A stretch of 64,000 nt of DNA, taken from NCBI GenBank assembly GCA_035048485.1, contig CM068584.1, forward strand, positions 60,699,739 through 60,763,738, read 5' to 3'. This stretch comes from Pteria penguin. Its lineage: Eukaryota > Mollusca > Bivalvia > Pterioida > Pteriidae. The position numbers were made by a program, and so were the translations under genes. This document shows, piece after piece, positions 1 to 64,000 of the stretch. The stretch's first letter is position 1; every line of letters begins with the position of its first letter. The notes under the pieces are model-generated. The model searched no databases. It saw only the letters and a list, made by a program, of their open reading frames with translations, and was not told where the DNA came from.

Positions 1-2
1 AT

Positions 3-2331
3 ATACATTATCAAATTCTGAAACATCTTCCAATCGAATCCCTAAACATTTTACTCAATATTTTTAATCAGATTTGGTTTAAAGGTGAATTTCCACAGTC
101 TTGGGGAGATTCTATAATCATTCCAATTCCAAAGCCCGGAAAAGACCATACCAATCCAACAAATTATAGACCGATATCGTTAACTAGCTGCGTATGCAAA
201 ACTTTAGAGCGGATGATTAATGATAGGCTTGTGTGGTTTCTTGAACACAATAAGTTACTTACTGATATTCAGTGTGGCTTTAGAAAACACAGGAGTACTG
301 TTGATCATCTTGTTCGTTTAGAAACATACATTCGTGATGCGTTTATTAACAAGGAACATGTTGTATCTATATTTTTTGATTTAGAGAAAGCCTATGATAC
401 AACCTGGAAATACGGTATTTTAAAGGATCTATATAGTATGGGGCTTAAAGGCAATCTGCCGATTTTTATATCTAATTTTCTAAAAGATCGATCTTTTAAT
501 GTTCGACTAGGATCTCATACTTCTGATTCTTTTGAACAGGAGATGGGTGTTCCACAAGGTAGTATTCTATCTGTTACTCTTTTTAGTATAAAAATCAATA
601 GTTTGGCTAAAGTTCTTAATAAGGATATTGATGGATCTTTATATGTTGATGATTTTCTTATTTGTTGTCGTGGTAAAAATATGCGTACTATAGAGAGGAA
701 GCTTCAGCTATGTTTAAATCATATATTGAAATGGTCTATCGAAAACGGTTTCAAATTTTCCAACAGCAAAACTGCCTGTGTACATTTTTGTCAGCTTCGT
801 CGGGCTCATCAAGATCCTGAACTTTATTTAGATAATAATCTTATAAAAGTAGAAAAGGAAACTAAGTTTTTAGGCTTAATATTCGATAATAAATTATCTT
901 TTCTACCACATATAAAAGCACTTAAATTAAGATGTCTCAAGGCGTTAGATATTCTGAAAGTTTTATCCAATACAGAGTGGGGTGCTGAAAGTACAACCCT
1001 GCTCCAGCTTTATAGGTCGCTGGTACGATCGAAGTTGGACTATGGTTGTATTGTTTATGGGTCGGCCAGAAAGTCCTATTTACAGCTTCTGGACACCATA
1101 CATCACCAGGGCTTGCGCTTAAGTCTTGGTGCTTTCAGAACCTCACCTGTAAAGAGTCTGTATGCTGAAGCTGGGGAACCATCTTTAAATGAAAGAAGAC
1201 TGAAACTTACTTTGCAATATGTAATTAAACTCTATTCAAATTCTTCGAATCCCGCTTTTGACTGCGTTTTTTAAACCAAAACATGAAATTTTATACAATA
1301 ATAAACCCAATAGTATTAAAAATATTGGATTACGGGTTCGACCACATATAGAAGAGGCTGGAATTAGATTATCTGATATAACAAATTATGAACTACCTTC
1401 TTCACCGCCTTGGTTGATGAAAAAATCGAACGTTATATTGAAATTATCAGATCATAAGAAAATTGATACTAATTCTTTGAAATATCAACAAATGTTTTCA
1501 GAAATAAGATCTTTGTATTCGGAATATAAATCATACTATACTGATGGTTCCAAGGATGATGGCAGAGTGGCAGCTGCTGCAGTAACTGATACCGATATTT
1601 CTTTATCCATACGTTTACCAAATAATTGTTCTATATTTACAGCTGAAGCTAAGGCTATACTTTTAGCACTTGTTCATATTGAAAAAAATAAACACTTTAA
1701 GAGTATCGTTTTTTCTGACTCTTTATCATGTCTTCAAGCTATCAAAAATTTCAATACTAGTAACCCCTACATCTTGAGGATTTTAGAAAAGGTAAATTCT
1801 TTGTTGTCAAATAATTTTGACATTGTATTTTGTTGGCTTCCTGGACATACGGGATTCGTAGGTAATGTTAAAGCTGACAAAGCAGCAAAAGAAGGATTAA
1901 ATAGACTAGATATCGTAGGTAAAATACCTTATACAGATGTTAAATCATCTATATTGAATTATATTGATGCTTTGTCACAAGAAAACTGGGACCATGAAGA
2001 TAATAATAAACTTCATGGTCTGAAGCCGATTTTTAAATATAGAATAAATTATCATCATTCTTGTCGTAGAGATGAAATTGTTACTTGTAGACTCCGCATT
2101 GGGCACTCTTGGATAACGCATTCTTACCTTTTAAAGGAAGAGCCTCCTCCAGAGTGTATCCCATGTGGATGTCTATTAAGTATTAAACATATATTGTTGG
2201 ATTGTGCAGACACTGCACACATTCGAAATCAGTATTATACTGTACAAAGTATGAATGAATTATTTGAGAGTATCAGTATTTCGAGAGTTCTAGATTTTTT
2301 GAAAGAAGTGAACCTATTTAATAAAATATGA
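3..2331 (+). pseudogene. LINE ORF2, RT and RNase H, one frameshift
   Basis: The frame is open from the window edge to 1274, then shifts, and continues to a stop at 2331. The RT shows the fingers motif IPIPKPGKD, GFRKHRST, the FDLEKAYDT block, GVPQGSILS and the catalytic YVDDFLICC box near 640. RNase H keeps YYTDGSK, the AEAKAILLAL glutamate, SDSLSCLQA and GHTGFVGNVKAD, so the four acidic residues are present. A cysteine-rich tail (ECIPCGCLLSIKHILLDC) follows. Against the other copies, one extra T in a T run near 1270 causes the break between NPAFDCVF and KPKHE. The protein would copy LINE RNA at a nicked target. The copy is dead unless the indel is a sequencing error. Confidence 0.88.
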
Positions 2332-2482
2332 TATATTGAAATGTAACGTATTATAATTGTGTGTATATGTATATTTTAGTAATATCATTTATATGTAGAT
2401 ACGATATACAATGAGAGCTGGTCTTTCCTAAATATTTTTAATTGCTCTTTTTAATTTGGTTTGATTTATGTTAACTTGTAAC

Positions 2483-2517
2483 CGTCGCCATATGGGTGAA
2501 ATATTCCCGGTGCGACG
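2483..2517 (+). promoter_or_regulatory. LINE 3' hairpin, probable RT recognition element
   Basis: CGTCGC at 2483 pairs with GCGACG ending at 2517, with an inner GGG/CCC pair around TGAAATATT. The same hairpin occurs near the 3' end of the other LINEs. SINE tails here carry it with compensatory changes (GTCAC/GTGAC at 54384-54418; inner AAC/GTT at 19272-19305). RT recognition is inferred from what is known of stringent-type LINE/SINE pairs. Confidence 0.6.
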
Positions 2518-2551
2518 TAAAACAATAATGTATCTATCTATCTATCTAATC

Positions 2552-4485
2552 CAAACATAAGATCCTATTTGCACACGTTCTGAATGCAAACATATTTGAA
2601 AAATTGTGATATGTTTGTGCGTCAGTACATTCAAACTATAAGGTTTTTGCCTTCGCATAAGACGTCTTTTTGAGTTTTAATGGGATAAATCGCCTCGGAT
2701 ACTCTGGTAGCATCGTTTCAGTCGACATATTAAAGCTATAAGGGTTAACTTTATACTCGCCATTTCTTATCACATATATATTATTCGCTGATGTCTACAT
2801 CAAATGAACTCCTTCGTCATCCGTAATTTACAAGATTGATCGTGTGACAATTCAGTTTGCACGGTGGAGCGTTTTTTGTGTTGTTTTCGTTTTTAATTTC
2901 AACATCATAATTTCATGTGGTAAATTTCTTTATACACCGAACCCAATTCCATGGCGAAAAAGGTTTATCAAGGCACTTTCAAAAACAATACATTTCCTAT
3001 CACAGTGGTCAACGGTGTCCCTTGAACCAACCTCTGATAAGGGGCCATCCTCAGTTGGTGCAAGGACGTCTGAAGGAGGCCAATCTGAGGAAACACTAAT
3101 GTTTATTTTCAGGCTACTGTCACTACGGTGGCTGGTAAAACTAGTAGTCAGTGGTGATTTCAAGGTTGGGATTCCACAGCAACATACACCCTTTACTTGT
3201 TTCTCAGTCGGTGTAGCAAATGTAGTGGCTGCAGCCTTTACTATCGTTTGTATCTCAGCATGTCCTCGTTTCTCGAATAACAATGCATAAATGTACTTGA
3301 AAGAAATAAATATAGCATTGAAACATGTCATGTTTTCTCCTTTTTGCTTTGGAGGTGAATTTTTACATTCTTCCCATTGGAAATGGATTTCATTATAGTA
3401 AAGGGTAAGATGTGTCGCATGTCATGATATGACCTATGACTGATCTTCATTTCATTTGTGCGTCTTATCTCACCATGACGATTTATATTTCCATACAGTG
3501 TTATGACTATGTGAGTGTTGATTACAGAATTATGGCAATGCAAGTCATTGTGACTACATGTAGTCAGGAAGTGACTACAATAGGTAGGCAGACGCTAGAC
3601 GGCGACGCTTACGAGTCCATGATGCAGGCGACACAATAATAAACACATTCTTCATTTTACTAAAACAAACAAATAAAGATATATTATATATCTGACAACG
3701 TTTTGTCTGTCACACAAATGTGATGACTGAAAACAAACTTGTTACATTTTGTCATTGTACATATAAAGTGACAATCATTATCATCAGCATACATATAACC
3801 CTTAACCCCTTCACTGATGTCATTATGTAGCATGAACATTACTATTTAGGTAAAATCATCACTCTTTACAATAAGGGAAATGACTGAAAGAAAGAATCAG
3901 CTTTATGTATGCAGTACTTACAATCAGAGAATATATATAATGTTTGGGTTCCAACTGCAAATGGTATGGTGTCCATGGATGTTGATGTTCTTTTCTCTTT
4001 CTCTTGGAGCTCAAACTATCGACTATCATTCTCAGTGGTAGCATTTCTGCTATTGGATGAATGCATGGTGGCGTGGTCACAACAAACACATTTTCGTTTG
4101 ACTGGAGTATTGTCAATGTCTATAAAAGCAAAGAAGTAAATTTACTTGCGCTTTATCATTCACATTATGTATTCAAAACCGATCTGAAAACAAACTCTTT
4201 TCCATAGCCTACAGGGGACACTACTATCTTTGTTTTTATATTCATAACAATGTTGAGTAACATGTTGATTACATGTCAGTTCATGTATTACAATTTACAT
4301 GTATACACTCATATGCTGTATGGAATATGAATTGAATTCAATAAATTATACAAATGTAACTTTACATACATATTGGAATCGACATTTTATTCTGAGATGG
4401 TTTTGTTTACAAATCTGGCATGTTTGTATTGGCGTGGGTACGAGTGACATTTCGACCCGTTATTGTAACTATAGTAACAGATGTC
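2552..4485. other. no recognised gene
   Basis: AT-rich sequence between two retroelement remnants. A stretch at about 3010-3315 is open on both strands. On the minus strand it follows a pyrimidine-rich AAG (ATTTCTTTCAAG) and could be an exon, but I recognise no domain and no strong donor. Short frames at 3436-4139 have no recognisable product. Confidence 0.4.
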
Positions 4486-5313
4486 ATCCAGAAGTTGAAC
4501 TTTCTTATCGATAACATTTTTGTGGTGTTTGGAGGAAAGGTTTTTCAACAAATTGTCGGCATTCCAATGGGCACTGTGTTCCGCTTCTGGCTGACATATT
4601 CCTTTACTCATACGAAGCTGAATTGCTTTCGCAAGGAAAGAAACAATTGGCTGTTGGCTTCAATTTCACTTACAGATAAAAAGATGACTTGCTTTCAATT
4701 AATAATCCTTCATTTGCGGATTACCTTAGCATCATCTATCCAAGTTAACTGGAGGTCAAAGAAACCACAGAAAGTAGTAATTCTACTTCGTATTTAGATA
4801 TAATGTTTTCTTTCGATATAAACGATCAACTGAACACTTGACTCTATGACAAACGTGACGATTTCAATTTCGCTACCACAAACTTTCCTTTTATAAGTAG
4901 CAACATTCCTTCATCGCCCGCATACGGCGTATTCTTATCTCAGTAAATACGTTATTCCAGAGCATGTTCAAATTACAATGACTTTTTTTTCTGAGGGCTA
5001 GGCGACTTTCACATAAGCTACTCAACCAGTGTTATATATGTGCTAGACTGGCAACGTCACTGAGGAAGTTATACGGTCGTTACGAGACTCTTATTACTCC
5101 ATATGATATCTCGTTATCCAGACTGTTGATATTCTGGAATGAGACCGATTCCGATCATTTTACACAGATTTGACACCTTCTATACTAGATACTAGAAAGT
5201 TACTTACTTTGACTTCTCCATATATAAATACATATGGAATTTACACGATTCGACGCTTTCTACTGGGTATATGTGACGGTTGCAGCGATGAATTGAAATT
5301 CAATTTGATTTAG
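4486..5313 (+). pseudogene. RT-like retroelement gene remnant
   Basis: Shifted frames together give FGGKVFQQIVGIPMGT, an ADIFLYSYEAE block, FNFTY, then a SYLDIMFSFD block, LYDKRDDFNF, SSNIPSSPAYGVFLSQ, LRKLYGRYETLI and a C-terminus RRFLLGICDGCSDE ending in TAG at 5311-5313. These are the blocks of a reverse-transcriptase-like protein family that is abundant in mollusc and cnidarian genomes; I regard it as Penelope-like, but that assignment is uncertain. Several frameshifts and stops separate the blocks and the YxDD region is lost, so the gene is dead. A second copy in inverse orientation is at 15009-15551. Confidence 0.6.
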
Positions 5314-6650
5314 TTACACGTTTTCTGTCATGAATTTCTGCGGTAGGTTAACAAAATTTTGGTTGAGAAGTCCTTAATTTGACTTCAATTCTGATTCTGA
5401 ACAATTTCTCATGATTTGTTGGGCTAAGTGTATTGCGAAGTTTGGTTCTAAAGACCACACACCCAGCACTTTTATTTCAAGTACAACCATGATCTTTCGG
5501 TGCTTCTAGCCTGTTTCTCTAACAATTCTTGGTAACGTAGTTGAACCCGATGAAAATGTGTTTCACCCAAAAGCACTCTGTAACGAATTAGAAATGCGTA
5601 TGGCGAAATGTTGGCCCTCCTGTCATACGATGTCGTACGTTGGCAGTATGTCGGGAGAACGTCATGCGAGCGTTTGGAGTTCGTCGTTGTATGCACTCGT
5701 ATGTCGCAGCTCGTTCTGTACATCGAGAAATCCTGTGCGTGCACAAGAATTCTTAGCAACTTAGCAAACACATTATACATATATCCGTATCATTGGCGTT
5801 TCCACTGCGAACTCTCACCGAATTTTAAACAAGTCAGTAACGTACACGTGTATGCTTACCGCGCTGTCAACGCTCAGGTTGTATACTAGCTGTAAGTCTT
5901 TATGCTTTCACCTTATAGTCTGAAATAGCGGTGTTTATATGGAATGCACAGAAAAATGACAAGAACAGTACTTTTTTGCAGTTCTGCAACATGATTTTTT
6001 CATGAACGAAATTGCGTTGCATGTGTATGTACAGATATATGACCCAAAATTTTGACTGAAATCATGGAGATGAAGGAACACAGTTACTGAGTAATGTATT
6101 TCAGTTTGTACAGCTTACACACACCGCATATCATAAAAGAACGTACGCAAGTGATGCACAAAGCGCACGCCAGCAATTATACGCATACTTGGTAAAATAT
6201 TTACAATTCGTTACGCGTACGTTGCGTCGATTCGTTAGTGTGAAAGGGCATTTATGTGAATACGTAGTTTATCTCGTAAATACCTGTTTTACGGTTACGA
6301 CTAACGTCCTCGACTATTAGTAAATAGGGCTAAGGGTCCGGATGTTTTTCAGGATCAGCTGATTGGAGAGTAGATGTAACTTCACTAAAACGACCACTAG
6401 TGCCGGATAAACTGACTGGAAGCTAAGCTTTTTAAGGCCCCTTTGACAGGCTTTGGGGATCGGAGCATCGTTAAGTTCATATTGCTGTAAATCACCTCTC
6501 TTTATCAAACCAGATATTACGAAAACACTTACGTCAAAAACCGAAAACGCACATCGCGGAATAAACGTTCGCTGCTTCGAAATTTGAATGCGCCATAGGA
6601 CGCCCCCAGTAAGTGGTTTAATGCGCCATTTATCTGAATGCGACTATGTA
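5314..6650. other. no recognised gene; CpG-rich patch
   Basis: At 5560-5770 both strands are open and CpG is unusually frequent for this window. The region 6120-6260 has repeated ACGTACG/GCGTACG motifs. No protein domain, tRNA or known terminal repeat is recognised. Confidence 0.35.
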
Positions 6651-6654
6651 GCAG

Positions 6655-6860
6655 GGCGCGTGACCTTCCCGATCCCTGTGGGTGTTGCTAGTAAGCAGGA
6701 GATGCTCAGTCACCCCGGGCACCTGATCTCACTCCATCATAGGGGTTCATATATGCCTTTCAAGTAGACACATTTTCCACTTGGTTTTCATTTTCACTGA
6801 TTTTTATGTCCTCTAGTTTCATGATTTTTAGACTTATGGTTTGGTTTATCCATCATCTTT
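6655..6860 (+). repeat. 3' flank of the RT-like element
   Basis: About 200 bp beginning near GTGGGTGTTGCTAGTAAGCA match, in inverse orientation, 15010-15200. In that second copy this segment directly follows the C-terminus of the RT-like gene. It is therefore probably the 3' UTR or terminal part of the same retroelement, separated here from its coding part (ending at 5313) by about 1.3 kb. Confidence 0.55.
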
Positions 6861-8075
6861 ACATAGTAGCATTTTGTGGATTGGTTTTGCTTGCTTTGTC
6901 CACGAAAAGGAGAGGATAAAGTACTGACTTTAACCATATATTCCGATATAGGTATTTGCCATGGTACTAGGCTAGATTGCCTACGTTTGCGGAAGTTTTC
7001 GTCGTAGTAACGCCATGTGGCGTCACCGTGAGTAAATCCTAACTCACGAACAATAAAACCATACTTCAGTAGATTTGTAGCGCCATGCGGAAACTTCTCT
7101 CTATATATACTCGCAAGAATGACAAATGCATTTGTCCACAGGTGTAAAGAAATGGAGGATGATACTCCAGCTTGACTATTAAATGAGATTGAGTGTTTCT
7201 CAATCTGGATGGCAAAGGACTCTCTATTTGATTGGGCAAGAAAGATTTCATATCAATAAACTCACCCCCCCCCCCCCCCCCCCCCCAATTTATCCGTAAT
7301 ACGATAATATATGTACATGTAATGATAATGTACAGTGTGTACAGCTGCCTCACCAATCTGGTGATGCCATGCAATAGCTATGGTGATAATAATTTGTACA
7401 ATGTTATTATGAACAGATGTCTTGCTAATTTGATATGACATTATACATGTACTCATAAATCCCATACATGTACATGTATTTGAACCTTTACTTTACAGTT
7501 TAGATGACTGATTACTTAATATAATATGCAATATGGAAAATTTAGCAATAATCATATTAGTAAAATATTGTCCAATATGAACAATCAACACACCATCTTG
7601 GTGATGCAGAGCAATAAGAGTTAACTTACATATAGATTTCAAGCTAGTTTTAGATAATTCCTTGATTAATATTAAATATAGAACATATATACCTAAGTTA
7701 TGAATGACATATTTTAATTATGAATGATTGTACATATAGCCTGAATTATTATAAGAAATTAATTTATGAAAATTCAAAATCTCAATACGCATGATCTCAT
7801 TAAATATCACCATTTGGACATGTATAGTGAGCTAATGGTTTGCAATTTGCATACCGACTCTGCCACTGCATCAATGACAACTAGAGATAGATAGTTATCT
7901 CCTACGTACAGTAGATCTCAAATCGCTTTGTTGATTTCCACTACATGAGTATTATAGGAAATACTAAGTTTGTCCAAATCCCGCCACAATAATTGTCCAA
8001 TCAGAACGAATCTGACGTTTTTAACATAATAAAGTATTCTGCAAACGATGTAATTGCATTTACAATGTTCCTTAC
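6861..8075. other. no recognised gene
   Basis: AT-rich DNA with a 22-base C homopolymer at 7265-7286. The glycine- and proline-rich frames across the homopolymer are artefacts of it. Confidence 0.5.
7265..7286. repeat. poly(C) tract, 22 bases
   Basis: Uninterrupted run of C read directly in the sequence; likely length-variable. Confidence 0.95.
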
Positions 8076-8413
8076 GTTACGTTCGGCCTTATATCATTAC
8101 CGCCAATCTGTGGTAAAACGATTGTGTTGTCGGCCGAGAAATCAAGTTCCCTGGTTGCAAGATAGTTCGTGTCACGATGCTTCCCCAATTCTAGAGACTT
8201 GCGAGTCGCTAACGGTATGCCATGGTCTACTGAGGCTTGATTGTCCATATGTTCCATCTGGATGACAGTATGAGTATCTTTCAAAGGTGTAGAATGATCA
8301 AAGTAGTCTGTATCAGAGTAAGGATGACGAGGTGTGCTTGTAATTTGGGAACTCCCGGCAAAAGTTTGCATAATCGTAAACAAAATAATCGTTAAAATGA
8401 AAGATCTGCACAT
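8076..8413 (-). CDS. putative first exon of a small secreted protein
   Basis: An ATG at 8413 opens a frame starting MCRSFILTIILFTIMQTFAG, a textbook signal peptide: short basic n-region, about 13 hydrophobic residues, Ala-Gly cleavage region. About 93 polar residues follow, without cysteines, rich in Asp, His and Thr (TPRHPYSDTDYFDHSTP). The frame would stop at 8072, but a good splice donor (C|GTAAGG, cut after 8076, phase 2) lies just before, so this is read as exon 1. An in-frame ATG pair at 8497 would give a longer N-terminus without a leading signal. A TATA-like TTTTATAG lies upstream near 8565. No family is recognised and no downstream exon was located; it could be a chance frame. Confidence 0.35.
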
Positions 8414-8639
8414 TTCAGATACAAACCATACGAATTTCGGTTCTCCACCATGTAGTACAAGTAGGGAACTTGCTCTAATGTTATTCAAACACATCATACG
8501 TCGTTGTTTTCTAAATTTATTCTAATCTGGCGCACGTGCAACATAAAACTGAACGTGTACATTCTAACTATAAAAATTGGTAACGGTACAACCCGGAATT
8601 AAAATCCGTATACTAAATGAAGAACAAACATGATGGTCA

Positions 8640-9296
8640 TAATATTACAGCAAATAAATTTGTTGCTTTCTTCATCTGCTCCTGGCTAAGTGGTCTCGAA
8701 AGCGATGCCATTAATTTTGATGTTGATTCACTCACTTCACCCTTCTCTAGTTCATTCACAGCTGTGATAAGTTTTAGTTCACTTTGCCGGTGAACATTAC
8801 TTAGGCAAGGGCGATGTGGGAACATATGATAAAACCATGAAGTCTGGAAACAGTATTTACCGAGGTCTCCATACATCTCGTTCCTGACTGGAGGCAACTG
8901 ATAAAAATCTCCAGCCAATACTGACTGAAATCCACCAAAATACATTTTGATATTTTAAATGTTTCTGTAGAGAAACTCTAGTTGACTGAACAGCTGTTTA
9001 CTCAGCATGGAAACTTGGTCAATTATCAAACATTCACATTCTCTCATGTTAAACAGTGCCTGCTGGAACCGTTCATTAGTGAGTAATAAATGTAGCAGGT
9101 CTGAATTGGTATGCCCTCCATCTTCCAGACCAGCCCATTTGTGTATTGTTGTGGCATTTCCTAATGTTGATGCCCCTATTCCCGTTGATGAAGTGGCTGC
9201 ACATGTTGTGCCTGTTCTCTTAAAGCTTTCATTATTTCCTGTAACAGGAAAAATTTCCCTGTTCTCCCCTGCCCAGTTATCAACATGTGACTTGAA
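8640..9296 (-). pseudogene. PIF1-like helicase fragment, frameshifted
   Basis: PIF1-type DNA helicase motifs occur in order: Walker A ITGQGRTGKFFLLQEI (9254-9277 codes the loop), motif Ia region TTCAATSSTGIGAST, TTIHKWAGL, Walker B CECLIIDQVSML, motif III VLAGDFYQLPPV, and the downstream NVHRQ and INEL-like segment ending AVNELEKGEVS. The frame shifts between the first two blocks, and an in-frame TAA (8955-8957) separates LYRNI from MYFGG. The Walker B glutamate of the usual IDE is Q, and the Walker A serine is F, so ATPase activity would be lost even without the breaks. PIF1 helicases occur as host genes and inside Helitrons and other large elements; no Rep or other partner lies nearby. A pyrimidine-rich acceptor-like TTTTCAAG just 5' may mark an exon edge. 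Confidence 0.8.
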
Positions 9297-9299
9297 AAT

Positions 9300-11090
9300 T
9301 ACACAAAAATTATAAATAAAAAAAGTAAAAGGACATCGGAAACTAACGAGAAAACTTAAAAAAGATTATTGGTTACGAAATATTTCATGGGCATTAGGAC
9401 CAGCGGTATATACTCAAACACTAAGAATACCCATAAAACTTTGCTTATAAAAAGAATGTTGTACATGTGAAGCATGAGTTGGACCCCCTCCCTTTGCCAA
9501 AAATTTATGGATCCGCGCCCGCGCATGTTGTATACGTTAACTTTTTACATAATGGGTCCATTAGTACAAAAATCATCATTAATAGAATGCATATTGAAAG
9601 TACAGACTATTTACCTCCCACAGCGGCTTCTGCATTATGCAATCGGCTAGCATACATGTCCCATATGATCATGCCAATGGCATGGAGTGCCACTGACGGT
9701 CACGTTCGCCGTTATAAATTTCAGATGTCATGGATATCACAACCTTGGAATTGATTTATATGCTACATAGTTCTTATTATTAATCATAGAGAAGAACAAT
9801 TACCATTACCTTCAATGATTTATCGAATATCTTTTTCTGCAAAACATCAATTTTTCTATTGCAACACTGCACTGTTGAAATTTCTCGGGAAAATCGGAAC
9901 ATCTCTGGTGTTTCTGTACTCGTAGTGGTCATGCGGAATAAGTATAGAAATTGAAATCGTGCTGCGCATGTTGGAGATCGTAAACTTCCAGGCACGTTAA
10001 ATTCATAATCACTTCAAAATATAGAAAGCCAAGAAATGCATTTAGACGAGTTAATGGAGCTAGTGCAGAGTTAATATGATCAGGTAATAATGTATTTAAA
10101 CTGTATTGACCGTAAAACCGCCACGATAAGCGTTAATATTGTCAAATCGAAAATGTAAACAAACCGACCGGTTTTGAGCTTTCTGACCTTCCCCTTTATT
10201 ACCATATCAATACAGTCAGTGGCGAAGCTACGGTAGCGCTACACAGACACCTGTGGACTAAAACAACATGTTTTAAAACTTTTTACTAATTTCCATTTGT
10301 TTTATTTACGGAATAAAAGGAGACATTGTAAATATACTTAGAGACAGCGGAGCAAAAAACTGGACATCGCCAATAAATGGTTACTTTGACGCGTGCATCA
10401 TTATAAAAATAAACAATTTCATAACCACAACAATCCTGAAAAACTTGAAATCGTAAATTATTCAACACAAACTGACTGATACGGGCCGATGCAAACACCA
10501 CTAGATGACGCTGAAAGTTTCAGTTCAAAGGCTACTTGTGGGATATGTTACCGCACTACCTTATTACTTTTTGTATGTATCTACATGTATGTATAATCGC
10601 TATAATTTGTATGAATAAAAAGATGATATGAATGATGCGAATGATCCATATGCATTTACTACGTCTATAAGCACTGCGGGAATATTTGTAGGATTGAATA
10701 CCCTATATGACCCCCTCTTTGTTGCTGAAGAAAGTAATTTACATGTAAAAGCTGATCTTTGTTTCTTTGTAAATTGAGAATCAAGAGTCGGTTTGAGCAA
10801 ATCAACGAGTTTTAAAGTGTAGTTACATATATAATTATATATGTGTATATTTATATAGCAGTGCATTAAGTTGGGATTCTCACTTCACGTAAGTCGGCGG
10901 TATACTTTTACGGTTGTCACTCCGTCCATCATGGTATTTATTTGGGAGCATCTCGCTCGCTTGCTGTCTATGTTTCATGGGATAAGAGTAGTGTATATAG
11001 ACAGAGAGAGAGAGTTCTGGAATTTTAAAAGACGTTAAATATATAATGTATTAAAATAAAGGATATAATGTATTAAAATAAAGGTATTTC
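9300..11090. other. no recognised gene
   Basis: Short random-looking frames only. A stretch near 9485-9530 (ACCCCCTCCCTTTGCC then ATGGATCCGCGCCC) resembles the end of a hAT-type repeat but has no partner. Confidence 0.4.
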
Positions 11091-11094
11091 ATTT

Positions 11095-11255
11095 GTATAA
11101 ACATACGCATTTTAGTAATATAATTTATGAATAGATATGATTTACAATGAGAGCTGGTCTTTCTTAGAGATTTTAAGTGCTCTTTTTAATTCATGTTAAC
11201 TTGTAATCGTCGTCACATGGGTGAAGTATTCCTGGCGCAACAATATATCTATCCT
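11095..11255 (+). mobile_element. I-group LINE 3' end, short relic
   Basis: Matches the last 160 bp of copy 1: ACAATGAGAGCTGGTCTTTC, the GCTCTTTTTAAT block, GTCGTCACATGGGTGAAGTA, and a degraded TATCTATCC end. The hairpin stem has decayed. It is a strongly 5'-truncated insertion. Confidence 0.8.
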
Positions 11256-11545
11256 CCGTATATTTTTCAGCTTAATGACATCACCAATTGGTGGAAACCT
11301 TTGTGGTTTACGTAGCTCAGTCTGCCGTCCATGTAATAATAATAATAATCTTTCTGAGCTGCTTTTACACAATAACAATATTTTGTTATTCATGATACTT
11401 ATCTTGTGTCTCAATGAGTTATGTGTTTTCAAGATGCCAGAAATATCGTTAATAAGGTATCTCATAGAAATTTTAGCCCATGATGGAAAACCTGATTTTA
11501 TTCGTTGAAAGAAATTTTGTTTATAGCTTCATATATTTGTGGTAA

Positions 11546-11790
11546 GCTGGCGTGGCCTAGTGGTATGGCGCTGGACTCCTGATCGGGAGGCCGGCGTTCA
11601 AGTCCCGCTCTGGTCATGTCGGTGTTCTGTCTTTCCGATTAGACAGTAAAAACTGAGGCTGCCCCGTATCGTGGTATGCATGGCACGTTAAAGATGCCTC
11701 ACTGCTTCGGATGGGTCCGTTGCAAAGGTCAAAATTTGTATGCCCCGCATCAGGCACATGCCGTCTTTAGTAATATTGACTGTGCTGTAA
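11546..11790 (+). mobile_element. tRNA-headed SINE, family A (3' end lost)
   Basis: A tRNA-like head holds a box A (GTGGCCTAGTGGTATGG) and a box B (GTTCAAGTCCC). The body AAAACTGAGGCTGCCCCGTA, TGGCACGTTAAAGATGCC, GGGTCCGTTGCAAAGGTC follows. The same body is at 54384-54625 on the minus strand, where the LINE-like hairpin tail is kept. Here the sequence diverges right after the first half of that tail. Confidence 0.8.
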
Positions 11791-11988
11791 TTAATCATCC
11801 CAGTGCTGAACAGTTTATCTTGTGTGTTTACCTATTTCCCTTTATCATTTTTATATGAGATGCACATACCACTCCTCTTTTCTGGAGACCTCATTACCTT
11901 TCCGATGTTCACCTGAGAGGATTTGAATTTTTTATAGCTGTTCTCATGAAATGTTTCTTTCTGGCGTGACGCAACATAACGACTTTTC

Positions 11989-12066
11989 CAGTAAATGTGG
12001 CTGTGCAAAATATGCACGGTACAGACTATTAAATCGAGGGAAGTAAACGTTGATGTTTGTTAGCCA
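11989..12066 (+). repeat. 78-bp direct repeat, copy 1
   Basis: From CAGTAAATGTGG to GTTAGCCATG, matching 12257-12334 with one visible substitution (GGCTG against GGCCG). The flanks are unrelated. Confidence 0.9.
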
Positions 12067-12256
12067 TGGTAGATGATTCAAGGCTAACCTCAAGACGATT
12101 CGAATAGGATTAGCAGCTTTCAGTGTGATTTTTTTTTGGTGCTGAAATGTACGAGGGACTAATGAACGTGACTTTAATGAACCGTGGTCACTAGAATATA
12201 CACAGCGGCTGCCTAAATAGTGGAATTTAAGAGAAAAAAAATCGCTTGATCTTTCA

Positions 12257-12334
12257 GTAAATGTGGCCGTGCAAAATATGCACGGTACAGACTATTAAAT
12301 CGAGGGAAGTAAACGTTGATGTTTGTTAGCCATG
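12257..12334 (+). repeat. 78-bp direct repeat, copy 2
   Basis: Second copy, 268 bp downstream of the first. The intervening DNA contains no recognised mobile element. Confidence 0.9.
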
Positions 12335-13604
12335 CGACCTGAATTTCATGTTCTCTGGGAGTTTAATAAATGATACTTATTGCTGACAGTAAAGCGATGT
12401 ATATAAAGATGAAGATAAACGTTCTGGCTCTCGATTGAGAAAAGTGTTATTAAAGTGGAATCGTCAATTGTGACATTTGACTACATAAATGTAGATTATA
12501 TGTCCGCTTTCTTTTTCAACGGATTATGCTAAACTATCTAGCATTCGTTTTCTCCTTTCATTGTTGCCTTGTATAACTATGTGCTAATCGTCGCTTTCTC
12601 GGCATCGCAAATAATAACCACTGTTTCGTTTTTTGATTTCTTTCTATTTCAAAAACATCGACGTGAAAATTGCTACAGATGTCTTATGTTATAATCATAA
12701 CACACTAACTGATGAAAAGTGAAATATTAATAGAACGGATGATAATAACTTTCCGTGGTTATTTTCTTCCCCATGTATATATATAGAATTCGGGGCATTT
12801 TCATCTAGTCCCAAGTAATACTTTTGAATATGCCCAGAATTGGGTGTGATCTTCATATCTCGATAACTGCTGGATCGAGAAACAATAAAAGCGATTAGAT
12901 CTTAACCCCCTCAAATAATCTATAGCTAGACCTAGTGCAGATATTTTACCATAAAATGTACTATAAAGTTACATTAGATTGTTTCTGAAATACATTTTTA
13001 TTATATTCAGGTTTCAAATGTCCCACAGTTGGTCACGTGAAGATGACTCACTTCTCGAACTCCTATTGGCTGTTCGAACAAGTTGGCTTAGTATAAATTT
13101 TGATGTTTGTTGCCTTTCTCTGTCAAGGCAATGACTAGGACTGTTAAATTTTTTCATCTTTTTGCTTTTAGCAATGTTAATCATAATTCCTTTGGTGGCA
13201 TCATTTTTCAAAACTAAAATTTTTAGTAATGCAATCCAATGGGGTTAAAATACTTTGGACGAAAACAACTTGCCAAGGGGTAAAATTCCTCGAAATAGGG
13301 GCTACCAAATGCATATCTTATTGCATAATTGTAGAATATTGTTTGAAGGTAATCAACTCTTTATTGAATTCTTTACAATTGGAATGGTTTGGTTCTAAAC
13401 AAAAAAGCTTGAATCGCATGATTACTTACAATTGGAATGTTTCAACGTATCTAGAATAACACATCATTATGTTTAAATTGAACTTGCATATCAAATAAAT
13501 CAGCATTTTTTCTACCTTTAGTTTAGATTGAGATTTTTAAAATTCCAACCGTCCTGTTTAGTATAGTATCTCAAAGTTTTATACACAATAAAGGAAATTG
13601 ATTT
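12335..13604. other. no recognised gene
   Basis: AT-rich; only short frames without recognisable domains. Confidence 0.4.
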
Positions 13605-13619
13605 CATCGTGATGACAAC

Positions 13620-13800
13620 AATGTATGTCTTTTTAACTCAAAGAAATACAGAAAGCTTCCCATTTTGACATGATACGACCTCGCTTAATTCTTGGTGATA
13701 CGCTCTTCTTTATATTCCATCAGAAATTCTCCCTTTTCAAAGTTCTTCATAGCTCAATACACAATGAAGGAAACTGGTATTGGTAAACTTGCTGTATACA
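13620..13800 (-). pseudogene. SET-exon copy 5 (most distal)
   Basis: Minus-strand remnant of KNFEKGEFLMEY and the MGSFLYF segment. The frame is disrupted and the acceptor is replaced by an ACAATGAAGG-type sequence. Confidence 0.65.
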
Positions 13801-14159
13801 TAACTAGAAATAATGCTGATTAAATTAGGTTTCAACTCCAAATATAAACCAGTACTAAATGTCTTGTCATTTCAGTTGAAATTAAACAGTAGGACAATGC
13901 CACTGGTTCGATTGAAGTTTTGAATAACTGGCTCGTTAAGGATACATACTCAGTTTTCCAAATAACTTCATATGAATTAATAACTATTATTATTAATTAA
14001 TAATAAAAAAAACCCCAACTCCCCCCCCCCCCATAATTAAAACAATAAAAATAACAGCATAATTATTTCGCTGAATAATGAGCATTGAGATTTTGACTGA
14101 ACTAAAATTTCATTTCATCGTTTAAAAAACATTAATTCATCGTGATGACAACAATGTAT

Positions 14160-14340
14160 GTCCTTTATATTCAAAGAAATACAGAAAGCTTCCCATTTTG
14201 ACAGGATACGTCCTCGCTTAATTCTGCTACATTCTTGGTGATAAGCTCTCTCTTATATTCCATCAGAAATTCTCCCTTTTCAAAGTTCTTATAGCACAAT
14301 ACACAATAAAGGAGATTGGTATTGGTAAACTTGCTGTATA
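14160..14340 (-). pseudogene. SET-exon copy 4
   Basis: Encodes KNFEKGEFLMEYKRELITKN, then shifts frame: SEDVSCQNGKL in one frame, TYPVKMGSFLYFFEYKGHT in another. The second form is the expected SET sequence. The exon acceptor is lost. Confidence 0.7.
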
Positions 14341-14689
14341 CATAACTAGAAATAATGCTGATTAAATTATGTTTCAACTCCAAATATAAACCAGTACTAA
14401 ATGTTTTGTCATTTCAACTGAAATGAAACAGGACGATACCACTGGTTCGCTTGAAGTTTTGAATGACTGGCTCGTTAAGGTTACATACTCAGTTTTCCAA
14501 ATAACTTCATATGAATTAATAACTATTATTATTAATTAATAATAAAAAATATACCCCAACCTCCCCCCATAATTAAAACAATAAACATAACAGCATAATT
14601 ATTTCGCTGAATAATGAGCATTGAGATTTTGACAGAACTAAAATTTCATTTCATCGTTTAAAAGACATTTATTCATCGTGATGACAGAT

Positions 14690-14863
14690 ATGTATGTTCT
14701 TTTTATTCAAAGAAATACAGAAAGCTTCCCATTTTGACAGGATACGTCCTCGCTTAATTCTGCTACTTTCTTGGTGATAAGCTCTCTCTTCCCCGTTTTC
14801 AAAGTGCTTCATAGCACAATACACAGTAAAGGAAATTGGTATTGGTAAACTTGCTGTATACAT
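14690..14863 (-). pseudogene. SET-exon copy 3, internally deleted
   Basis: Carries AMKHFENGE, but the FLMEYKGE segment is deleted: the ATTCCATCAGAAATT stretch of its neighbours is missing near 14790. The GSFLYF-coding end is kept out of frame. Confidence 0.65.
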
Positions 14864-15008
14864 AACCAGAAATAATGCTGATTAAACTATGTTTCAACTC
14901 CAAATATAAACCAGTACTAAATGTCTTGTCACTTCAATTGAAATTAATCAGTAGGATGATACCATTGATTAGCTTGAAATTTTGAATAACTGGCTCGTTA
15001 AGGTTACA

Positions 15009-15551
15009 TGTAAAGATGATGGATAAATCCAAACCATAAGTCTAAAAATCATGAAACCAGAGGACATACCAAACCAGTGAATATAAAAAAACAAGTGAAA
15101 AATAACAAAATATGTCTACTTGAAGAGCATATGTGAACCCTGTGATGGAGTGAGATCAAGTCCCCGGGAAGAGTGAGCATCTCCTGCTTGCTAGCAACAC
15201 CCGTCACATATACCCAGTAGAAAGAGCCGAATCTTGTAAATTCCATATGTATTTATATATGGAGAAGTCAAAGTGGGTAACCTTCTAGTATAGAATGTGT
15301 CAAATCTGTGTAAAATGATCGGAATCGGTCTGAGTCCAGAATATCATTTAAAAGTCTGGATAACGAGATATCATATGGAGTAATAAGAGTCTCGTAACGA
15401 CCGTAGAACTTCCTCGGTGACGTTGCTAGTCTAGCACACATATAACCCTGGTTGAGCAGCTTAACTGAAAGTCGCCTAGCCCTCAGAACAAAGTCATTGT
15501 AATTTCAACATGTCCTGGAATAACGTGTTAACTGAGATGTGAATACGCCGT
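15009..15551 (-). pseudogene. RT-like retroelement remnant inserted in the SET array
   Basis: Reverse-complement copy of 4920-5290 plus 6655-6860: the LRKFYGRYETLITPYDISLSR segment, the IYKIRLFLLGICDG-like C-terminus, then the GTGTTGCTAGCAAGCAGGAG tail. Both edges are clear because the surrounding SET-array unit reads ...AAGGTTACAT before it and ACTCAGTTTTCC after it. No target duplication is visible. It is a truncated insertion without an open frame. Confidence 0.7.
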
Positions 15552-16198
15552 ACTCAGTTTTCCAAATAATTTATATGAACTAATAACCATTATTATTAAT
15601 TAATAATAATAACCAAAAGTCTCTGTCGAGACTGAAGCTCTACTGGTTTCCTCTTATTATCTTTTAAAAGGGTGGGGCAGCAGCGAAGGAATGGGCCCCT
15701 CTTTCAAATAAAGGGGGGGGGGGGGGTTCCGCCCCCTTTAATCTTTAAGATTTTTTATCATCAAGTAGTTAGAATATCAGTTAAAGTGTGGAAACAAATC
15801 AGTAAAACGCTAGTTTTTCTTCTGGTAGCAAAAGAGGCATGAGCCCCATCCCCTCTTTTTTTCAAAACAGGGGATGGGATGAAGTATTTTTGTAAACCCC
15901 CCCCCCCCCCTTTTCGATATTTTCCAATGTCGGTTCAAGTGTAGAAACAAAGTATGCAAACACTAGTTTTTCTTCCCACTAGCTTAATTTTTTTTTTTGC
16001 TAGCCATATATACATTTATATATAAATCATTATCCCATTTTTTTTTTTCATTGCCCGTCAATGCTTTAGAGAAATGACTTCATACTATTTCAAGAGGAGT
16101 TTACGGCACTGTTATATGTTTAATAATGTCTTTTGTCTGTTTTCTTTTTTGCCAATATCTGGTTGTAAAAGTGTCGTAAAAATTTTTATCACATGGTG

Positions 16199-16233
<35 letters not shown>
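16199..16233. repeat. (TA)n microsatellite
   Basis: Seventeen uninterrupted TA units. Confidence 0.95.
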
Positions 16234-16236
<3 letters not shown>

Positions 16237-16669
16237 CCATCATAAAGTTCATGAGTCAGAGGAAATTCTGGAGATTACTTGACATAGTATAATAAACGCA
16301 CTGTAGGCTAATGTGTTTATTTTATTTACAAATATACACACAATTTATCTTTTTGGTGGTTTTATTCACACTGTTCCATTCTTATCTAGTGCTTATTTCT
16401 TTTCTAGGACTATGATCTTTTCTCAATAATTTATTCAAAATGGCCACTGTTATATAAACATTAGAAGACAACTCGCCCAAAATCAATTCTGACTAGCATA
16501 CAAACACTGCGATCTTAAGTCAACCATACAGGAAATAATTAAGAGAGGAAATTGAAGATAGTTGAAAGATAAAAATACATACATGAAATACAAATGTTGA
16601 GGTGTTGCACATATGTCTACAAAGCTATAACCCCCTTTCAAATTACAGTACCCAGTAGTGAAATAACAA

Positions 16670-17560
16670 TTGGGGTCATTTCTGTATGGGTAACTCACGC
16701 CCTTTGAGGGGCCCCAGGGGTCCAGACTAGACCAAAAATTGCACATGCACAACTAGACCACCCAAACACGAAGAAACCACAAAGAGGTCTCTGGGATTTA
16801 TACCCTCAGGGAAAAAGAAGGCACAGAATCTTGGGATGCTTTGTGGGGGTCCAAAGTGGTCCAGACTGGACCAAAATTGCACATGTACAACTAGACATCC
16901 TACCAAACAGGATTAGACTATAATTTAGTCTGTGGACATATATTGTTAGAGAAGAAGAGGGAACAACATCTTGGGACCGCACCCCTTTTGTGGGACCCAG
17001 GGGGTCCGAACTGGACCAAAATTGCACATGTACCACTAAACCACATACCAAACAAGATGAGAATATTATTGGGTCCCGGGAACATATACCTTTATAGTAG
17101 AAGACATAACACAATTTTGGGACCACACCCTTTGTGGGACCCCAAGGGGTCCGAACTGGACCAAAATTGCACATGCACAACTAGACCGCCTACCCAGCAA
17201 GATCAGACCCTAATTAGCTCTCTGAAACATATAACTTCAGAGAAGAAGAGGGAACAAAATTTTGGGACCACGCCCCTTTGTTAGGACCCCAAGTGGTCCG
17301 GACCGGACCAAAATGGCACATGCATAACTAGACCATCTACTATACAAGATGAGACAATAATTAAGTCTCTGAGGCAAATACCTTTAGAGAAGAAGATGGA
17401 ACAATATTTTGGAACCACGCCCCTTTGTGGGACCTCAGGGGGTCCGAACTGGACCAAAATTGCACATGCACAACTAGACCACCAATCGAACAAGATGAAA
17501 CCATAATTAAGTCTCTGGGACATATACCTTCAGAGAAGAAGAGGGAACAAATAAATTGTT
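16670..17560 (+). repeat. 145-bp tandem repeat, about six units
   Basis: The core GGACCAAAATTGCACATG recurs at roughly 145-bp steps (16868, 17014, 17159, 17305, 17451). Each core is preceded by a GGGACCCC..GGGGTCC palindromic segment and followed by CAACTAGACC, and units are separated by AGAGAAGAAGAGGGAACA. Repeated minus-strand frames such as CNFGPVRTPWGPTKGV are artefacts. Part of the unit (CACAAAGGGG.GTGGT.C) reappears at 36250-36300 and 38385-38430. Confidence 0.9.
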
Positions 17561-17759
17561 TACGGCCGGACAACGGACGAAGGACCATCGCATGAGTTCG
17601 ACTGGTCGAGACCAGTAGAGCTAAAAACAACCTCTCCCCTCCCCCATAATTAAAATAATAAAAAATAGCAGCATAATTATCTCCCTGAATAACGAGCATT
17701 GAGATTTTGAATGAATTAAATTTCATTTTATCGTTTAAAAGACATTTATTCGTCGTGAT

Positions 17760-17958
17760 GACAGATATGTATGTTCTTTATACTCAAAGAAATACAGAAA
17801 AGCCTCCCATTTTGACATGGTAAGTCCTCGCTTAATTCTGCTACCTTCTTGGTTATAACTTCTCCTTTATATTCCATCAGAAATTCTCCCTTTTCAAGGT
17901 TCTTCATAGCAAAATACACAATAAAGGAAATTGGTATTGGTAAACTTGCTGTATACAT
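17760..17958 (-). pseudogene. SET-exon copy 2
   Basis: Encodes AMKNLEKGEFLMEYKGEVIT and KKVAEL, then the SED/YP frameshift shared with its neighbours. The acceptor position reads TTTATTGTGTATTTTG, so splicing is unlikely. Confidence 0.7.
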
Positions 17959-18299
17959 AATTAGAAATAATGCTGATTAAATTATGTTTTTACTCCAAAT
18001 ATAAACCAGTACTAAATGTCTTGTCATTTCAATTGAAATTAAACAGTAGGACGATACCAATGGTCAGCTTGAAGCTTTGAATAACTGGCTTGTTAAGGAT
18101 ACATACTCAGTTTTCCAAATAACTTAATATGAATTAATAACCATTATTATCAATTAATAATAATAATAAAAACAACCTCTCCCCTCTCCCATAATTAAGA
18201 CAATAAAAATAACAGCGTAATTATTGCGCCGAATAACGAGCATCGAGATTTTGAATGAACTTAAATTTCATTTCATCGTTTGATGGAAATTTAGTCATC

Positions 18300-18470
18300 G
18301 TGATGACAACAATGTATGTCTTTTTTACTCAAGGAAATACAGGAAGCTTCCCAGTTTGACATGATACGTCCTCTTTTAATTCTGTTACTTTCTTGGTGAT
18401 AAGTTTTCCTTTATATTCCATCAGAAATTCTCCCTTTTCAAATTTCTTCATAGCATAAGCTCCTTGTAAA
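18300..18470 (-). pseudogene. SET-exon copy 1, keeps a splice acceptor
   Basis: The only amplified copy with a credible acceptor (TTTTATTTACAAG), followed by GAYAMKKFEKGEFLMEYKGK and LITKKVTELKEDVS. The expected continuation, GSFLYF, is in another frame. As the best-preserved unit it is probably the founder or the youngest copy of the array. Confidence 0.65.
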
Positions 18471-18600
18471 TAAAAGACATTGAAACTACTAATTTCACCC
18501 ATTAAATGGCTGTCGTTATTTTAATTGCTCCACCAAATCTAAAGATTTAAATACCACTGACCCTTCAAAAAGTCTATCTCGTATACGTATTTCAACATAC

Positions 18601-18791
18601 CAATTTTTGTCCATAACAGGTTCTTTACACCATAATCATATTTAATTTCTGATCCCTTTGTAATACTTTTCGTTGCAAACAAGCATAAATATGGTTTGTT
18701 ATCAACTTTTAATTTCATTTCAGCATTCTGTTGTTTTCCTGTTGCATCATGTATGAATTTCCCCTTCCCTTTTGAAAAAGTGGCATCCACG
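18601..18791 (-). CDS. SET-domain C-terminal exon (KMT5A-like lysine methyltransferase)
   Basis: A clean acceptor (TTTTGTTTCAG) is followed by VDATFSKGKGKFIHDATGKQ, then NAEMKLKVDNKPYLCLFATK and SITKGSEIKYDYGVKNLLW, ending at a donor G|GTATGT. These are the post-core SET motifs: VDAT, a substrate/AdoMet strand with HDA in place of the common NH, the NAxxK segment, and the GxExxYDYG motif. KMT5A-like enzymes monomethylate histone H4 Lys20, and molluscs carry many divergent relatives. The matching upstream SET exon lies at 19560-19716 on the same strand and is broken, so the locus as a whole is probably a pseudogene, although this exon is intact. Confidence 0.75.
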
Positions 18792-18990
18792 CTGAAACAA
18801 AAGAATTATTATATAATTTGCCTGATTATGACTAGAAAATGTTCAGAGATACTCATGTCTATAAAGATAATAGTATATCATTGTAATGTCAATAGCATTC
18901 ATTATGATCACCATCATAATTACACCGATCCATTTTCAGCAGAGAAGGGAATGTTTAGCAGAGTTTTGATTGTTGTTACTTCTATGAAAA

Positions 18991-19033
18991 CTTGTTGAAA
19001 GCGACGTAAAACACCAATTAACCAACCAACCAA
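18991..19033 (+). mobile_element. SINE family B, 3' tail fragment
   Basis: TTGTTGAAAGCGACGTAAAA followed by CACCAATTAACCAACC is the terminal part of the SINE at 19161-19330; the rest is absent. Confidence 0.7.
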
Positions 19034-19160
19034 TCTATGACGTCATAATCAAATGTCCTTGCGTGATTATTACTATTGTTATTATTATTGTCATTACTGA
19101 CGTTTTTGACGCTAAAGTGCTTGACTTTCGACAAAAGTGGATCGGTGTATTCTAAGAGGA

Positions 19161-19330
19161 GGGGCAGGTTTGGTGTAGTGGTTAAGCGCTTGGCTTGCGG
19201 CACCGACGATCCGGGTTCGATTCCCGGGTTGCGCCACTATGTTTAAGAGGTTGGTAACCTCCTGCTTCCATGTCGCGATATAACTGAAATATTGTTGAAA
19301 GCGACGTAAAACACCAATCAACCAACCAAA
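19161..19330 (+). mobile_element. tRNA-headed SINE, family B, with 13-bp target duplication
   Basis: The head has a box A (TGGTGTAGTGGTTAAGC) and a box B (GGTTCGATTCCC). The body CTATGTTTAAGAGGTTGG follows, then a 3' end GTCGCGATATAACTGAAATA...GCGACGTAAAACA and a CAATCAACCAACC tail. The 13-bp duplication TATTCTAAGAGGA is perfect at 19148-19160 and 19331-19343, proving a recent LINE-mediated insertion. The 3' end is homologous to the LINE 3' hairpin in this window. Confidence 0.9.
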
Positions 19331-19559
19331 TATTCTAAGAGGATAATAGATATATAGCATGTACATCACGGACATAGGTAAGCACGATTGTTTCCAATAT
19401 AATTGTAAACACTTGAATGACCTGTGTCTGCAATCGTTACCGGGGCATCACACAATCAGGATAAGGTTAGAAGAAACCTGTACACTTAACATAAGATGTA
19501 GATGAAAGAACCACACTTACTAATAAATGTTATATATATTATCATATCATATTTCGGAT

Positions 19560-19716
19560 CCCTTTCACTACACAAAATACACGAAGCTGCCAAACTTTGC
19601 ACGGTAACTTGTTTATTTCTTTTCAGCCTTCTTTTTTTTTTAGAAATTAACGGTCCACAGTATTCCAATAGAAATTCACCCTTAGAACATTCCTTCTCAG
19701 TGAACACACCTCGACC
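19560..19716 (-). pseudogene. SET-domain first exon, broken
   Basis: After an acceptor (TTTCTTTCAAG) the frame reads GRGVFTEKECSKGEFLLEYC then GPLISKKK, the SET-N motif G.G.F....+GEF..EY.G..I. An A-homopolymer indel then moves the frame; the expected SYRAKFGSFVYFV continues in a second frame behind a TAA. This is the canonical counterpart of the five amplified exons at 13.6-18.5 kb and belongs with the intact exon at 18601-18791. Confidence 0.7.
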
Positions 19717-20037
19717 CTTGAAAGAAAAAAAGATTTATACATATATCAAATTATTTGATTTGAAAACGTTGAGGAAGAGTTTAAACTTGCACACATGTTA
19801 TTATGTAATAAACAATACACTCCTGCCTGTATGAAATAAACCAATGTTAAACTTTCGTAAATGTCATGAGCAGAAAACGAATCAAAATGTGTGAAGTGTG
19901 GATAAATATACTAAAATAAGGAGAAAGAAGTAAATTAAAAGTATTTATTGTAAGTTGTTATTATGAAATTGATTAGAATTGATTTCATCATAATTTATTT
20001 GGTATTATCAGCAATCTTAAATAGAAAAGACGTATGA

Positions 20038-20190
20038 TTACACCGTTTCAAATGCAACTCGAAAACCAGGTTTGCCCCGTTTTGTTTTTATATAATGCCT
20101 CGCCTCGTCACGCATTGTTTGAAAACTATCCGAGGTATCTACAATGATGACCGTTTTAAATGAAAGACTTTTTTCTACTGCTCCTATCAA
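20038..20190 (-). other. possible C-terminal coding exon, unknown
   Basis: The minus strand is open for TVIIVDTSDSFQTMRDEARH and YIKTKRGKPGFRVAFETV before a stop at 20038. The composition is protein-like, but I recognise no family and the acceptor is unclear. Confidence 0.25.
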
Positions 20191-20314
20191 AATGGAAAAA
20201 TTTAATATCAAAATACGCAAGAAGCTACACTCTCCACAAACTCCAATTGCCTGAGTGGATTCTTGTTCGTAGGACATCACAAAAACAATTAAAACTGACA
20301 ACAAAGACAGAAGA

Positions 20315-23300
20315 TGATAGATAGATATATTATTTTTTACGTCGCAACGGGAATATTTGACCCATATGGCGACGGTTACAAAGTGACATAAATCAGATCA
20401 AATTAAAAAGGGCAATTAAAAATATCTAGGAAAGACCAGCTCTCATTGTATATCCTATCTACACATAAATGATATACTTCTAAAATTATATGTATACACA
20501 ATTAAAATACGTTATATGTCAATATATTATATTTTATTATATAAGTTAACTTCTTTTAAACATTCCAGAACTTTCCAAATACTGACATTCTCAAATAACT
20601 CACTCATAGTATTTACAGCATAATATTCATTTCGAATGTGTGCAGTGTCTGCGCATTCTAACAATATGTGTTTAATACTTAATAGACATCCGCAAGGGAC
20701 ACACTCTAGAGGCGGCTTTTCCTTTAAAAGGTAAGAATGAGTTATTCAAGAGTGCCAAATGCGGAGTCTGTAAGTAACAACTTCATCTCGACGATTATTA
20801 TGATTACAATGTAATTTATATTTACAAATTGGTTTGAAATCGTGAAGTTTATTGTTAACTTCATGATCCCAAGCTTCTTGCGTTAAATTTTCAATATAAT
20901 TTAATATACGAGATTTAAAGTCGGTATATGGAATTTTACCTACAGCATTAGATCTATATAAAGCTTCCTTTGCCGCCTTATCAGCTCTAACATTATCAAC
21001 CAGACCCATATGTCCTGGAACCCAACAAAATGCAATCTCCGAATTATTTGACAACGGAGAATCGACCTTCTCTAAAATTCTCAGAACATGCAGATTACTT
21101 GTATTGAAATATTTTATAACCTGAAGACACGATAAAGAGTCGGAATAAATTATGTTCTTGGAATAGTTGTTTCTTTCAATGTGATTAAGGGCTACAAGTA
21201 TAGCTTTAGTTTCAGCAGTAGATATAGAACTATTATCAGGTAAACGTACAGATAGAGAAACGTCGTTATCGGTTACTGCAGCAGCTGCAACCATCTGTAT
21301 AGTATGATTTATAATCGGAGTACAGAGACGCAATCTCTGAAAACATTTGTGATATTGCATGGAATTAGTATCAAGTTTCTTGTAATCTTATAATTTTAGT
21401 ATTACTGTAGGTCTCTTCATCAACCATGGTAGTGAAGAACATATTTCGTATTTAACTATATCAGATAGCGTGATGTCAGCCTCCTCGATAAGTGGTTTAA
21501 CACGCAATCCTATAGTTTTAATGCTATTTGGTTTATTAAGATATTGTACTTCATATTTCAGCTTAAAGACACAGTTAAATGCAGGATTTGATGGGTTTGC
21601 ATACACTTTAATGATATATTGCAATGTTAATTTAACTCTTCTTTCACTCAAATATGGTTCATTTGCTTCCGATTATAAACTTTGTACAGGTGAGGTCCTG
21701 AAGCCCTGGTGATATATGGTGTCCAGAAGTCGTAAATATGACTTCCTGGCCGAACCATAAACAATACAACCATAGTCCAATGTTGTACTTTCAGCACCCC
21801 ACTCTGTACTAGATAAAACTATCAAAATATCTAAGGCTTTTAAGCATTTGACTTTTAAAGACTTAGTATGCAGTCCAAAGACAATAGATTATCAAATATG
21901 ACACCAGGAAATTTCACTTCATGTACTACATTTATCCTATTACCATCCATAAAATGTTCAGGGTCATTATGTATTCCCTTATTTTGGCAGAAGTGAATGT
22001 TTTATTTTTCGAGCATTTAAAGCCGTTTTCTATAGTCCACTGAAATATATCATTCCGACAAAGCTGTGGTTTTCTCTCAATTAGCTTCATATTTTTACAG
22101 CAACAACATATCAAAAACTCATCAACATAAAGTGAATCATCTATATCATATTTCAAACCCTGTGCTAAGCTGTTTATTTTGATACTAAAAAAAGCAACAG
22201 TATACTTCTCCGAGGAACTCCCATCTGCTCAAAAGAATCAGAAACATGAGAGCCAAGTCGAACATTAAAACGTCTATCTTTAAGAAAATTTTAGATAAAT
22301 ATTGGCAAACTGCCTCTTAAACCCATATCATATAGATCCTTTAAAATACCATATTTCCAGGTAGTATCATACGCTTTCTCGAAATCAAAAAAATATGCAG
22401 ACATGTTCCTTATCAACAAAGGCATCACGAATATACGTTTCAAGGCGCACAAGATGATCCATGGTGCTCCTCTGCTTCCTGAAACCACACTGAATATCAA
22501 TGAAAAAATTGTGTTCCAGGAACCAGACAAGACGTTAGTTGATCATTCTTTCTAAAGTTTTACAAACGCAGCTCGGTAATGATGTTGGACGATAATTAAT
22601 AGGATCAGTATGATCCTTTCCAGGTTTTGGAATGGGAATTACAGTAGATTCTCTCCACGAGTCTGGAAAATCAACAATCAAATGTTATTAAAAATATGAA
22701 GTAAAATATTCAAAGATTCTGACTGAAGATTTTTTAAAATTTGATAATGTACTTCATCCGAACCACTTGCAGTATTATTTGATTTTTGCAAAGATATTTG
22801 TAATTCTTCAATACAGTTCACACAGTTCATTATAATCTTCCTGATTATTCGACGAAAATGTCAATTTTAAGTTTTCAGATTTTTTGTTTCAAACGACGAA
22901 ATTGAGGAAGACAATTATCTGACGAAGAAGTTTTTAAAAAAGTATTTCCCAAACAACTGGCAATATCTGGTTTGTATGTTAAGATGTCAGTGTTATGGGA
23001 AGATGTTTAACATTATTTGAGGTACCTTTACCGTCTATTTTATTAATCATCTTCCATACCTTATTTGTAGGTGTATGAGTATTCACTTTAGAGACATACT
23101 TTCTCCAGGATAAACGTTTGCTGCTATTAATGGTGCGCCTGGCAACAGCTCTACGTTGGCGAACTTAAATTATTTAAACTTGACGAAATGGGATGTCGTC
23201 TGAATTCTTTGATCTTTGATGACATTTTTACAGTTTTCATCAAATCATGGGTTGTATTTATGTTTTGAAAAAGCAGATGTTTTAGGAATTCACAAATCTG

Positions 23301-24340
23301 AACTAATGTATTTGTAAAGGTACGAATAGGGTCGTTTTCAGCTAACTAATTAATTTGAATCAGATTCGTAAGACAACCAGATTGAAATTGACACCAGTCA
23401 GCTTTATCAAGTTTCCATCGTGCAATACAATTACTATTTAATTAGTTGGAAAATAATCACTCCCACATGAACTGACCATAAAAAGTCAGTCAAAAGCGAT
23501 GGGTCTATTGAAGTATAAGTACCATGCCCTGGATGTAAATAGGTACTGGACCCATCATTAAAGACACAAATTATGTTTTGATATAAAATCTACAATTATT
23601 TTACCTTTGGTATCAACACTGTCACTACCCCACAATATATTATAGCATTAAAGTCACCTAATAAAATATACGGTTCAGGTAACTGCTGAATAAGTTTGTC
23701 AAATTCAGTGCAATCTAAGGTTGAACTGGGCGGAAGATATACTGAACAAAACGTGATGGTTTTATGCAGTGTTATACGCACAGCAGCAGCTTTCGAACAA
23801 AGATGGACGAACCACCTGCAGCTCTTTCATTACTGCTATAAATATTATATTGAAAAAAAAACATTCTTCAATTGAAGAGAGTCTGTGTCCTTAAAATGGG
23901 TTTCCTGTAAACAAACAATTGCCGGTGAATACTGCTGATTAAGTAGGTGTAATTCATTGATATTAACTTTTAAACCTCTACAGTTCCACTGAATAATAGA
24001 ATCACGACGATTCATTTTTAACCTCGCAAGTGAAGGCTTGCAACCTTTTTTCTTGGGGAATTTACTGCGCTCCCTAGAACTTGATGAGATAGGTACCTCA
24101 TCTGCAGAAATATCATCTTTGAAGAGGATGTGGATAGCGAATCCTCCATCTCTACTCCAAGTCCGTCATATTTGGTCCTTGTGATCACATCGGAACTAGA
24201 AGATTTGCTCGGTGAAACAGGTTTAGATGATTATGTAACTTCTTTTTTTACTGGACGTTTGTTTTGAAGTTGACGATTTATTAAAAATCACGTTATGTGA
24301 AGATGTCCGAGAAGATGACTTTGACACCGATAGTGACGCC
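20315..24340 (-). mobile_element. I-group LINE, copy 2, degraded
   Basis: On the minus strand it runs from the C-terminal part of ORF1 (about 24340-24015) through endonuclease, RT and RNase H to a 3' UTR with the GTCGC hairpin and a (TATC)n-type tail at 20315-20326. The 5' end stops inside ORF1 next to a poly(A)-like CAAAACAAAAC tract. It resembles copies 3 and 5 more than copies 1 and 4. Confidence 0.85.
20522..24015 (-). pseudogene. LINE ORF2 (endonuclease-RT-RNase H), many breaks
   Basis: Recognisable pieces: the AP-endonuclease block TFCSVYLPPS...ILLGDFNA (23596-23781), RT FDFEKAYDTTWKYGILKDLY (about 22291-22420), the polymerase box as YVDEFLICC (about 22110-22130), and RNase H (20746-21360) with FCWVPGHMGLVDNVRADKAA. 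At least six frameshifts or stops separate them. The second catalytic Asp of YVDD is Glu, and the first RNase H motif (TDGS) is lost, so the copy cannot retrotranspose. Confidence 0.85.
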
Positions 24341-24384
24341 GGCAAAAAAAAAAAAACAAAACAAAACAAAAAAAACCCCCAAGA

Positions 24385-24464
24385 AAATACAGTACCAACT
24401 CCTGGTCATTCAATACAGTACCAACAACCCCTGGTCATCCAATACAGCACAAACCCCTGGTCAT
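24385..24464 (+). repeat. short imperfect tandem repeat that hosts LINE copy 3
   Basis: A 19-29 bp unit built on ACCAAC...CCCCTGGTCATCCAATACAG is repeated about three times and interrupted by the LINE insertion at 24465. Confidence 0.7.
24450..24464 (+). repeat. target-site duplication, left copy (LINE copy 3)
   Basis: CAAACCCCTGGTCAT, identical to 25754-25768; 15 bp, typical of target-primed reverse transcription. Confidence 0.92.
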
Positions 24465-25753
24465 AGATAGATAGATAGATTATTGTTTTACGTCGCACCG
24501 GGAATATTCCACCCATATGGCGACGATCACAAGTTAACACAAATCGAATCAAATTAAAACTAGCAATTAAAAATATCCAGGAAAGATTGTATATCGTATC
24601 TACACATAAATGGCACTACTAAAATGTACATGTATATACAATTAAAATATGTTATATTTCAATATTATATTTTACTATATAAGTTAACTTCTTTTAAAAG
24701 TCCAAGAACTTTCCAAATACTGACATTCTCAAATAAGTCGCTCATACTTTGTACAGTATAGTAGTCATTTCGAATGTGTGCAGTGTCTGCACATTCTAAC
24801 AATATATGTTTAATACTCAATAGACATCCGCAAGGGATACACTCTGGAGGAGGCTCTTCCTTTAAGAGGTAAGAATGAGTGACCCAAGAGTGCCCTATGC
24901 GGAGTCTATAAGTAACAACTTCACCTCGACGATTATTATGATTACAATGTAGTTTATTTTTAAAAATTGGCTTGAAATCATGAAGTTTATTGTTACCTTC
25001 ATGATCCCAAGCTTCTTGTGTTAAAGTCTCAATATAGTTAAAAATACAAGTTTTAAAGTCGCTATATGGAATTTTACCTACAGTATTAGATCTATATACA
25101 GCTTCTTTTGCTACTTTATCAGCTCTAACATTACCAACCAAACCCGTATGTCCTGGAACCCAACAAAATGCAACATCCAAATTATTTAATAACAGAGAAT
25201 CGACTTTCTCTAAAATCTTCAGAACATATAAATTACTTGTATTGAAATATTTAATAGCCTGAAGGCAAGATAAAGAACCAGAATAAACTATATTTTTAGA
25301 ATATTTGTTTCTTTCGATGTCAGTAAGTGCTAAAAGTATAGCTTTAGCTTCTGCAGTAAATATAGAGCTATTATCAGGTAAACGTACGGATAGAGTAACG
25401 TCATTATCTGTTACTGCAGCAGCTGCAACTCTATCATCAACCTTAGAGCCATCTGTATAGTACGATTTATAATCGGAGTACAAAGACGCAATCTCCGAAA
25501 ACATTTGTTGAGATTGGAGAGAGTTAGTATCATGTTTCTTATAATCTGATAATTTAAGTATGACTGTAGGTCTCTTCATCAACCATGGTGGCGAAGTAGA
25601 TATTTCGTATTTAGCTATATCAGATAGCGTGATGCCAGCCTCCTCGATAAATGGTTTAACACGTAAGCCTATACTTTTAATGTTATTTGGTTTATTAAGA
25701 TATTGTATTTCATATTTCGGCTTAAAGACACAGTTAAATGCAGGATTTGATGG
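24465..25753 (-). mobile_element. I-group LINE, copy 3, 5'-truncated
   Basis: About 1.29 kb with a (GATA)n end (24465-24480, a TATC tail on the element strand), the 3' hairpin, 3' UTR and the RNase H half of ORF2. Perfect 15-bp target duplications flank it. The 5' end is cut inside ORF2 at SNPAFN. Confidence 0.93.
24665..25753 (-). pseudogene. LINE ORF2 C-terminal part (RNase H), uninterrupted frame
   Basis: One open frame codes the linker, RNase H and cysteine-rich tail. YYTDGSKVDDR, FTAEAKAILLAL and GHTGLVGNVRAD are kept, but the third catalytic motif reads YSGSLSCLQA where the other copies have SDSLSC, so one metal-binding Asp is Gly. Any gene model starting at 25768 (MTRGLP...) borrows its start codon from the target duplication and is not a real start. 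There is no RT or endonuclease. Confidence 0.85.
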
Positions 25754-25768
25754 CAAACCCCTGGTCAT
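25754..25768 (+). repeat. target-site duplication, right copy (LINE copy 3)
   Basis: CAAACCCCTGGTCAT, identical to 24450-24464. Confidence 0.92.
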
Positions 25769-25901
25769 CCTATGAACAAATGTCCCGTAGACCTCAATAT
25801 CACCTGAATAAGCATGTCCTTCTAATCAAATTTCCAAAGGTATATAAGATGAAAATTAAAATGAATGCGTATGTACTTCATCAATATTAATTTATTCACA
25901 G

Positions 25902-26115
25902 AGGAATCTTTCATTAATCCATGTAGAGAATGGATCTTATGATGATGTCACAGTTAACCCAGCAGCCTTAAGATCTATTGAAATGAGGGCATTGACATCG
26001 AAATCACCTGCTATTTGTCCTCTGTATAAAGTGCTGGAATTAATATTTTCAGAAGAACTTCGGCATGTCAAAGGTGTAAAAGGATTAGATAAACATAATA
26101 TTGATGCAATGAGAG
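25902..26115 (+). CDS. internal exon, BEN-domain-like
   Basis: Acceptor TTTATTCACAG, 214 nt open, donor G|GTATAC (phase 1). It codes VENGSYDDVTVNPAALRSIE, a Ser/Ala linker, then KVLELIFSEELRHVKGVKGL and DKHNIDAMR. The order V.V.p..L, ..L+.+FS.EEL, .GL.k..I.A+R matches the core of BEN domains, which bind DNA or mediate chromatin contacts in animal repressors. The assignment is by eye. LINE copy 3 lies immediately upstream, and a downstream exon candidate with matching phase is at 27554. Gene identity is unknown and it may be a relic. Confidence 0.5.
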
Positions 26116-26833
26116 GTATACATGTACCACTTTTTTTTCATTAAATCATGAAACAGGCACAGATTAAAGAAAGGTCCCCTGAAACCGTTTTAGGGGTTTT
26201 CTTGTTTTTTTTTTTTTCTGAAAGGGGGGGGGGGGGGGGTCACAAGTTTGGAAAGCATAATGTTGAAAACAAAATGTTAGTAAACCCCTCCTTTTTCGGA
26301 GTTATCTCTTCTTATATTATAGTTGCAGTAATATCTCCTTGTCAAATCTGAGTCTAGCTGATTAGCTGACATTTCTGATATCAACGAACATTATGCACGA
26401 AAAGGGCGATTTAACTTGAACTATTAAAATATCAATGTCTCTTTTTCTCTTCAGGGAATAATGCATTTATCTTTGACTGTCTTGTCTGTCTGTCAAATGT
26501 TGCAGTTTTCTGCATTTGGTTGGTTTGCCTTAAGTTTTAATAATATAACTGTAGATGGTATATGGCCATGCTATGTACCTTACATTATTTACAATACAGT
26601 GATGGATCATATTAGTCTTGGGCATAAAAAATGTGTTTGTTTCCTGTTACATGTCCAAAAAAAGAGGGTCGGTAGGTAGGCTGGTTTTTAGAGAGTGCGT
26701 GTAATTTAGCGTGGTAGTAGTACATGTATTTAGTTTTGCTTTAGCGTTCAAGTTAAAGTGTTAACAACAAACGTCTGTCAATATGATTCAAGCAAGAAGA
26801 AAGAGAAGACACGATCACACAAGAATTATTTAT

Positions 26834-27149
26834 TCAGTGCTTCCCATAGAGTCTGGCAACAAATGCTTTCTTCCCGGCCTCCTCACATTTGGCACATATT
26901 GGGAGCACAGTTTTAAATTTTTGTCCAAATTCAAGTTTAACAACTGCTTCTGATCTGGCACAGTGGACGATGATGTCGACAGGACCAAGTCCATAATAGG
27001 GGATCTCAATCGGTGACTGAGAGCTGAGGGAGGGGCGAACCCCTAGTCTTGTAGAGGGAGTGCTAGGATGGCATCATGGGGGACCCGCATGTATAGTCGA
27101 ATTGTGATAATGCCAGCGCAAGTGACATCTTCTGTCGATCTGTGGTGAT
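26834..27149 (-). pseudogene. C-terminal exon of an unknown gene, one frameshift
   Basis: An acceptor TTTTTCTTCAG precedes ITTDRQKMSLALALSQFDYT and CGSPMMPS. After a one-base shift follow STPSTRLGVRPSLSSQSPIE, IPYYGLGPVDIIVHCARSEA and the end VLPICAKCEEAGKKAFVARL YGKH, with a stop at 26834-26836. The stop overlaps an AATAAA signal (TGAATAAA). The HC...CxxC spacing suggests a small zinc site. I do not recognise the family; the layout suggests the last exon of a host or transposon gene. Confidence 0.4.
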
Positions 27150-27553
27150 CTGAAGAAAAATAATATCTTACGTAGAATGAATAATTATGGCATTAACATT
27201 AAGAAGGTGACAGAGTCTGATAAAACAAAATTGAACCAGTAAATCTCCTACCTACAGATCAATCATGTCACAGAGCCTGTATGATAATAAGCCCCAGAAC
27301 CACCTTTACTTGGTCAACGGTATTTATATTCGTCTGCTCGTAAATTCGTCATTGAGGGCACTGACGAAAATTGGTACATGACGAATAATAACCAATTTAC
27401 GGTATTGCAGGCAAATTCCGTCAACAAGTCCATCAATTGTTTGTTCATCATTTCATACATTGATAATGTTTCTATTTACTATCTAAATGTTAATCAGTAA
27501 ATCTATATGTCTTGTATTGTATATCAATTTAACATTTGATGTTAATATTTTAG

Positions 27554-27710
27554 GGGACAGGGGAAAGATTAAGAAGCTTTTAAAAGATATTCAGAATTTC
27601 ATTCATTGCATTAATATTCCTATGCTTTCACTCACTGCTACATCATCACCAATCCCAAAGACGCAAAATAATGAAAAGTTTGTGTTTCCGTCAAAATTCA
27701 AAAGTATCCA
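27554..27710 (+). CDS. possible next exon of the BEN-like gene
   Basis: The acceptor AATATTTTAG supplies two bases that complete the phase-1 codon left at 26115. The frame reads GDRGKIKKLLKDIQNFIHCI, then a Ser/Pro/Thr-rich stretch, to a donor CA|GTGAGT. Phase agreement is the main support; an alternative acceptor at 26454 also fits the phase but meets a stop quickly. Confidence 0.3.
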
Positions 27711-28210
27711 GTGAGTCACATGATAGACAAAATATTAAAATTTCAACGTTGCGCATACCAAATAATGATATTCTTGAAGAAACCTTTACATGGCTGTTCG
27801 AAGACTTGAAAGTGAAACAGAAACAATTACCAGGATGTAATTTTTTGCGAGTCAATATCAACAGTAGCACATATGTATATTCTATGTTTAGAAAGACTTT
27901 TATTGCTACTTGTAATCTTTTTGAATTTTGAATTTCTACGGTGTGCATAGTATTCACTATGGTTTCCTAATATTATTATTATTATACGCTGTTTAACGTC
28001 GCACCGGGAATATAACACGCATATGGCGACGATTACAATTCTCATATTAACATTTTATAAATACAAATAACTTAAAATATTTGAAAAAAAGACCAGCTTT
28101 TAATGTATATAATATATACAAATAAAAATGATACTAAAATCATTTTACAAATTCATATTGTACATCGATACCATGATAAGAAATATATATATATATAACC
28201 ATTCAATATA

Positions 28211-31200
28211 CTATATTTTATTATACAAATTTACTTCTTTTGAAAATTCTATTATGTTCGTTATATTAACCCTCTCAAATAGCGCTTTCATATTATCTGC
28301 AGAAAAATAATTAATTCTAATATGTGCAGTATCTGCACAATCAAGTAAAATGTGTATTACACTAAGTAGACATCCGCAAGGGATACACTCTGGAGGGGTT
28401 CTTCCTTTAACAGGTAAGAGTGCGTGATCCAAGAGTGTCCAATGCGGAGTCTACTAATAACAACTGCATCTTTTCGACGGTCATGAAAATAATGTATTTT
28501 ATTTTTAAATATTGACTTGACCTCGTGAAGCTTATTATTATTTTCACGATCCCAGGCTTCCTGAGATAAAGTATCGATATAATTTGATATTGAAATCTTA
28601 AAATCAGTATAAGGTATTTTTCCTACAACATTTGAATTATTTAAACCATCCTTCCCTGCTTTGTCAGCTTTATCATTACCTACAAGGCCCATATGGCCAG
28701 GCACCCAACAAAATACAATGTTGGATTTCTTAGAGATAAGAAAATCTATCTTCTCCAGTATCCTCAATATATACGGATTGTTAACATTACGATGTTTTAT
28801 AGCTTGGAGACACGACAAAGAATCTGAGAATATTATGCTTTTAGAAATTTTATTCTGTTCAACATGAACAAGTGATAGAAGTATAGCTTTTGATTCTGCT
28901 GTAAATATAGAAGCATTATTTGGTAAGCGAATTGATAAAGATATATCTTTATCAGTTACTGCAGCAGCGGCGACTCTATCATCAACCTTAGAACCATCCG
29001 TAAAATATAATTTATGATTTGAATATGAAGACTTGATTTCTGAAAGGAGTTGTTGATATTTAATGGAATTAGTGTTTATTTTCTTGTGATCTGATAATGT
29101 GAGTATAACTGTAGGTTTTCTCATCAGCGAGAGCGGTGAAGAAGGTATTTCATAATTTGTTATATCAGATAATGTTATGCCAGCCAGTACAATATGGGGT
29201 CTAATATGTAAACCTATATTTTTAATACAATTTTGTTTATTATTGTATAAAACTTCATGTTTAGGTTGAAATACACAGTCAAAAGCAGGATTTAATGGAT
29301 TTGAATGTAGTTTCGTTATGTATTGCAAGGTAAGTTTAAGTCTTCTCTCTTTCAAAGATGGTTCGCCTGCCTCAGCATATAAACTCTGCACAGGTGAGGT
29401 CCTGAAAGCACCAATACTTAATCGTAAGCCTTGGTGATGTATGGTGTCCAGAAGCTGTAAATAAGACTTTCTGGCCGAACCATAAACAATACAACCATAG
29501 TCCAGCTTTCATCGGACCAGCGATCTATAAAGCTGAAGCAAGGTTGTACTTTCAGCACCCCATTCCGTACTAGATAAAACTTTTAAAATATCCAAGGTTT
29601 TAATACACCTAAGTTTCAAATATTTAATATGTGGTAAAAAAGATAAACGATTATCAAATATAATTCCAAGGAACTTCACTTCTTTAACTACTTTTATTTG
29701 GTCTCCATCTAAGAAAAGCTCCGGATCATTATGTATACGTTTCATCTGACAAAAATGTACACATGAGGTTTTATTTTTAGAAAATTTAAAACCGTTCTCC
29801 ACAGACCATTTATATATATTATTTAAGCAAAGCTGCAATTTTCGCTCTATCAGATTCATATTTTTTCCACGACAACAAATAAGAAAGTCATCAACATATA
29901 ATGATCCGTCAATGTCATTTTCCAAAACTTCTGCCAAGCTATTAATTTTAATATTGAAAAGGGTAACAGAGAGAATACTTCCTTGGGGAACACCCATTTC
30001 CTGCTCGAATGTATCGGAAGTATGTGCTCCTAGACGAACATTAAAATGTCTATTTTTAAGAAAATTCGAAATAAAAATTGGCAAATTGCCACGTAAACCC
30101 ATGGTATTCAAGTCTTTTAATATGCCATACTTCCAAGTGGTATCGTATGCCTTTTCCAGATCAAAGAATATAGAAACATTATGTTCTTTAGTAATAAATG
30201 CATCCCGAATATATGTTTCTAAACAAACAAGATGATCAGCTGTACTCCTTTGCTTCCTAAAACCGCACTGAATAGAAGTGATAAGATTATTATGCTCTAG
30301 GAACCAAATAAGTCTCTCATTTATCATTCTTTCTAATGTTTTACAAACACAGCTAGTAAGTGATATAGGCCGATAATTAATTGGATCAGTGTTATCTTTT
30401 CCAGGTTTTGGAATAGGAATTATTATAGAATCTTTCCAGGAATCTGGAAAATCTCCAGAACTCCAAATACGATTAAAAATATCGAGCAAAATGTTTAAAG
30501 ATTGAATGGGAAGATGCTTTATAATCTGATAGTGAATATCGTCTGGACCTACAGCAGTGTCATTTGATTTTTCCAAGGATGTAATCAATTCATCAATGGA
30601 AAATTTCTGGTTATAATCTTCATTGTTAGAAGATTTAAAATTAAGTTGTATTTTTTCGCTTTTCTGTTTTATACGTTTAAATTTTGGAAGGCAGTTATCT
30701 GATGAGGAGTTTTTAGAAAAAGTGCGACCTAAATAGTTAGCTATATCATTTTTATATGTTAAAACATGAGAATTATATTGCAGATGTTTAACATTATTGG
30801 AAGTATCTTTTCCTTTTATCTTCTTTATCATTTTCCATACTTTATTAGTAGGAGTTCGTGTTTTTATTTTAGAGACATATTTTCTCCATGACAATCGTTT
30901 ACAATGGTTAATAGTACGCTTTGCAATAGCTCTAGTTTTGCGTACATTATTTAGATTTGTATTCAAGGGATGTCTTTTATATAGTTTTTCAGTCCTTTTA
31001 CGTTCTTTGATGACATTTTTACAATCATCATCAAACCATGGGTTATGTTTGTGTTTTGGAACTGCAGAGGTTTTTGGAATATTCTGTTCACAAATTTCAA
31101 CCAGAGTATGTGTAAAAGTAAGTATAGGATCAGCTCCTTCTGAAAAGTTCACTGAATTTAGATTTGTAAGACAGTCCGATTGGAATTGGTTCCAGTCTGC

Positions 31201-31899
31201 TTTGTTAAGCTTCCATTGTGGAATATAATTATTATTAGAAGATATAATACTCTTTAATACAAGTGGAAAGTGGTCACTTCCACATAGATCATCGTGTACC
31301 GACCAAACAAAATCTGTTAAAAGGGAAGGATCACTTATTGTAAGATCTATTGAAGAATACGTTCCATGTCCTGGATGTAAGTATGTATTAGACCCATCAT
31401 TAACGATACATAAATTGTGTTTTGATATTAGGTCTTCAATTTTTTTACCTTTAGTATCTGTATGGTCACTACCCCAAATTTGATTGTGAGCATTAAAGTC
31501 TCCTAATAAAATGAAAGGTTTTGGTAACTGATCAATAAGATTATCTAGCTCTGCAGAATTGAAGTTAACACTTGGAGGAATGTATATAGAACACAACGTG
31601 ATAGTTTTCTGTAACGTGATACGGACAACAACAGCTTGAAAATTAGTATTTAGTCGCAAAGAACTGTGTAAAATGGAATTTCGAACTGGAATAGATGAAC
31701 CACCTTTGGCTCTGTCATCTGAACTATAAATATCATATTTTGCAAAATTCTTTCATTTGAGGGTATCGGTATCTTTTAGATGTGTCTCCTGAAGACAAAA
31801 TACTGCTGGCGAATATTGCTGATCAAGGAGATGTATTTCATTTATATTTGTTTTTAAACCTCTACAGTTCCACTGGATTATAGAATCAAAACGATTCAT
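28211..31899 (-). pseudogene. LINE ORF2 polyprotein, two stops and one frameshift
   Basis: The start codon at 31899 opens MNRFDSIIQWNCRGLKTNIN. AP-endonuclease motifs: WNCRGL, LQETH, LLGDFNAHNQIWGSD, GSDHFPLVL. RT motifs: IPIPKPGKD, FDLEKAYDT, GVPQGSILS, YVDDFLICC. RNase H motifs: TDGSKVDDR, AESKAILLSL, SDSLSCLQA, GHMGLVGNDKAD. A cysteine-rich C-terminus follows. Breaks: TGA in the endonuclease after DTDTLK (about 31760), TGA replacing Ser in LVR*KLDYG (about 29508), and a one-base loss at the CCTCCTCCA run (about 28395). All catalytic residues survive, so this is a recently dead copy of an intact design of about 1,230 aa. Confidence 0.9.
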
Positions 31900-33218
31900 T
31901 TTGTTTTTAATCTAGGAAGAGACGTTTTTCGACCCCTTTTGCCTGGAGATATACTGCGATCCCTAGAACGAGATAAAGAGTTTTTAACAAGGGTATCTGA
32001 ATTATATGAAGTATCTGTATCTATCGGAGGTGTATTTGAATCCTCCATTTCTACCTCAAGTGCATCAAATTTGTTGCTGACAACTACTGCAGAACTTGTG
32101 CTGGGAATACGTTTGATAGACTTCGTTTTACTCTGTGGTTTATTCTGTTTGTTATTTTGTTTAACTGGAGATAATTTTGTATTTACAACTGGTGTTGTCT
32201 GTGATGAAGATGATGACTTTGACAACGATGACGGCTTAGAAGATGATCGTGACGTCTTAGAGAAACCTGATGCATTATCAAGATCTTTTTGCAATCCTGT
32301 AATTTCGGTTTGACAAGCTACAGATACAGTTTTCTTGGAACTAAGAATATTAGCGTAACTCTGTGATGCGCAAGAACGCAGTTGTTGGCTATTATAAATA
32401 TTTCTGGCCTCAGGATAGGGAATACGTTTGTCTACTTTTATTTTAATGATTTCAACTTCTTTCTTGTATGCTGGACAATCTTTTGAGGTAGATTTATGAT
32501 TACCTTTGCAGTTAATACACTGCACAATAGAAGAATCACATGGTTCATCAAAGTGATCATCTTCGTAAGAAGGTCCAGTGTGACCACATCGGTCGCATGT
32601 CTGATGGTTTTTACAGTGTCCTCTTGTGTGTCCAAACTTAAGACAACAAAAACAACGCAGAGGAGAAGGATAATACTGCTCTACGTTGGCCAAAACGTAA
32701 CCTAATTTAATTTTTGTAGGTACAGTAGGCGTACTAAACGTCAGAAGAAAAGTATGAGATTTAATCTCCTTACCATCACGCTTAATGATAAAGCGTTTTA
32801 CAGCTATAACCTTTTGATTCTTGAGGCCATCAAGAATAACATCGTCAGCCAACAAATGTAAATTTCGGTCCTTGTCCCTGAGTATACCTCTACTAGTATT
32901 GAGAATGGAATGCGGTAATACTTTAACGGGTATTTCACCGATATGATCACACGTTTGTAAGTTCAAGGATTGTTGTTTTGATGCACATTCGACTACCAGA
33001 TTGCCGTTACGTTGTTTAGTGACGTTTTTAACAGTTCCAGCAATAGACTGTATAGTCTTATCCACTAAGAATGGAGAAGCTTTCGATAAAGCGTAGTCCT
33101 CAGCAGATATAACTAAATACCTTGACCAGTCGTCATCTTGTTGTTGAGCGTTCTCTATTGTGTCAGCTAAACGCTTACGTTTGGTAATTGTTTGGTGTGG
33201 TGTTTGTGTAGAATCCAT
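31896..33218 (-). CDS. LINE ORF1, zinc-knuckle RNA-binding protein (440 aa)
   Basis: Intact 440-codon frame. The N-terminal half (to about residue 180) has the RRM-like fold region of I-group ORF1 (YLVISAEDYALSKASPFLVD, FLLTFSTPTVPTKIKLGYV). Then come three zinc knuckles: CFCCLKFGHTRGHC (C-x2-C-x4-H-x4-C), CDRCGHTGPS...C, and CINCKGNHKSTSKDC. The C-terminal third is Ser/Lys-rich and low complexity (SSSKPSSLSKSSSSS) with a basic end. ORF1 proteins coat the LINE RNA in the RNP. Its stop TGA overlaps the ORF2 start as ATGA, which suggests translation of ORF2 by termination-reinitiation. This ORF1 could still act in trans. Confidence 0.9.
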   Translation of the reverse strand: MDSTQTPHQTITKRKRLADTIENAQQQDDDWSRYLVISAEDYALSKASPFLVDKTIQSIAGTVKNVTKQRNGNLVVECASKQQSLNLQTCDHIGEIPVKVLPHSILNTSRGILRDKDRNLHLLADDVILDGLKNQKVIAVKRFIIKRDGKEIKSHTFLLTFSTPTVPTKIKLGYVLANVEQYYPSPLRCFCCLKFGHTRGHCKNHQTCDRCGHTGPSYEDDHFDEPCDSSIVQCINCKGNHKSTSKDCPAYKKEVEIIKIKVDKRIPYPEARNIYNSQQLRSCASQSYANILSSKKTVSVACQTEITGLQKDLDNASGFSKTSRSSSKPSSLSKSSSSSQTTPVVNTKLSPVKQNNKQNKPQSKTKSIKRIPSTSSAVVVSNKFDALEVEMEDSNTPPIDTDTSYNSDTLVKNSLSRSRDRSISPGKRGRKTSLPRLKTK

Positions 33219-33897
33219 GAGAAAAGTTGTGATTCATTCTCGCAGCCACCCACCCTCCAAGGAGTGTCAACAAGGACCTGGCAATACACTGTGGATCTCC
33301 GACAGCAATGCACTGGAATGACTGCGAGAGGATACTCGGAATATAAAGCAAAGAAACACATTAGGCTGAATATAATGTATTCTCGTGTACCAAACGACAA
33401 AACAACAATACAGTCCTTATCATGCGAATACTCTACATTCATACCCGATTGACCCATAAGCCACCGCCTTCTCGCATACATATCTATAACTAAGTAATGT
33501 AAACAAGGTAACGTATTACAAATATATAGAGAGATAGAAATCTCTAGTGAATGAATACTTCTACATGAATTACGAGGGCTCGGCATGACAAAGCCGATTG
33601 ATCGAGATCGGGCCCATCCGACCTCCCGTCTAGTAGAAGTAAGGGCCAAAGTAGAGTGTTGAGAATTAGCATATCGCAACATGCCAACCCCCTCAGCTAC
33701 CAGGATTCCGTCCTCCCACGACACGGGTCGCATCTTACGGCAACGAAGACGCCTCATTCGGCCTTAACCCGCGACCAGCAAGAGGGTGCTTGGGAATCTC
33801 ATACGAGAATTCCCCAGGTTCCTCATTTAGTCGCCTCATACGACACGCAAGAGGATACGGAGGTCCTATTCTTATCACCCCGGGGACCCCACGGGGG
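33219..33897 (-). promoter_or_regulatory. LINE copy 4 5' UTR, probable internal promoter
   Basis: About 680 bp upstream of ORF1. The outer 340 bp is much richer in G+C than the surroundings (for example GGTCGGATGGGCCCGATCTC) and ends in a GGGGTCCCCGGGG palindrome at the extreme 5' end. I-group LINEs use internal promoters in this position; promoter activity is inferred. Confidence 0.5.
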
Positions 33898-35608
33898 TAT
33901 CTACACATAAATGATACTACTAAAATGTACATGTATACACAATTAAAATATGTTATATTACAATATATTATATCTTACTATATAAGTTAACTTCTTTTAA
34001 AAATCCCAGAACTTTCCAAATACTGACATTCTCAAACAACTCGCATATACTTTTTACACTATAATAATCATTTCGAATGTGTGCAGTGTCTGCACATTCT
34101 ACTAATATATGTTTGATACTTAATAAACATCCGCAAGGGACACACTCTGGAGGAGGCTCTTCCTTTAAAAGGTAAGAATGAGTTATCCAGGAGTGTCCTA
34201 TGCGGAGTCTATAAGTAACAACTTCATCTCGACGATTACTATGATGACAATGTAGTTTATTTTTAAAAATTGGCTTGAAATCATGAAGTTTATTGTTAAC
34301 TTCATGATCCCAAGCTTCTTGTGTCAAATTCTCAATGTAATTTAAAATAGAAGATTTAAAGTCGCTATATGGAATTTTACCTATAGTATTAGATCTACAT
34401 ACAGCGTTTTTTGCTATTGTATCAGCTGTAACATTACCAACCAAACCCATGTGTCCTGGAACCCAACAAAATGCAACCTCCAAATTATTTGTCAACAGAG
34501 AATCAACTTTCTTTAAAATCTTCAAAACATATAGATTATTTGTATTGAAATATTGAATAGCCTGAAGACACGATAAAGAATCCGAATAAATGATATTTTT
34601 GGAATATTTATTTCTTTCAATGTGAGAAAGGGCTAAAAGTATAGCGTTAGCTTCAGCAGTAAATATAGAGCTATTATTAGGTAAACGTACGGATAGAGAA
34701 ACGTCGTTATCTGTTACTGCAGCAGCTGCAACTCTACCACCAGCCTTAGAACCATCTGTATAATATGATTTATTATCGGAATACAAAGACGCAATTTCCG
34801 AAAACATTTGTTGATATTGGAGGGGATTGGTATCAAGTTTCTTATAATCTGATAATGTTAGTACGACTGTAGGTCTCTTCGTCAACCATGGTGATGAAGA
34901 AGGTATTTCGTATTCAGCTATATCAGATAGCGTGATGCCAGCCTCCTCGATAAGTGGTTTAACACGTAATCCTATAGTTTTAATGTTATTTGGTTTATTA
35001 TTATGTTGTATTTCATATTTTGGCTTAAAGACACAATTAAACGCAGGATTTGATGGGTTTGCATACAATTTAATGATATATTGTAATGTTAATTTAACTC
35101 TTTCCCTCAAAGATGGTTCATTTGCTTCCGAGTATAAACTTTGTACAGGTGAGGAAAGCACCAAGACTTAATCTTAAGTCCTGGTGATGTATGGTGTCCA
35201 GAAGCTGTAAATAGGACTTTCTGGCCGAACCATAAACAATACAACCATAGTCCAGCTTCGATCGGACCAGCGATCTATATAGCCGGAGCAAAGTTGTACT
35301 AGATAAAACTTTCAAAATATCTAAGGCTTTTAAACATTTGACTTTTAAAGATTTAATGTGTGGTAAAAAAGACAGTCGTTTATCGAAGATGACACTTCAT
35401 TTACTACATTTATCCTATTACCTTCCATAAAAAAATCAGGGTCATTATGTATTCGCCTATTTTGGCAAAAATGAACGCAAGAAGTTTTATTTTTCGAAAA
35501 TTTAAAGCCGTTTTGTATAGACCACTGAAATATGTCATTAAGACAAAGCTGTAGTTTTCTCTCAATTAGATTCATATTTTTACCACGACAACATATCAAA
35601 AAGTCATC
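33898..35608 (-). mobile_element. I-group LINE, copy 5, truncated at both ends
   Basis: Minus-strand 3' half of ORF2 plus part of the 3' UTR. The last roughly 130 bp, including hairpin and tail, are missing where it meets the 5' end of copy 4. The 5' end stops inside the polymerase box (only the DDFLICC part, about 35605) against the CRE satellite. Confidence 0.85.
33968..35605 (-). pseudogene. LINE ORF2 C-terminal half, frameshifted
   Basis: RNase H (33968-35164) is open with YYTDGSKAGGR, AEANAILLAL, SDSLSCLQA and GHMGLVGNVTAD. Upstream pieces 35118-35315 and 35345-35605 hold the RT thumb (RSLVRSKLDYGCIVYGSARK) in other frames. A deletion removes the TEWGAES segment. No functional RT. Confidence 0.85.
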
Positions 35609-36300
35609 CATGACGTCATCAACACTCATTAATTATTCATGTAATGTTTCGCCTATAGCTCGCTTATTGAGGAAGAAAAAGGTGTAAAATTTGGTAGCCT
35701 GATAACGAATGAGAATATCTATCGACTGACAAGAGGGATTTGGCATGGTGCCAAATTCCTGATAATGACGTCATACTTTGTAAATGACATCATATCTCCC
35801 TTATTTTTCATTGGATCGAAGCGAGGACGGTTGGGATCAATTCAGCCAACAGATTTTCGATATCTCTTACCGTTTTCGAGATATTTGCAGTCAAAATTCA
35901 CAGTTTCACCATTCCTCAAAATACTCTTTTTAACTTCAGGAAGCTGTGTTTCCCTTATTTATAAAGCTAGTGGTGTGAAATTTGATAGCATGATACAGAA
36001 TAAAAATATTTACCGACTGACAAGTGGGATTTGGCATGGAGCCAAATTCCTGAACATGACGTAATACTATTTACATGACGTCATAGCTCCCTTGCTTTTC
36101 ATCCGTTCGAATCGGGAATGGTTGGAATCAATTCTTCGGTGAAAATGAAATGAAATTTTCATCGTAAGATTTTCCATATCTATTACCGTTTTCGAGATAT
36201 TTGCGGTCAAATTTAACGGTTTCACGGTCCTTTCCGCGTACCTTGGAGTCCCACAAAGGGGAGTGGTACCAAAATATTCCTTCCTCTTATTCCCTGGAGA
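35609..36300 (+). repeat. CRE-rich satellite block A1 (two units plus terminal motif)
   Basis: Two units of about 300 bp, each with GGTGTGAAATTTGGTAGC, ACCGACTGACAAGAGG, paired TGACGTCA-type motifs, and GATATCTCTTACCGTTTTCG. It ends in CCTTTCCGCGTACCTTGG and CACAAAGGGGAGTGGTACC. The left side is truncated by LINE copy 5. Confidence 0.88.
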
Positions 36301-36464
36301 AAAATCCTTCATGCTGAATTCTTCATTATCAATTCAAGAACAACAAAAAGCCAAGACATTTGGTCTCAACTTATTCATCTGACAGTGGACAGAGGTTTTC
36401 TCCAATATGGTTTAAGATAGAACATTCAAATTTTCAGGATCGTCTCTTTACACATTTCCGCCGA
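36301..36464. other. spacer between satellite blocks
   Basis: Unique-looking sequence with no gene. Confidence 0.4.
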
Positions 36465-38440
36465 GGTATTTTTTTTTTTTTTATTTTTTCCTACTTTCAC
36501 TTTGTAAGGTCACAGCGCCACCTACAATTTTTTTATTTAGGTACCTGTATCTTCGCTATTTATTGTCCGATTGGAATGAAATTTTCAGATGCAAGGAGAT
36601 GCAAGATTTTAAGTCACTGCGTCAAGTTCGTAGCTCTACCCCCGAAAAAGTTTACCTTGACCCGATTGTTTTCAGTTCAAAAAAAAAAAAATATTTCAAT
36701 CTTAGATTTTATAATGTAGGATGAAAGATTTCGATGGCCTGATTTGGAATCTGAAAAATTTTTGAAATTGGACCATAAATAAAGTCACAATGAGCGTGGG
36801 AAAATTCGCTATGACGTCATCAAAGCTAATTAAATATTCATACGTTAATATCTCTCTTACTAAATGAGATATCGGCATGAAATTTTATATCTAAACATGT
36901 TTCCACATTCTTAATCTACCTCTAGAATGAAAATGGCATGCTGCCAATATTTTTGAAATTATTGGAAATTTTCGAATCAAATCTTTGGCGAGGTCTAGCG
37001 ACTTTATTTGCAGTCGGATTTTGATCGGGTTTCTTCCATTCGATAGAGCGTTCAAATAACTACCTCTTACGGTTTTCGAGTTATTTGCGTTTGAACACGA
37101 CAACCCCCCTTTAAAGTGGTGTTTGTGACGTCATCAACACTCATTAATTATTCATGAAATGTTTTCGCCTATTGCTCGCTTATTGAGAAAGATAGAGGTG
37201 TGAAATTTGGTAGCATGATAGAGATTGAGAATATCTACCGACTGACTAGAGGAATTTGGCATGGAGCCAAATGACGTCATACTTTGTAAATGACGTCATA
37301 TCTCCCTTATTTTTCATCGGATCGAGGCGGGGACGGTTGGAATCGATTCTGCGTGAAAAGGTAAAATGGGAGTGAAAAGCAACAGAATTTCAATATCTCT
37401 TACCGTTTTCGAGATATTTGCGGTCAAAGTTCACGGTTTCACCATTCCTGAAAACACACTTTTCAAATTCAGGAAGCTGTGTTTCGCTTATTGAGGAAGC
37501 TAGAGGTGTGAAATTTGGTAGCATGATAGAGATTGAGAATATCTACCGACTGACAAGAAGAATTTGGCATGGAGCCAAATTTTTGTAAATGACGTCATAT
37601 CTCCCTTATTAATCATCGGATCGAATCGGGGATGGTTGGAATCGATTCTGCGTGAAAAATTAAAATGGGCAATTATGCCAATAGAATTTCGTTATCTCTT
37701 ACCGTTTTCGAGATATTTGCGGTCAAAGTTGACGGTTTCACCATTCCTGAAAATACACTTTTCAACTCAGCTGTGTTTCCCTTATTTCTAAAGCTAGAGG
37801 TGTGAAAATTGGTAGGATGATAGATAATGAGAATATTTACCGACTGACAAGAGGGATTTGGCGTGGTGCCAAATTCCTGAAAATGACGTCATACTTTGTA
37901 AATGATGTCATATCTCCCTTATTCTCCATCGGATCGAATCGGGGATGGTTGGAATCGATTCTGCGTGAAAATTTAACAGCCTGCTTAGTTCCAACAGAAT
38001 TTCGATATCTCTTACCGTTATTTGCGGTCAAAATTCAGGGTTTCACAATTCCTGAAAATACACTTTTCAACTTCAGGAAGCTGTGTTTCGCTTATCTATA
38101 AAGCTAGAGGTGTGAAATTTAATAGTGTGATAGAGAATGAGAATATCTACCGACTGACTAGAGGGATTTGGCATGGTGCCAAATTCATGAAAATGACGTC
38201 ATACTCTGTAAATGACGTCATAACTCCCTTATTTTTCATAGGATCGAATCGGGAATGGTTGAAATCGATTCTGCCTGAAAAATAAAATGTAATTTTTACC
38301 ATAAGATTTTCCATATCTCTTACCGCTTTCCAGTTATTTGCGGTCACATTTAACGAATTCACGATCCTTTCCGCATACCTTGGGGCCGCACAAAGGGGTG
38401 TGGTCCTTAAATATTCCTTCCTCTTATTCTTATGTATACT
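36465..38440 (+). repeat. CRE-rich satellite block A2 (arm, four units, terminal motif)
   Basis: A 660-bp arm (GCCACCTACAATTTTTTTAT, GATTGGAATGAAATTTTCAG, GAGATATCGGCATGAAATTT) leads into four units of 295-310 bp marked at 37196, 37504, 37799 and 38109, then the terminal motif at 38310-38430. Most units contain TGACGTCA twice, 11 bp apart (TGACGTCATACTTTGTAAA then TGACGTCA). Open frames such as NIYRLTRGIWHGAKF recur in each unit but are not conserved in length or phase. Confidence 0.9.
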
Positions 38441-38624
38441 TCCATCAACGTTCATAAGATTTACAAGCCTACCGTGCAAGCAGAAGTGCAAGATTGAAAA
38501 ATCCTCTGCAAAAGATAAACGTCACATAATAACAAACAACCGCTACTTTCAAACCCTAACATTGGTACCATATTACAATATCAGATAATGATTCTCAAAC
38601 AGGTCTTGCTATTCTCCACTACAG

Positions 38625-38828
38625 GTTACAGATGTCATTAAAACAGCAACATCTGAGAGGAAACACGTTACGATAACAGATGGCTCTGCCACTATAGAAT
38701 TGAAATTGTGGGGTGACAAAACTCAGAATGAAACAGAGCAAGGAGGGCGCTATGCCGTTTATGCGGTTGAAGTGACAGGATTTCAGGGAGTAATATCCCT
38801 GAATTCAACCGTTAGTACGGTTATTGAG
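38625..38828 (+). CDS. OB-fold-like exon (RPA-related), exon a
   Basis: Acceptor TATTCTCCACTACAG, 68 codons, donor GAG|GTAATC, phase 0 at both ends. It reads VTDVIKTATSERKHVTITDG, SATIELKLWGDKTQNETEQG, GRYAVYAVEVTGFQGVISLN, STVSTVIE. The TDGSATIELKLWGDK block followed by G..Y.V..V.V..F.G.ISLNST resembles the OB folds of replication protein A-type single-strand DNA-binding proteins. Three further exons with compatible phases follow (41308, 41974, 44099). No 5' exons were found; the CRE satellite lies directly upstream. The protein may be a host gene or part of a large mobile element; I cannot tell which. Confidence 0.6.
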
Positions 38829-41307
38829 GTAATCATATGATGATTTTTGCTAAAGAGAAATAAGTCTGATTGACTTATGCTTGTAGGGCCAATGATTTCA
38901 CGTTTCAAATTTAGCTGAATGCCACTACCCATTTACACAAATTCCTTTTCCTTGCATCTCCGTGTTATTTTACACTTAACTACATTCTCTTAATTTCCCC
39001 AAAATAAATAGCCTATCAAATATATGGCAAACATCTTTCAACCTCCTGCACACAAAATGTCACATTAATACACCGTAATTGACAGCCATTGACAGGCAAA
39101 AACTGAATATGAGTGGCTCTGAGCAAAGTGGCCGGCCTGAAAAGCTGGACCAATTATAAAAACCTACACAAAGTCATCGGACAAGAACCGTCAGACTGCC
39201 AAACCAAAAGTCTGAACAAAAACAAAAAACATACACAGGCCGATGTATGGCATGAACACAATCACAACAAACCACAAAATGGGAACCATAGCCCACAAAA
39301 AATGTATTGTAAAACTTTTCGACCGTGGCTCACATATGAGGAAAGTCACATGACATGTCCCATTATATTTGGGTCTGACAATATCTTGTTTAGTCTATGA
39401 CAATATCTACAATTCAGTCAGACAAATGTCTGAATAAACTCCGCGATACGATATGCGACAACACTGCATTTGTAAGTAGCACAATATACATCAACATGAC
39501 AGCATGTGGGCATCAATTTGTTACAGACACTTCCATTGGACTGCATGTATAAGGCAGATACCCAACCATTTACATCATTGATCAATAAAGATGTAGTCAT
39601 CCTGACAATTGCAACTGCAAGTCTGGGTTCAATTGTCCCGAATCAAGGGATTATATCTAAGAGCAATTTGCAGATCTTTGGGAATCAAACACAGTAATAG
39701 CCACACATATACCATCAAAAGAACCCAAAATTCTGTTTGTAAGTAACAATATTTACAATATGTATACACTTTCACATGCCTTCCAGCATCACCAAAGGAG
39801 ACTATAGTTTTGCACTCCGTCCTTTTGTACATCCGTCAATCTGTTTTTCAGTAACACACAAGTTTTCAAGATTTCCTTTTTAATTACGTCCAAATACTCA
39901 TCCAATTCTTGGTGTCTGTGTCCAACACCATAATTTGCAGATCAAGTTTGAATTTCGTTATTGTCCACCGAGATTTGATGGAGTTACAACCCTCAGAATC
40001 TGAAAATTTTCTTTGAAATGGCAATATTCCGAACTCCTCTTCTAAAATGCTTGTAGGGTTTCACCTATTTCTTGGACTGTGTGTATACCTCCCTGAGTTA
40101 CAGATCAAGTTCACATTTCTTCACAATCCACTGATTTTTTATGGAATTACAACCATTGGAATTCTTCTGCTTCTTTAAAATGGCTGTTTACCAGACTACT
40201 CTTCCAACGTTCTAAACACGGTTTGATATTCATCCCAGTTCTTGTGTGTGTGTATACCACCATGCGTTACAAATCAACTTCCAGTTTTGATAGGGTCCAC
40301 CGATTTCATAACAGTTTTACAGCCCTTGGAATTAAAACATTCATTTAAAATGTGCGTGTGTGTGTGTTTAGTGGGTCTTGGTTTCAATTTGCCAGTAGGG
40401 GACTTAGTACTGCCTTAGCAATCATTTCAAAATGCTTGATTTGTGTACAGTAACATGGATATTTCATACAGCGTTACAGTAGTATCTTGCTTACCTTACA
40501 TATCTTTTCCATATTGAGACTCTTTTTCATACATGGTCCTAACCCTTCCAACAATACAATTCATGAAAATTTATACACCATTGATGAAATTGGTATATTG
40601 CAGTAATCACAGCTTATTAGATATGTTAGTGACTTATGGCGTATTGATAAATATAATCATTTAGGACGGCTGTCCTAAACCATACAATTCCTTTGTGAAT
40701 CACTGCTAGATTGTTCTTGCATACCTGTCTATATGAACTTCATTATTTTCAACACACAGACCACTTGTAGGCCTACAAAGTATTACACTGTACCTTTGAA
40801 AATTTACACGTCTTAGAGTTGTAATCTAACAATAACCTTTCTACTTGAATCATTCAGTTTGAAATATATTTTACTCAGATTCATATGGTATAAATGATAA
40901 TCCCTCTAATTCCCTTTATTTCATTACATATCATTACACATCTCCATGTCTTGGATTTAGCCATTGTGTTATGTAACGTGATGACGCGTGACAGTCAATA
41001 TACATCTACAGAATCTGTCTTCCCCATTCAATTAATAACAAATGAAATAAACATCATCAACTGTCCTAACAGATAGAAGCATTCCTTGTGACCAATGATA
41101 CAATCACGTACTCGTGCCTCTGCCACACTAATAGCCTGTTCAAGGTCTTCTGAATACCCTCCATGAGCTATCCCAAATCCAACAATATGCTTCTTTCACA
41201 TACCCTTGATGGATACAGTCCTGTTTAATGTGTTAGCATTCCTTTATATACTCCAAATTTAATTCAATCAGAAATATTCATTTCCTTTTCTTCCTTCCTC
41301 CTTATAG
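38829..41307. other. intron of the OB-fold gene; no other gene
   Basis: Low-complexity AT-rich sequence. Frames at 39113-39832 show no recognisable domain. Confidence 0.4.
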
Positions 41308-41363
41308 GCCATACATGATATTGAACAATTTGAAGGAACAATAGTTGCAGCCTCCTTTACTGA
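41308..41363 (+). CDS. OB-fold gene, exon b
   Basis: Acceptor CTCCTTATAG, frame AIHDIEQFEGTIVAASFT plus two bases, donor GA|GTAAGT. The EGTIVAASF strand fits the start of a second OB-type or linker segment. It is joined in phase to exon a (phase 0) and exon c (phase 2). Confidence 0.55.
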
Positions 41364-41973
41364 GTAAGTTATAACATGATTCCTTGATGTCATAACATTC
41401 ACATCGATCTCATTTATGCTACTGTCGTTCTCTCCATGTCCTCTTTTGTGTGGCTGCCACATTGTATACATTACATTAGCATATCAACACAAGGAAGTTG
41501 CTACGTCAACCTCCAACGGCAAAATTAATAACACAACTCATTTCCTATAATTTTCATTAGCTTACTGAACATAAAATCATTAGGATTGGTGTACTAACTA
41601 ATTGTAGAATCTTTAAATATAAATTACAGATGTGTTAACTATGTAACACAACCACATTTCTCTGCATCCTCCTCTTTCAATTTCCCTTTACATACTGTTA
41701 TGAATACATTGCATTGTATGGGTTTGTCTTGTTATCATGAAGTCCATGCTTATATACTCATATCATCAAATATTACTACTTATAGCTTGCTTCGTTTGTT
41801 TACACGTACCAGTCATCTGCATCTTAAAATTTCCTTAATTGAGAGACATTATGGCAACCCTTCCTTCCTCTTCAGAAGAGTTATAATTGGTGTCAATCTA
41901 TTTATAACATGAATGGAAGGTCTAAATTGTATGCCTAGAATTCATCCTTCTTATTCTTGTCATATCATTCCAG

Positions 41974-42108
41974 GGATGATTCATCTATTTTCATTAATGG
42001 AGAGTTGCTGAATATTGCCATCGAGCTCCTGGATTCTCTTTACCCAAATAGGGTATTTAAACAAATACAAAGGCCAGGTACAAAGGTCATGAACGACGTA
42101 CGCACAAT
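41974..42108 (+). CDS. OB-fold gene, exon c
   Basis: Acceptor ATATCATTCCAG, then DDSSIFINGELLNIAIELLD, SLYPNRVFKQIQRPGTKVMN, DVRT, donor AT|GTAAGT (phase 2). The first base completes the Glu codon split after exon b. Family not recognised beyond the exon a similarity. Confidence 0.55.
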
Positions 42109-44098
42109 GTAAGTATCACAACCACATGCTGATTATCACATAGATACACGTGAAGTAATTATTGCTGTATGAAACATAGAAAACTATGCCAGTCTGAATT
42201 TGAACAGTATTTCACAGAATTATTACCCACGCCCCAAGATTTCCTGGAACTTCATCTCACATGCAGATTATGTAACTTGTTATCTGGGGTCTTACTGTCA
42301 CCTCTCTGTATATGGCTTTTAATAATCCAACAAAATTGTTCTCCAAGTTCAAGGTGTGTATCATAACTAAGAACATATCAGAAGGTCAGTGTCACAAACT
42401 ATTTGATGGTTAGGTCCTTGTATTAGCCATAAAACTTTTTGCCAGCACATAATTGAATAATATTTCACAGAATTCTTGCTGTGGACCAAAACCTGTGTCA
42501 TGATCATGGACCAAAGTCTTATCTTCAAAGTCAAGTTTATACTTATGTATACTTCATCAGCTTCCTGCCTGTATGGATTTCATTAACATTTCATGTATTT
42601 GCCACTGTAAATGCATTGGTCTGTCATAACCTTCAGCCTTCATGTATCCTAAACCATTGTTCAAACTACCTTCTTTCTACCTGCAAGGATGTAATATATC
42701 ACATTTGATACCTTGGTGCCATCAGTGTCATGACCTTGAACCAAGGTCTTTGTCATGGCCATGATTCAAGGCCATATTGGCTAAACTCGGCTCACAGTGT
42801 ATTTTATGGTAATTCGTTGCCTGAGCCATATCTTCATTCTGCTTACATGGGCATGAATAATACTTCATAGATTTGTTAACCGATTCCAAGATCGTGTCAT
42901 CCCCATGAATCTAGTGAAGGTCACAGACAATTCATCGGTATATTATTGCCAGGGCTGAAACTTCAACCCTCTGCATTCATTTGAATAATAATTTGCACAA
43001 TTCCTGCCAAGTTCTAAGTGTGTGAGATTACTTTGGAGCATCATAATAACTGCAAGATCAAGGTCACAGTGCATGTGAGGGATACTCTTTGTCAGGACAT
43101 TAATTTCATTCCATTTTTAGCTCGTGACATGAGCAAATACCATACCCACAGTGTCCTCAATGTCATTCTTAGACAAAACGTCCACCTGAACTACTATCTT
43201 CTGAAATGTTAGTAGTAGGAAATACAAGTTTCCCGTACACATTCCTGATTGGAATGGCATTCCTCTGGAACCATTCCTTTTGACATGGTGACCATGACCT
43301 TGAACGTTGACTTACTTTTCATAAAGAGTAACCAGGGCTTTATCGTTTCATTTGTTACTGTAAGCGCACATACAGATTCCTCATGGTAAGGGCTTTTATT
43401 TGGTACTATGCCTTTTGATCTAGTGACCATACCGTTAAACATTGACCCACTTATCAAAACATGAACTTTGATCTAATATACATTTTACATATATATTTAA
43501 CATACCTTAAGAACATGCAACTGATGTATTCTAGATGTCGTACCACATCTTTTGATAATATGTATTTCTCCTTATCGTTATCCCAATGTGACGGAAGTCT
43601 GTAAAACTTATACCATACCCTCCTCATATTTGTCTATGTTGTCCTCATACAAAACCATACCTTGAGCTTTCTCCCACAAATTGTGAAGGGAAGGATATTA
43701 TCCACAAGGGACCCATAGGCATCATGTGATCTCTTACCAAGATGTTGTGTACAAAATCTGGGTTGAAGTACTCATGTATTGTAAACCCTGGTATACGGTA
43801 TAACCTTCATTACCAGCATGGCGTTGAAGGATGTTCTACTAGAATATTGCTGTGAATGCATAAATGTGCCACGACTTTACACCAATGCTATATTTATTCA
43901 TTATAGTTCCCTCTGTTTCATGATAAGGGCTTCAGGTCCACAATGTCTGGATACGGACAACTCCCTAAACATCTAGCCTACTCTATCCTCATTCCAAATG
44001 AGCAATGGATATATTCTGTAACATTAAATGCTTTTAATTTTGCAAAAGAGATCTGTAGGAAATGAAATTGATCTATTTTGAATGATTATATGTTTCAG
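42109..44098. other. intron; diverged CATGACCTTGA-type repeats
   Basis: Repeated motifs of the kind GACCTTGAACCAAGGTC (for example 42720-42780 and 43260-43320) mark old repeats. No gene. Confidence 0.4.
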
Positions 44099-44132
44099 CA
44101 CCAAATGTGATGAAGACAGAGATGAACATTAA
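44099..44132 (+). CDS. OB-fold gene, candidate last exon
   Basis: Acceptor TATGTTTCAG, then TKCDEDRDEH and TAA at 44130-44132. It is chosen only because the phase fits exon c and an acidic tail is plausible; the exon is short and could be wrong. Confidence 0.35.
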
Positions 44133-44379
44133 GAGGCTTGTGGAGCATTCCAGAAAAGTTTATCATCATCAGTTAGATTTTGTTCACATTTACTGTTGAT
44201 TAATAGTGTGTCCTCCACATTTGCAGAAGTTGAAAATTTTGGTAGAACGAACACATGCTATCAAGTATATCATCATTACTAGTCAATGTAGAATTATTTA
44301 CATGAATCAGTTGTTTTATTATATTAGAAGTTTGTCTTTGTGACTATAGTCTTAAGAAGTATGGTGAATTCTTTACGCC

Positions 44380-44590
44380 TTAATCAGCCCTATTCGCTTT
44401 TGATCTAATTTGAACCCCTTTAGACTTATTATCGAGCAGTGAGGACAGCTCGGATCCCCATTTCAAGTTAAATTCATATCGATGTCTGTTTTCTTTCTCT
44501 TCCATTATTAAAATGCTGTTCTCCTTATCAGAGATTACTTCCTCGGTATTTTTGCTCAGTAAGTAAGAAAAGGCTACAGTGTTTGCCATA
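44380..44590 (-). pseudogene. L1/Tx1-like LINE ORF2 scrap, copy 1
   Basis: Minus-strand SELSSLLDNKSKGVQIRSKA matches the linker between endonuclease and RT in L1-like ORF2 proteins (typically ..KGAQIRSR..W.E.GEK...YF). It is followed by a stop. Same segment as 44740-44893 and 45110-45331. Confidence 0.6.
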
Positions 44591-44739
44591 ATTCAATAAT
44601 TGGCAGTAACGTTCAATGTTCACTTTAGATAAAGCTTAATAAGCTATCAAGTAAATCACCATTACTAGCCAATGTAGAATTATTTACATGTTTCAATTGT
44701 TTCATAATATGAGAAGTTTGCCTGCGACATTAGTCTTAA

Positions 44740-44893
44740 AACATGTGATTAACACTTTTTCACCTTGTTCTGTCCAGTACCCTTCTGATCTAATTTGAGC
44801 CCGTTTAGACATGTTATCAAGCAATAATGACAGTTTGGATTCTAAATTTCGTCTTAAATTCATATCAATGCCTATGTATTCTTTTTCTTCCAT
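44740..44893 (-). pseudogene. L1/Tx1-like LINE ORF2 scrap, copy 2
   Basis: MEEKEYIGIDMNLRRNLESK and LDNMSKRAQIRSEGYWTEQG, the second tandem copy, about 390 bp from the first. Confidence 0.65.
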
Positions 44894-45109
44894 TTTTGAA
44901 ATCCCTTTTCCTAACGTTCAATTTTCACTTTAGATCAAGCTTAGTAGGCTTCGGGTTATCCCCAGCAAACATGACCTTCACAGTTTCAAACATCCAACAT
45001 TTACTGTTGATAAATATTCCGTTCTATAGGAAACCTCATTTGTAGAAGTACCGGTACATATATTTTGGTAGAACGAACACATGCTATCAAGTATATTATC
45101 TATACTACT

Positions 45110-45331
45110 TCATGAAGAATTACATACATGTTTTAATTGTTTTATTACATTAGAAGTTTGTCTTTGTGACTTTATTTTTAAAAAGTATGACAATTTCCTT
45201 TCACCTTGTTCTGTCCAGTTCGCTCTTGATTTAAGTTGAGCCCCTTCAAACTTATTATCGAGCATTGATGCCAGCTCAGATTCTCGAATTCTAAAATTCA
45301 TATCGATGCCTATGTATTCTTTTTCTTCCAT
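45110..45331 (-). pseudogene. L1/Tx1-like LINE ORF2 scrap, copy 3
   Basis: The longest copy: MEEKEYIGIDMNFRIRESEL, LDNKFEGAQLKSRANWTEQG, LSYFLKIKSQRQTSNVIKQL. The RANW.EQGE..LSYFLK...RQTSNVIK series is diagnostic of the L1-type pre-RT region. The three copies repeat with their flanks (AGAAGTTTGTCTTTGTGACT), so a genomic segment was amplified rather than inserted three times. Confidence 0.7.
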
Positions 45332-45789
45332 TTCTGAAATCCTATTTCCTACTTCACAGATTAATTACTTGGTATTCTTGCAAAGACAGGAAGAAAAGGC
45401 AATAGTGTTTGTCATCCTTCAATGATTGACAATAAATTCAATTATCACTTTTAATACAGCTTAATAATCTTCAGCATATCCCCAGAAAACATGAACTTGA
45501 CAGCTTTAAACAGAAATTCTGAAATACTTCTTATTGCATGTTGTTACTGCACTGATATAAAAATTTCAAAACACTTAATTCTGCTTAAACTTCTGACTTT
45601 CCTTATAATATGTATGATGCAAGCATTCCAATAAATGATGTCATCTTTCAATGTTTTAAATTGTGTTCTCACCATTCCTTTGCATCAGAATAGGTAACAA
45701 ATTTACAAATACCTATTTCCTAATCAATACTTCTGTATTAAAATTGTGCACATCGCTTACTATACATGTCTCATCATATATATTTCAGC
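45332..45789. other. no recognised gene
   Basis: AT-rich spacer before satellite block B. Confidence 0.4.
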
Positions 45790-48040
45790 CGAGGTATTTC
45801 TTTTCTTACTTTCACTTTGTAAGGACACAGCGCCACCTACAATTTTTTTTATTTAGGTACATGTATCTTCACTATTTTTTGTCCGATTGGAATGAAATTT
45901 TCAGCATTCATTATAGAAAAGGAGATGCAAGATTTTATGTCACTCCCTCAATTTCGTAGCTCTACACCGAAAAAGTTTACCTTGACCCGATTGCTTTCAG
46001 TTCAAAAAAAATATCTCAATTTCAGATTTTATAATGTAGGATGAAAGATTTCAACGCCCTGATTAGCAATGTGAAAATTTTTTAAAATCGGACCACAAAT
46101 AAAGTCACAATGAGCGTGGGGAAATTCGCTATGACGTCATCAAAGCTAATTAATTATTCATACGCTAATATCCCTTACTAAATGAGATATCGGCATGAAA
46201 TTTTATATTTAAACATGTTTCCACATTCTTAATCGAACTCTAGAATGAAAATGGCATGCTGGAATATTTTTGAAATTATTGGAAATTTTCGAATCAAATC
46301 TTTGGCAAGGTCTAGCGACTTTATTTGCAGTCAGATTTTGATTGGGTTTCGTCCATTCGATAGAGCGTTCAAATACCTACTAGTAGAGTGTTCTCAGATT
46401 TTCGCTAACTTTTACGGTTTTCGAGTTATTTACGTTTGAACACGACAACCCCCCTTTAAAGCGATGTTTGTGACGTCATCAACACTCATTTGTTTTCGCC
46501 TATTGCTCGCTTATTGAGGAAGATAGAGGTGTGAAATTTGGTAGCATGATAGACACTGAGAATATCTACCGACTGACAAGAGGAATTTGGCATGGAGCCA
46601 AATTCCTGAAAATGACGTCATACTTTGTAAATGACGTCATATCTCCCTTATTTTTCATCGGATCGAGGCGGGGACGGTTGGAATCGATTCTGCGTGAAAA
46701 AGTAAAATTGGAAGTAAAAGCAACAGAATTTCGATATCTCTTACCGTTTTCGAGATATTTGCGGTCAAAGTTCACGGTTTCACCATTCCTGAAAACACAT
46801 TTTTCAAATTCAGGAAGCTGTGTTTCGCTTATTGAGGAAGGTAGAGGTGTGAAATTTGGTAGCATTATAGAGATTGAGAATATCTACCGACTGACAAGAG
46901 GAATTTGGCATTGAGCCAAATTCCTGAAAATGACGTCATACTTTGTAAATGACGTCATATCTCCCTTATTTATCATCGGATCGAATCGGGGATGGTTGGA
47001 ATCGATTCTGCGTGAAAAATTAAAACGGGCAATTATGCCAACAGAATTTCGTTATCTTTCACCGTTATCGAGATATTTGCGGTCAAAGTTGACGGTTTCA
47101 CCATTCCTGAAAATACACTTTTCAACTCAGCTGTGTTTCCCTTATTTAAAAAGCTAGAGGTGTGAAAAGTGGTAGGATGATAGATAATGAGAATATTTAC
47201 CAACTGACAAGAGGGATTTGGCATGGTGCCAAATTCCTGAAAATGGCGTCATACTTTGTAAATTACGTCATATCTCCCTTATTTATCATCGAATCGATTC
47301 TGCGTGAAAAAGTAAAATGGGAGTAAAAAGCAACAGAATTTCGATATCTCTTACCGTTTTCGAGATATTTGCGGTCAAAGTTCACGGTTTCACCATTCCT
47401 GAAAACACACTTTTCAACTTCAGGAAGCTGTGTTTCGCTTATTGAGGAAGTTAGGGGTGTGAAATTTGGTAGCATGATAGATAATGAGAATATCTACCGA
47501 CTGACATGAGGAATATGGCATGGAGCCAAATTCCTGAAAATGACGTCATACTTTGTAAATTACGTCATATCTCCCTTATTTATCATCGGATCGAATCGGG
47601 GATGGTTGGAATCGATTCTGCGTGAAAAAGTTAAGTGGAAGTTAAATGCAACAGAATTTCGATATCTCTTACCGTTTTCGAGATATTTGCGGTCAAAGTT
47701 CACGGTTTCACCATTCCTTAAAACACACTTTTCAACTTCAGGAAGCTGTGTTTCGCTTATTGAGGAAGTTAGGGTGTGAAATTTGGTAGCATGATAGAGA
47801 CTGAGGATATCTACAGACTGACAAGAGGAACTTGGCATGGAGCCAAATTCCTGAAAATGACGTCATACTTTGTAAATGACGTCATATCTCCCTTATTTAT
47901 CATCGGATCGAATCGGGGATGGTTGGAATCGATTCTGCGTGAAAATTTAACCTCCTACTTGATACCAACATAATTTCGATATCTCTTACCGTTTTCGAGA
48001 TATTTGCCGTCAAAATTCACTGTCTTAACCTTTTCATCCG
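45790..48040 (+). repeat. CRE-rich satellite block B (arm plus five units)
   Basis: Same order as block A2: the 690-bp arm (CACAGCGCCACCTACAATTT to GACAACCCCCCTTTAAAG), then five units of 297-319 bp marked at about 46527, 46846, 47158, 47455 and 47774. The last unit is cut before the terminal motif. Paired TGACGTCA motifs are conserved in most units. Confidence 0.9.
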
Positions 48041-48127
48041 AGTCTCGTGAAACCTTCTTGTTGGCTTGCCAACAAGGTCAGCTCTAGTTATCGTTATTAT
48101 TGTTACTCTATTGACTAAGAAAAAGGG

Positions 48128-48250
48128 ATAGACTTGGTTAAGCACTTAGCTTGCGGTGCAGACGACCAGGGTTTGATTCCAGGATTGTGTCACTATGTTT
48201 AAGAGGTTGATAACCTCCTACTTCCATGTCGCAATCAATCAATAATATTA
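48128..48250 (+). mobile_element. tRNA-headed SINE, family B, tail-deleted
   Basis: GGTTAAGCACTTAGCTTGCG and GGGTTTGATTCCAGG (box B) plus the CTATGTTTAAGAGGTTG body match 19161-19330. The 3' hairpin is missing: the sequence jumps from CCATGTCGC to AATCAATCAATAA. Confidence 0.75.
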
Positions 48251-48252
48251 AA

Positions 48253-48300
48253 CATTGGCGGATTTAGAGGGGGCGTGGGGGGCGCACGCCCCCCCCCTTC
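48253..48300 (+). repeat. putative hAT left terminal repeat
   Basis: CATTGGCGGATTTAG followed by a G-rich then C-rich palindromic stretch (GGGGCGTGGGGGGCGC, then CACGCCCC). The preceding 8 bp, ATATTAAA, would be the target duplication to look for at the right end. Confidence 0.5.
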
Positions 48301-48310
48301 TAAACCTAAA

Positions 48311-48361
48311 AGAGAGAGAGAGAGAGAGGAAAAGAGAAAGAGGGAGGGTGAAAAGAGAGAA
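48311..48361. repeat. (GA)n-rich tract
   Basis: AGAGAGAGAGAGAGAGAG with interruptions; purine-only stretch. Confidence 0.85.
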
Positions 48362-48491
48362 AGATTCTGTGTGTCATCTAAACCTCTCCGGATCTTTCAT
48401 ATCGAATACTATTTTAGTATTTACATAGCATTTCCCGGTACCCGGTGGCTGTGTAAGCGGGCGCGGGCTTAATATGTAATTATCCACAACA

Positions 48492-48565
48492 ATGACATCA
48501 CAACTTCAAACGAAGCGTAGAAAAATGCAGGGTCGATTGGACCTTTTTTTCAACCCAACAAGAAG
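48492..48565 (+). CDS. hAT gene, exon 1
   Basis: ATG, then TSQLQTKRRKMQGRLDLFFN and PTR, with a donor AG|GTACGT (phase 2). A short basic leader followed by LDLFFNP resembles the N-termini of ZMYM1-like hAT transposases (K/R-rich, then a ..SFF.. motif). The two leftover bases join in frame to the acceptor at 50133. Confidence 0.55.
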
Positions 48566-49300
48566 GTACGTAGGATTGTAAAACTTATAACCATACAGTT
48601 ACAATATATGCAATAACATGCATGCATGCATAGCCTACGCGGACACGGTAGATTGTTTACATATCAGCCTTTAGCATTATCACTTATGCGGCAGTGAATC
48701 ATGTGTCATCTATCAGTAGGCAGCATGATGCCATCAGTCATTTAGATTCTAAGCGTTTGGATTCTAATCTCAAACTGATTTTAATCGTATGCACGTATTT
48801 CCTTTTTTCTTGGGGAGGGGGTAAATGGAGGAATCGAGTGATGAATTCTATGAGTTTAGTGTATGTATGAATTGTGCAAAATTTTTAAGGGGGGGGGGGG
48901 GGCACTAGGTGTGACCGTGGTCAAAGCGACCGCGGTAATGTAATGTAATGTTCGGAAAAATTGATACGCTTATGTCTTCCTTGTTGGTTTTATGCCAGTC
49001 TCCGTTCTATGAAAAAGATTTGAATTAAACCTTTACTGAATAAGTTAATTTTAAATACCAGAATAGATACGAAAATTTCATGTCTGTTATGGTATTAAAA
49101 ATTTTCTTATTCAGTATAAGTTTAAGGCGTAATAAATTGTTGTTACTCAAATTGTGTACTCTCAACGTGTACTGGTTCCCAAAATATCGTATAGTTTAAA
49201 ACTACGTCGTACCAATATTAATATGTTTAGGCCCATTTACAAATCGACCGTTCTCTATTTTAATTACTTCACCCTTCAACGAAGAAACTAATAGCCTATA

Positions 49301-49752
49301 GGGTCGGCAAGTCTCGCGCGGAATTCCGTGATTGGTTCTGGAATTAGTGTGGAAGAAAACCGTTTCCGGGTTCATGAAACTCCACCCGCTATTATGCAAA
49401 TGCCTTTAACTGAGTTTAATAATGATTTATTAAAGTATTAGATGACTGAATGTTGGTATGCTTCTTTATATTACATATTTAAAACAATTTATACCTCTCA
49501 AAATGTCTGGAAATGCAGTTTGGCCAATATCCATATCTGTAAGTACATCGATTTTCGTCCGAATTTTATCCAATCTTTGACACAAAATATCAAGTTTGAC
49601 TATTTATTGCTATAAAATGATATTTATAAGCATTGGAATATCTATTACATTCATTTATTAGTCAGTCTCTTCATCCAAGCCCTTGTTCGAAGTACCCAAA
49701 ATCAGCTTTTCTCGTGAATTCTCGCAGGTCACGTGACGAGACTTGCCGACCC
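49301..49752. mobile_element. 452-bp MITE with 16-bp terminal inverted repeats
   Basis: GGGTCGGCAAGTCTCG at 49301-49316 and its exact inverse at 49737-49752, flanked on both sides by TA (49299-49300 and 49753-49754). A TA duplication fits a Tc1/mariner-type non-autonomous element. It lies in intron 1 of the hAT gene and has no coding capacity. Confidence 0.8.
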
Positions 49753-50133
49753 TATTGCACATCCGGACGGACACAGTGTAGTGTACGACTTTGCTTCCGT
49801 TCTAAGGTCGCACGCAAACGAAGATGATCAAATGTAGCAATGACGAATTCCGTCTTTTTGAGGTATTTTAATTTCATGATTCCTACACTGGTCACTCAAG
49901 GTATCATTTCCGGCGATTTATGTTCGTATATTTACATGTTACTGACATATAAACTATGAAGAATTACAGATCATGTTCGGCTTTCGATTTTGTTTACCGA
50001 TTTTGCTAGAATTGCTTCCCTGACCTGCAGATTTTTATATCGTTTTCGCACGGGGAGGGGGACACAAATTGACACTCAGAACGCTTGCCTCAAACGAACT
50101 GATTTCTAAAGCAATTATGTTTTCCACATTTAG

Positions 50134-50761
50134 GTTAGTATGCAGAGGCACCAAACACCAAGGTCAAATAGTTCATGGAGGCAGTCAATGTTGCTGTATA
50201 GCTTTCACCTTTCTAACTGCTGATTCAATTCCCTCAACATCGAATGAAGTTGATGACATATTGGCAAGAGGGACTACTCTGTATGACTATCAAACACAAT
50301 GTGCTGAAGGAGGATATATGCTGGTTACAGAACTATTAGGATCAATCAGAACAGACGACAGAACGGTCAACGTTTCACTTGGAGATCCAAGATGTGGTCT
50401 TATTGCTCAGAAATGTGACAACAAAGATAATCATACATACAACTTACAGTCGGCTCTAAAACAAACATTTGCTGAAACAGAAACAGCTTTCCTTACAGTC
50501 GGTAATTCACCTGGTTCAACTATTGGGATAAGGTCATTTGAGGGAAAATACTTCGTGATGGATTCTCACAGTCGTAATGATCAGGGTCTGTGTGTTCCCG
50601 ATGGAAAAGCAGTTGTGATAAAAACGTCATCTTTACCAGCGTTAACCGAGTACATAACAGATATGGCGAATTCATTATCCTTATTACCAAACGTACAGTT
50701 TGAAGTTACTTGTGCTCATTTTGAGATTGGAGCAGACCACCAATCTTGCGAGATGCCTGCC
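50134..50761 (+). pseudogene. hAT gene exon 2, 5' part: C76/OTU-like cysteine-protease domain
   Basis: After the acceptor TTTTCCACATTTAG the frame is open for 209 codons. RGTKHQGQIVHGGSQCCCIA holds the likely nucleophile Cys. LARGTTLYDYQTQCAEGGYM and LVTELLG follow, then AFLTVGNSPGSTIGIRSFEG and VMDSHSRNDQG with the Asp/His pair, and DGKAVVIKTSSLPALTEYI. This layout (G.QC....A, .RG..LY......GY.LV.EL, F.VFDSHSR) fits the herpesvirus-tegument-type deubiquitinase fold (C76/OTU-like) found in animal mobile elements. The frame stops in inserted DNA (TAA at 50783-50785). It continues in the same frame after the transposon, at 61287, into the transposase. Confidence 0.65.
50756..50761 (+). repeat. 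6-bp target duplication, left copy
   Basis: CCTGCC directly before the terminal repeat TATGGAACG; it matches 61281-61286. It codes Pro-Ala in the interrupted gene. Confidence 0.88.
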
Positions 50762-50855
50762 TATGGAACGCCACAGCTGCCTTAAGTCCAAGTGCTTATG
50801 ATATGAGGTGTTTTTTTGCAATATGTATATATATATATTCTCTTTTCGTGAGGTG
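50762..50855 (+). repeat. left terminal inverted repeat
   Basis: The first 63 bases match the reverse complement of 61218-61280 with four substitutions and a 2-base T-run difference (TATGGAACGCCACAGCTGCC against TATGGAACGCCATAGCTGCC). Similarity fades over the next 30 bp (TCTCTTTTCGTGA against TATCTTTTCATGA). Confidence 0.9.
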
Positions 50856-51221
50856 GTGTCTTTATGGTAAGAGATGGTGGTGCCTGTATATTGGGTTGTT
50901 AAACTTTAGAGGGGATCATTAAATTGGTTTTTGAAGTGGTATACCATTTTAATTAATTGATAAAGACATTATATCAGATGTATGTGTTGTAACATGAAGT
51001 GGATACATCGTGATTATATGTCGAATTTTCATTATATTAGGTGTAAACAGTATAGAAACTCGTTGTAAATAATTATATTAATAGGTAGTAATATTTCATG
51101 CACTAGTTCTAAATAATACGCAATGGTCGAAACGTGAAATTTGATACTTTAAGCATTATGTGGAGTGATCGTGAGATCACTTGCTTTGCTTTTGTGCTTA
51201 TATTGGATGGAAAAAGCATCA
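50856..51221. other. left subterminal spacer
   Basis: AT-rich, no gene. Lies between the terminal repeat and the 21-bp array. Confidence 0.5.
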
Positions 51222-51560
51222 CAAGAAATGATTTTGTCATTATGTATGATGGTCTTATCATTAAATCAGACTGTACCGCCATTGTGTCAAGTGGTTATGT
51301 CATTACATGATGTGGTTATGTCACGATATGATGTGGTTATGTCATTACATGATGTGGTTATGTCATGATATGATGTGGTTATGTCATTACATGGTGTGGT
51401 TATGCCATTACATGATGTGGTTATGTCATGATATGATGTGGTTATGTCATTACATAATGTGGTTATGTCATGATATGATGTGGTTATGCCATTACATGAT
51501 GTGGTTATGTCATTACATGATGTGGTAATGTCATCTTATGATATGCTTATGTCATTAAAC
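51222..51560 (+). repeat. left subterminal array, 21-bp unit, about 13 good units
   Basis: The unit contains GATGTGGTTATGTCATTAC, alternating with a GTCATGATAT variant; the left edge is degraded (TCATTATGTATGATGGTC). Because 21 is a multiple of 3 and the unit lacks stops, long false frames rich in DVVMSLH or MMWLCHY arise. The array ends about 425 bp before the HECT gene start. Confidence 0.92.
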
Positions 51561-51985
51561 CATGTTGTTAATTATGAATATGATTTATATTTTGTTGACT
51601 ATGACTTGTTGTGCACATTTCATGTTATGTGGTCGTTTCATCATGATGATGACGTGCATTCGGAAATTTTTGATTTTACCTAAAGGTCTACTGTTCAATC
51701 GGAAAACTTCCGATCTCTTTGGATACAAGGAACTACCGAAATGGTCACATTGTTTACTAGAGAACTTAATGTAAAAGCAAAAATTTGTGCGAAGACACCA
51801 AATATCTTAATTACCACGATTCCATATACTAGGTTCCTCATATATTATTCTTATGAATACATAAAGTTAAAATGACTTTGATTTATAGCTTTTAATGGCC
51901 TTTAGGCAGCTTCAAGTCTCTTCAGTTTTATCAGGGTCTTTCAGATGTTTTTGGTATTTCCTAGTACCATATCTAAAAGCTTAAA

Positions 51986-54900
51986 ATGGCGGCGCACACG
52001 GAGATAGATAATGTTCTAAAAGAAATAGATTTACATGCATTGTCAGCTCGTTTTAGAGCTGAAAAAGTAGACATTTACAACGTTCTAAGTTTGAGTGATC
52101 AAGACCTCAATCGTATTGGTGTATCGACAATCGGGGATCGGATTAGATTAAGAGAAAGGGTTTCAGAGTGGAAGCGTGAGACATCTCGTGCCGAAAGCCT
52201 TGATGGACTGGAAAACGGTAGGCCTAATATTGGAGCATTAGACATGATCAGGCAACAAAGAAACGCATTATTTTCTCGACCAAGGAAGAGAACGAGTAAC
52301 TCTAACAGTAAAAACATATATAATAATTCTTCAACAAAGACCTCGCGCAATTCCAGAAGTTGGACAGTGTCAGTGTTTTGCCTATCTGATAAGGACACCT
52401 GTAAAGTGCCTACCGCAGAGGAAAAAGAGACATTATATAAAGCGGGTTTAGGACTTAAGAAAATAAAATTAGATATGTGTGATGGAGTTTCAGAGGTAAT
52501 GGAAAAGGTTGCATCTGATGAGAAAGATGAAAACGGTGATATAATTGGATTCCCAAAATTAAAGAATTGTGGAGGTTACGAATTCTTAAAATGCCAGTCA
52601 AACAATAGAATGCTGACATTAGTAAATTGTGAATGGACTGTGAAGAGTCTGAAATCGTGCATAGGTCCACAGGCAAAACTTTTTATAAGACCTATTCAGC
52701 TAAACTTATCAACCATGCCAATTGAAAACAGTGTGTCTTCGACACAAACAGTCATCAAAGAGGCTTGTAAGCAATGTGGCGTACAGTTTCCTATAGCTGA
52801 GCTTAGAAAACATTGCATGTTCTGTTTTGAAAATGACCATGATGATATTGAGCAACTTAATGAAGGTGTGTTTGTGTCACCTGATTCAGCACCAATTATC
52901 ATTGAGCAAACACATTTACTGCAGTCACCATTGGAGCAATTACAAGTACCGGTAACAGACCAAGAAATACATGTAGTACCAGTAGTTGATCCAACTGCAA
53001 ACCAAATCAACCACACAGAAAACCAGATAACTGTAGCACAACTTAATGAGACCAGTACCATGGACAGTATCATGGATACTGTTTTAAATGCAATTGATCA
53101 TTGTATCTCTGAACAAATTGAAAATCCTGTTGAGATTCTACGATTATTACAGTCAGTGTTGGTTACAGGAGGAAAGTTGGAAATAGAAGACCCAACACAA
53201 GTGGAGGAAGGCCCTACAAACTTTATCATTGTTGACAGGTCAAACTTATTAGAAACAGCATTTGATGAAATAAAAGATCCGAGTGATTTGAGGTTAACAC
53301 TAGAAGTTCAGTTTTACAATGAGGTAAGTTGTATCTCATCATGTACTTAATGTATAATAATTCCAGGATCTTCTGAGTTTCTGTGCTTTTTGTCATTGAT
53401 TTATTAGAATTTGATCATGGACAAGTGAAAATCAGGGTAGGGCAAGTAATTTGAAAAACTTTTTGACAGCCCATTTGAGGGGGTCCAACACACATGTACA
53501 TTTGGAACTACATGTGCAGTATATGTATGAAAATTGCCAAATAAAGGCTAATTTTGGCAAAAAAAGTAGTGACTTGCTCCTTTTGACCCCTGGCTCATTT
53601 GCCTATGGCTTATCAACTTTTTCAGAGCTACATATATATGCATTTTTGGCCGGATTGCAAAGCAGTTTGAGTCTATAGATACACGTAGGCGATGTCCGTC
53701 TGTCTGCCTGTCAACATTTTAGTTAAAGTTTCTGGTTGAAGCAAAATTTCTGCAACTAAAAGGATTATAAGAGTAATACTTCACACATTATAACTTCCTT
53801 ATGACCACAGACTTTCAAATTATGCCATGACTTTTGACATAGTAACCTTGACCTTGGACTTTGACCCTACTTTCATTTTAAAAACATTTACTTTGGATAT
53901 ATCTTTTGACACAATAGGAATAGGGCTTTGATACATGTACTCTAATCTCTACACATAAGTTCTTTAAAGAGAGTGCTTTCAATTGATACTATGACTCTTG
54001 ACCTTGTGACCTTGACATTGTTTTGAATTTGCTTTGCAATATGTCCATAACATCTTTTGTGGTTTCTTGTTAGTTATATTATGACATGGAAGCAGAATGT
54101 AACCAACCACTTAAACGTCAGTAGCGTAAAGGGCTAAAGGCATCTTCCCAAGGCAAGGTTTGAACTTGCTATGCAATTACAAACCTTGCCTTATACACTC
54201 ATAATTTCTAGAATTGACCCACATTATTCTGATTAATTCCTTCACCATTTATCTTAGGTAGACCAACAGAGAGAATGTTACCTCGTACCTCACCTGCACT
54301 GAAAGCCAAGAGCTTAACCACTGCACCAAATCTGCCCCCAATACACAATTTGGACTAACATTGATTGATTGATTTTTGTTTAACGTCACACCAAGAACAT
54401 TTCATGTATATGGTGACGGCATCTGCCTGATGCAGAGCATACAAATTATGACCTTTGCAACGGACCCACCCGAAGCAGTGAGGGATCTTTAACATGCCAT
54501 GCATACCACGACACGGGGCCTCAGTTTTTACTGTCTTATCCGAAAGACAGAACACCGGCATGACCAGAGTGGGACTCGAACCCCGGCCTCTCGATCAGGA
54601 GTCCAGCGCAATACCACTAGGCCATGACGGCTTCTTGGCTGTAACATGTAAATACATATACAGTACATGATCATATGAGTTACAGTATTTTTATGCCCCC
54701 GCCATTTATGGAATATTTTATATTTAAAGATGGCTGTTGGGGGGCGGGGGGGGGGCATTCATGTTGTACCGACATATTTGTATTTTTTTATTTTGAAAAA
54801 CACAAAATCTGCTAGAGTTATGTTATTGTAAATTTTCTTTCAAAATGATATGCTGCATATTGATTTACTTCAGTGTATCAAATTGAAAATTATGTGTAAC

Positions 54901-57135
54901 TGTTGCTTTGAAATTTTCATGATGTTTATAAACATTTATAAAAATGTTTATAAACATTTAAATGACAATCTACTGATACAGCAATTTAGTATTTTAGGTG
55001 GCTGTTGACTATGGTGGACCACGTAAGGAATTTTTCCGTTTAGTTCTCTCCCGTATCAAGGAAAAGTACTTTGACAATGGTCTGAGGGAGCTCCTGGCTG
55101 AAGATTACGAAATAGTAGGAAAACTATTAAGTACTGGCTTTAAGAAAATGGACCTCATGCCAATTAAATGGGACTCATTAGCTTGCCCATAGCCTAATTA
55201 CTTAGCCAGGGCGCAATCATTTACCAGTGTGGCAACATAGTGTTTAACAAATACATCTTTTGTTTTTAATTTAAGGTTTAAGCATTCTTCAAAATGGCAA
55301 AGTTCCACAATTTCTGGGTGAAGAGATAGAAAATAAAATATTCTCTGCTGATCCATCTTCAGCTTCCATAATGAACCTAAGAGCTGGTTTGGATTCCCTT
55401 GGAATGTATACGGTATGCTTTATCAGATAATAAAAATTATTCCTGTACTTAGGGACTTTAGGTTTCCACCTTCTCAATCTGTCTGCCACACTAGTTTTCC
55501 AGACTTTTCTCCCCTATGCTTACAGATAGCATGTTGAAACCCCATAAGTAGTTACAGATGAAGTTCGAGTTTCATTCTGGTTGACCTACTTTTGGCAGTT
55601 ACAGAACTTAGACTTACATAGTAAGGGGAATATGTATTGCTTCAGCAATACTATCAGAATAATTGTTAATGTAGAATCTGGCATACATCTTGGTTATGCT
55701 CTACAAGTGGAATGCTTACATTATACTTTCAAACATCAAGGAATATGTATCTGCACATATTTTATGCTGTCAGTTGAGTAAGCAATTTGTGCTCAGCGAG
55801 TGATATAGGCTTACTAGGGCTCTCTTGTTTTATATACACACAATTAATAGTTTAGTTCATATACAGTTGTAGTAATGCTGGAATTCCCTGCTTACCAGTA
55901 AATTATTTGACAGTAATGTTTTGTGCAAAATTGACAGTTCTTGAATGATAGATATCATATTATTAATATTTAAATTAAAAGGAAACTTTACAAAATGTAT
56001 GTTCAGTTGAAAATCTTCTTTTGTCTTTCAGGTTGGAATTAAATTGCCTATAATTCGGCATCTACTCCGACCTACTGCCACTAAATTAACAGTGAAATCT
56101 CTTATAAACCTCTTACATCCTGAATTTTCCGAGGAAGGTTCAAATAATAGAAGGAAGGAGAATATTGTCTATTCAGCATTTACCAGATACATTAGATCAG
56201 CTGCAAGTGAGTTCCTTTAAGTATTTGTGTAAATGCTTACAATGTATACAATGTTACTTCACCCATTATCATTAGTGCCCTACTATGGAACAACAAATGA
56301 TTTCAATGTTGTATGTGTATGTTTGTCAACTTTTTAGCTCATCTGAGCCAAAGGCTGAAATGAGTTATTGTCATAGCAATTTGTTCTGCGTCTGTCATCC
56401 GTCGTCGTTAACTTTTCACATTTCCGACTTCTCCGAAACCACAGCGCAGAATATGTCCAAACCTTATCGGAAGTTAGTACTCAATGTCCTCTGCCAAGTT
56501 TGTATCTTTTTTACCTGATTGGTAATCCAAGATGGCCGACATGGGCCCTAATTGATTGACTCAAATTTCGACTTGTCTTTAACTGATTTACAGTTTTCTG
56601 TCAAATCTTGTAGGAAGTAAGTACTCAATGTCCTCAACCAAAACTGTATCCATTGACCAGATCATCATCCAAGATGGCCAACATTTCAAAATTTTATAGA
56701 ATGTGTTGAAAGTATGCAGATTCTTCTCCCAAAGTTGAACAAACGTTTGTGAATGAGCAAATTGTGCTCAGGTGAGCGATATAGGTCCATTTGGGCCTCT
56801 TGTTTTATTGAGAAAACAATTGAATGACATCATAAGAATGTTTTGATACTCATTAAATATTTATATTATTTGTTACAGGTGGGAGAAGTACAATTACATT
56901 AGAGCATATTCTGCAATTTACCACCGGAGCTTGTGAAGAGCCTGTCCTTGGTTTCAATCTACACCCTACACTTGAATTTGTACCCGTCATGAAATCCTTT
57001 ATACCAACTGCTAATACTTGCAGTAATTCACTCAAGCTACCTATACCCTCTGATACTATGCCTTTACTACCTGAACAGGAACTTTTTGAATTGTATGATT
57101 ATGCATTTGCTAATACATTTTATGGTATGTATTAG
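51986..57135 (+). CDS. SAM-UBZ-HECT E3 ubiquitin ligase, five exons, 679 aa (G2E3-like)
   Basis: Exons 51986-53323, 54998-55130, 55276-55412, 56032-56206 and 56879-57135 join in phase (1338+133+137+175+257 nt) into 680 codons with canonical GT-AG borders. Residues 1-65 are a SAM domain (ALSARFRAEKVDIYNVLSLS, GVSTIGDRIRLRERV). Residues 66-125 are basic and low complexity. Residues 130-245 contain a module ending FIRPIQLNL, known from HECT proteins of fish and molluscs. CKQCGVQFPIAELRKHCMFC is a UBZ-like C2HC finger. From about residue 410 the HECT domain runs: FYNEVAVDYGGPRKEFFRL, the GKLLSLSILQNGKVPQFL helix, and the catalytic loop TANTCSNSLKLP with Cys642. HECT ligases pass ubiquitin through this Cys. 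The protein ends FYGMY. The target is unknown. All five exons are intact, unlike the surrounding hAT gene. The start AAAATGGCGG has a good animal context. Confidence 0.9.
53324..54997 (+). other. intron 1 of the SAM-HECT gene
   Basis: Donor GAG|GTAAGT and acceptor GTATTTTAG|GTGGCTG, phase 0. Contains TTGACCTTGTGACCTTGAC-type old repeats (53850-54030), the SINE at 54361-54625 and a TATGCCCCCGCC/GGGGGGCGG hairpin repeat at 54690-54760. Confidence 0.8.
54361..54625 (-). mobile_element. tRNA-headed SINE, family A, full 3' tail
   Basis: Minus strand: head CATGGCCTAGTGGTATTGCG with box B GGTTCGAGTCCC, the body shared with 11546-11790, then the hairpin CGTCACCATATACATGAAAT...GTGACG and an (ATCA)n tail at 54361-54373. 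It inserted into intron 1 of the HECT gene, showing that the element has aged in the genome or carried the SINE along. Confidence 0.88.
55760..55840 (+). mobile_element. terminal fragment of a GCTCAGGTGAGC-type repeat, intron 3
   Basis: TTGTGCTCAGCGAGTGATAT and AGGGCTCTCTTGTTTTA match the right end of the repeat at 56333-56815; the rest is missing. Confidence 0.55.
56333..56815 (+). mobile_element. non-autonomous repeat with GCTCA.CTGAGC ends, intron 4
   Basis: Starts TTTAGCTCATCTGAGCCAAA and ends GTGCTCAGGTGAGCGATATA followed by GGGCCTCTTGTTTTA. The ends are imperfect inverted repeats (12 bp, one mismatch). The internal GTCATCCGTCGTCGTTAACT segment is one I associate with a repeat very common in bivalve introns. 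Confidence 0.65.
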
Positions 57136-58931
57136 CAGTTTACATGTTTGTGGGACAGAAAGTTAACTTGAAAGAAATTCAAGCTAGGTAGAATATTTTG
57201 CCATGATTTTGTCTTAGATCATAGAAAATGACTTAAATTGGTTGTTAAGAATTTGCTGTATTGAATATGGCTAAACATTGTAGTTTATGATGAATTTGAT
57301 GTATAAGAGATTGGAGGATGAGACATTATTTTTATATGTCCACATATACAATGTTTCGACGGGATATAGTTTTTGCCCATTTGTCTGTTCATCTGCATCA
57401 TTAAACATTTGTTTGTAACTTTAAAATGACAGGATCCTTAATATTTACTATCTGCATTTCTTGTGTTTACTAATTATAACCCCCACCCCCTTTTGCTTTG
57501 CCTTACTTTGAATTTGTTGCCGGGGGGGGGGGGGTATTTGTCCTGTTAGGACAGTTCTAGTTGCACTTGTTGTGCCCATACCTTTTATATGGTAGCTATA
57601 TTTTTTTTACCTTATGACCTATGACATACTTTTCAAAACATTTAGTAATATGAAAACCATTTAAACCATAAATGCTAGGACTGATATTTAACATGTGTAT
57701 TTCTTGTGATTAGACCAAAAGTTTTTAACAACAGCCTTTTACTTATCTTTTAAAAAATGTTACAATCTAATTTGCTCCTGCTTGGGAGACATGAGTGTTT
57801 ACAAACACTGTTTGTCAAACAAAAAAGAATTACTATTTGTGTTTCTCATATCCAGTAAATTATACTTGATTTAAATGACACTCAAAGAAGGGTTGTTTGA
57901 TTTAATTGACACCCAAGAAAGAGTTTATTGAAAAATAATATCTTTTTTGGTGAATCACATTTACTGTAAAACAAAATCTAATTTTTATGCCCCCGACCTG
58001 AAAGATCTTAGGGCATATAGCATTTGGTCTGTCTGTCCGTAATTCTGTCCCGCTTTTCTCAAAATACAATAAATTTTATATCAATTGCCATAGAGACTTT
58101 GTATTTGAAATGCATAATCAAATTATGAAACCCTTTTAAATGATACCAAGTTCAGTGACCTCTTGACCTTTATATTAAAATACAATGAATTTGCCAGAAT
58201 TTGACACAGATACTTCATGTTTGGTATTCATACTCAGCTAATGAAACTCTTTCAAATAAAAACAAGGTCAATTACTTTGACTATGACCTTTGACCTACTT
58301 TTCAAAATTTGCCTTATTTGAACTTTAGTGCCACTGGGGCATTTGTGTTTCACAAACACATTTTGTTTGTTTCCATATTTGTTTGTAATCATTTATTTCT
58401 TATTTTTCATTACCCAGGCAGGTATTTTGCGATGAATCATATTCTTGAAAGTCAGTTGTCAGATATATATTTTTCTTGTTCATAATGTATAATATGATTA
58501 CCACTTTTTTTGTTCATAATGTATAATATGATTTCCACTTTCCACAGATATTTTAAAAAGTACCAAAACATTTGACCTACTAACCTAATGGGGGATATTT
58601 GCCTCATTAAGACGGTTCTAGTTTCAATGTTACTTCTTCTTCATCTGCAGATATATTGTATATGTTGAATATATTAAATCCTTTTTATGTTAAATCCTTT
58701 TTATCAATTGCTTGACTGGTCATGATATTCTACATCAAGAAATATGTTAAAATGTGCAAGGTTCATCCTTTTCTAACAGATAATACAAATGGCAAGAATT
58801 TGTAGATTTAAATAAAGCTTTGTGATTTTTGTTAGAAGTTTATTGTTTAACATGTTTGAATTAAATTAAAAATGAGCAAGCACTTTTGTTTTTTCCTTTG
58901 AAACAAGAAGTGGTGTTCTTTCATTCATAAA
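57136..58931. other. convergent intergenic region inside the transposon
   Basis: AT-rich 3' flank shared by the two convergent genes. It holds old repeats (TATGCCCCCGACCTGAAAGA at 57985, TTGCCGGGGGGGG near 57520, TTTGACCTACTTTTCA motifs). An AATAAA-type signal for the plus gene is near 58810, and one for the minus gene (TTTATT) is near 58840. No further gene seen. Confidence 0.5.
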
Positions 58932-60299
58932 TTACACTGAGGGATGAAAGTGGTTTATGATTCTCACACAGGTACTGTAATCATCAATTCCAAAATTGAC
59001 ATACATTCGGGGAGTAGGCACTTCTGCTGCTAACATTTGTTTGCAGTTGTCACCAAGAACCAGCGACAGAGGGACAAAAATAGGCCTTTCGCCGTCTTCA
59101 ACTTCCGGTTGATCATCATGAATTACCCCTTCTATGCCATACTGATCCAACTGATTACTGTCCAATTCAATTCCTACTGGGTTTTGGAGTTGTCCAGATA
59201 TCCACAATGCTTGTGGAGAAGCTCTTGTTGTCCTCATTCTATGTCCATCCCATGCTCTTACCCATATATTAAGTTTCATGTTTATGCTTTCATTGTATGT
59301 ATACTGAAGTGCAAGTAAATGGTTTGGATTCAAGCAGTCAAGAATACCCAAATCCTCAATGTAATAGAACAGATTGTAATAATAGTTAAGTACACCTTCG
59401 AACACGTCTCGCCACAGTCTTTCTATCCGTTGGTTGTGGGTACTTTTTCCTGTAATCATGCTTCCTTGTCCTTTTGAAGTCAACATAAAGTCTGCAACAC
59501 CGACGTTTTCCAGTCCCTTATCAGATCTTACTCGCTTTGGAACTCCGTATTTTTCGACACCAGAGAGAAAATGCTGAAGCACAGTAGAAGCTTTGTTGTT
59601 GTCAGAACACTTTAAAAACATTATTCTCCTACTAAATCCATCAATGCCTCCAATAATGACATTTCTCAAACGAATGAGCTTGTGGTTTGTGTCAATATGC
59701 CATGAATGGTTTGGCGCAACCACATTGTACACCCGTCTATGCAAACGACCTTTTTGACGTTCTTGTACTCCTCCAGAATCCAGTCGGTGGATGGAATCTC
59801 TTAGTCGCCATCTCTGGACTCTAATGCCTTGGTGTTTTACCATTTCCCTTATTATACTTTCACCACAAAATGGGAAGTCCAGAATAATCTTGTTAATTGC
59901 CCTGTCGGGGTCATCATCAGTTATGTCAGAAAAAGCCATATTACTTAAGCCATATTGTGACATTCTTCTATAAATGGTGCGTTCAGAGACTGACAGAAGC
60001 TTCGAAATATCGGAAACTTTGAATCCATTATCCAACAAGCTTTCCAGTGATGATCTAGGTATATGGTATTCTGGAGCCCCAACACTAGCGTCGAGTTTTG
60101 GGGGCTTGCAACGACCATGTTTTATGCACTCTGTTCTAAGTTTCATCATATCTGAAGTATTATGAATTCCCAAAATTTGCATTTCACTTGTAGACAACTT
60201 GCCAACAATGTCGGGTGTTATGTTCTCGCTATTAAACTTATGACAGGTGTGCTGTAAACCTAGTTTCTCTAACACTTTGATCATTTCTGCGTCCGCCAT
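58932..60299 (-). CDS. SAM-HTH-DDE integrase (455 aa), probable transposase
   Basis: One uninterrupted frame from the ATG at 60299. Residues 1-60 form a SAM domain (VLEKLGLQHTCHKFNSENIT, LSTSEMQILGIHNTSDM). Residues 83-117 form a helix-turn-helix (SLESLLDNGFKVSDISKLLS, VSERTIYRRMSQYGLS). Residues 195-330 form an RNase H-fold integrase core of the retroviral type: HSWHIDTNHKLIRLRNVIIG with D203, YGVPKRVRSDKGLENV with D260, THNQRIERLWRDVFEG with E293. The rest (to 455) is an all-purpose C-terminal region with no recognised domain; there is no HHCC zinc finger and no RT, so it is not a retrovirus. Proteins of this SAM/integrase-core type are scattered through fish, mollusc and cnidarian genomes without a firm element assignment. 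Here it lies within clear inverted ends, which supports a role as transposase. Confidence 0.9.
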   Translation of the reverse strand: MADAEMIKVLEKLGLQHTCHKFNSENITPDIVGKLSTSEMQILGIHNTSDMMKLRTECIKHGRCKPPKLDASVGAPEYHIPRSSLESLLDNGFKVSDISKLLSVSERTIYRRMSQYGLSNMAFSDITDDDPDRAINKIILDFPFCGESIIREMVKHQGIRVQRWRLRDSIHRLDSGGVQERQKGRLHRRVYNVVAPNHSWHIDTNHKLIRLRNVIIGGIDGFSRRIMFLKCSDNNKASTVLQHFLSGVEKYGVPKRVRSDKGLENVGVADFMLTSKGQGSMITGKSTHNQRIERLWRDVFEGVLNYYYNLFYYIEDLGILDCLNPNHLLALQYTYNESINMKLNIWVRAWDGHRMRTTRASPQALWISGQLQNPVGIELDSNQLDQYGIEGVIHDDQPEVEDGERPIFVPLSLVLGDNCKQMLAAEVPTPRMYVNFGIDDYSTCVRIINHFHPSV

Positions 60300-60589
60300 G
60301 TTTGATTCAGATGGTTAAGCACATTGTACACTACGAATTCAGCATTTTGTCAACTCGAGACTTACATAATATAGCAGTACAATCTCATACGAAAGCACAA
60401 TTGCCACTCGTATTGATTTTACCACAAGTGATGACGAAATAATTCTATATTTGTTACTACCACCCTCGTAAAATTACATGACTATGTCTTGAAATGATCA
60501 AACAACCCAGAGATCGAAGTCATAGTATAATAAAATGAAATACTTACCCTATAAAATTACAATTTACATGACAACAAAACATAACCAAA
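60300..60589. other. 5' flank of the integrase gene
   Basis: Short upstream region between the integrase start and the right array. It must contain the promoter; no clear TATA box was identified. Confidence 0.4.
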
Positions 60590-61110
60590 TTATACCATGA
60601 CATAATCATGTCTTGTTATGACATAACCATATCATATCATGACATAACCACATCATGTAATGACATAACCATAGCATATCATGACAAAACCACATCATGT
60701 AATGACATAACCACATCATATCATGACATAACCACATCATATGACATTATCACATTATGTAATGGCATAACCGTATCATGTAATGACATAACCACATCAT
60801 GTAATGACAACACCACACCATATAATGACAACACCACACCATGTAATGACAACACCATACCATGTAATGACGACACCACACCATGTAATGACAACACCAC
60901 ACCATATAATGACAACACCATACTATATAATGACAACACCACACCATGTTATGACAACACCATACCATGTAATGACGACACCACACCATGTAATGACGAC
61001 ACCACACCATGTAATGACAACATCACACCATATAATGACAACACCACATCATGTTATGACAATACCATATCATGTAATGACCTTACCACATCGTGTTATG
61101 ACATTACGAC
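60590..61110 (-). repeat. right subterminal array, 21-bp unit, about 24 units
   Basis: The plus strand shows GTAATGACATAACCACATC units (60600-60810) that are the exact inverse of the left array. A derived block of GTAATGACAACACCACACC type (60810-61080) follows towards the terminus, then degraded units. The repetitive frames (CNDNTTP, HHVMTTP) are artefacts of the 21-bp period. Confidence 0.93.
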
Positions 61111-61186
61111 TTTGTACAATGACATTACAATTTCAAAAACGATTTTATGGCCTGACATATTGGCATCATCACCTCTCATAATAACA

Positions 61187-61280
61187 ACACAACGTCATGA
61201 AAAGATAAAGCCAATAAATATATTGCAAAAACACCTCATATCATAAATATTTGGACTTAAGGCAGCTATGGCGTTCCATA
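61187..61280 (-). repeat. right terminal inverted repeat
   Basis: Reverse complement of the left end; terminates GGCGTTCCATA at 61280. It abuts CCTGCC. Confidence 0.9.
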
Positions 61281-61286
61281 CCTGCC
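61281..61286 (+). repeat. 6-bp target duplication, right copy
   Basis: CCTGCC, identical to 50756-50761. Confidence 0.88.
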
Positions 61287-63665
61287 GCTGAGACTGATTG
61301 TGGCGAGGTGCCTGCCGCTGAGATTGATTGTGACGAGGTGCCTGCCCCATACACTAGTATACCTGGTGAGGTTAACGTACCTGGTGTATCTCCATTCTCT
61401 TCATCGTTGGATATAGCACGTTGTATTAGTGAACCGGGTATTATTACGGATGATCTTAAGTTCTCGTTGATATCAAACAGAATTCCTCATGACAATTATA
61501 GATTTCCTTCCCGTACATACAAAGACAAAAGGCGAAAAAGTGGTGTCATATACAGACGATGCAAACCAGAGTGGTTTAAAACTTTTGAATTCCTGTGTTA
61601 TTCAGAATCAAAGGATGGTCTATATTGTTTAGGTTGCTGTCTCTTCCCCGATACCTCACACAGACGTCCCAAAAACTTATTTCAGAACCCTACTTTAACT
61701 GGAAAGATGCAATGGAAGACATGAAAGAACATTCAACCTGCATGTATCACTTGTCGTCAATGGCAAAACTCCATTCTTTCATCGGAACGCACATGAATCC
61801 AAATCAGAGATTAGATCTCTCAATCAGATATGAAGAAAGTGAAAGAGTAAAGAAGAACAGACAGATTTTGTCCTCAATAATTAAGACGCTTGTTTTTTGT
61901 GGACGACAAGGAATTGCATTAAGGGGGTTCATCGGGACGATGAGTCGAACAGAGTAAAGAGCTCAAACATGGGCAATTTCAAAGAGCTTCTGCAGTTTCG
62001 CGCCGATGCTGGAGATGTCATACTACAGGAACATCTACGATCATGTGCCAAAAATGCATCCTATATTTCAAAAACTTCTCAAAATGAACTTATGACGTGC
62101 GTGAAAATGTATACACAGGAAGAGATCGTGAAAGAGATAAATGCACAACCAATTGGACCGTATTACAGTATCCAATGTGATGAAGTTACAGATGCTAGTA
62201 ACTGGGAACAGCTGGGACTTGTTGTTCGTTATCTAAAAGATGGAAAGCCTATTGAGCGCTTACTTGAATTCATCCCGTGTGAAAATGTTTCTGGAGAAGC
62301 AATCTGTGATGCAATAATCAGCTGTTTAATCCATGTTGGTCTAGATCCTCAGGAAATGTCGGTCACAGACTATGGACGGGGCCGGAAATATGGCGGGTAA
62401 AAACATTGGAGCTGCCGCACGATTTAGAGCAATCAATCCAAAGGCAATCTATCATTACTGCAGCAGTCACGACCTGAACATGGCCATTAGTAAAAGCTGC
62501 CAGCTGAAAGAGGTTCAGATCTGCCTAGATGCCTTGAAGAAGTTGGGAATCTTTTTCAAGTACTCTCCGAAGAGTAGGAGGTTAGAAAAGGCAGTTGACG
62601 AGGTAAATGAAGACCGCGAAGAAGCCAGAAAGATCGACAAGAAGAAGTTCAAGGTTTATTCAGAGACCAGATGGGTAGAAAAACACACTACACTTCAGGC
62701 TTTTGATGACCTTTATGAACCGATTCTTTTATGTCTGGATGCCATATCGTCCAAGGAAAGAGGATGGGACTCTAAAGCAGTAGTAGAGGCAAATGGATTG
62801 CTTCACAAAATTTCAGAACCTATATTTGTCGCTGCTTTCCAGACTATACTTCATTACTTTCGCTACACGGCAGGACTGAGCAGGAAACTACAAGGCTCGT
62901 CCTTAGATATTCCCCAGGGATACAGAATGGTAAAAGACATACGTGAGATCATTTTAGATTCGAGGGCCAACGACACTGACTATGATCAAGTCTACTGTAG
63001 AATGGACAAAATGGCAAGTTCCTCAAGTACGCCTCTTAAAGTTCCGAGACAATGCATTCAACAGACACAGGAGAAGCAACGTTCCAGCATCTACGACAAA
63101 GGAATACTTCAAAAGATCAGTCTTCATTCCTTACGTCGACGCCTTGATTCAACAACTCGAGATGCGGTTCTCAAACCTTGCTGAGCAAAGCACCAAGGCA
63201 TTGCTACTGATTCTGCAAACATGGCACACATAAGCCAGAGCGACATCAATGACCTGAAAGAGATCTATGGAAGTGACATGCCGGATGTTGAGTCCCTTGG
63301 TCAAGAGTTTGTTTTGTGGAAACACATGTGGAGTCGTCAGGATGAACAAGAGAGACCACAAACACTGACGGGAACTCTACAGAGTCCTCGATCCTGCCCA
63401 ACTATGTACCCGAACATCATGACGGCTCTGCAGCTGATGCTTCTGACATCTGTAACTTCCAGCTCTGTGGAAAGAGCTAATTCGTCTCTGAGATTCATTC
63501 AAGGGATATCTTCGAACAACTATGTCAGAAGACAGGTTCAACTCCTTGATGCTCCTATTTATACATCGAGACATAATGGTTGACATTGAGAAGGTGATCG
63601 ATACGTTTGCAAGGAGAAATCCAAGGCGCATGATGTTGCAAAGCCCACTTGGAGAGGTGGCATAA
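61287..63665 (+). pseudogene. hAT gene exon 2, 3' part: TTF zinc finger, DUF4371, hAT dimerisation
   Basis: It continues the frame of 50134-50761 after a clean removal of the transposon and one duplication copy. First comes a 10-residue repeat (EMPAAETDCG, EVPAAEIDCD, EVPA), with its first copy split by the insertion. The zinc finger follows (FLCYSESKDGLYCLGCCLFP), then the ALRG..RDDESN and DUF4371 blocks (YYSIQCDEVTDASNWEQLGL, MDGAGNMAGKNIGAAARF, YSETRWVEKH), ANVPA-like RSNVPASTTKEYF, and the dimerisation motif TSVTSSSVERANSSLRFI. The end is DTFARRNPRRM with a stop at 63663-63665. At least six frameshifts occur (near 61685, 61925, 62370, 63075, 63220, 63545), so the transposase is dead. The family is the ZMYM1-like/52-kDa-repressor-like hAT branch. 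Confidence 0.85.
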
Positions 63666-63935
63666 TATTGGTGACCGAATGAACTCTTCTTGGCGAACTT
63701 ACTGTTTAAACTTTTAGTGTTTTGTAGTGAAGTTTAGAATATTGGTGACATAATGAACTCTTCTCAATGAACTTACTGTATACACTTTTAGTGAAGCTTA
63801 GAATATTGGTGGAAGAATGAACTCTTTTCGGTGAACTTACTGTCTAAACTTTTAATGTTTTAGCGAAGCTTAGCATATTGATGACGGAATGAACTCTTCT
63901 CGGTGAACGTACTGTCTAACCTTTTAGTGATATGT
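63664..63935 (+). repeat. 64-74-bp tandem repeat in the hAT 3' flank, four units
   Basis: Units start with AATATTGGTGAC at 63664, 63738, 63802 and (as CATATTGATGAC) 63873; each contains GAATGAACTCTTCT and GAACTTACTGT. Subterminal repeats are common binding sites for hAT transposases; that role is inferred. Confidence 0.8.
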
Positions 63936-64000
63936 CTTTCGTTTAGTTTCTAAAGTACAAGGTTCCCGCAATTAAAGTTAAGCTATGTAGAAATCACCTT

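Follow-up and report, generated by a model that had tools for sequence, protein, structure and literature searches.

Gene content and boundaries of the element

The window analyzed here, a stretch of 64,000 nucleotides from the Pteria penguin genome, contains a DNA transposon in which a transposase gene and a predicted ubiquitin ligase gene converge between inverted ends (Table 1). The terminal inverted repeats match at 44 of their first 48 bp (maximum of 26 among 2,000 shuffles), with similarity extending to 123 bp, and the target-site duplication, CCTGCC, is identical at 6 of 6 positions. This bears out a preliminary description of the same DNA, which had proposed an intact convergent gene pair inside inverted ends and a 6-bp duplication. 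When the flanks are fused with a single CCTGCC, one uninterrupted reading frame runs across the insertion site. CCTGCC is found again within a 30-bp repeat of the target sequence, so that the duplication in the window is by itself weaker evidence than those of other copies, where GGAAAG, CATATC, CACTGC, and CAAAGC all match at 6/6 positions.

Table 1. Features of the transposon, in positions of the window
Feature	Position	Strand	Remarks
Two-gene DNA transposon	50762-61280		10.5 kb; inverted ends, 6-bp duplication, and convergent gene pair
Left target-site duplication copy, CCTGCC	50756..50761	.	Joined flanks form one open frame
Right target-site duplication copy, CCTGCC	61281..61286	.	
Left terminal inverted repeat, begins TATGGAACGCC	50762..50884	+	80% identity to right end over 123 bp
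Right terminal inverted repeat	61162..61280	-	
Left subterminal array	51291..51557	+	Period 21 bp, 12.7 copies
Right subterminal array	60614..61103	-	Period 21 bp, 23.5 copies
Ligase exon 1	51986..53323	+	SAM (residues 6-61), C2HC-type finger (about 260-280)
Ligase exon 2	54998..55130	+	HECT N-lobe (fold of homolog P0001)
Ligase exon 3	55276..55412	+	
Ligase exon 4	56032..56206	+	
Ligase exon 5	56879..57135	+	HECT C-lobe, Cys642 (codon 57019-57021), stop codon
Transposase gene	60299-58932	-	SAM, HTH, and DDE integrase core (D203, D260, E293)

The two subterminal arrays are built from the same 21-bp unit in inverse orientation, and all 14 loci examined have an array of period 21 or 42 bp upstream of their transposase. 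The period of 21 bp stays constant although the sequence of the unit varies, which offers a further testable rule of architecture. A unit of this length equals two turns of DNA, as would suit helical phasing. The inverted 21-bp arrays and the IS3EU-type ends discussed below are additional to the features listed in the preliminary description.

Ends of the same kind recur in the genome. In the window family, all six copies that retain two ends carry TATGG..CCATA at both of them, and 17 of 18 divergent loci have the expected terminus upstream of their transposase. The duplications match at 6/6 positions in copies E1, E3, E5, F4a, and F6, at 5/6 in E4, and at 4/6 in M6, a gene-free element of 393 bp. 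The preliminary description had raised the case that all other copies might have ends without genes; such a copy exists in M6, and other copies carry genes. A common flank links E1 to E2, and likewise E8 to E9; these are thus duplicated loci and not independent insertions.

Domains of the transposase and the predicted ligase

The transposase is encoded by one open frame of 455 amino acids and matches the Pfam family rva_4 (E = 3.5e-69), with SAM and HTH models matching below cut-off only. The triad D203, D260, and E293, named earlier for this SAM-HTH-DDE protein, is unchanged across 22 aligned transposase proteins, and no integrase zinc domain is found in the transposase at E ≤ 1 (Pfam). Its SAM domain resembles that of tankyrase.

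The second gene is predicted to span five exons with GT-AG introns (51986-57135, + strand) and to encode 679 amino acids. Based on its domains and a catalytic cysteine, we classify the product as a putative HECT E3 ubiquitin ligase, with Pfam scores of 26.4 bits for HECT (cut-off, 23.9) and 26.2 bits for SAM_1 (cut-off, 23); the closest homolog, P0001, reaches 22.0 bits for HECT, slightly under the cut-off. The predicted catalytic residue, Cys642, sits in TANTCSNSLKLP and is kept in 25 of 25 proteins of ligase alignment A2, as well as in 38 of 43 proteins of a wider set, the remaining five being without that region. The SAM-UBZ-HECT architecture first proposed thus holds for the SAM domain, the HECT domain, and Cys642. 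The UBZ is not supported: the finger is of the C2HC type (CxxC..HxxxC) with no Pfam match above cut-off, its weaker matches being XAF1_C, FYVE, TRAFD1-XIAF1, and zf_C2HC_14. G2E3, to which the ligase had also been likened, carries PHD/RING-like fingers at its N terminus. This kinship finds no support, as no PHD family matches at E ≤ 1 (Pfam) in the window ligase, P0001, P0003, P0007, or P0008.

The SAM domains of the two proteins were also considered as sisters, given an initially strong score. They score about 19 to 46 bits against each other, and host SAMs of solved structure reach up to 32.7 and 41.2 bits against the element's SAM profiles; since host SAMs score in a similar range with SAM-only profiles, the initial score does not establish this relationship. 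The ligase SAM alone as a database query gave 44 candidates with none at E ≤ 10, which is uninformative either way.

Co-occurrence of the two genes across the genome

Within the window's own 838-Mb genome, a convergent transposase match lies at most 25 kb from 38 of 43 ligase loci (matches merged within 16 kb), which corroborates the earlier assignment of both genes to one transposon family. Because only the best candidates are scored in the genome search, this and all other genome counts are lower bounds. All five unpaired loci are incomplete matches that contain one or more stops, and no stop-free ligase locus without a transposase partner is seen among the 43. Lone homologs at host loci without ends, the case that the preliminary description had set against a common family, were sought in this genome and none was found.

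That the ligase is a host gene captured by one transposon copy, or a chance neighbor, has a negligible probability in our assessment, and no support for it was found in this genome. With ligase matches merged within 12 kb, 30 of 32 loci have a convergent transposase neighbor, against 0.03 expected by chance (32 × 69 loci; lower bounds), which rules out chance neighborhood. Capture by a single copy is ruled out by the recurrence of the pairing across families whose transposases are 79 to 44% identical. In addition, exact matches to the ends number 355 (a lower bound), against 0 for the reversed control, and every unpaired ligase locus seen carries stops. We regard it as virtually certain that the element and the pairing are real. 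The presence of both genes side by side at 38 genomic places makes it likely that the ligase takes part in the movement or self-control of the element.

Seen from the transposase, no ligase match is found at 17 of 55 loci of ≥42% identity, including 5 of the 37 long loci in this set, nor beside any of 14 more distant loci (lower bounds, with some flanks unread). The long unpaired transposases include a four-copy group on C5 and an open 455-codon frame at C11:39041728, both of which may lack a ligase or have one that is too distant or lies in an unread flank.

Conservation and decay of the ligase among families

The ligase accompanies the transposase in all six families for which the 3' flank was read. 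Compared with the family of 79% identity, dN/dS is 0.10 and 0.14 for the two genes, with the ligase value covering exons 2 to 5. In two of the six families, the last ligase exon alone is left in the examined copy, one of these with a stop, and copy F4a combines an open transposase with a frame break in exon 1 of the ligase. Such reduced or broken ligases indicate that a working ligase in cis is not needed by each copy. F4 transposases look young.

These observations bear on what the ligase may do. A doubtful alternative, though the strongest, is that within the same element the ligase would remove a host factor for silencing, restriction, or DNA repair and so enable movement. Between the window and F4a, identity is 36 to 38% in the N-terminal half of the ligase (residues 7 to 449), whereas the C-lobe exon reaches 62% and the transposase 60%; such stronger divergence is expected if the N-terminal half follows a changing host target. 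However, retention of the ligase beside the transposase in all families read and its low dN/dS over exons 2 to 5 fit a core role equally well or better. Considerably less probable is a brake or dose sensor, by which the ligase would degrade free transposase and keep copy number tolerable with no role at the strand-transfer complex. The common SAM class of the two proteins is in line with such a brake, as is the damaged ligase of F4a together with the young appearance of the F4 transposases, which a broken brake would allow; yet selection among transposon copies should favor loss of a pure brake, and the families retain their ligases.

Assignment to IS3EU/GingerRoot and proposed role of the ligase

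In the available portions of their published description, IS3EU/GingerRoot elements have TA..TA termini, TAYGG..CCRTA in fungal families, and a 6-bp duplication (PMC10045372, PMC12730594). Here, we observe a 6-bp duplication, TATGG..CCATA termini, and a DDD/E transposase with an integrase-type core, and the ends and transposase thus fit this superfamily as described there. For these parts, the earlier statement that no named DNA-transposon superfamily with this gene pair is known is not supported. The DDE transposases of that superfamily are without a retroviral (HHCC) zinc domain before the core (from the parts of PMC12730594 available), a trait that the window transposase may share, given the Pfam result above. 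Fungal IS3EU elements encode other effector enzymes, namely, alpha-kinase and TET/JBP, which favors the host-factor alternative, and in TET+ families the alpha-kinase gene is opposite in orientation to the transposase (same portions of PMC12730594).

Our best explanation, held at even chances, is an IS3EU-type two-gene transposon in which the most likely substrate for ubiquitination by the predicted HECT ligase is the transposase assembly of the element itself; for that assembly as the target taken by itself, our confidence falls just short of even. The transposase would bind the phased 21-bp arrays at both ends and may polymerize via its SAM domain, and the SAM domain of the ligase would recruit it to this assembly. 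Tagging of the transposase could then lead to the stable strand-transfer complex being taken apart after insertion, and might also clear surplus transposase. Weighing against this model are the transposase loci with no ligase match, the copies with a reduced or broken ligase, and the SAM scores, by which the two proteins do not stand out from host SAMs. More tentatively, the element may represent an IS3EU branch with the ligase as a second core gene, in which SAM copolymers form on the 21-bp arrays and self-tagging dismantles the transpososome.

Extra enzymes carried by eukaryotic transposons are known. In the open-licence literature searched, however, we found no DNA transposon whose transposase has a conserved partner in a ubiquitin ligase of the same element. 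If the tentative reading holds, this would be, to our knowledge, the first transposon to bring its own ubiquitin-driven disassembly step. No HECT partner of an IS3EU transposon was found in the open-licence literature, although Repbase entries could note one, and "HECT" is absent from the available text of PMC10045372, PMC12730594, and PMC10853768. Should the transpososome prove to be what the ligase acts on, a two-gene system would be at hand to test how DDE complexes are cleared once insertion is complete, a problem that retroviral integrases pose as well. Uncharacterized SAM/HECT and integrase-core genes of bivalve annotations would partly be transposon products, and under the tentative reading, transposon genes would account for some of the SAM-HECT proteins that bivalve and octocoral annotations list as "host" proteins.

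Comparison with known systems

Relatives of alignments A1 and A2 (the latter being the ligase) were absent among viral contigs, and among genome contigs the matches were three short ones from a sponge-symbiont MAG, which carry fragments of the transposase but no ligase. Other bivalves and fish were compared at the protein level; homologs are known from Pinctada imbricata (P0001, P0080), Saccostrea, Mytilus, Sinanodonta, and octocorals. Ligase and transposase hits in Pinctada and Argopecten fall on contigs of equal length, which indicates a common chromosome at most and was given no weight. Compared with described IS3EU elements, the window element differs in its second gene, a predicted HECT ligase, in the SAM domain of both proteins, and in its arrays of 21-bp period. 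Styx of Zymoseptoria derives from an IS3EU element that also encodes two proteins, one a DDD/E transposase, but the available portions of its description mention neither "ubiquitin" nor "HECT" (PMC10853768). The host HECT ligases UBR5, HUWE1, SMURF, AREL1, and E6AP share the fold and the catalytic cysteine motif with the element's ligase, which, unlike them, has an upstream SAM domain and finger and is transposon encoded. Finally, the ligase might do by means of ubiquitin what ClpX does in remodeling the Mu transpososome, or what VBP1, together with Cul2/VHL, does to HIV-1 integrase (PMC3562280, PMC3738961, in the portions available). This is a working resemblance only, since in both of those systems the host supplies the machine, whereas the window element would supply its own.

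Copies of the element and its insertion site

The ligase and transposase genes of the window element (E1) recur as a convergent pair elsewhere in the genome. When the left end was searched against the window's own genome (838 Mb, 49 contigs), 15 matches were obtained, which resolve into five long two-ended copies (E1 to E5), one short two-ended copy (M6), and three one-ended copies (E7, E8, and E9). Both genes are present and convergent in all five long copies, and both are open only in E1. The one-ended copies E8 and E9 contain the transposase and the last ligase exons, and E7 contains only N-terminal parts of the ligase, four times over. Since a flank of E1 recurs at E2, and E8 and E9 likewise have one flank in common, these represent duplicated loci, with E2 being a duplicate of the window locus or a duplicate within the assembly. 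The terminal pattern has 355 exact matches genome-wide (182 forward and 173 reverse, against 0 for the reversed control), which suggests many short, gene-less, nonautonomous derivatives such as M6.

The element itself sits within a decayed gene, whose downstream part matches DUF4371 (hAT-like) above the cut-off and whose upstream part shows a Herpes_teg_N-like protease match below it. This target was likely another mobile gene, possibly with ubiquitin chemistry. We also observe a dispersed repeat in ligase intron 1, a tandem of N-terminal ligase pieces on C5 and, elsewhere in the window, open frames in several copies that, judged by eye, look like non-LTR reverse transcriptase/RNase H.

Positions of element copies, ligase loci, and other features (C, contigs of the window's genome)
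Feature	Position	Duplication	Observation
E1	window 50762-61280	CCTGCC, 6/6	long, two ends
E2	C5:47394559-47405073 (47.39M)		long, two ends; flanks same as those of E1, 13 Mb away
E3	C5:8.89M	GGAAAG, 6/6	long, two ends
E4	C2:68.8M	5/6	long, two ends
E5	C1:72.2M	CATATC, 6/6	long, two ends
M6	C2:51687501-51687893	4/6	393 bp, two ends, no gene match
F4a, divergent copy	C12:36544604-36557041	CACTGC	both ends delimited
F6, divergent copy	C5:20003597-20011280	CAAAGC	both ends delimited
Unpaired ligase locus	C5:45676539		13 stops in one match
Unpaired ligase locus	C5:44708250		16 stops
Unpaired ligase locus	C5:41935968		4 stops
Unpaired ligase locus	C5:57334682		1 stop
Unpaired ligase locus	E7		1 or 2 stops in each match
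Distant integrase-core loci (examples)	C10:33157898, C2:80206839, C5:60576314
N-terminal ligase piece with adjoining sequence (L028, L029)	C5:46452966-46458583		four in tandem
Repeat in ligase intron 1	window 54415-54633, 11544-11765		90% identical
Decayed target gene	window 50069-50761 (upstream), 61281-63583 (downstream)
Open frames, several copies	window 213-2331, 20746-21360, 24665-25768, 28357-33218, 33968-35164

Pairing of ligase and transposase

With the window ligase as query, 79 matches were obtained, forming 32 loci, and at least 30 of these have a convergent transposase match within 25 kb (chance expectation, 0.03), this and the following pairing counts being lower bounds because only the best candidates were scored. 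Adding a second, distant ligase query (P0020, from Sinanodonta) gave 43 ligase loci, at least 38 of them paired; the five unpaired loci are partial matches, all with stops. The transposase query gave 96 matches, merging to 69 loci. At identities of ≥42%, at least 38 of 55 transposase loci are paired with a ligase, as are at least 32 of the 37 long ones; at <42%, a ligase match was found near 0 of 14 loci in this genome, again a lower bound. These 14 form a distant integrase-core group (31 to 41% identical), many of them open.

Of 18 divergent loci examined, 17 have the terminus TATGGAACGC 0.5 to 1.2 kb ahead of the transposase match, and a convergent ligase match is present in all six families for which enough 3' flank was read, their transposases being 79, 72, 62, 60, 52, and 44% identical to that of the window. 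The last exon is the only ligase part found in F6, the 44% family (F10) has a stop in that exon, and ligase exon 1 of F4a has a frame break; at five other F4 loci, the exon 1 region is open (frames of 525 to 531 aa). Family F4 looks recently active, since six of its transposases are open (453 aa), including one identical pair, and no two of these six share a left flank.

Transposase and ligase exon 5 distances are correlated (Mantel r, 0.91; a value reached in 4 of 5040 permutations) in a test of seven rows, two of them from one family and one comprising 41 residues. Comparison of the window with the 79% family gives dN/dS ratios of 0.10 (transposase) and 0.14 (ligase exons 2 to 5), values that are rough because dS is >1; beyond this family dS is saturated. 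The ratios between E1 and E3 are 0.39 (transposase) and 0.36 (ligase), and those between E1 and E2 are 1.6 to 1.7 on 14 changes per gene, as expected for decay of a duplicated copy.

Terminal arrays, SAM domains, and a proposed role for the ligase

Inside its two ends, the window element carries a 21-bp unit in 12.7 and 23.5 copies, in inverse orientation. Arrays with a 21- or 42-bp period precede the transposase at all 14 loci checked (several from one family), F4a having such arrays at both ends, and the unit sequence varies between families. As 21 bp corresponds to two turns of B-DNA, sites repeated at this spacing would lie on the same helix face, and we infer that the arrays are putative transposase binding sites.

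A SAM domain stands at the N terminus of each protein. Among solved structures, the SAM-only profile of the transposase best matches tankyrase (32.7 bits), and that of the ligase best matches Bicaudal-C (41.2), ANKS6 (39.9), and tankyrase (32.6). These host domains assemble into head-to-tail polymers or mixed complexes. A common origin of the two element SAMs was considered; their mutual match (hhalign, 98.5%; about 19 to 46 bits) is not clearly above their match to host SAMs and so does not demonstrate it.

The predicted transposase would load onto the phased arrays, where the predicted ligase would join it via SAM contact and tag it with ubiquitin; tagging would then lead to dismantling of the strand-transfer complex and removal of surplus transposase. 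The chief rival is that the ligase acts on a host target, which would suit the greater divergence of its N-terminal half between the window and F4a. For the proposed action on the transposase, precedents are described in ClpX, which remodels the Mu transpososome by unfolding one MuA subunit (PMC3562280), and in the ubiquitination of HIV-1 integrase via VBP1 and Cul2/VHL (PMC3738961).

Relatives and comparison with IS3EU elements

Relatives of the ligase protein number 79 at E ≤ 1e-3 among 7993 candidates scored and, where named, come from bivalves, octocorals, and an acorn worm; those of the transposase number 1976. In a predicted Mytilus coruscus protein (P0079), a piece 53% identical to the ligase is joined to retroviral-type Pol domains, which may reflect an annotation fusion. 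IS3EU-like transposase pieces also occur on three contigs (L001-L003) of a sponge-derived Cycloclasticus MAG, likely as host DNA.

The ends and duplication of the window element fit IS3EU/GingerRoot as described in the consulted portions of the literature: TA..TA termini with duplications usually of 6 bp (PMC10045372), and TAYGG..CCRTA in fungal families (PMC12730594). In fungal TET+ families, the transposase gene and an oppositely oriented alpha-kinase gene flank a TET/JBP gene (PMC12730594), and Styx derives from an IS3EU element encoding two proteins (PMC10853768); IS3EU elements in which the transposase is faced by a second enzyme gene are thus already known. A HECT ligase as that second gene was not found in the literature searched, including the portions consulted of PMC10045372, PMC12730594, and PMC10853768.
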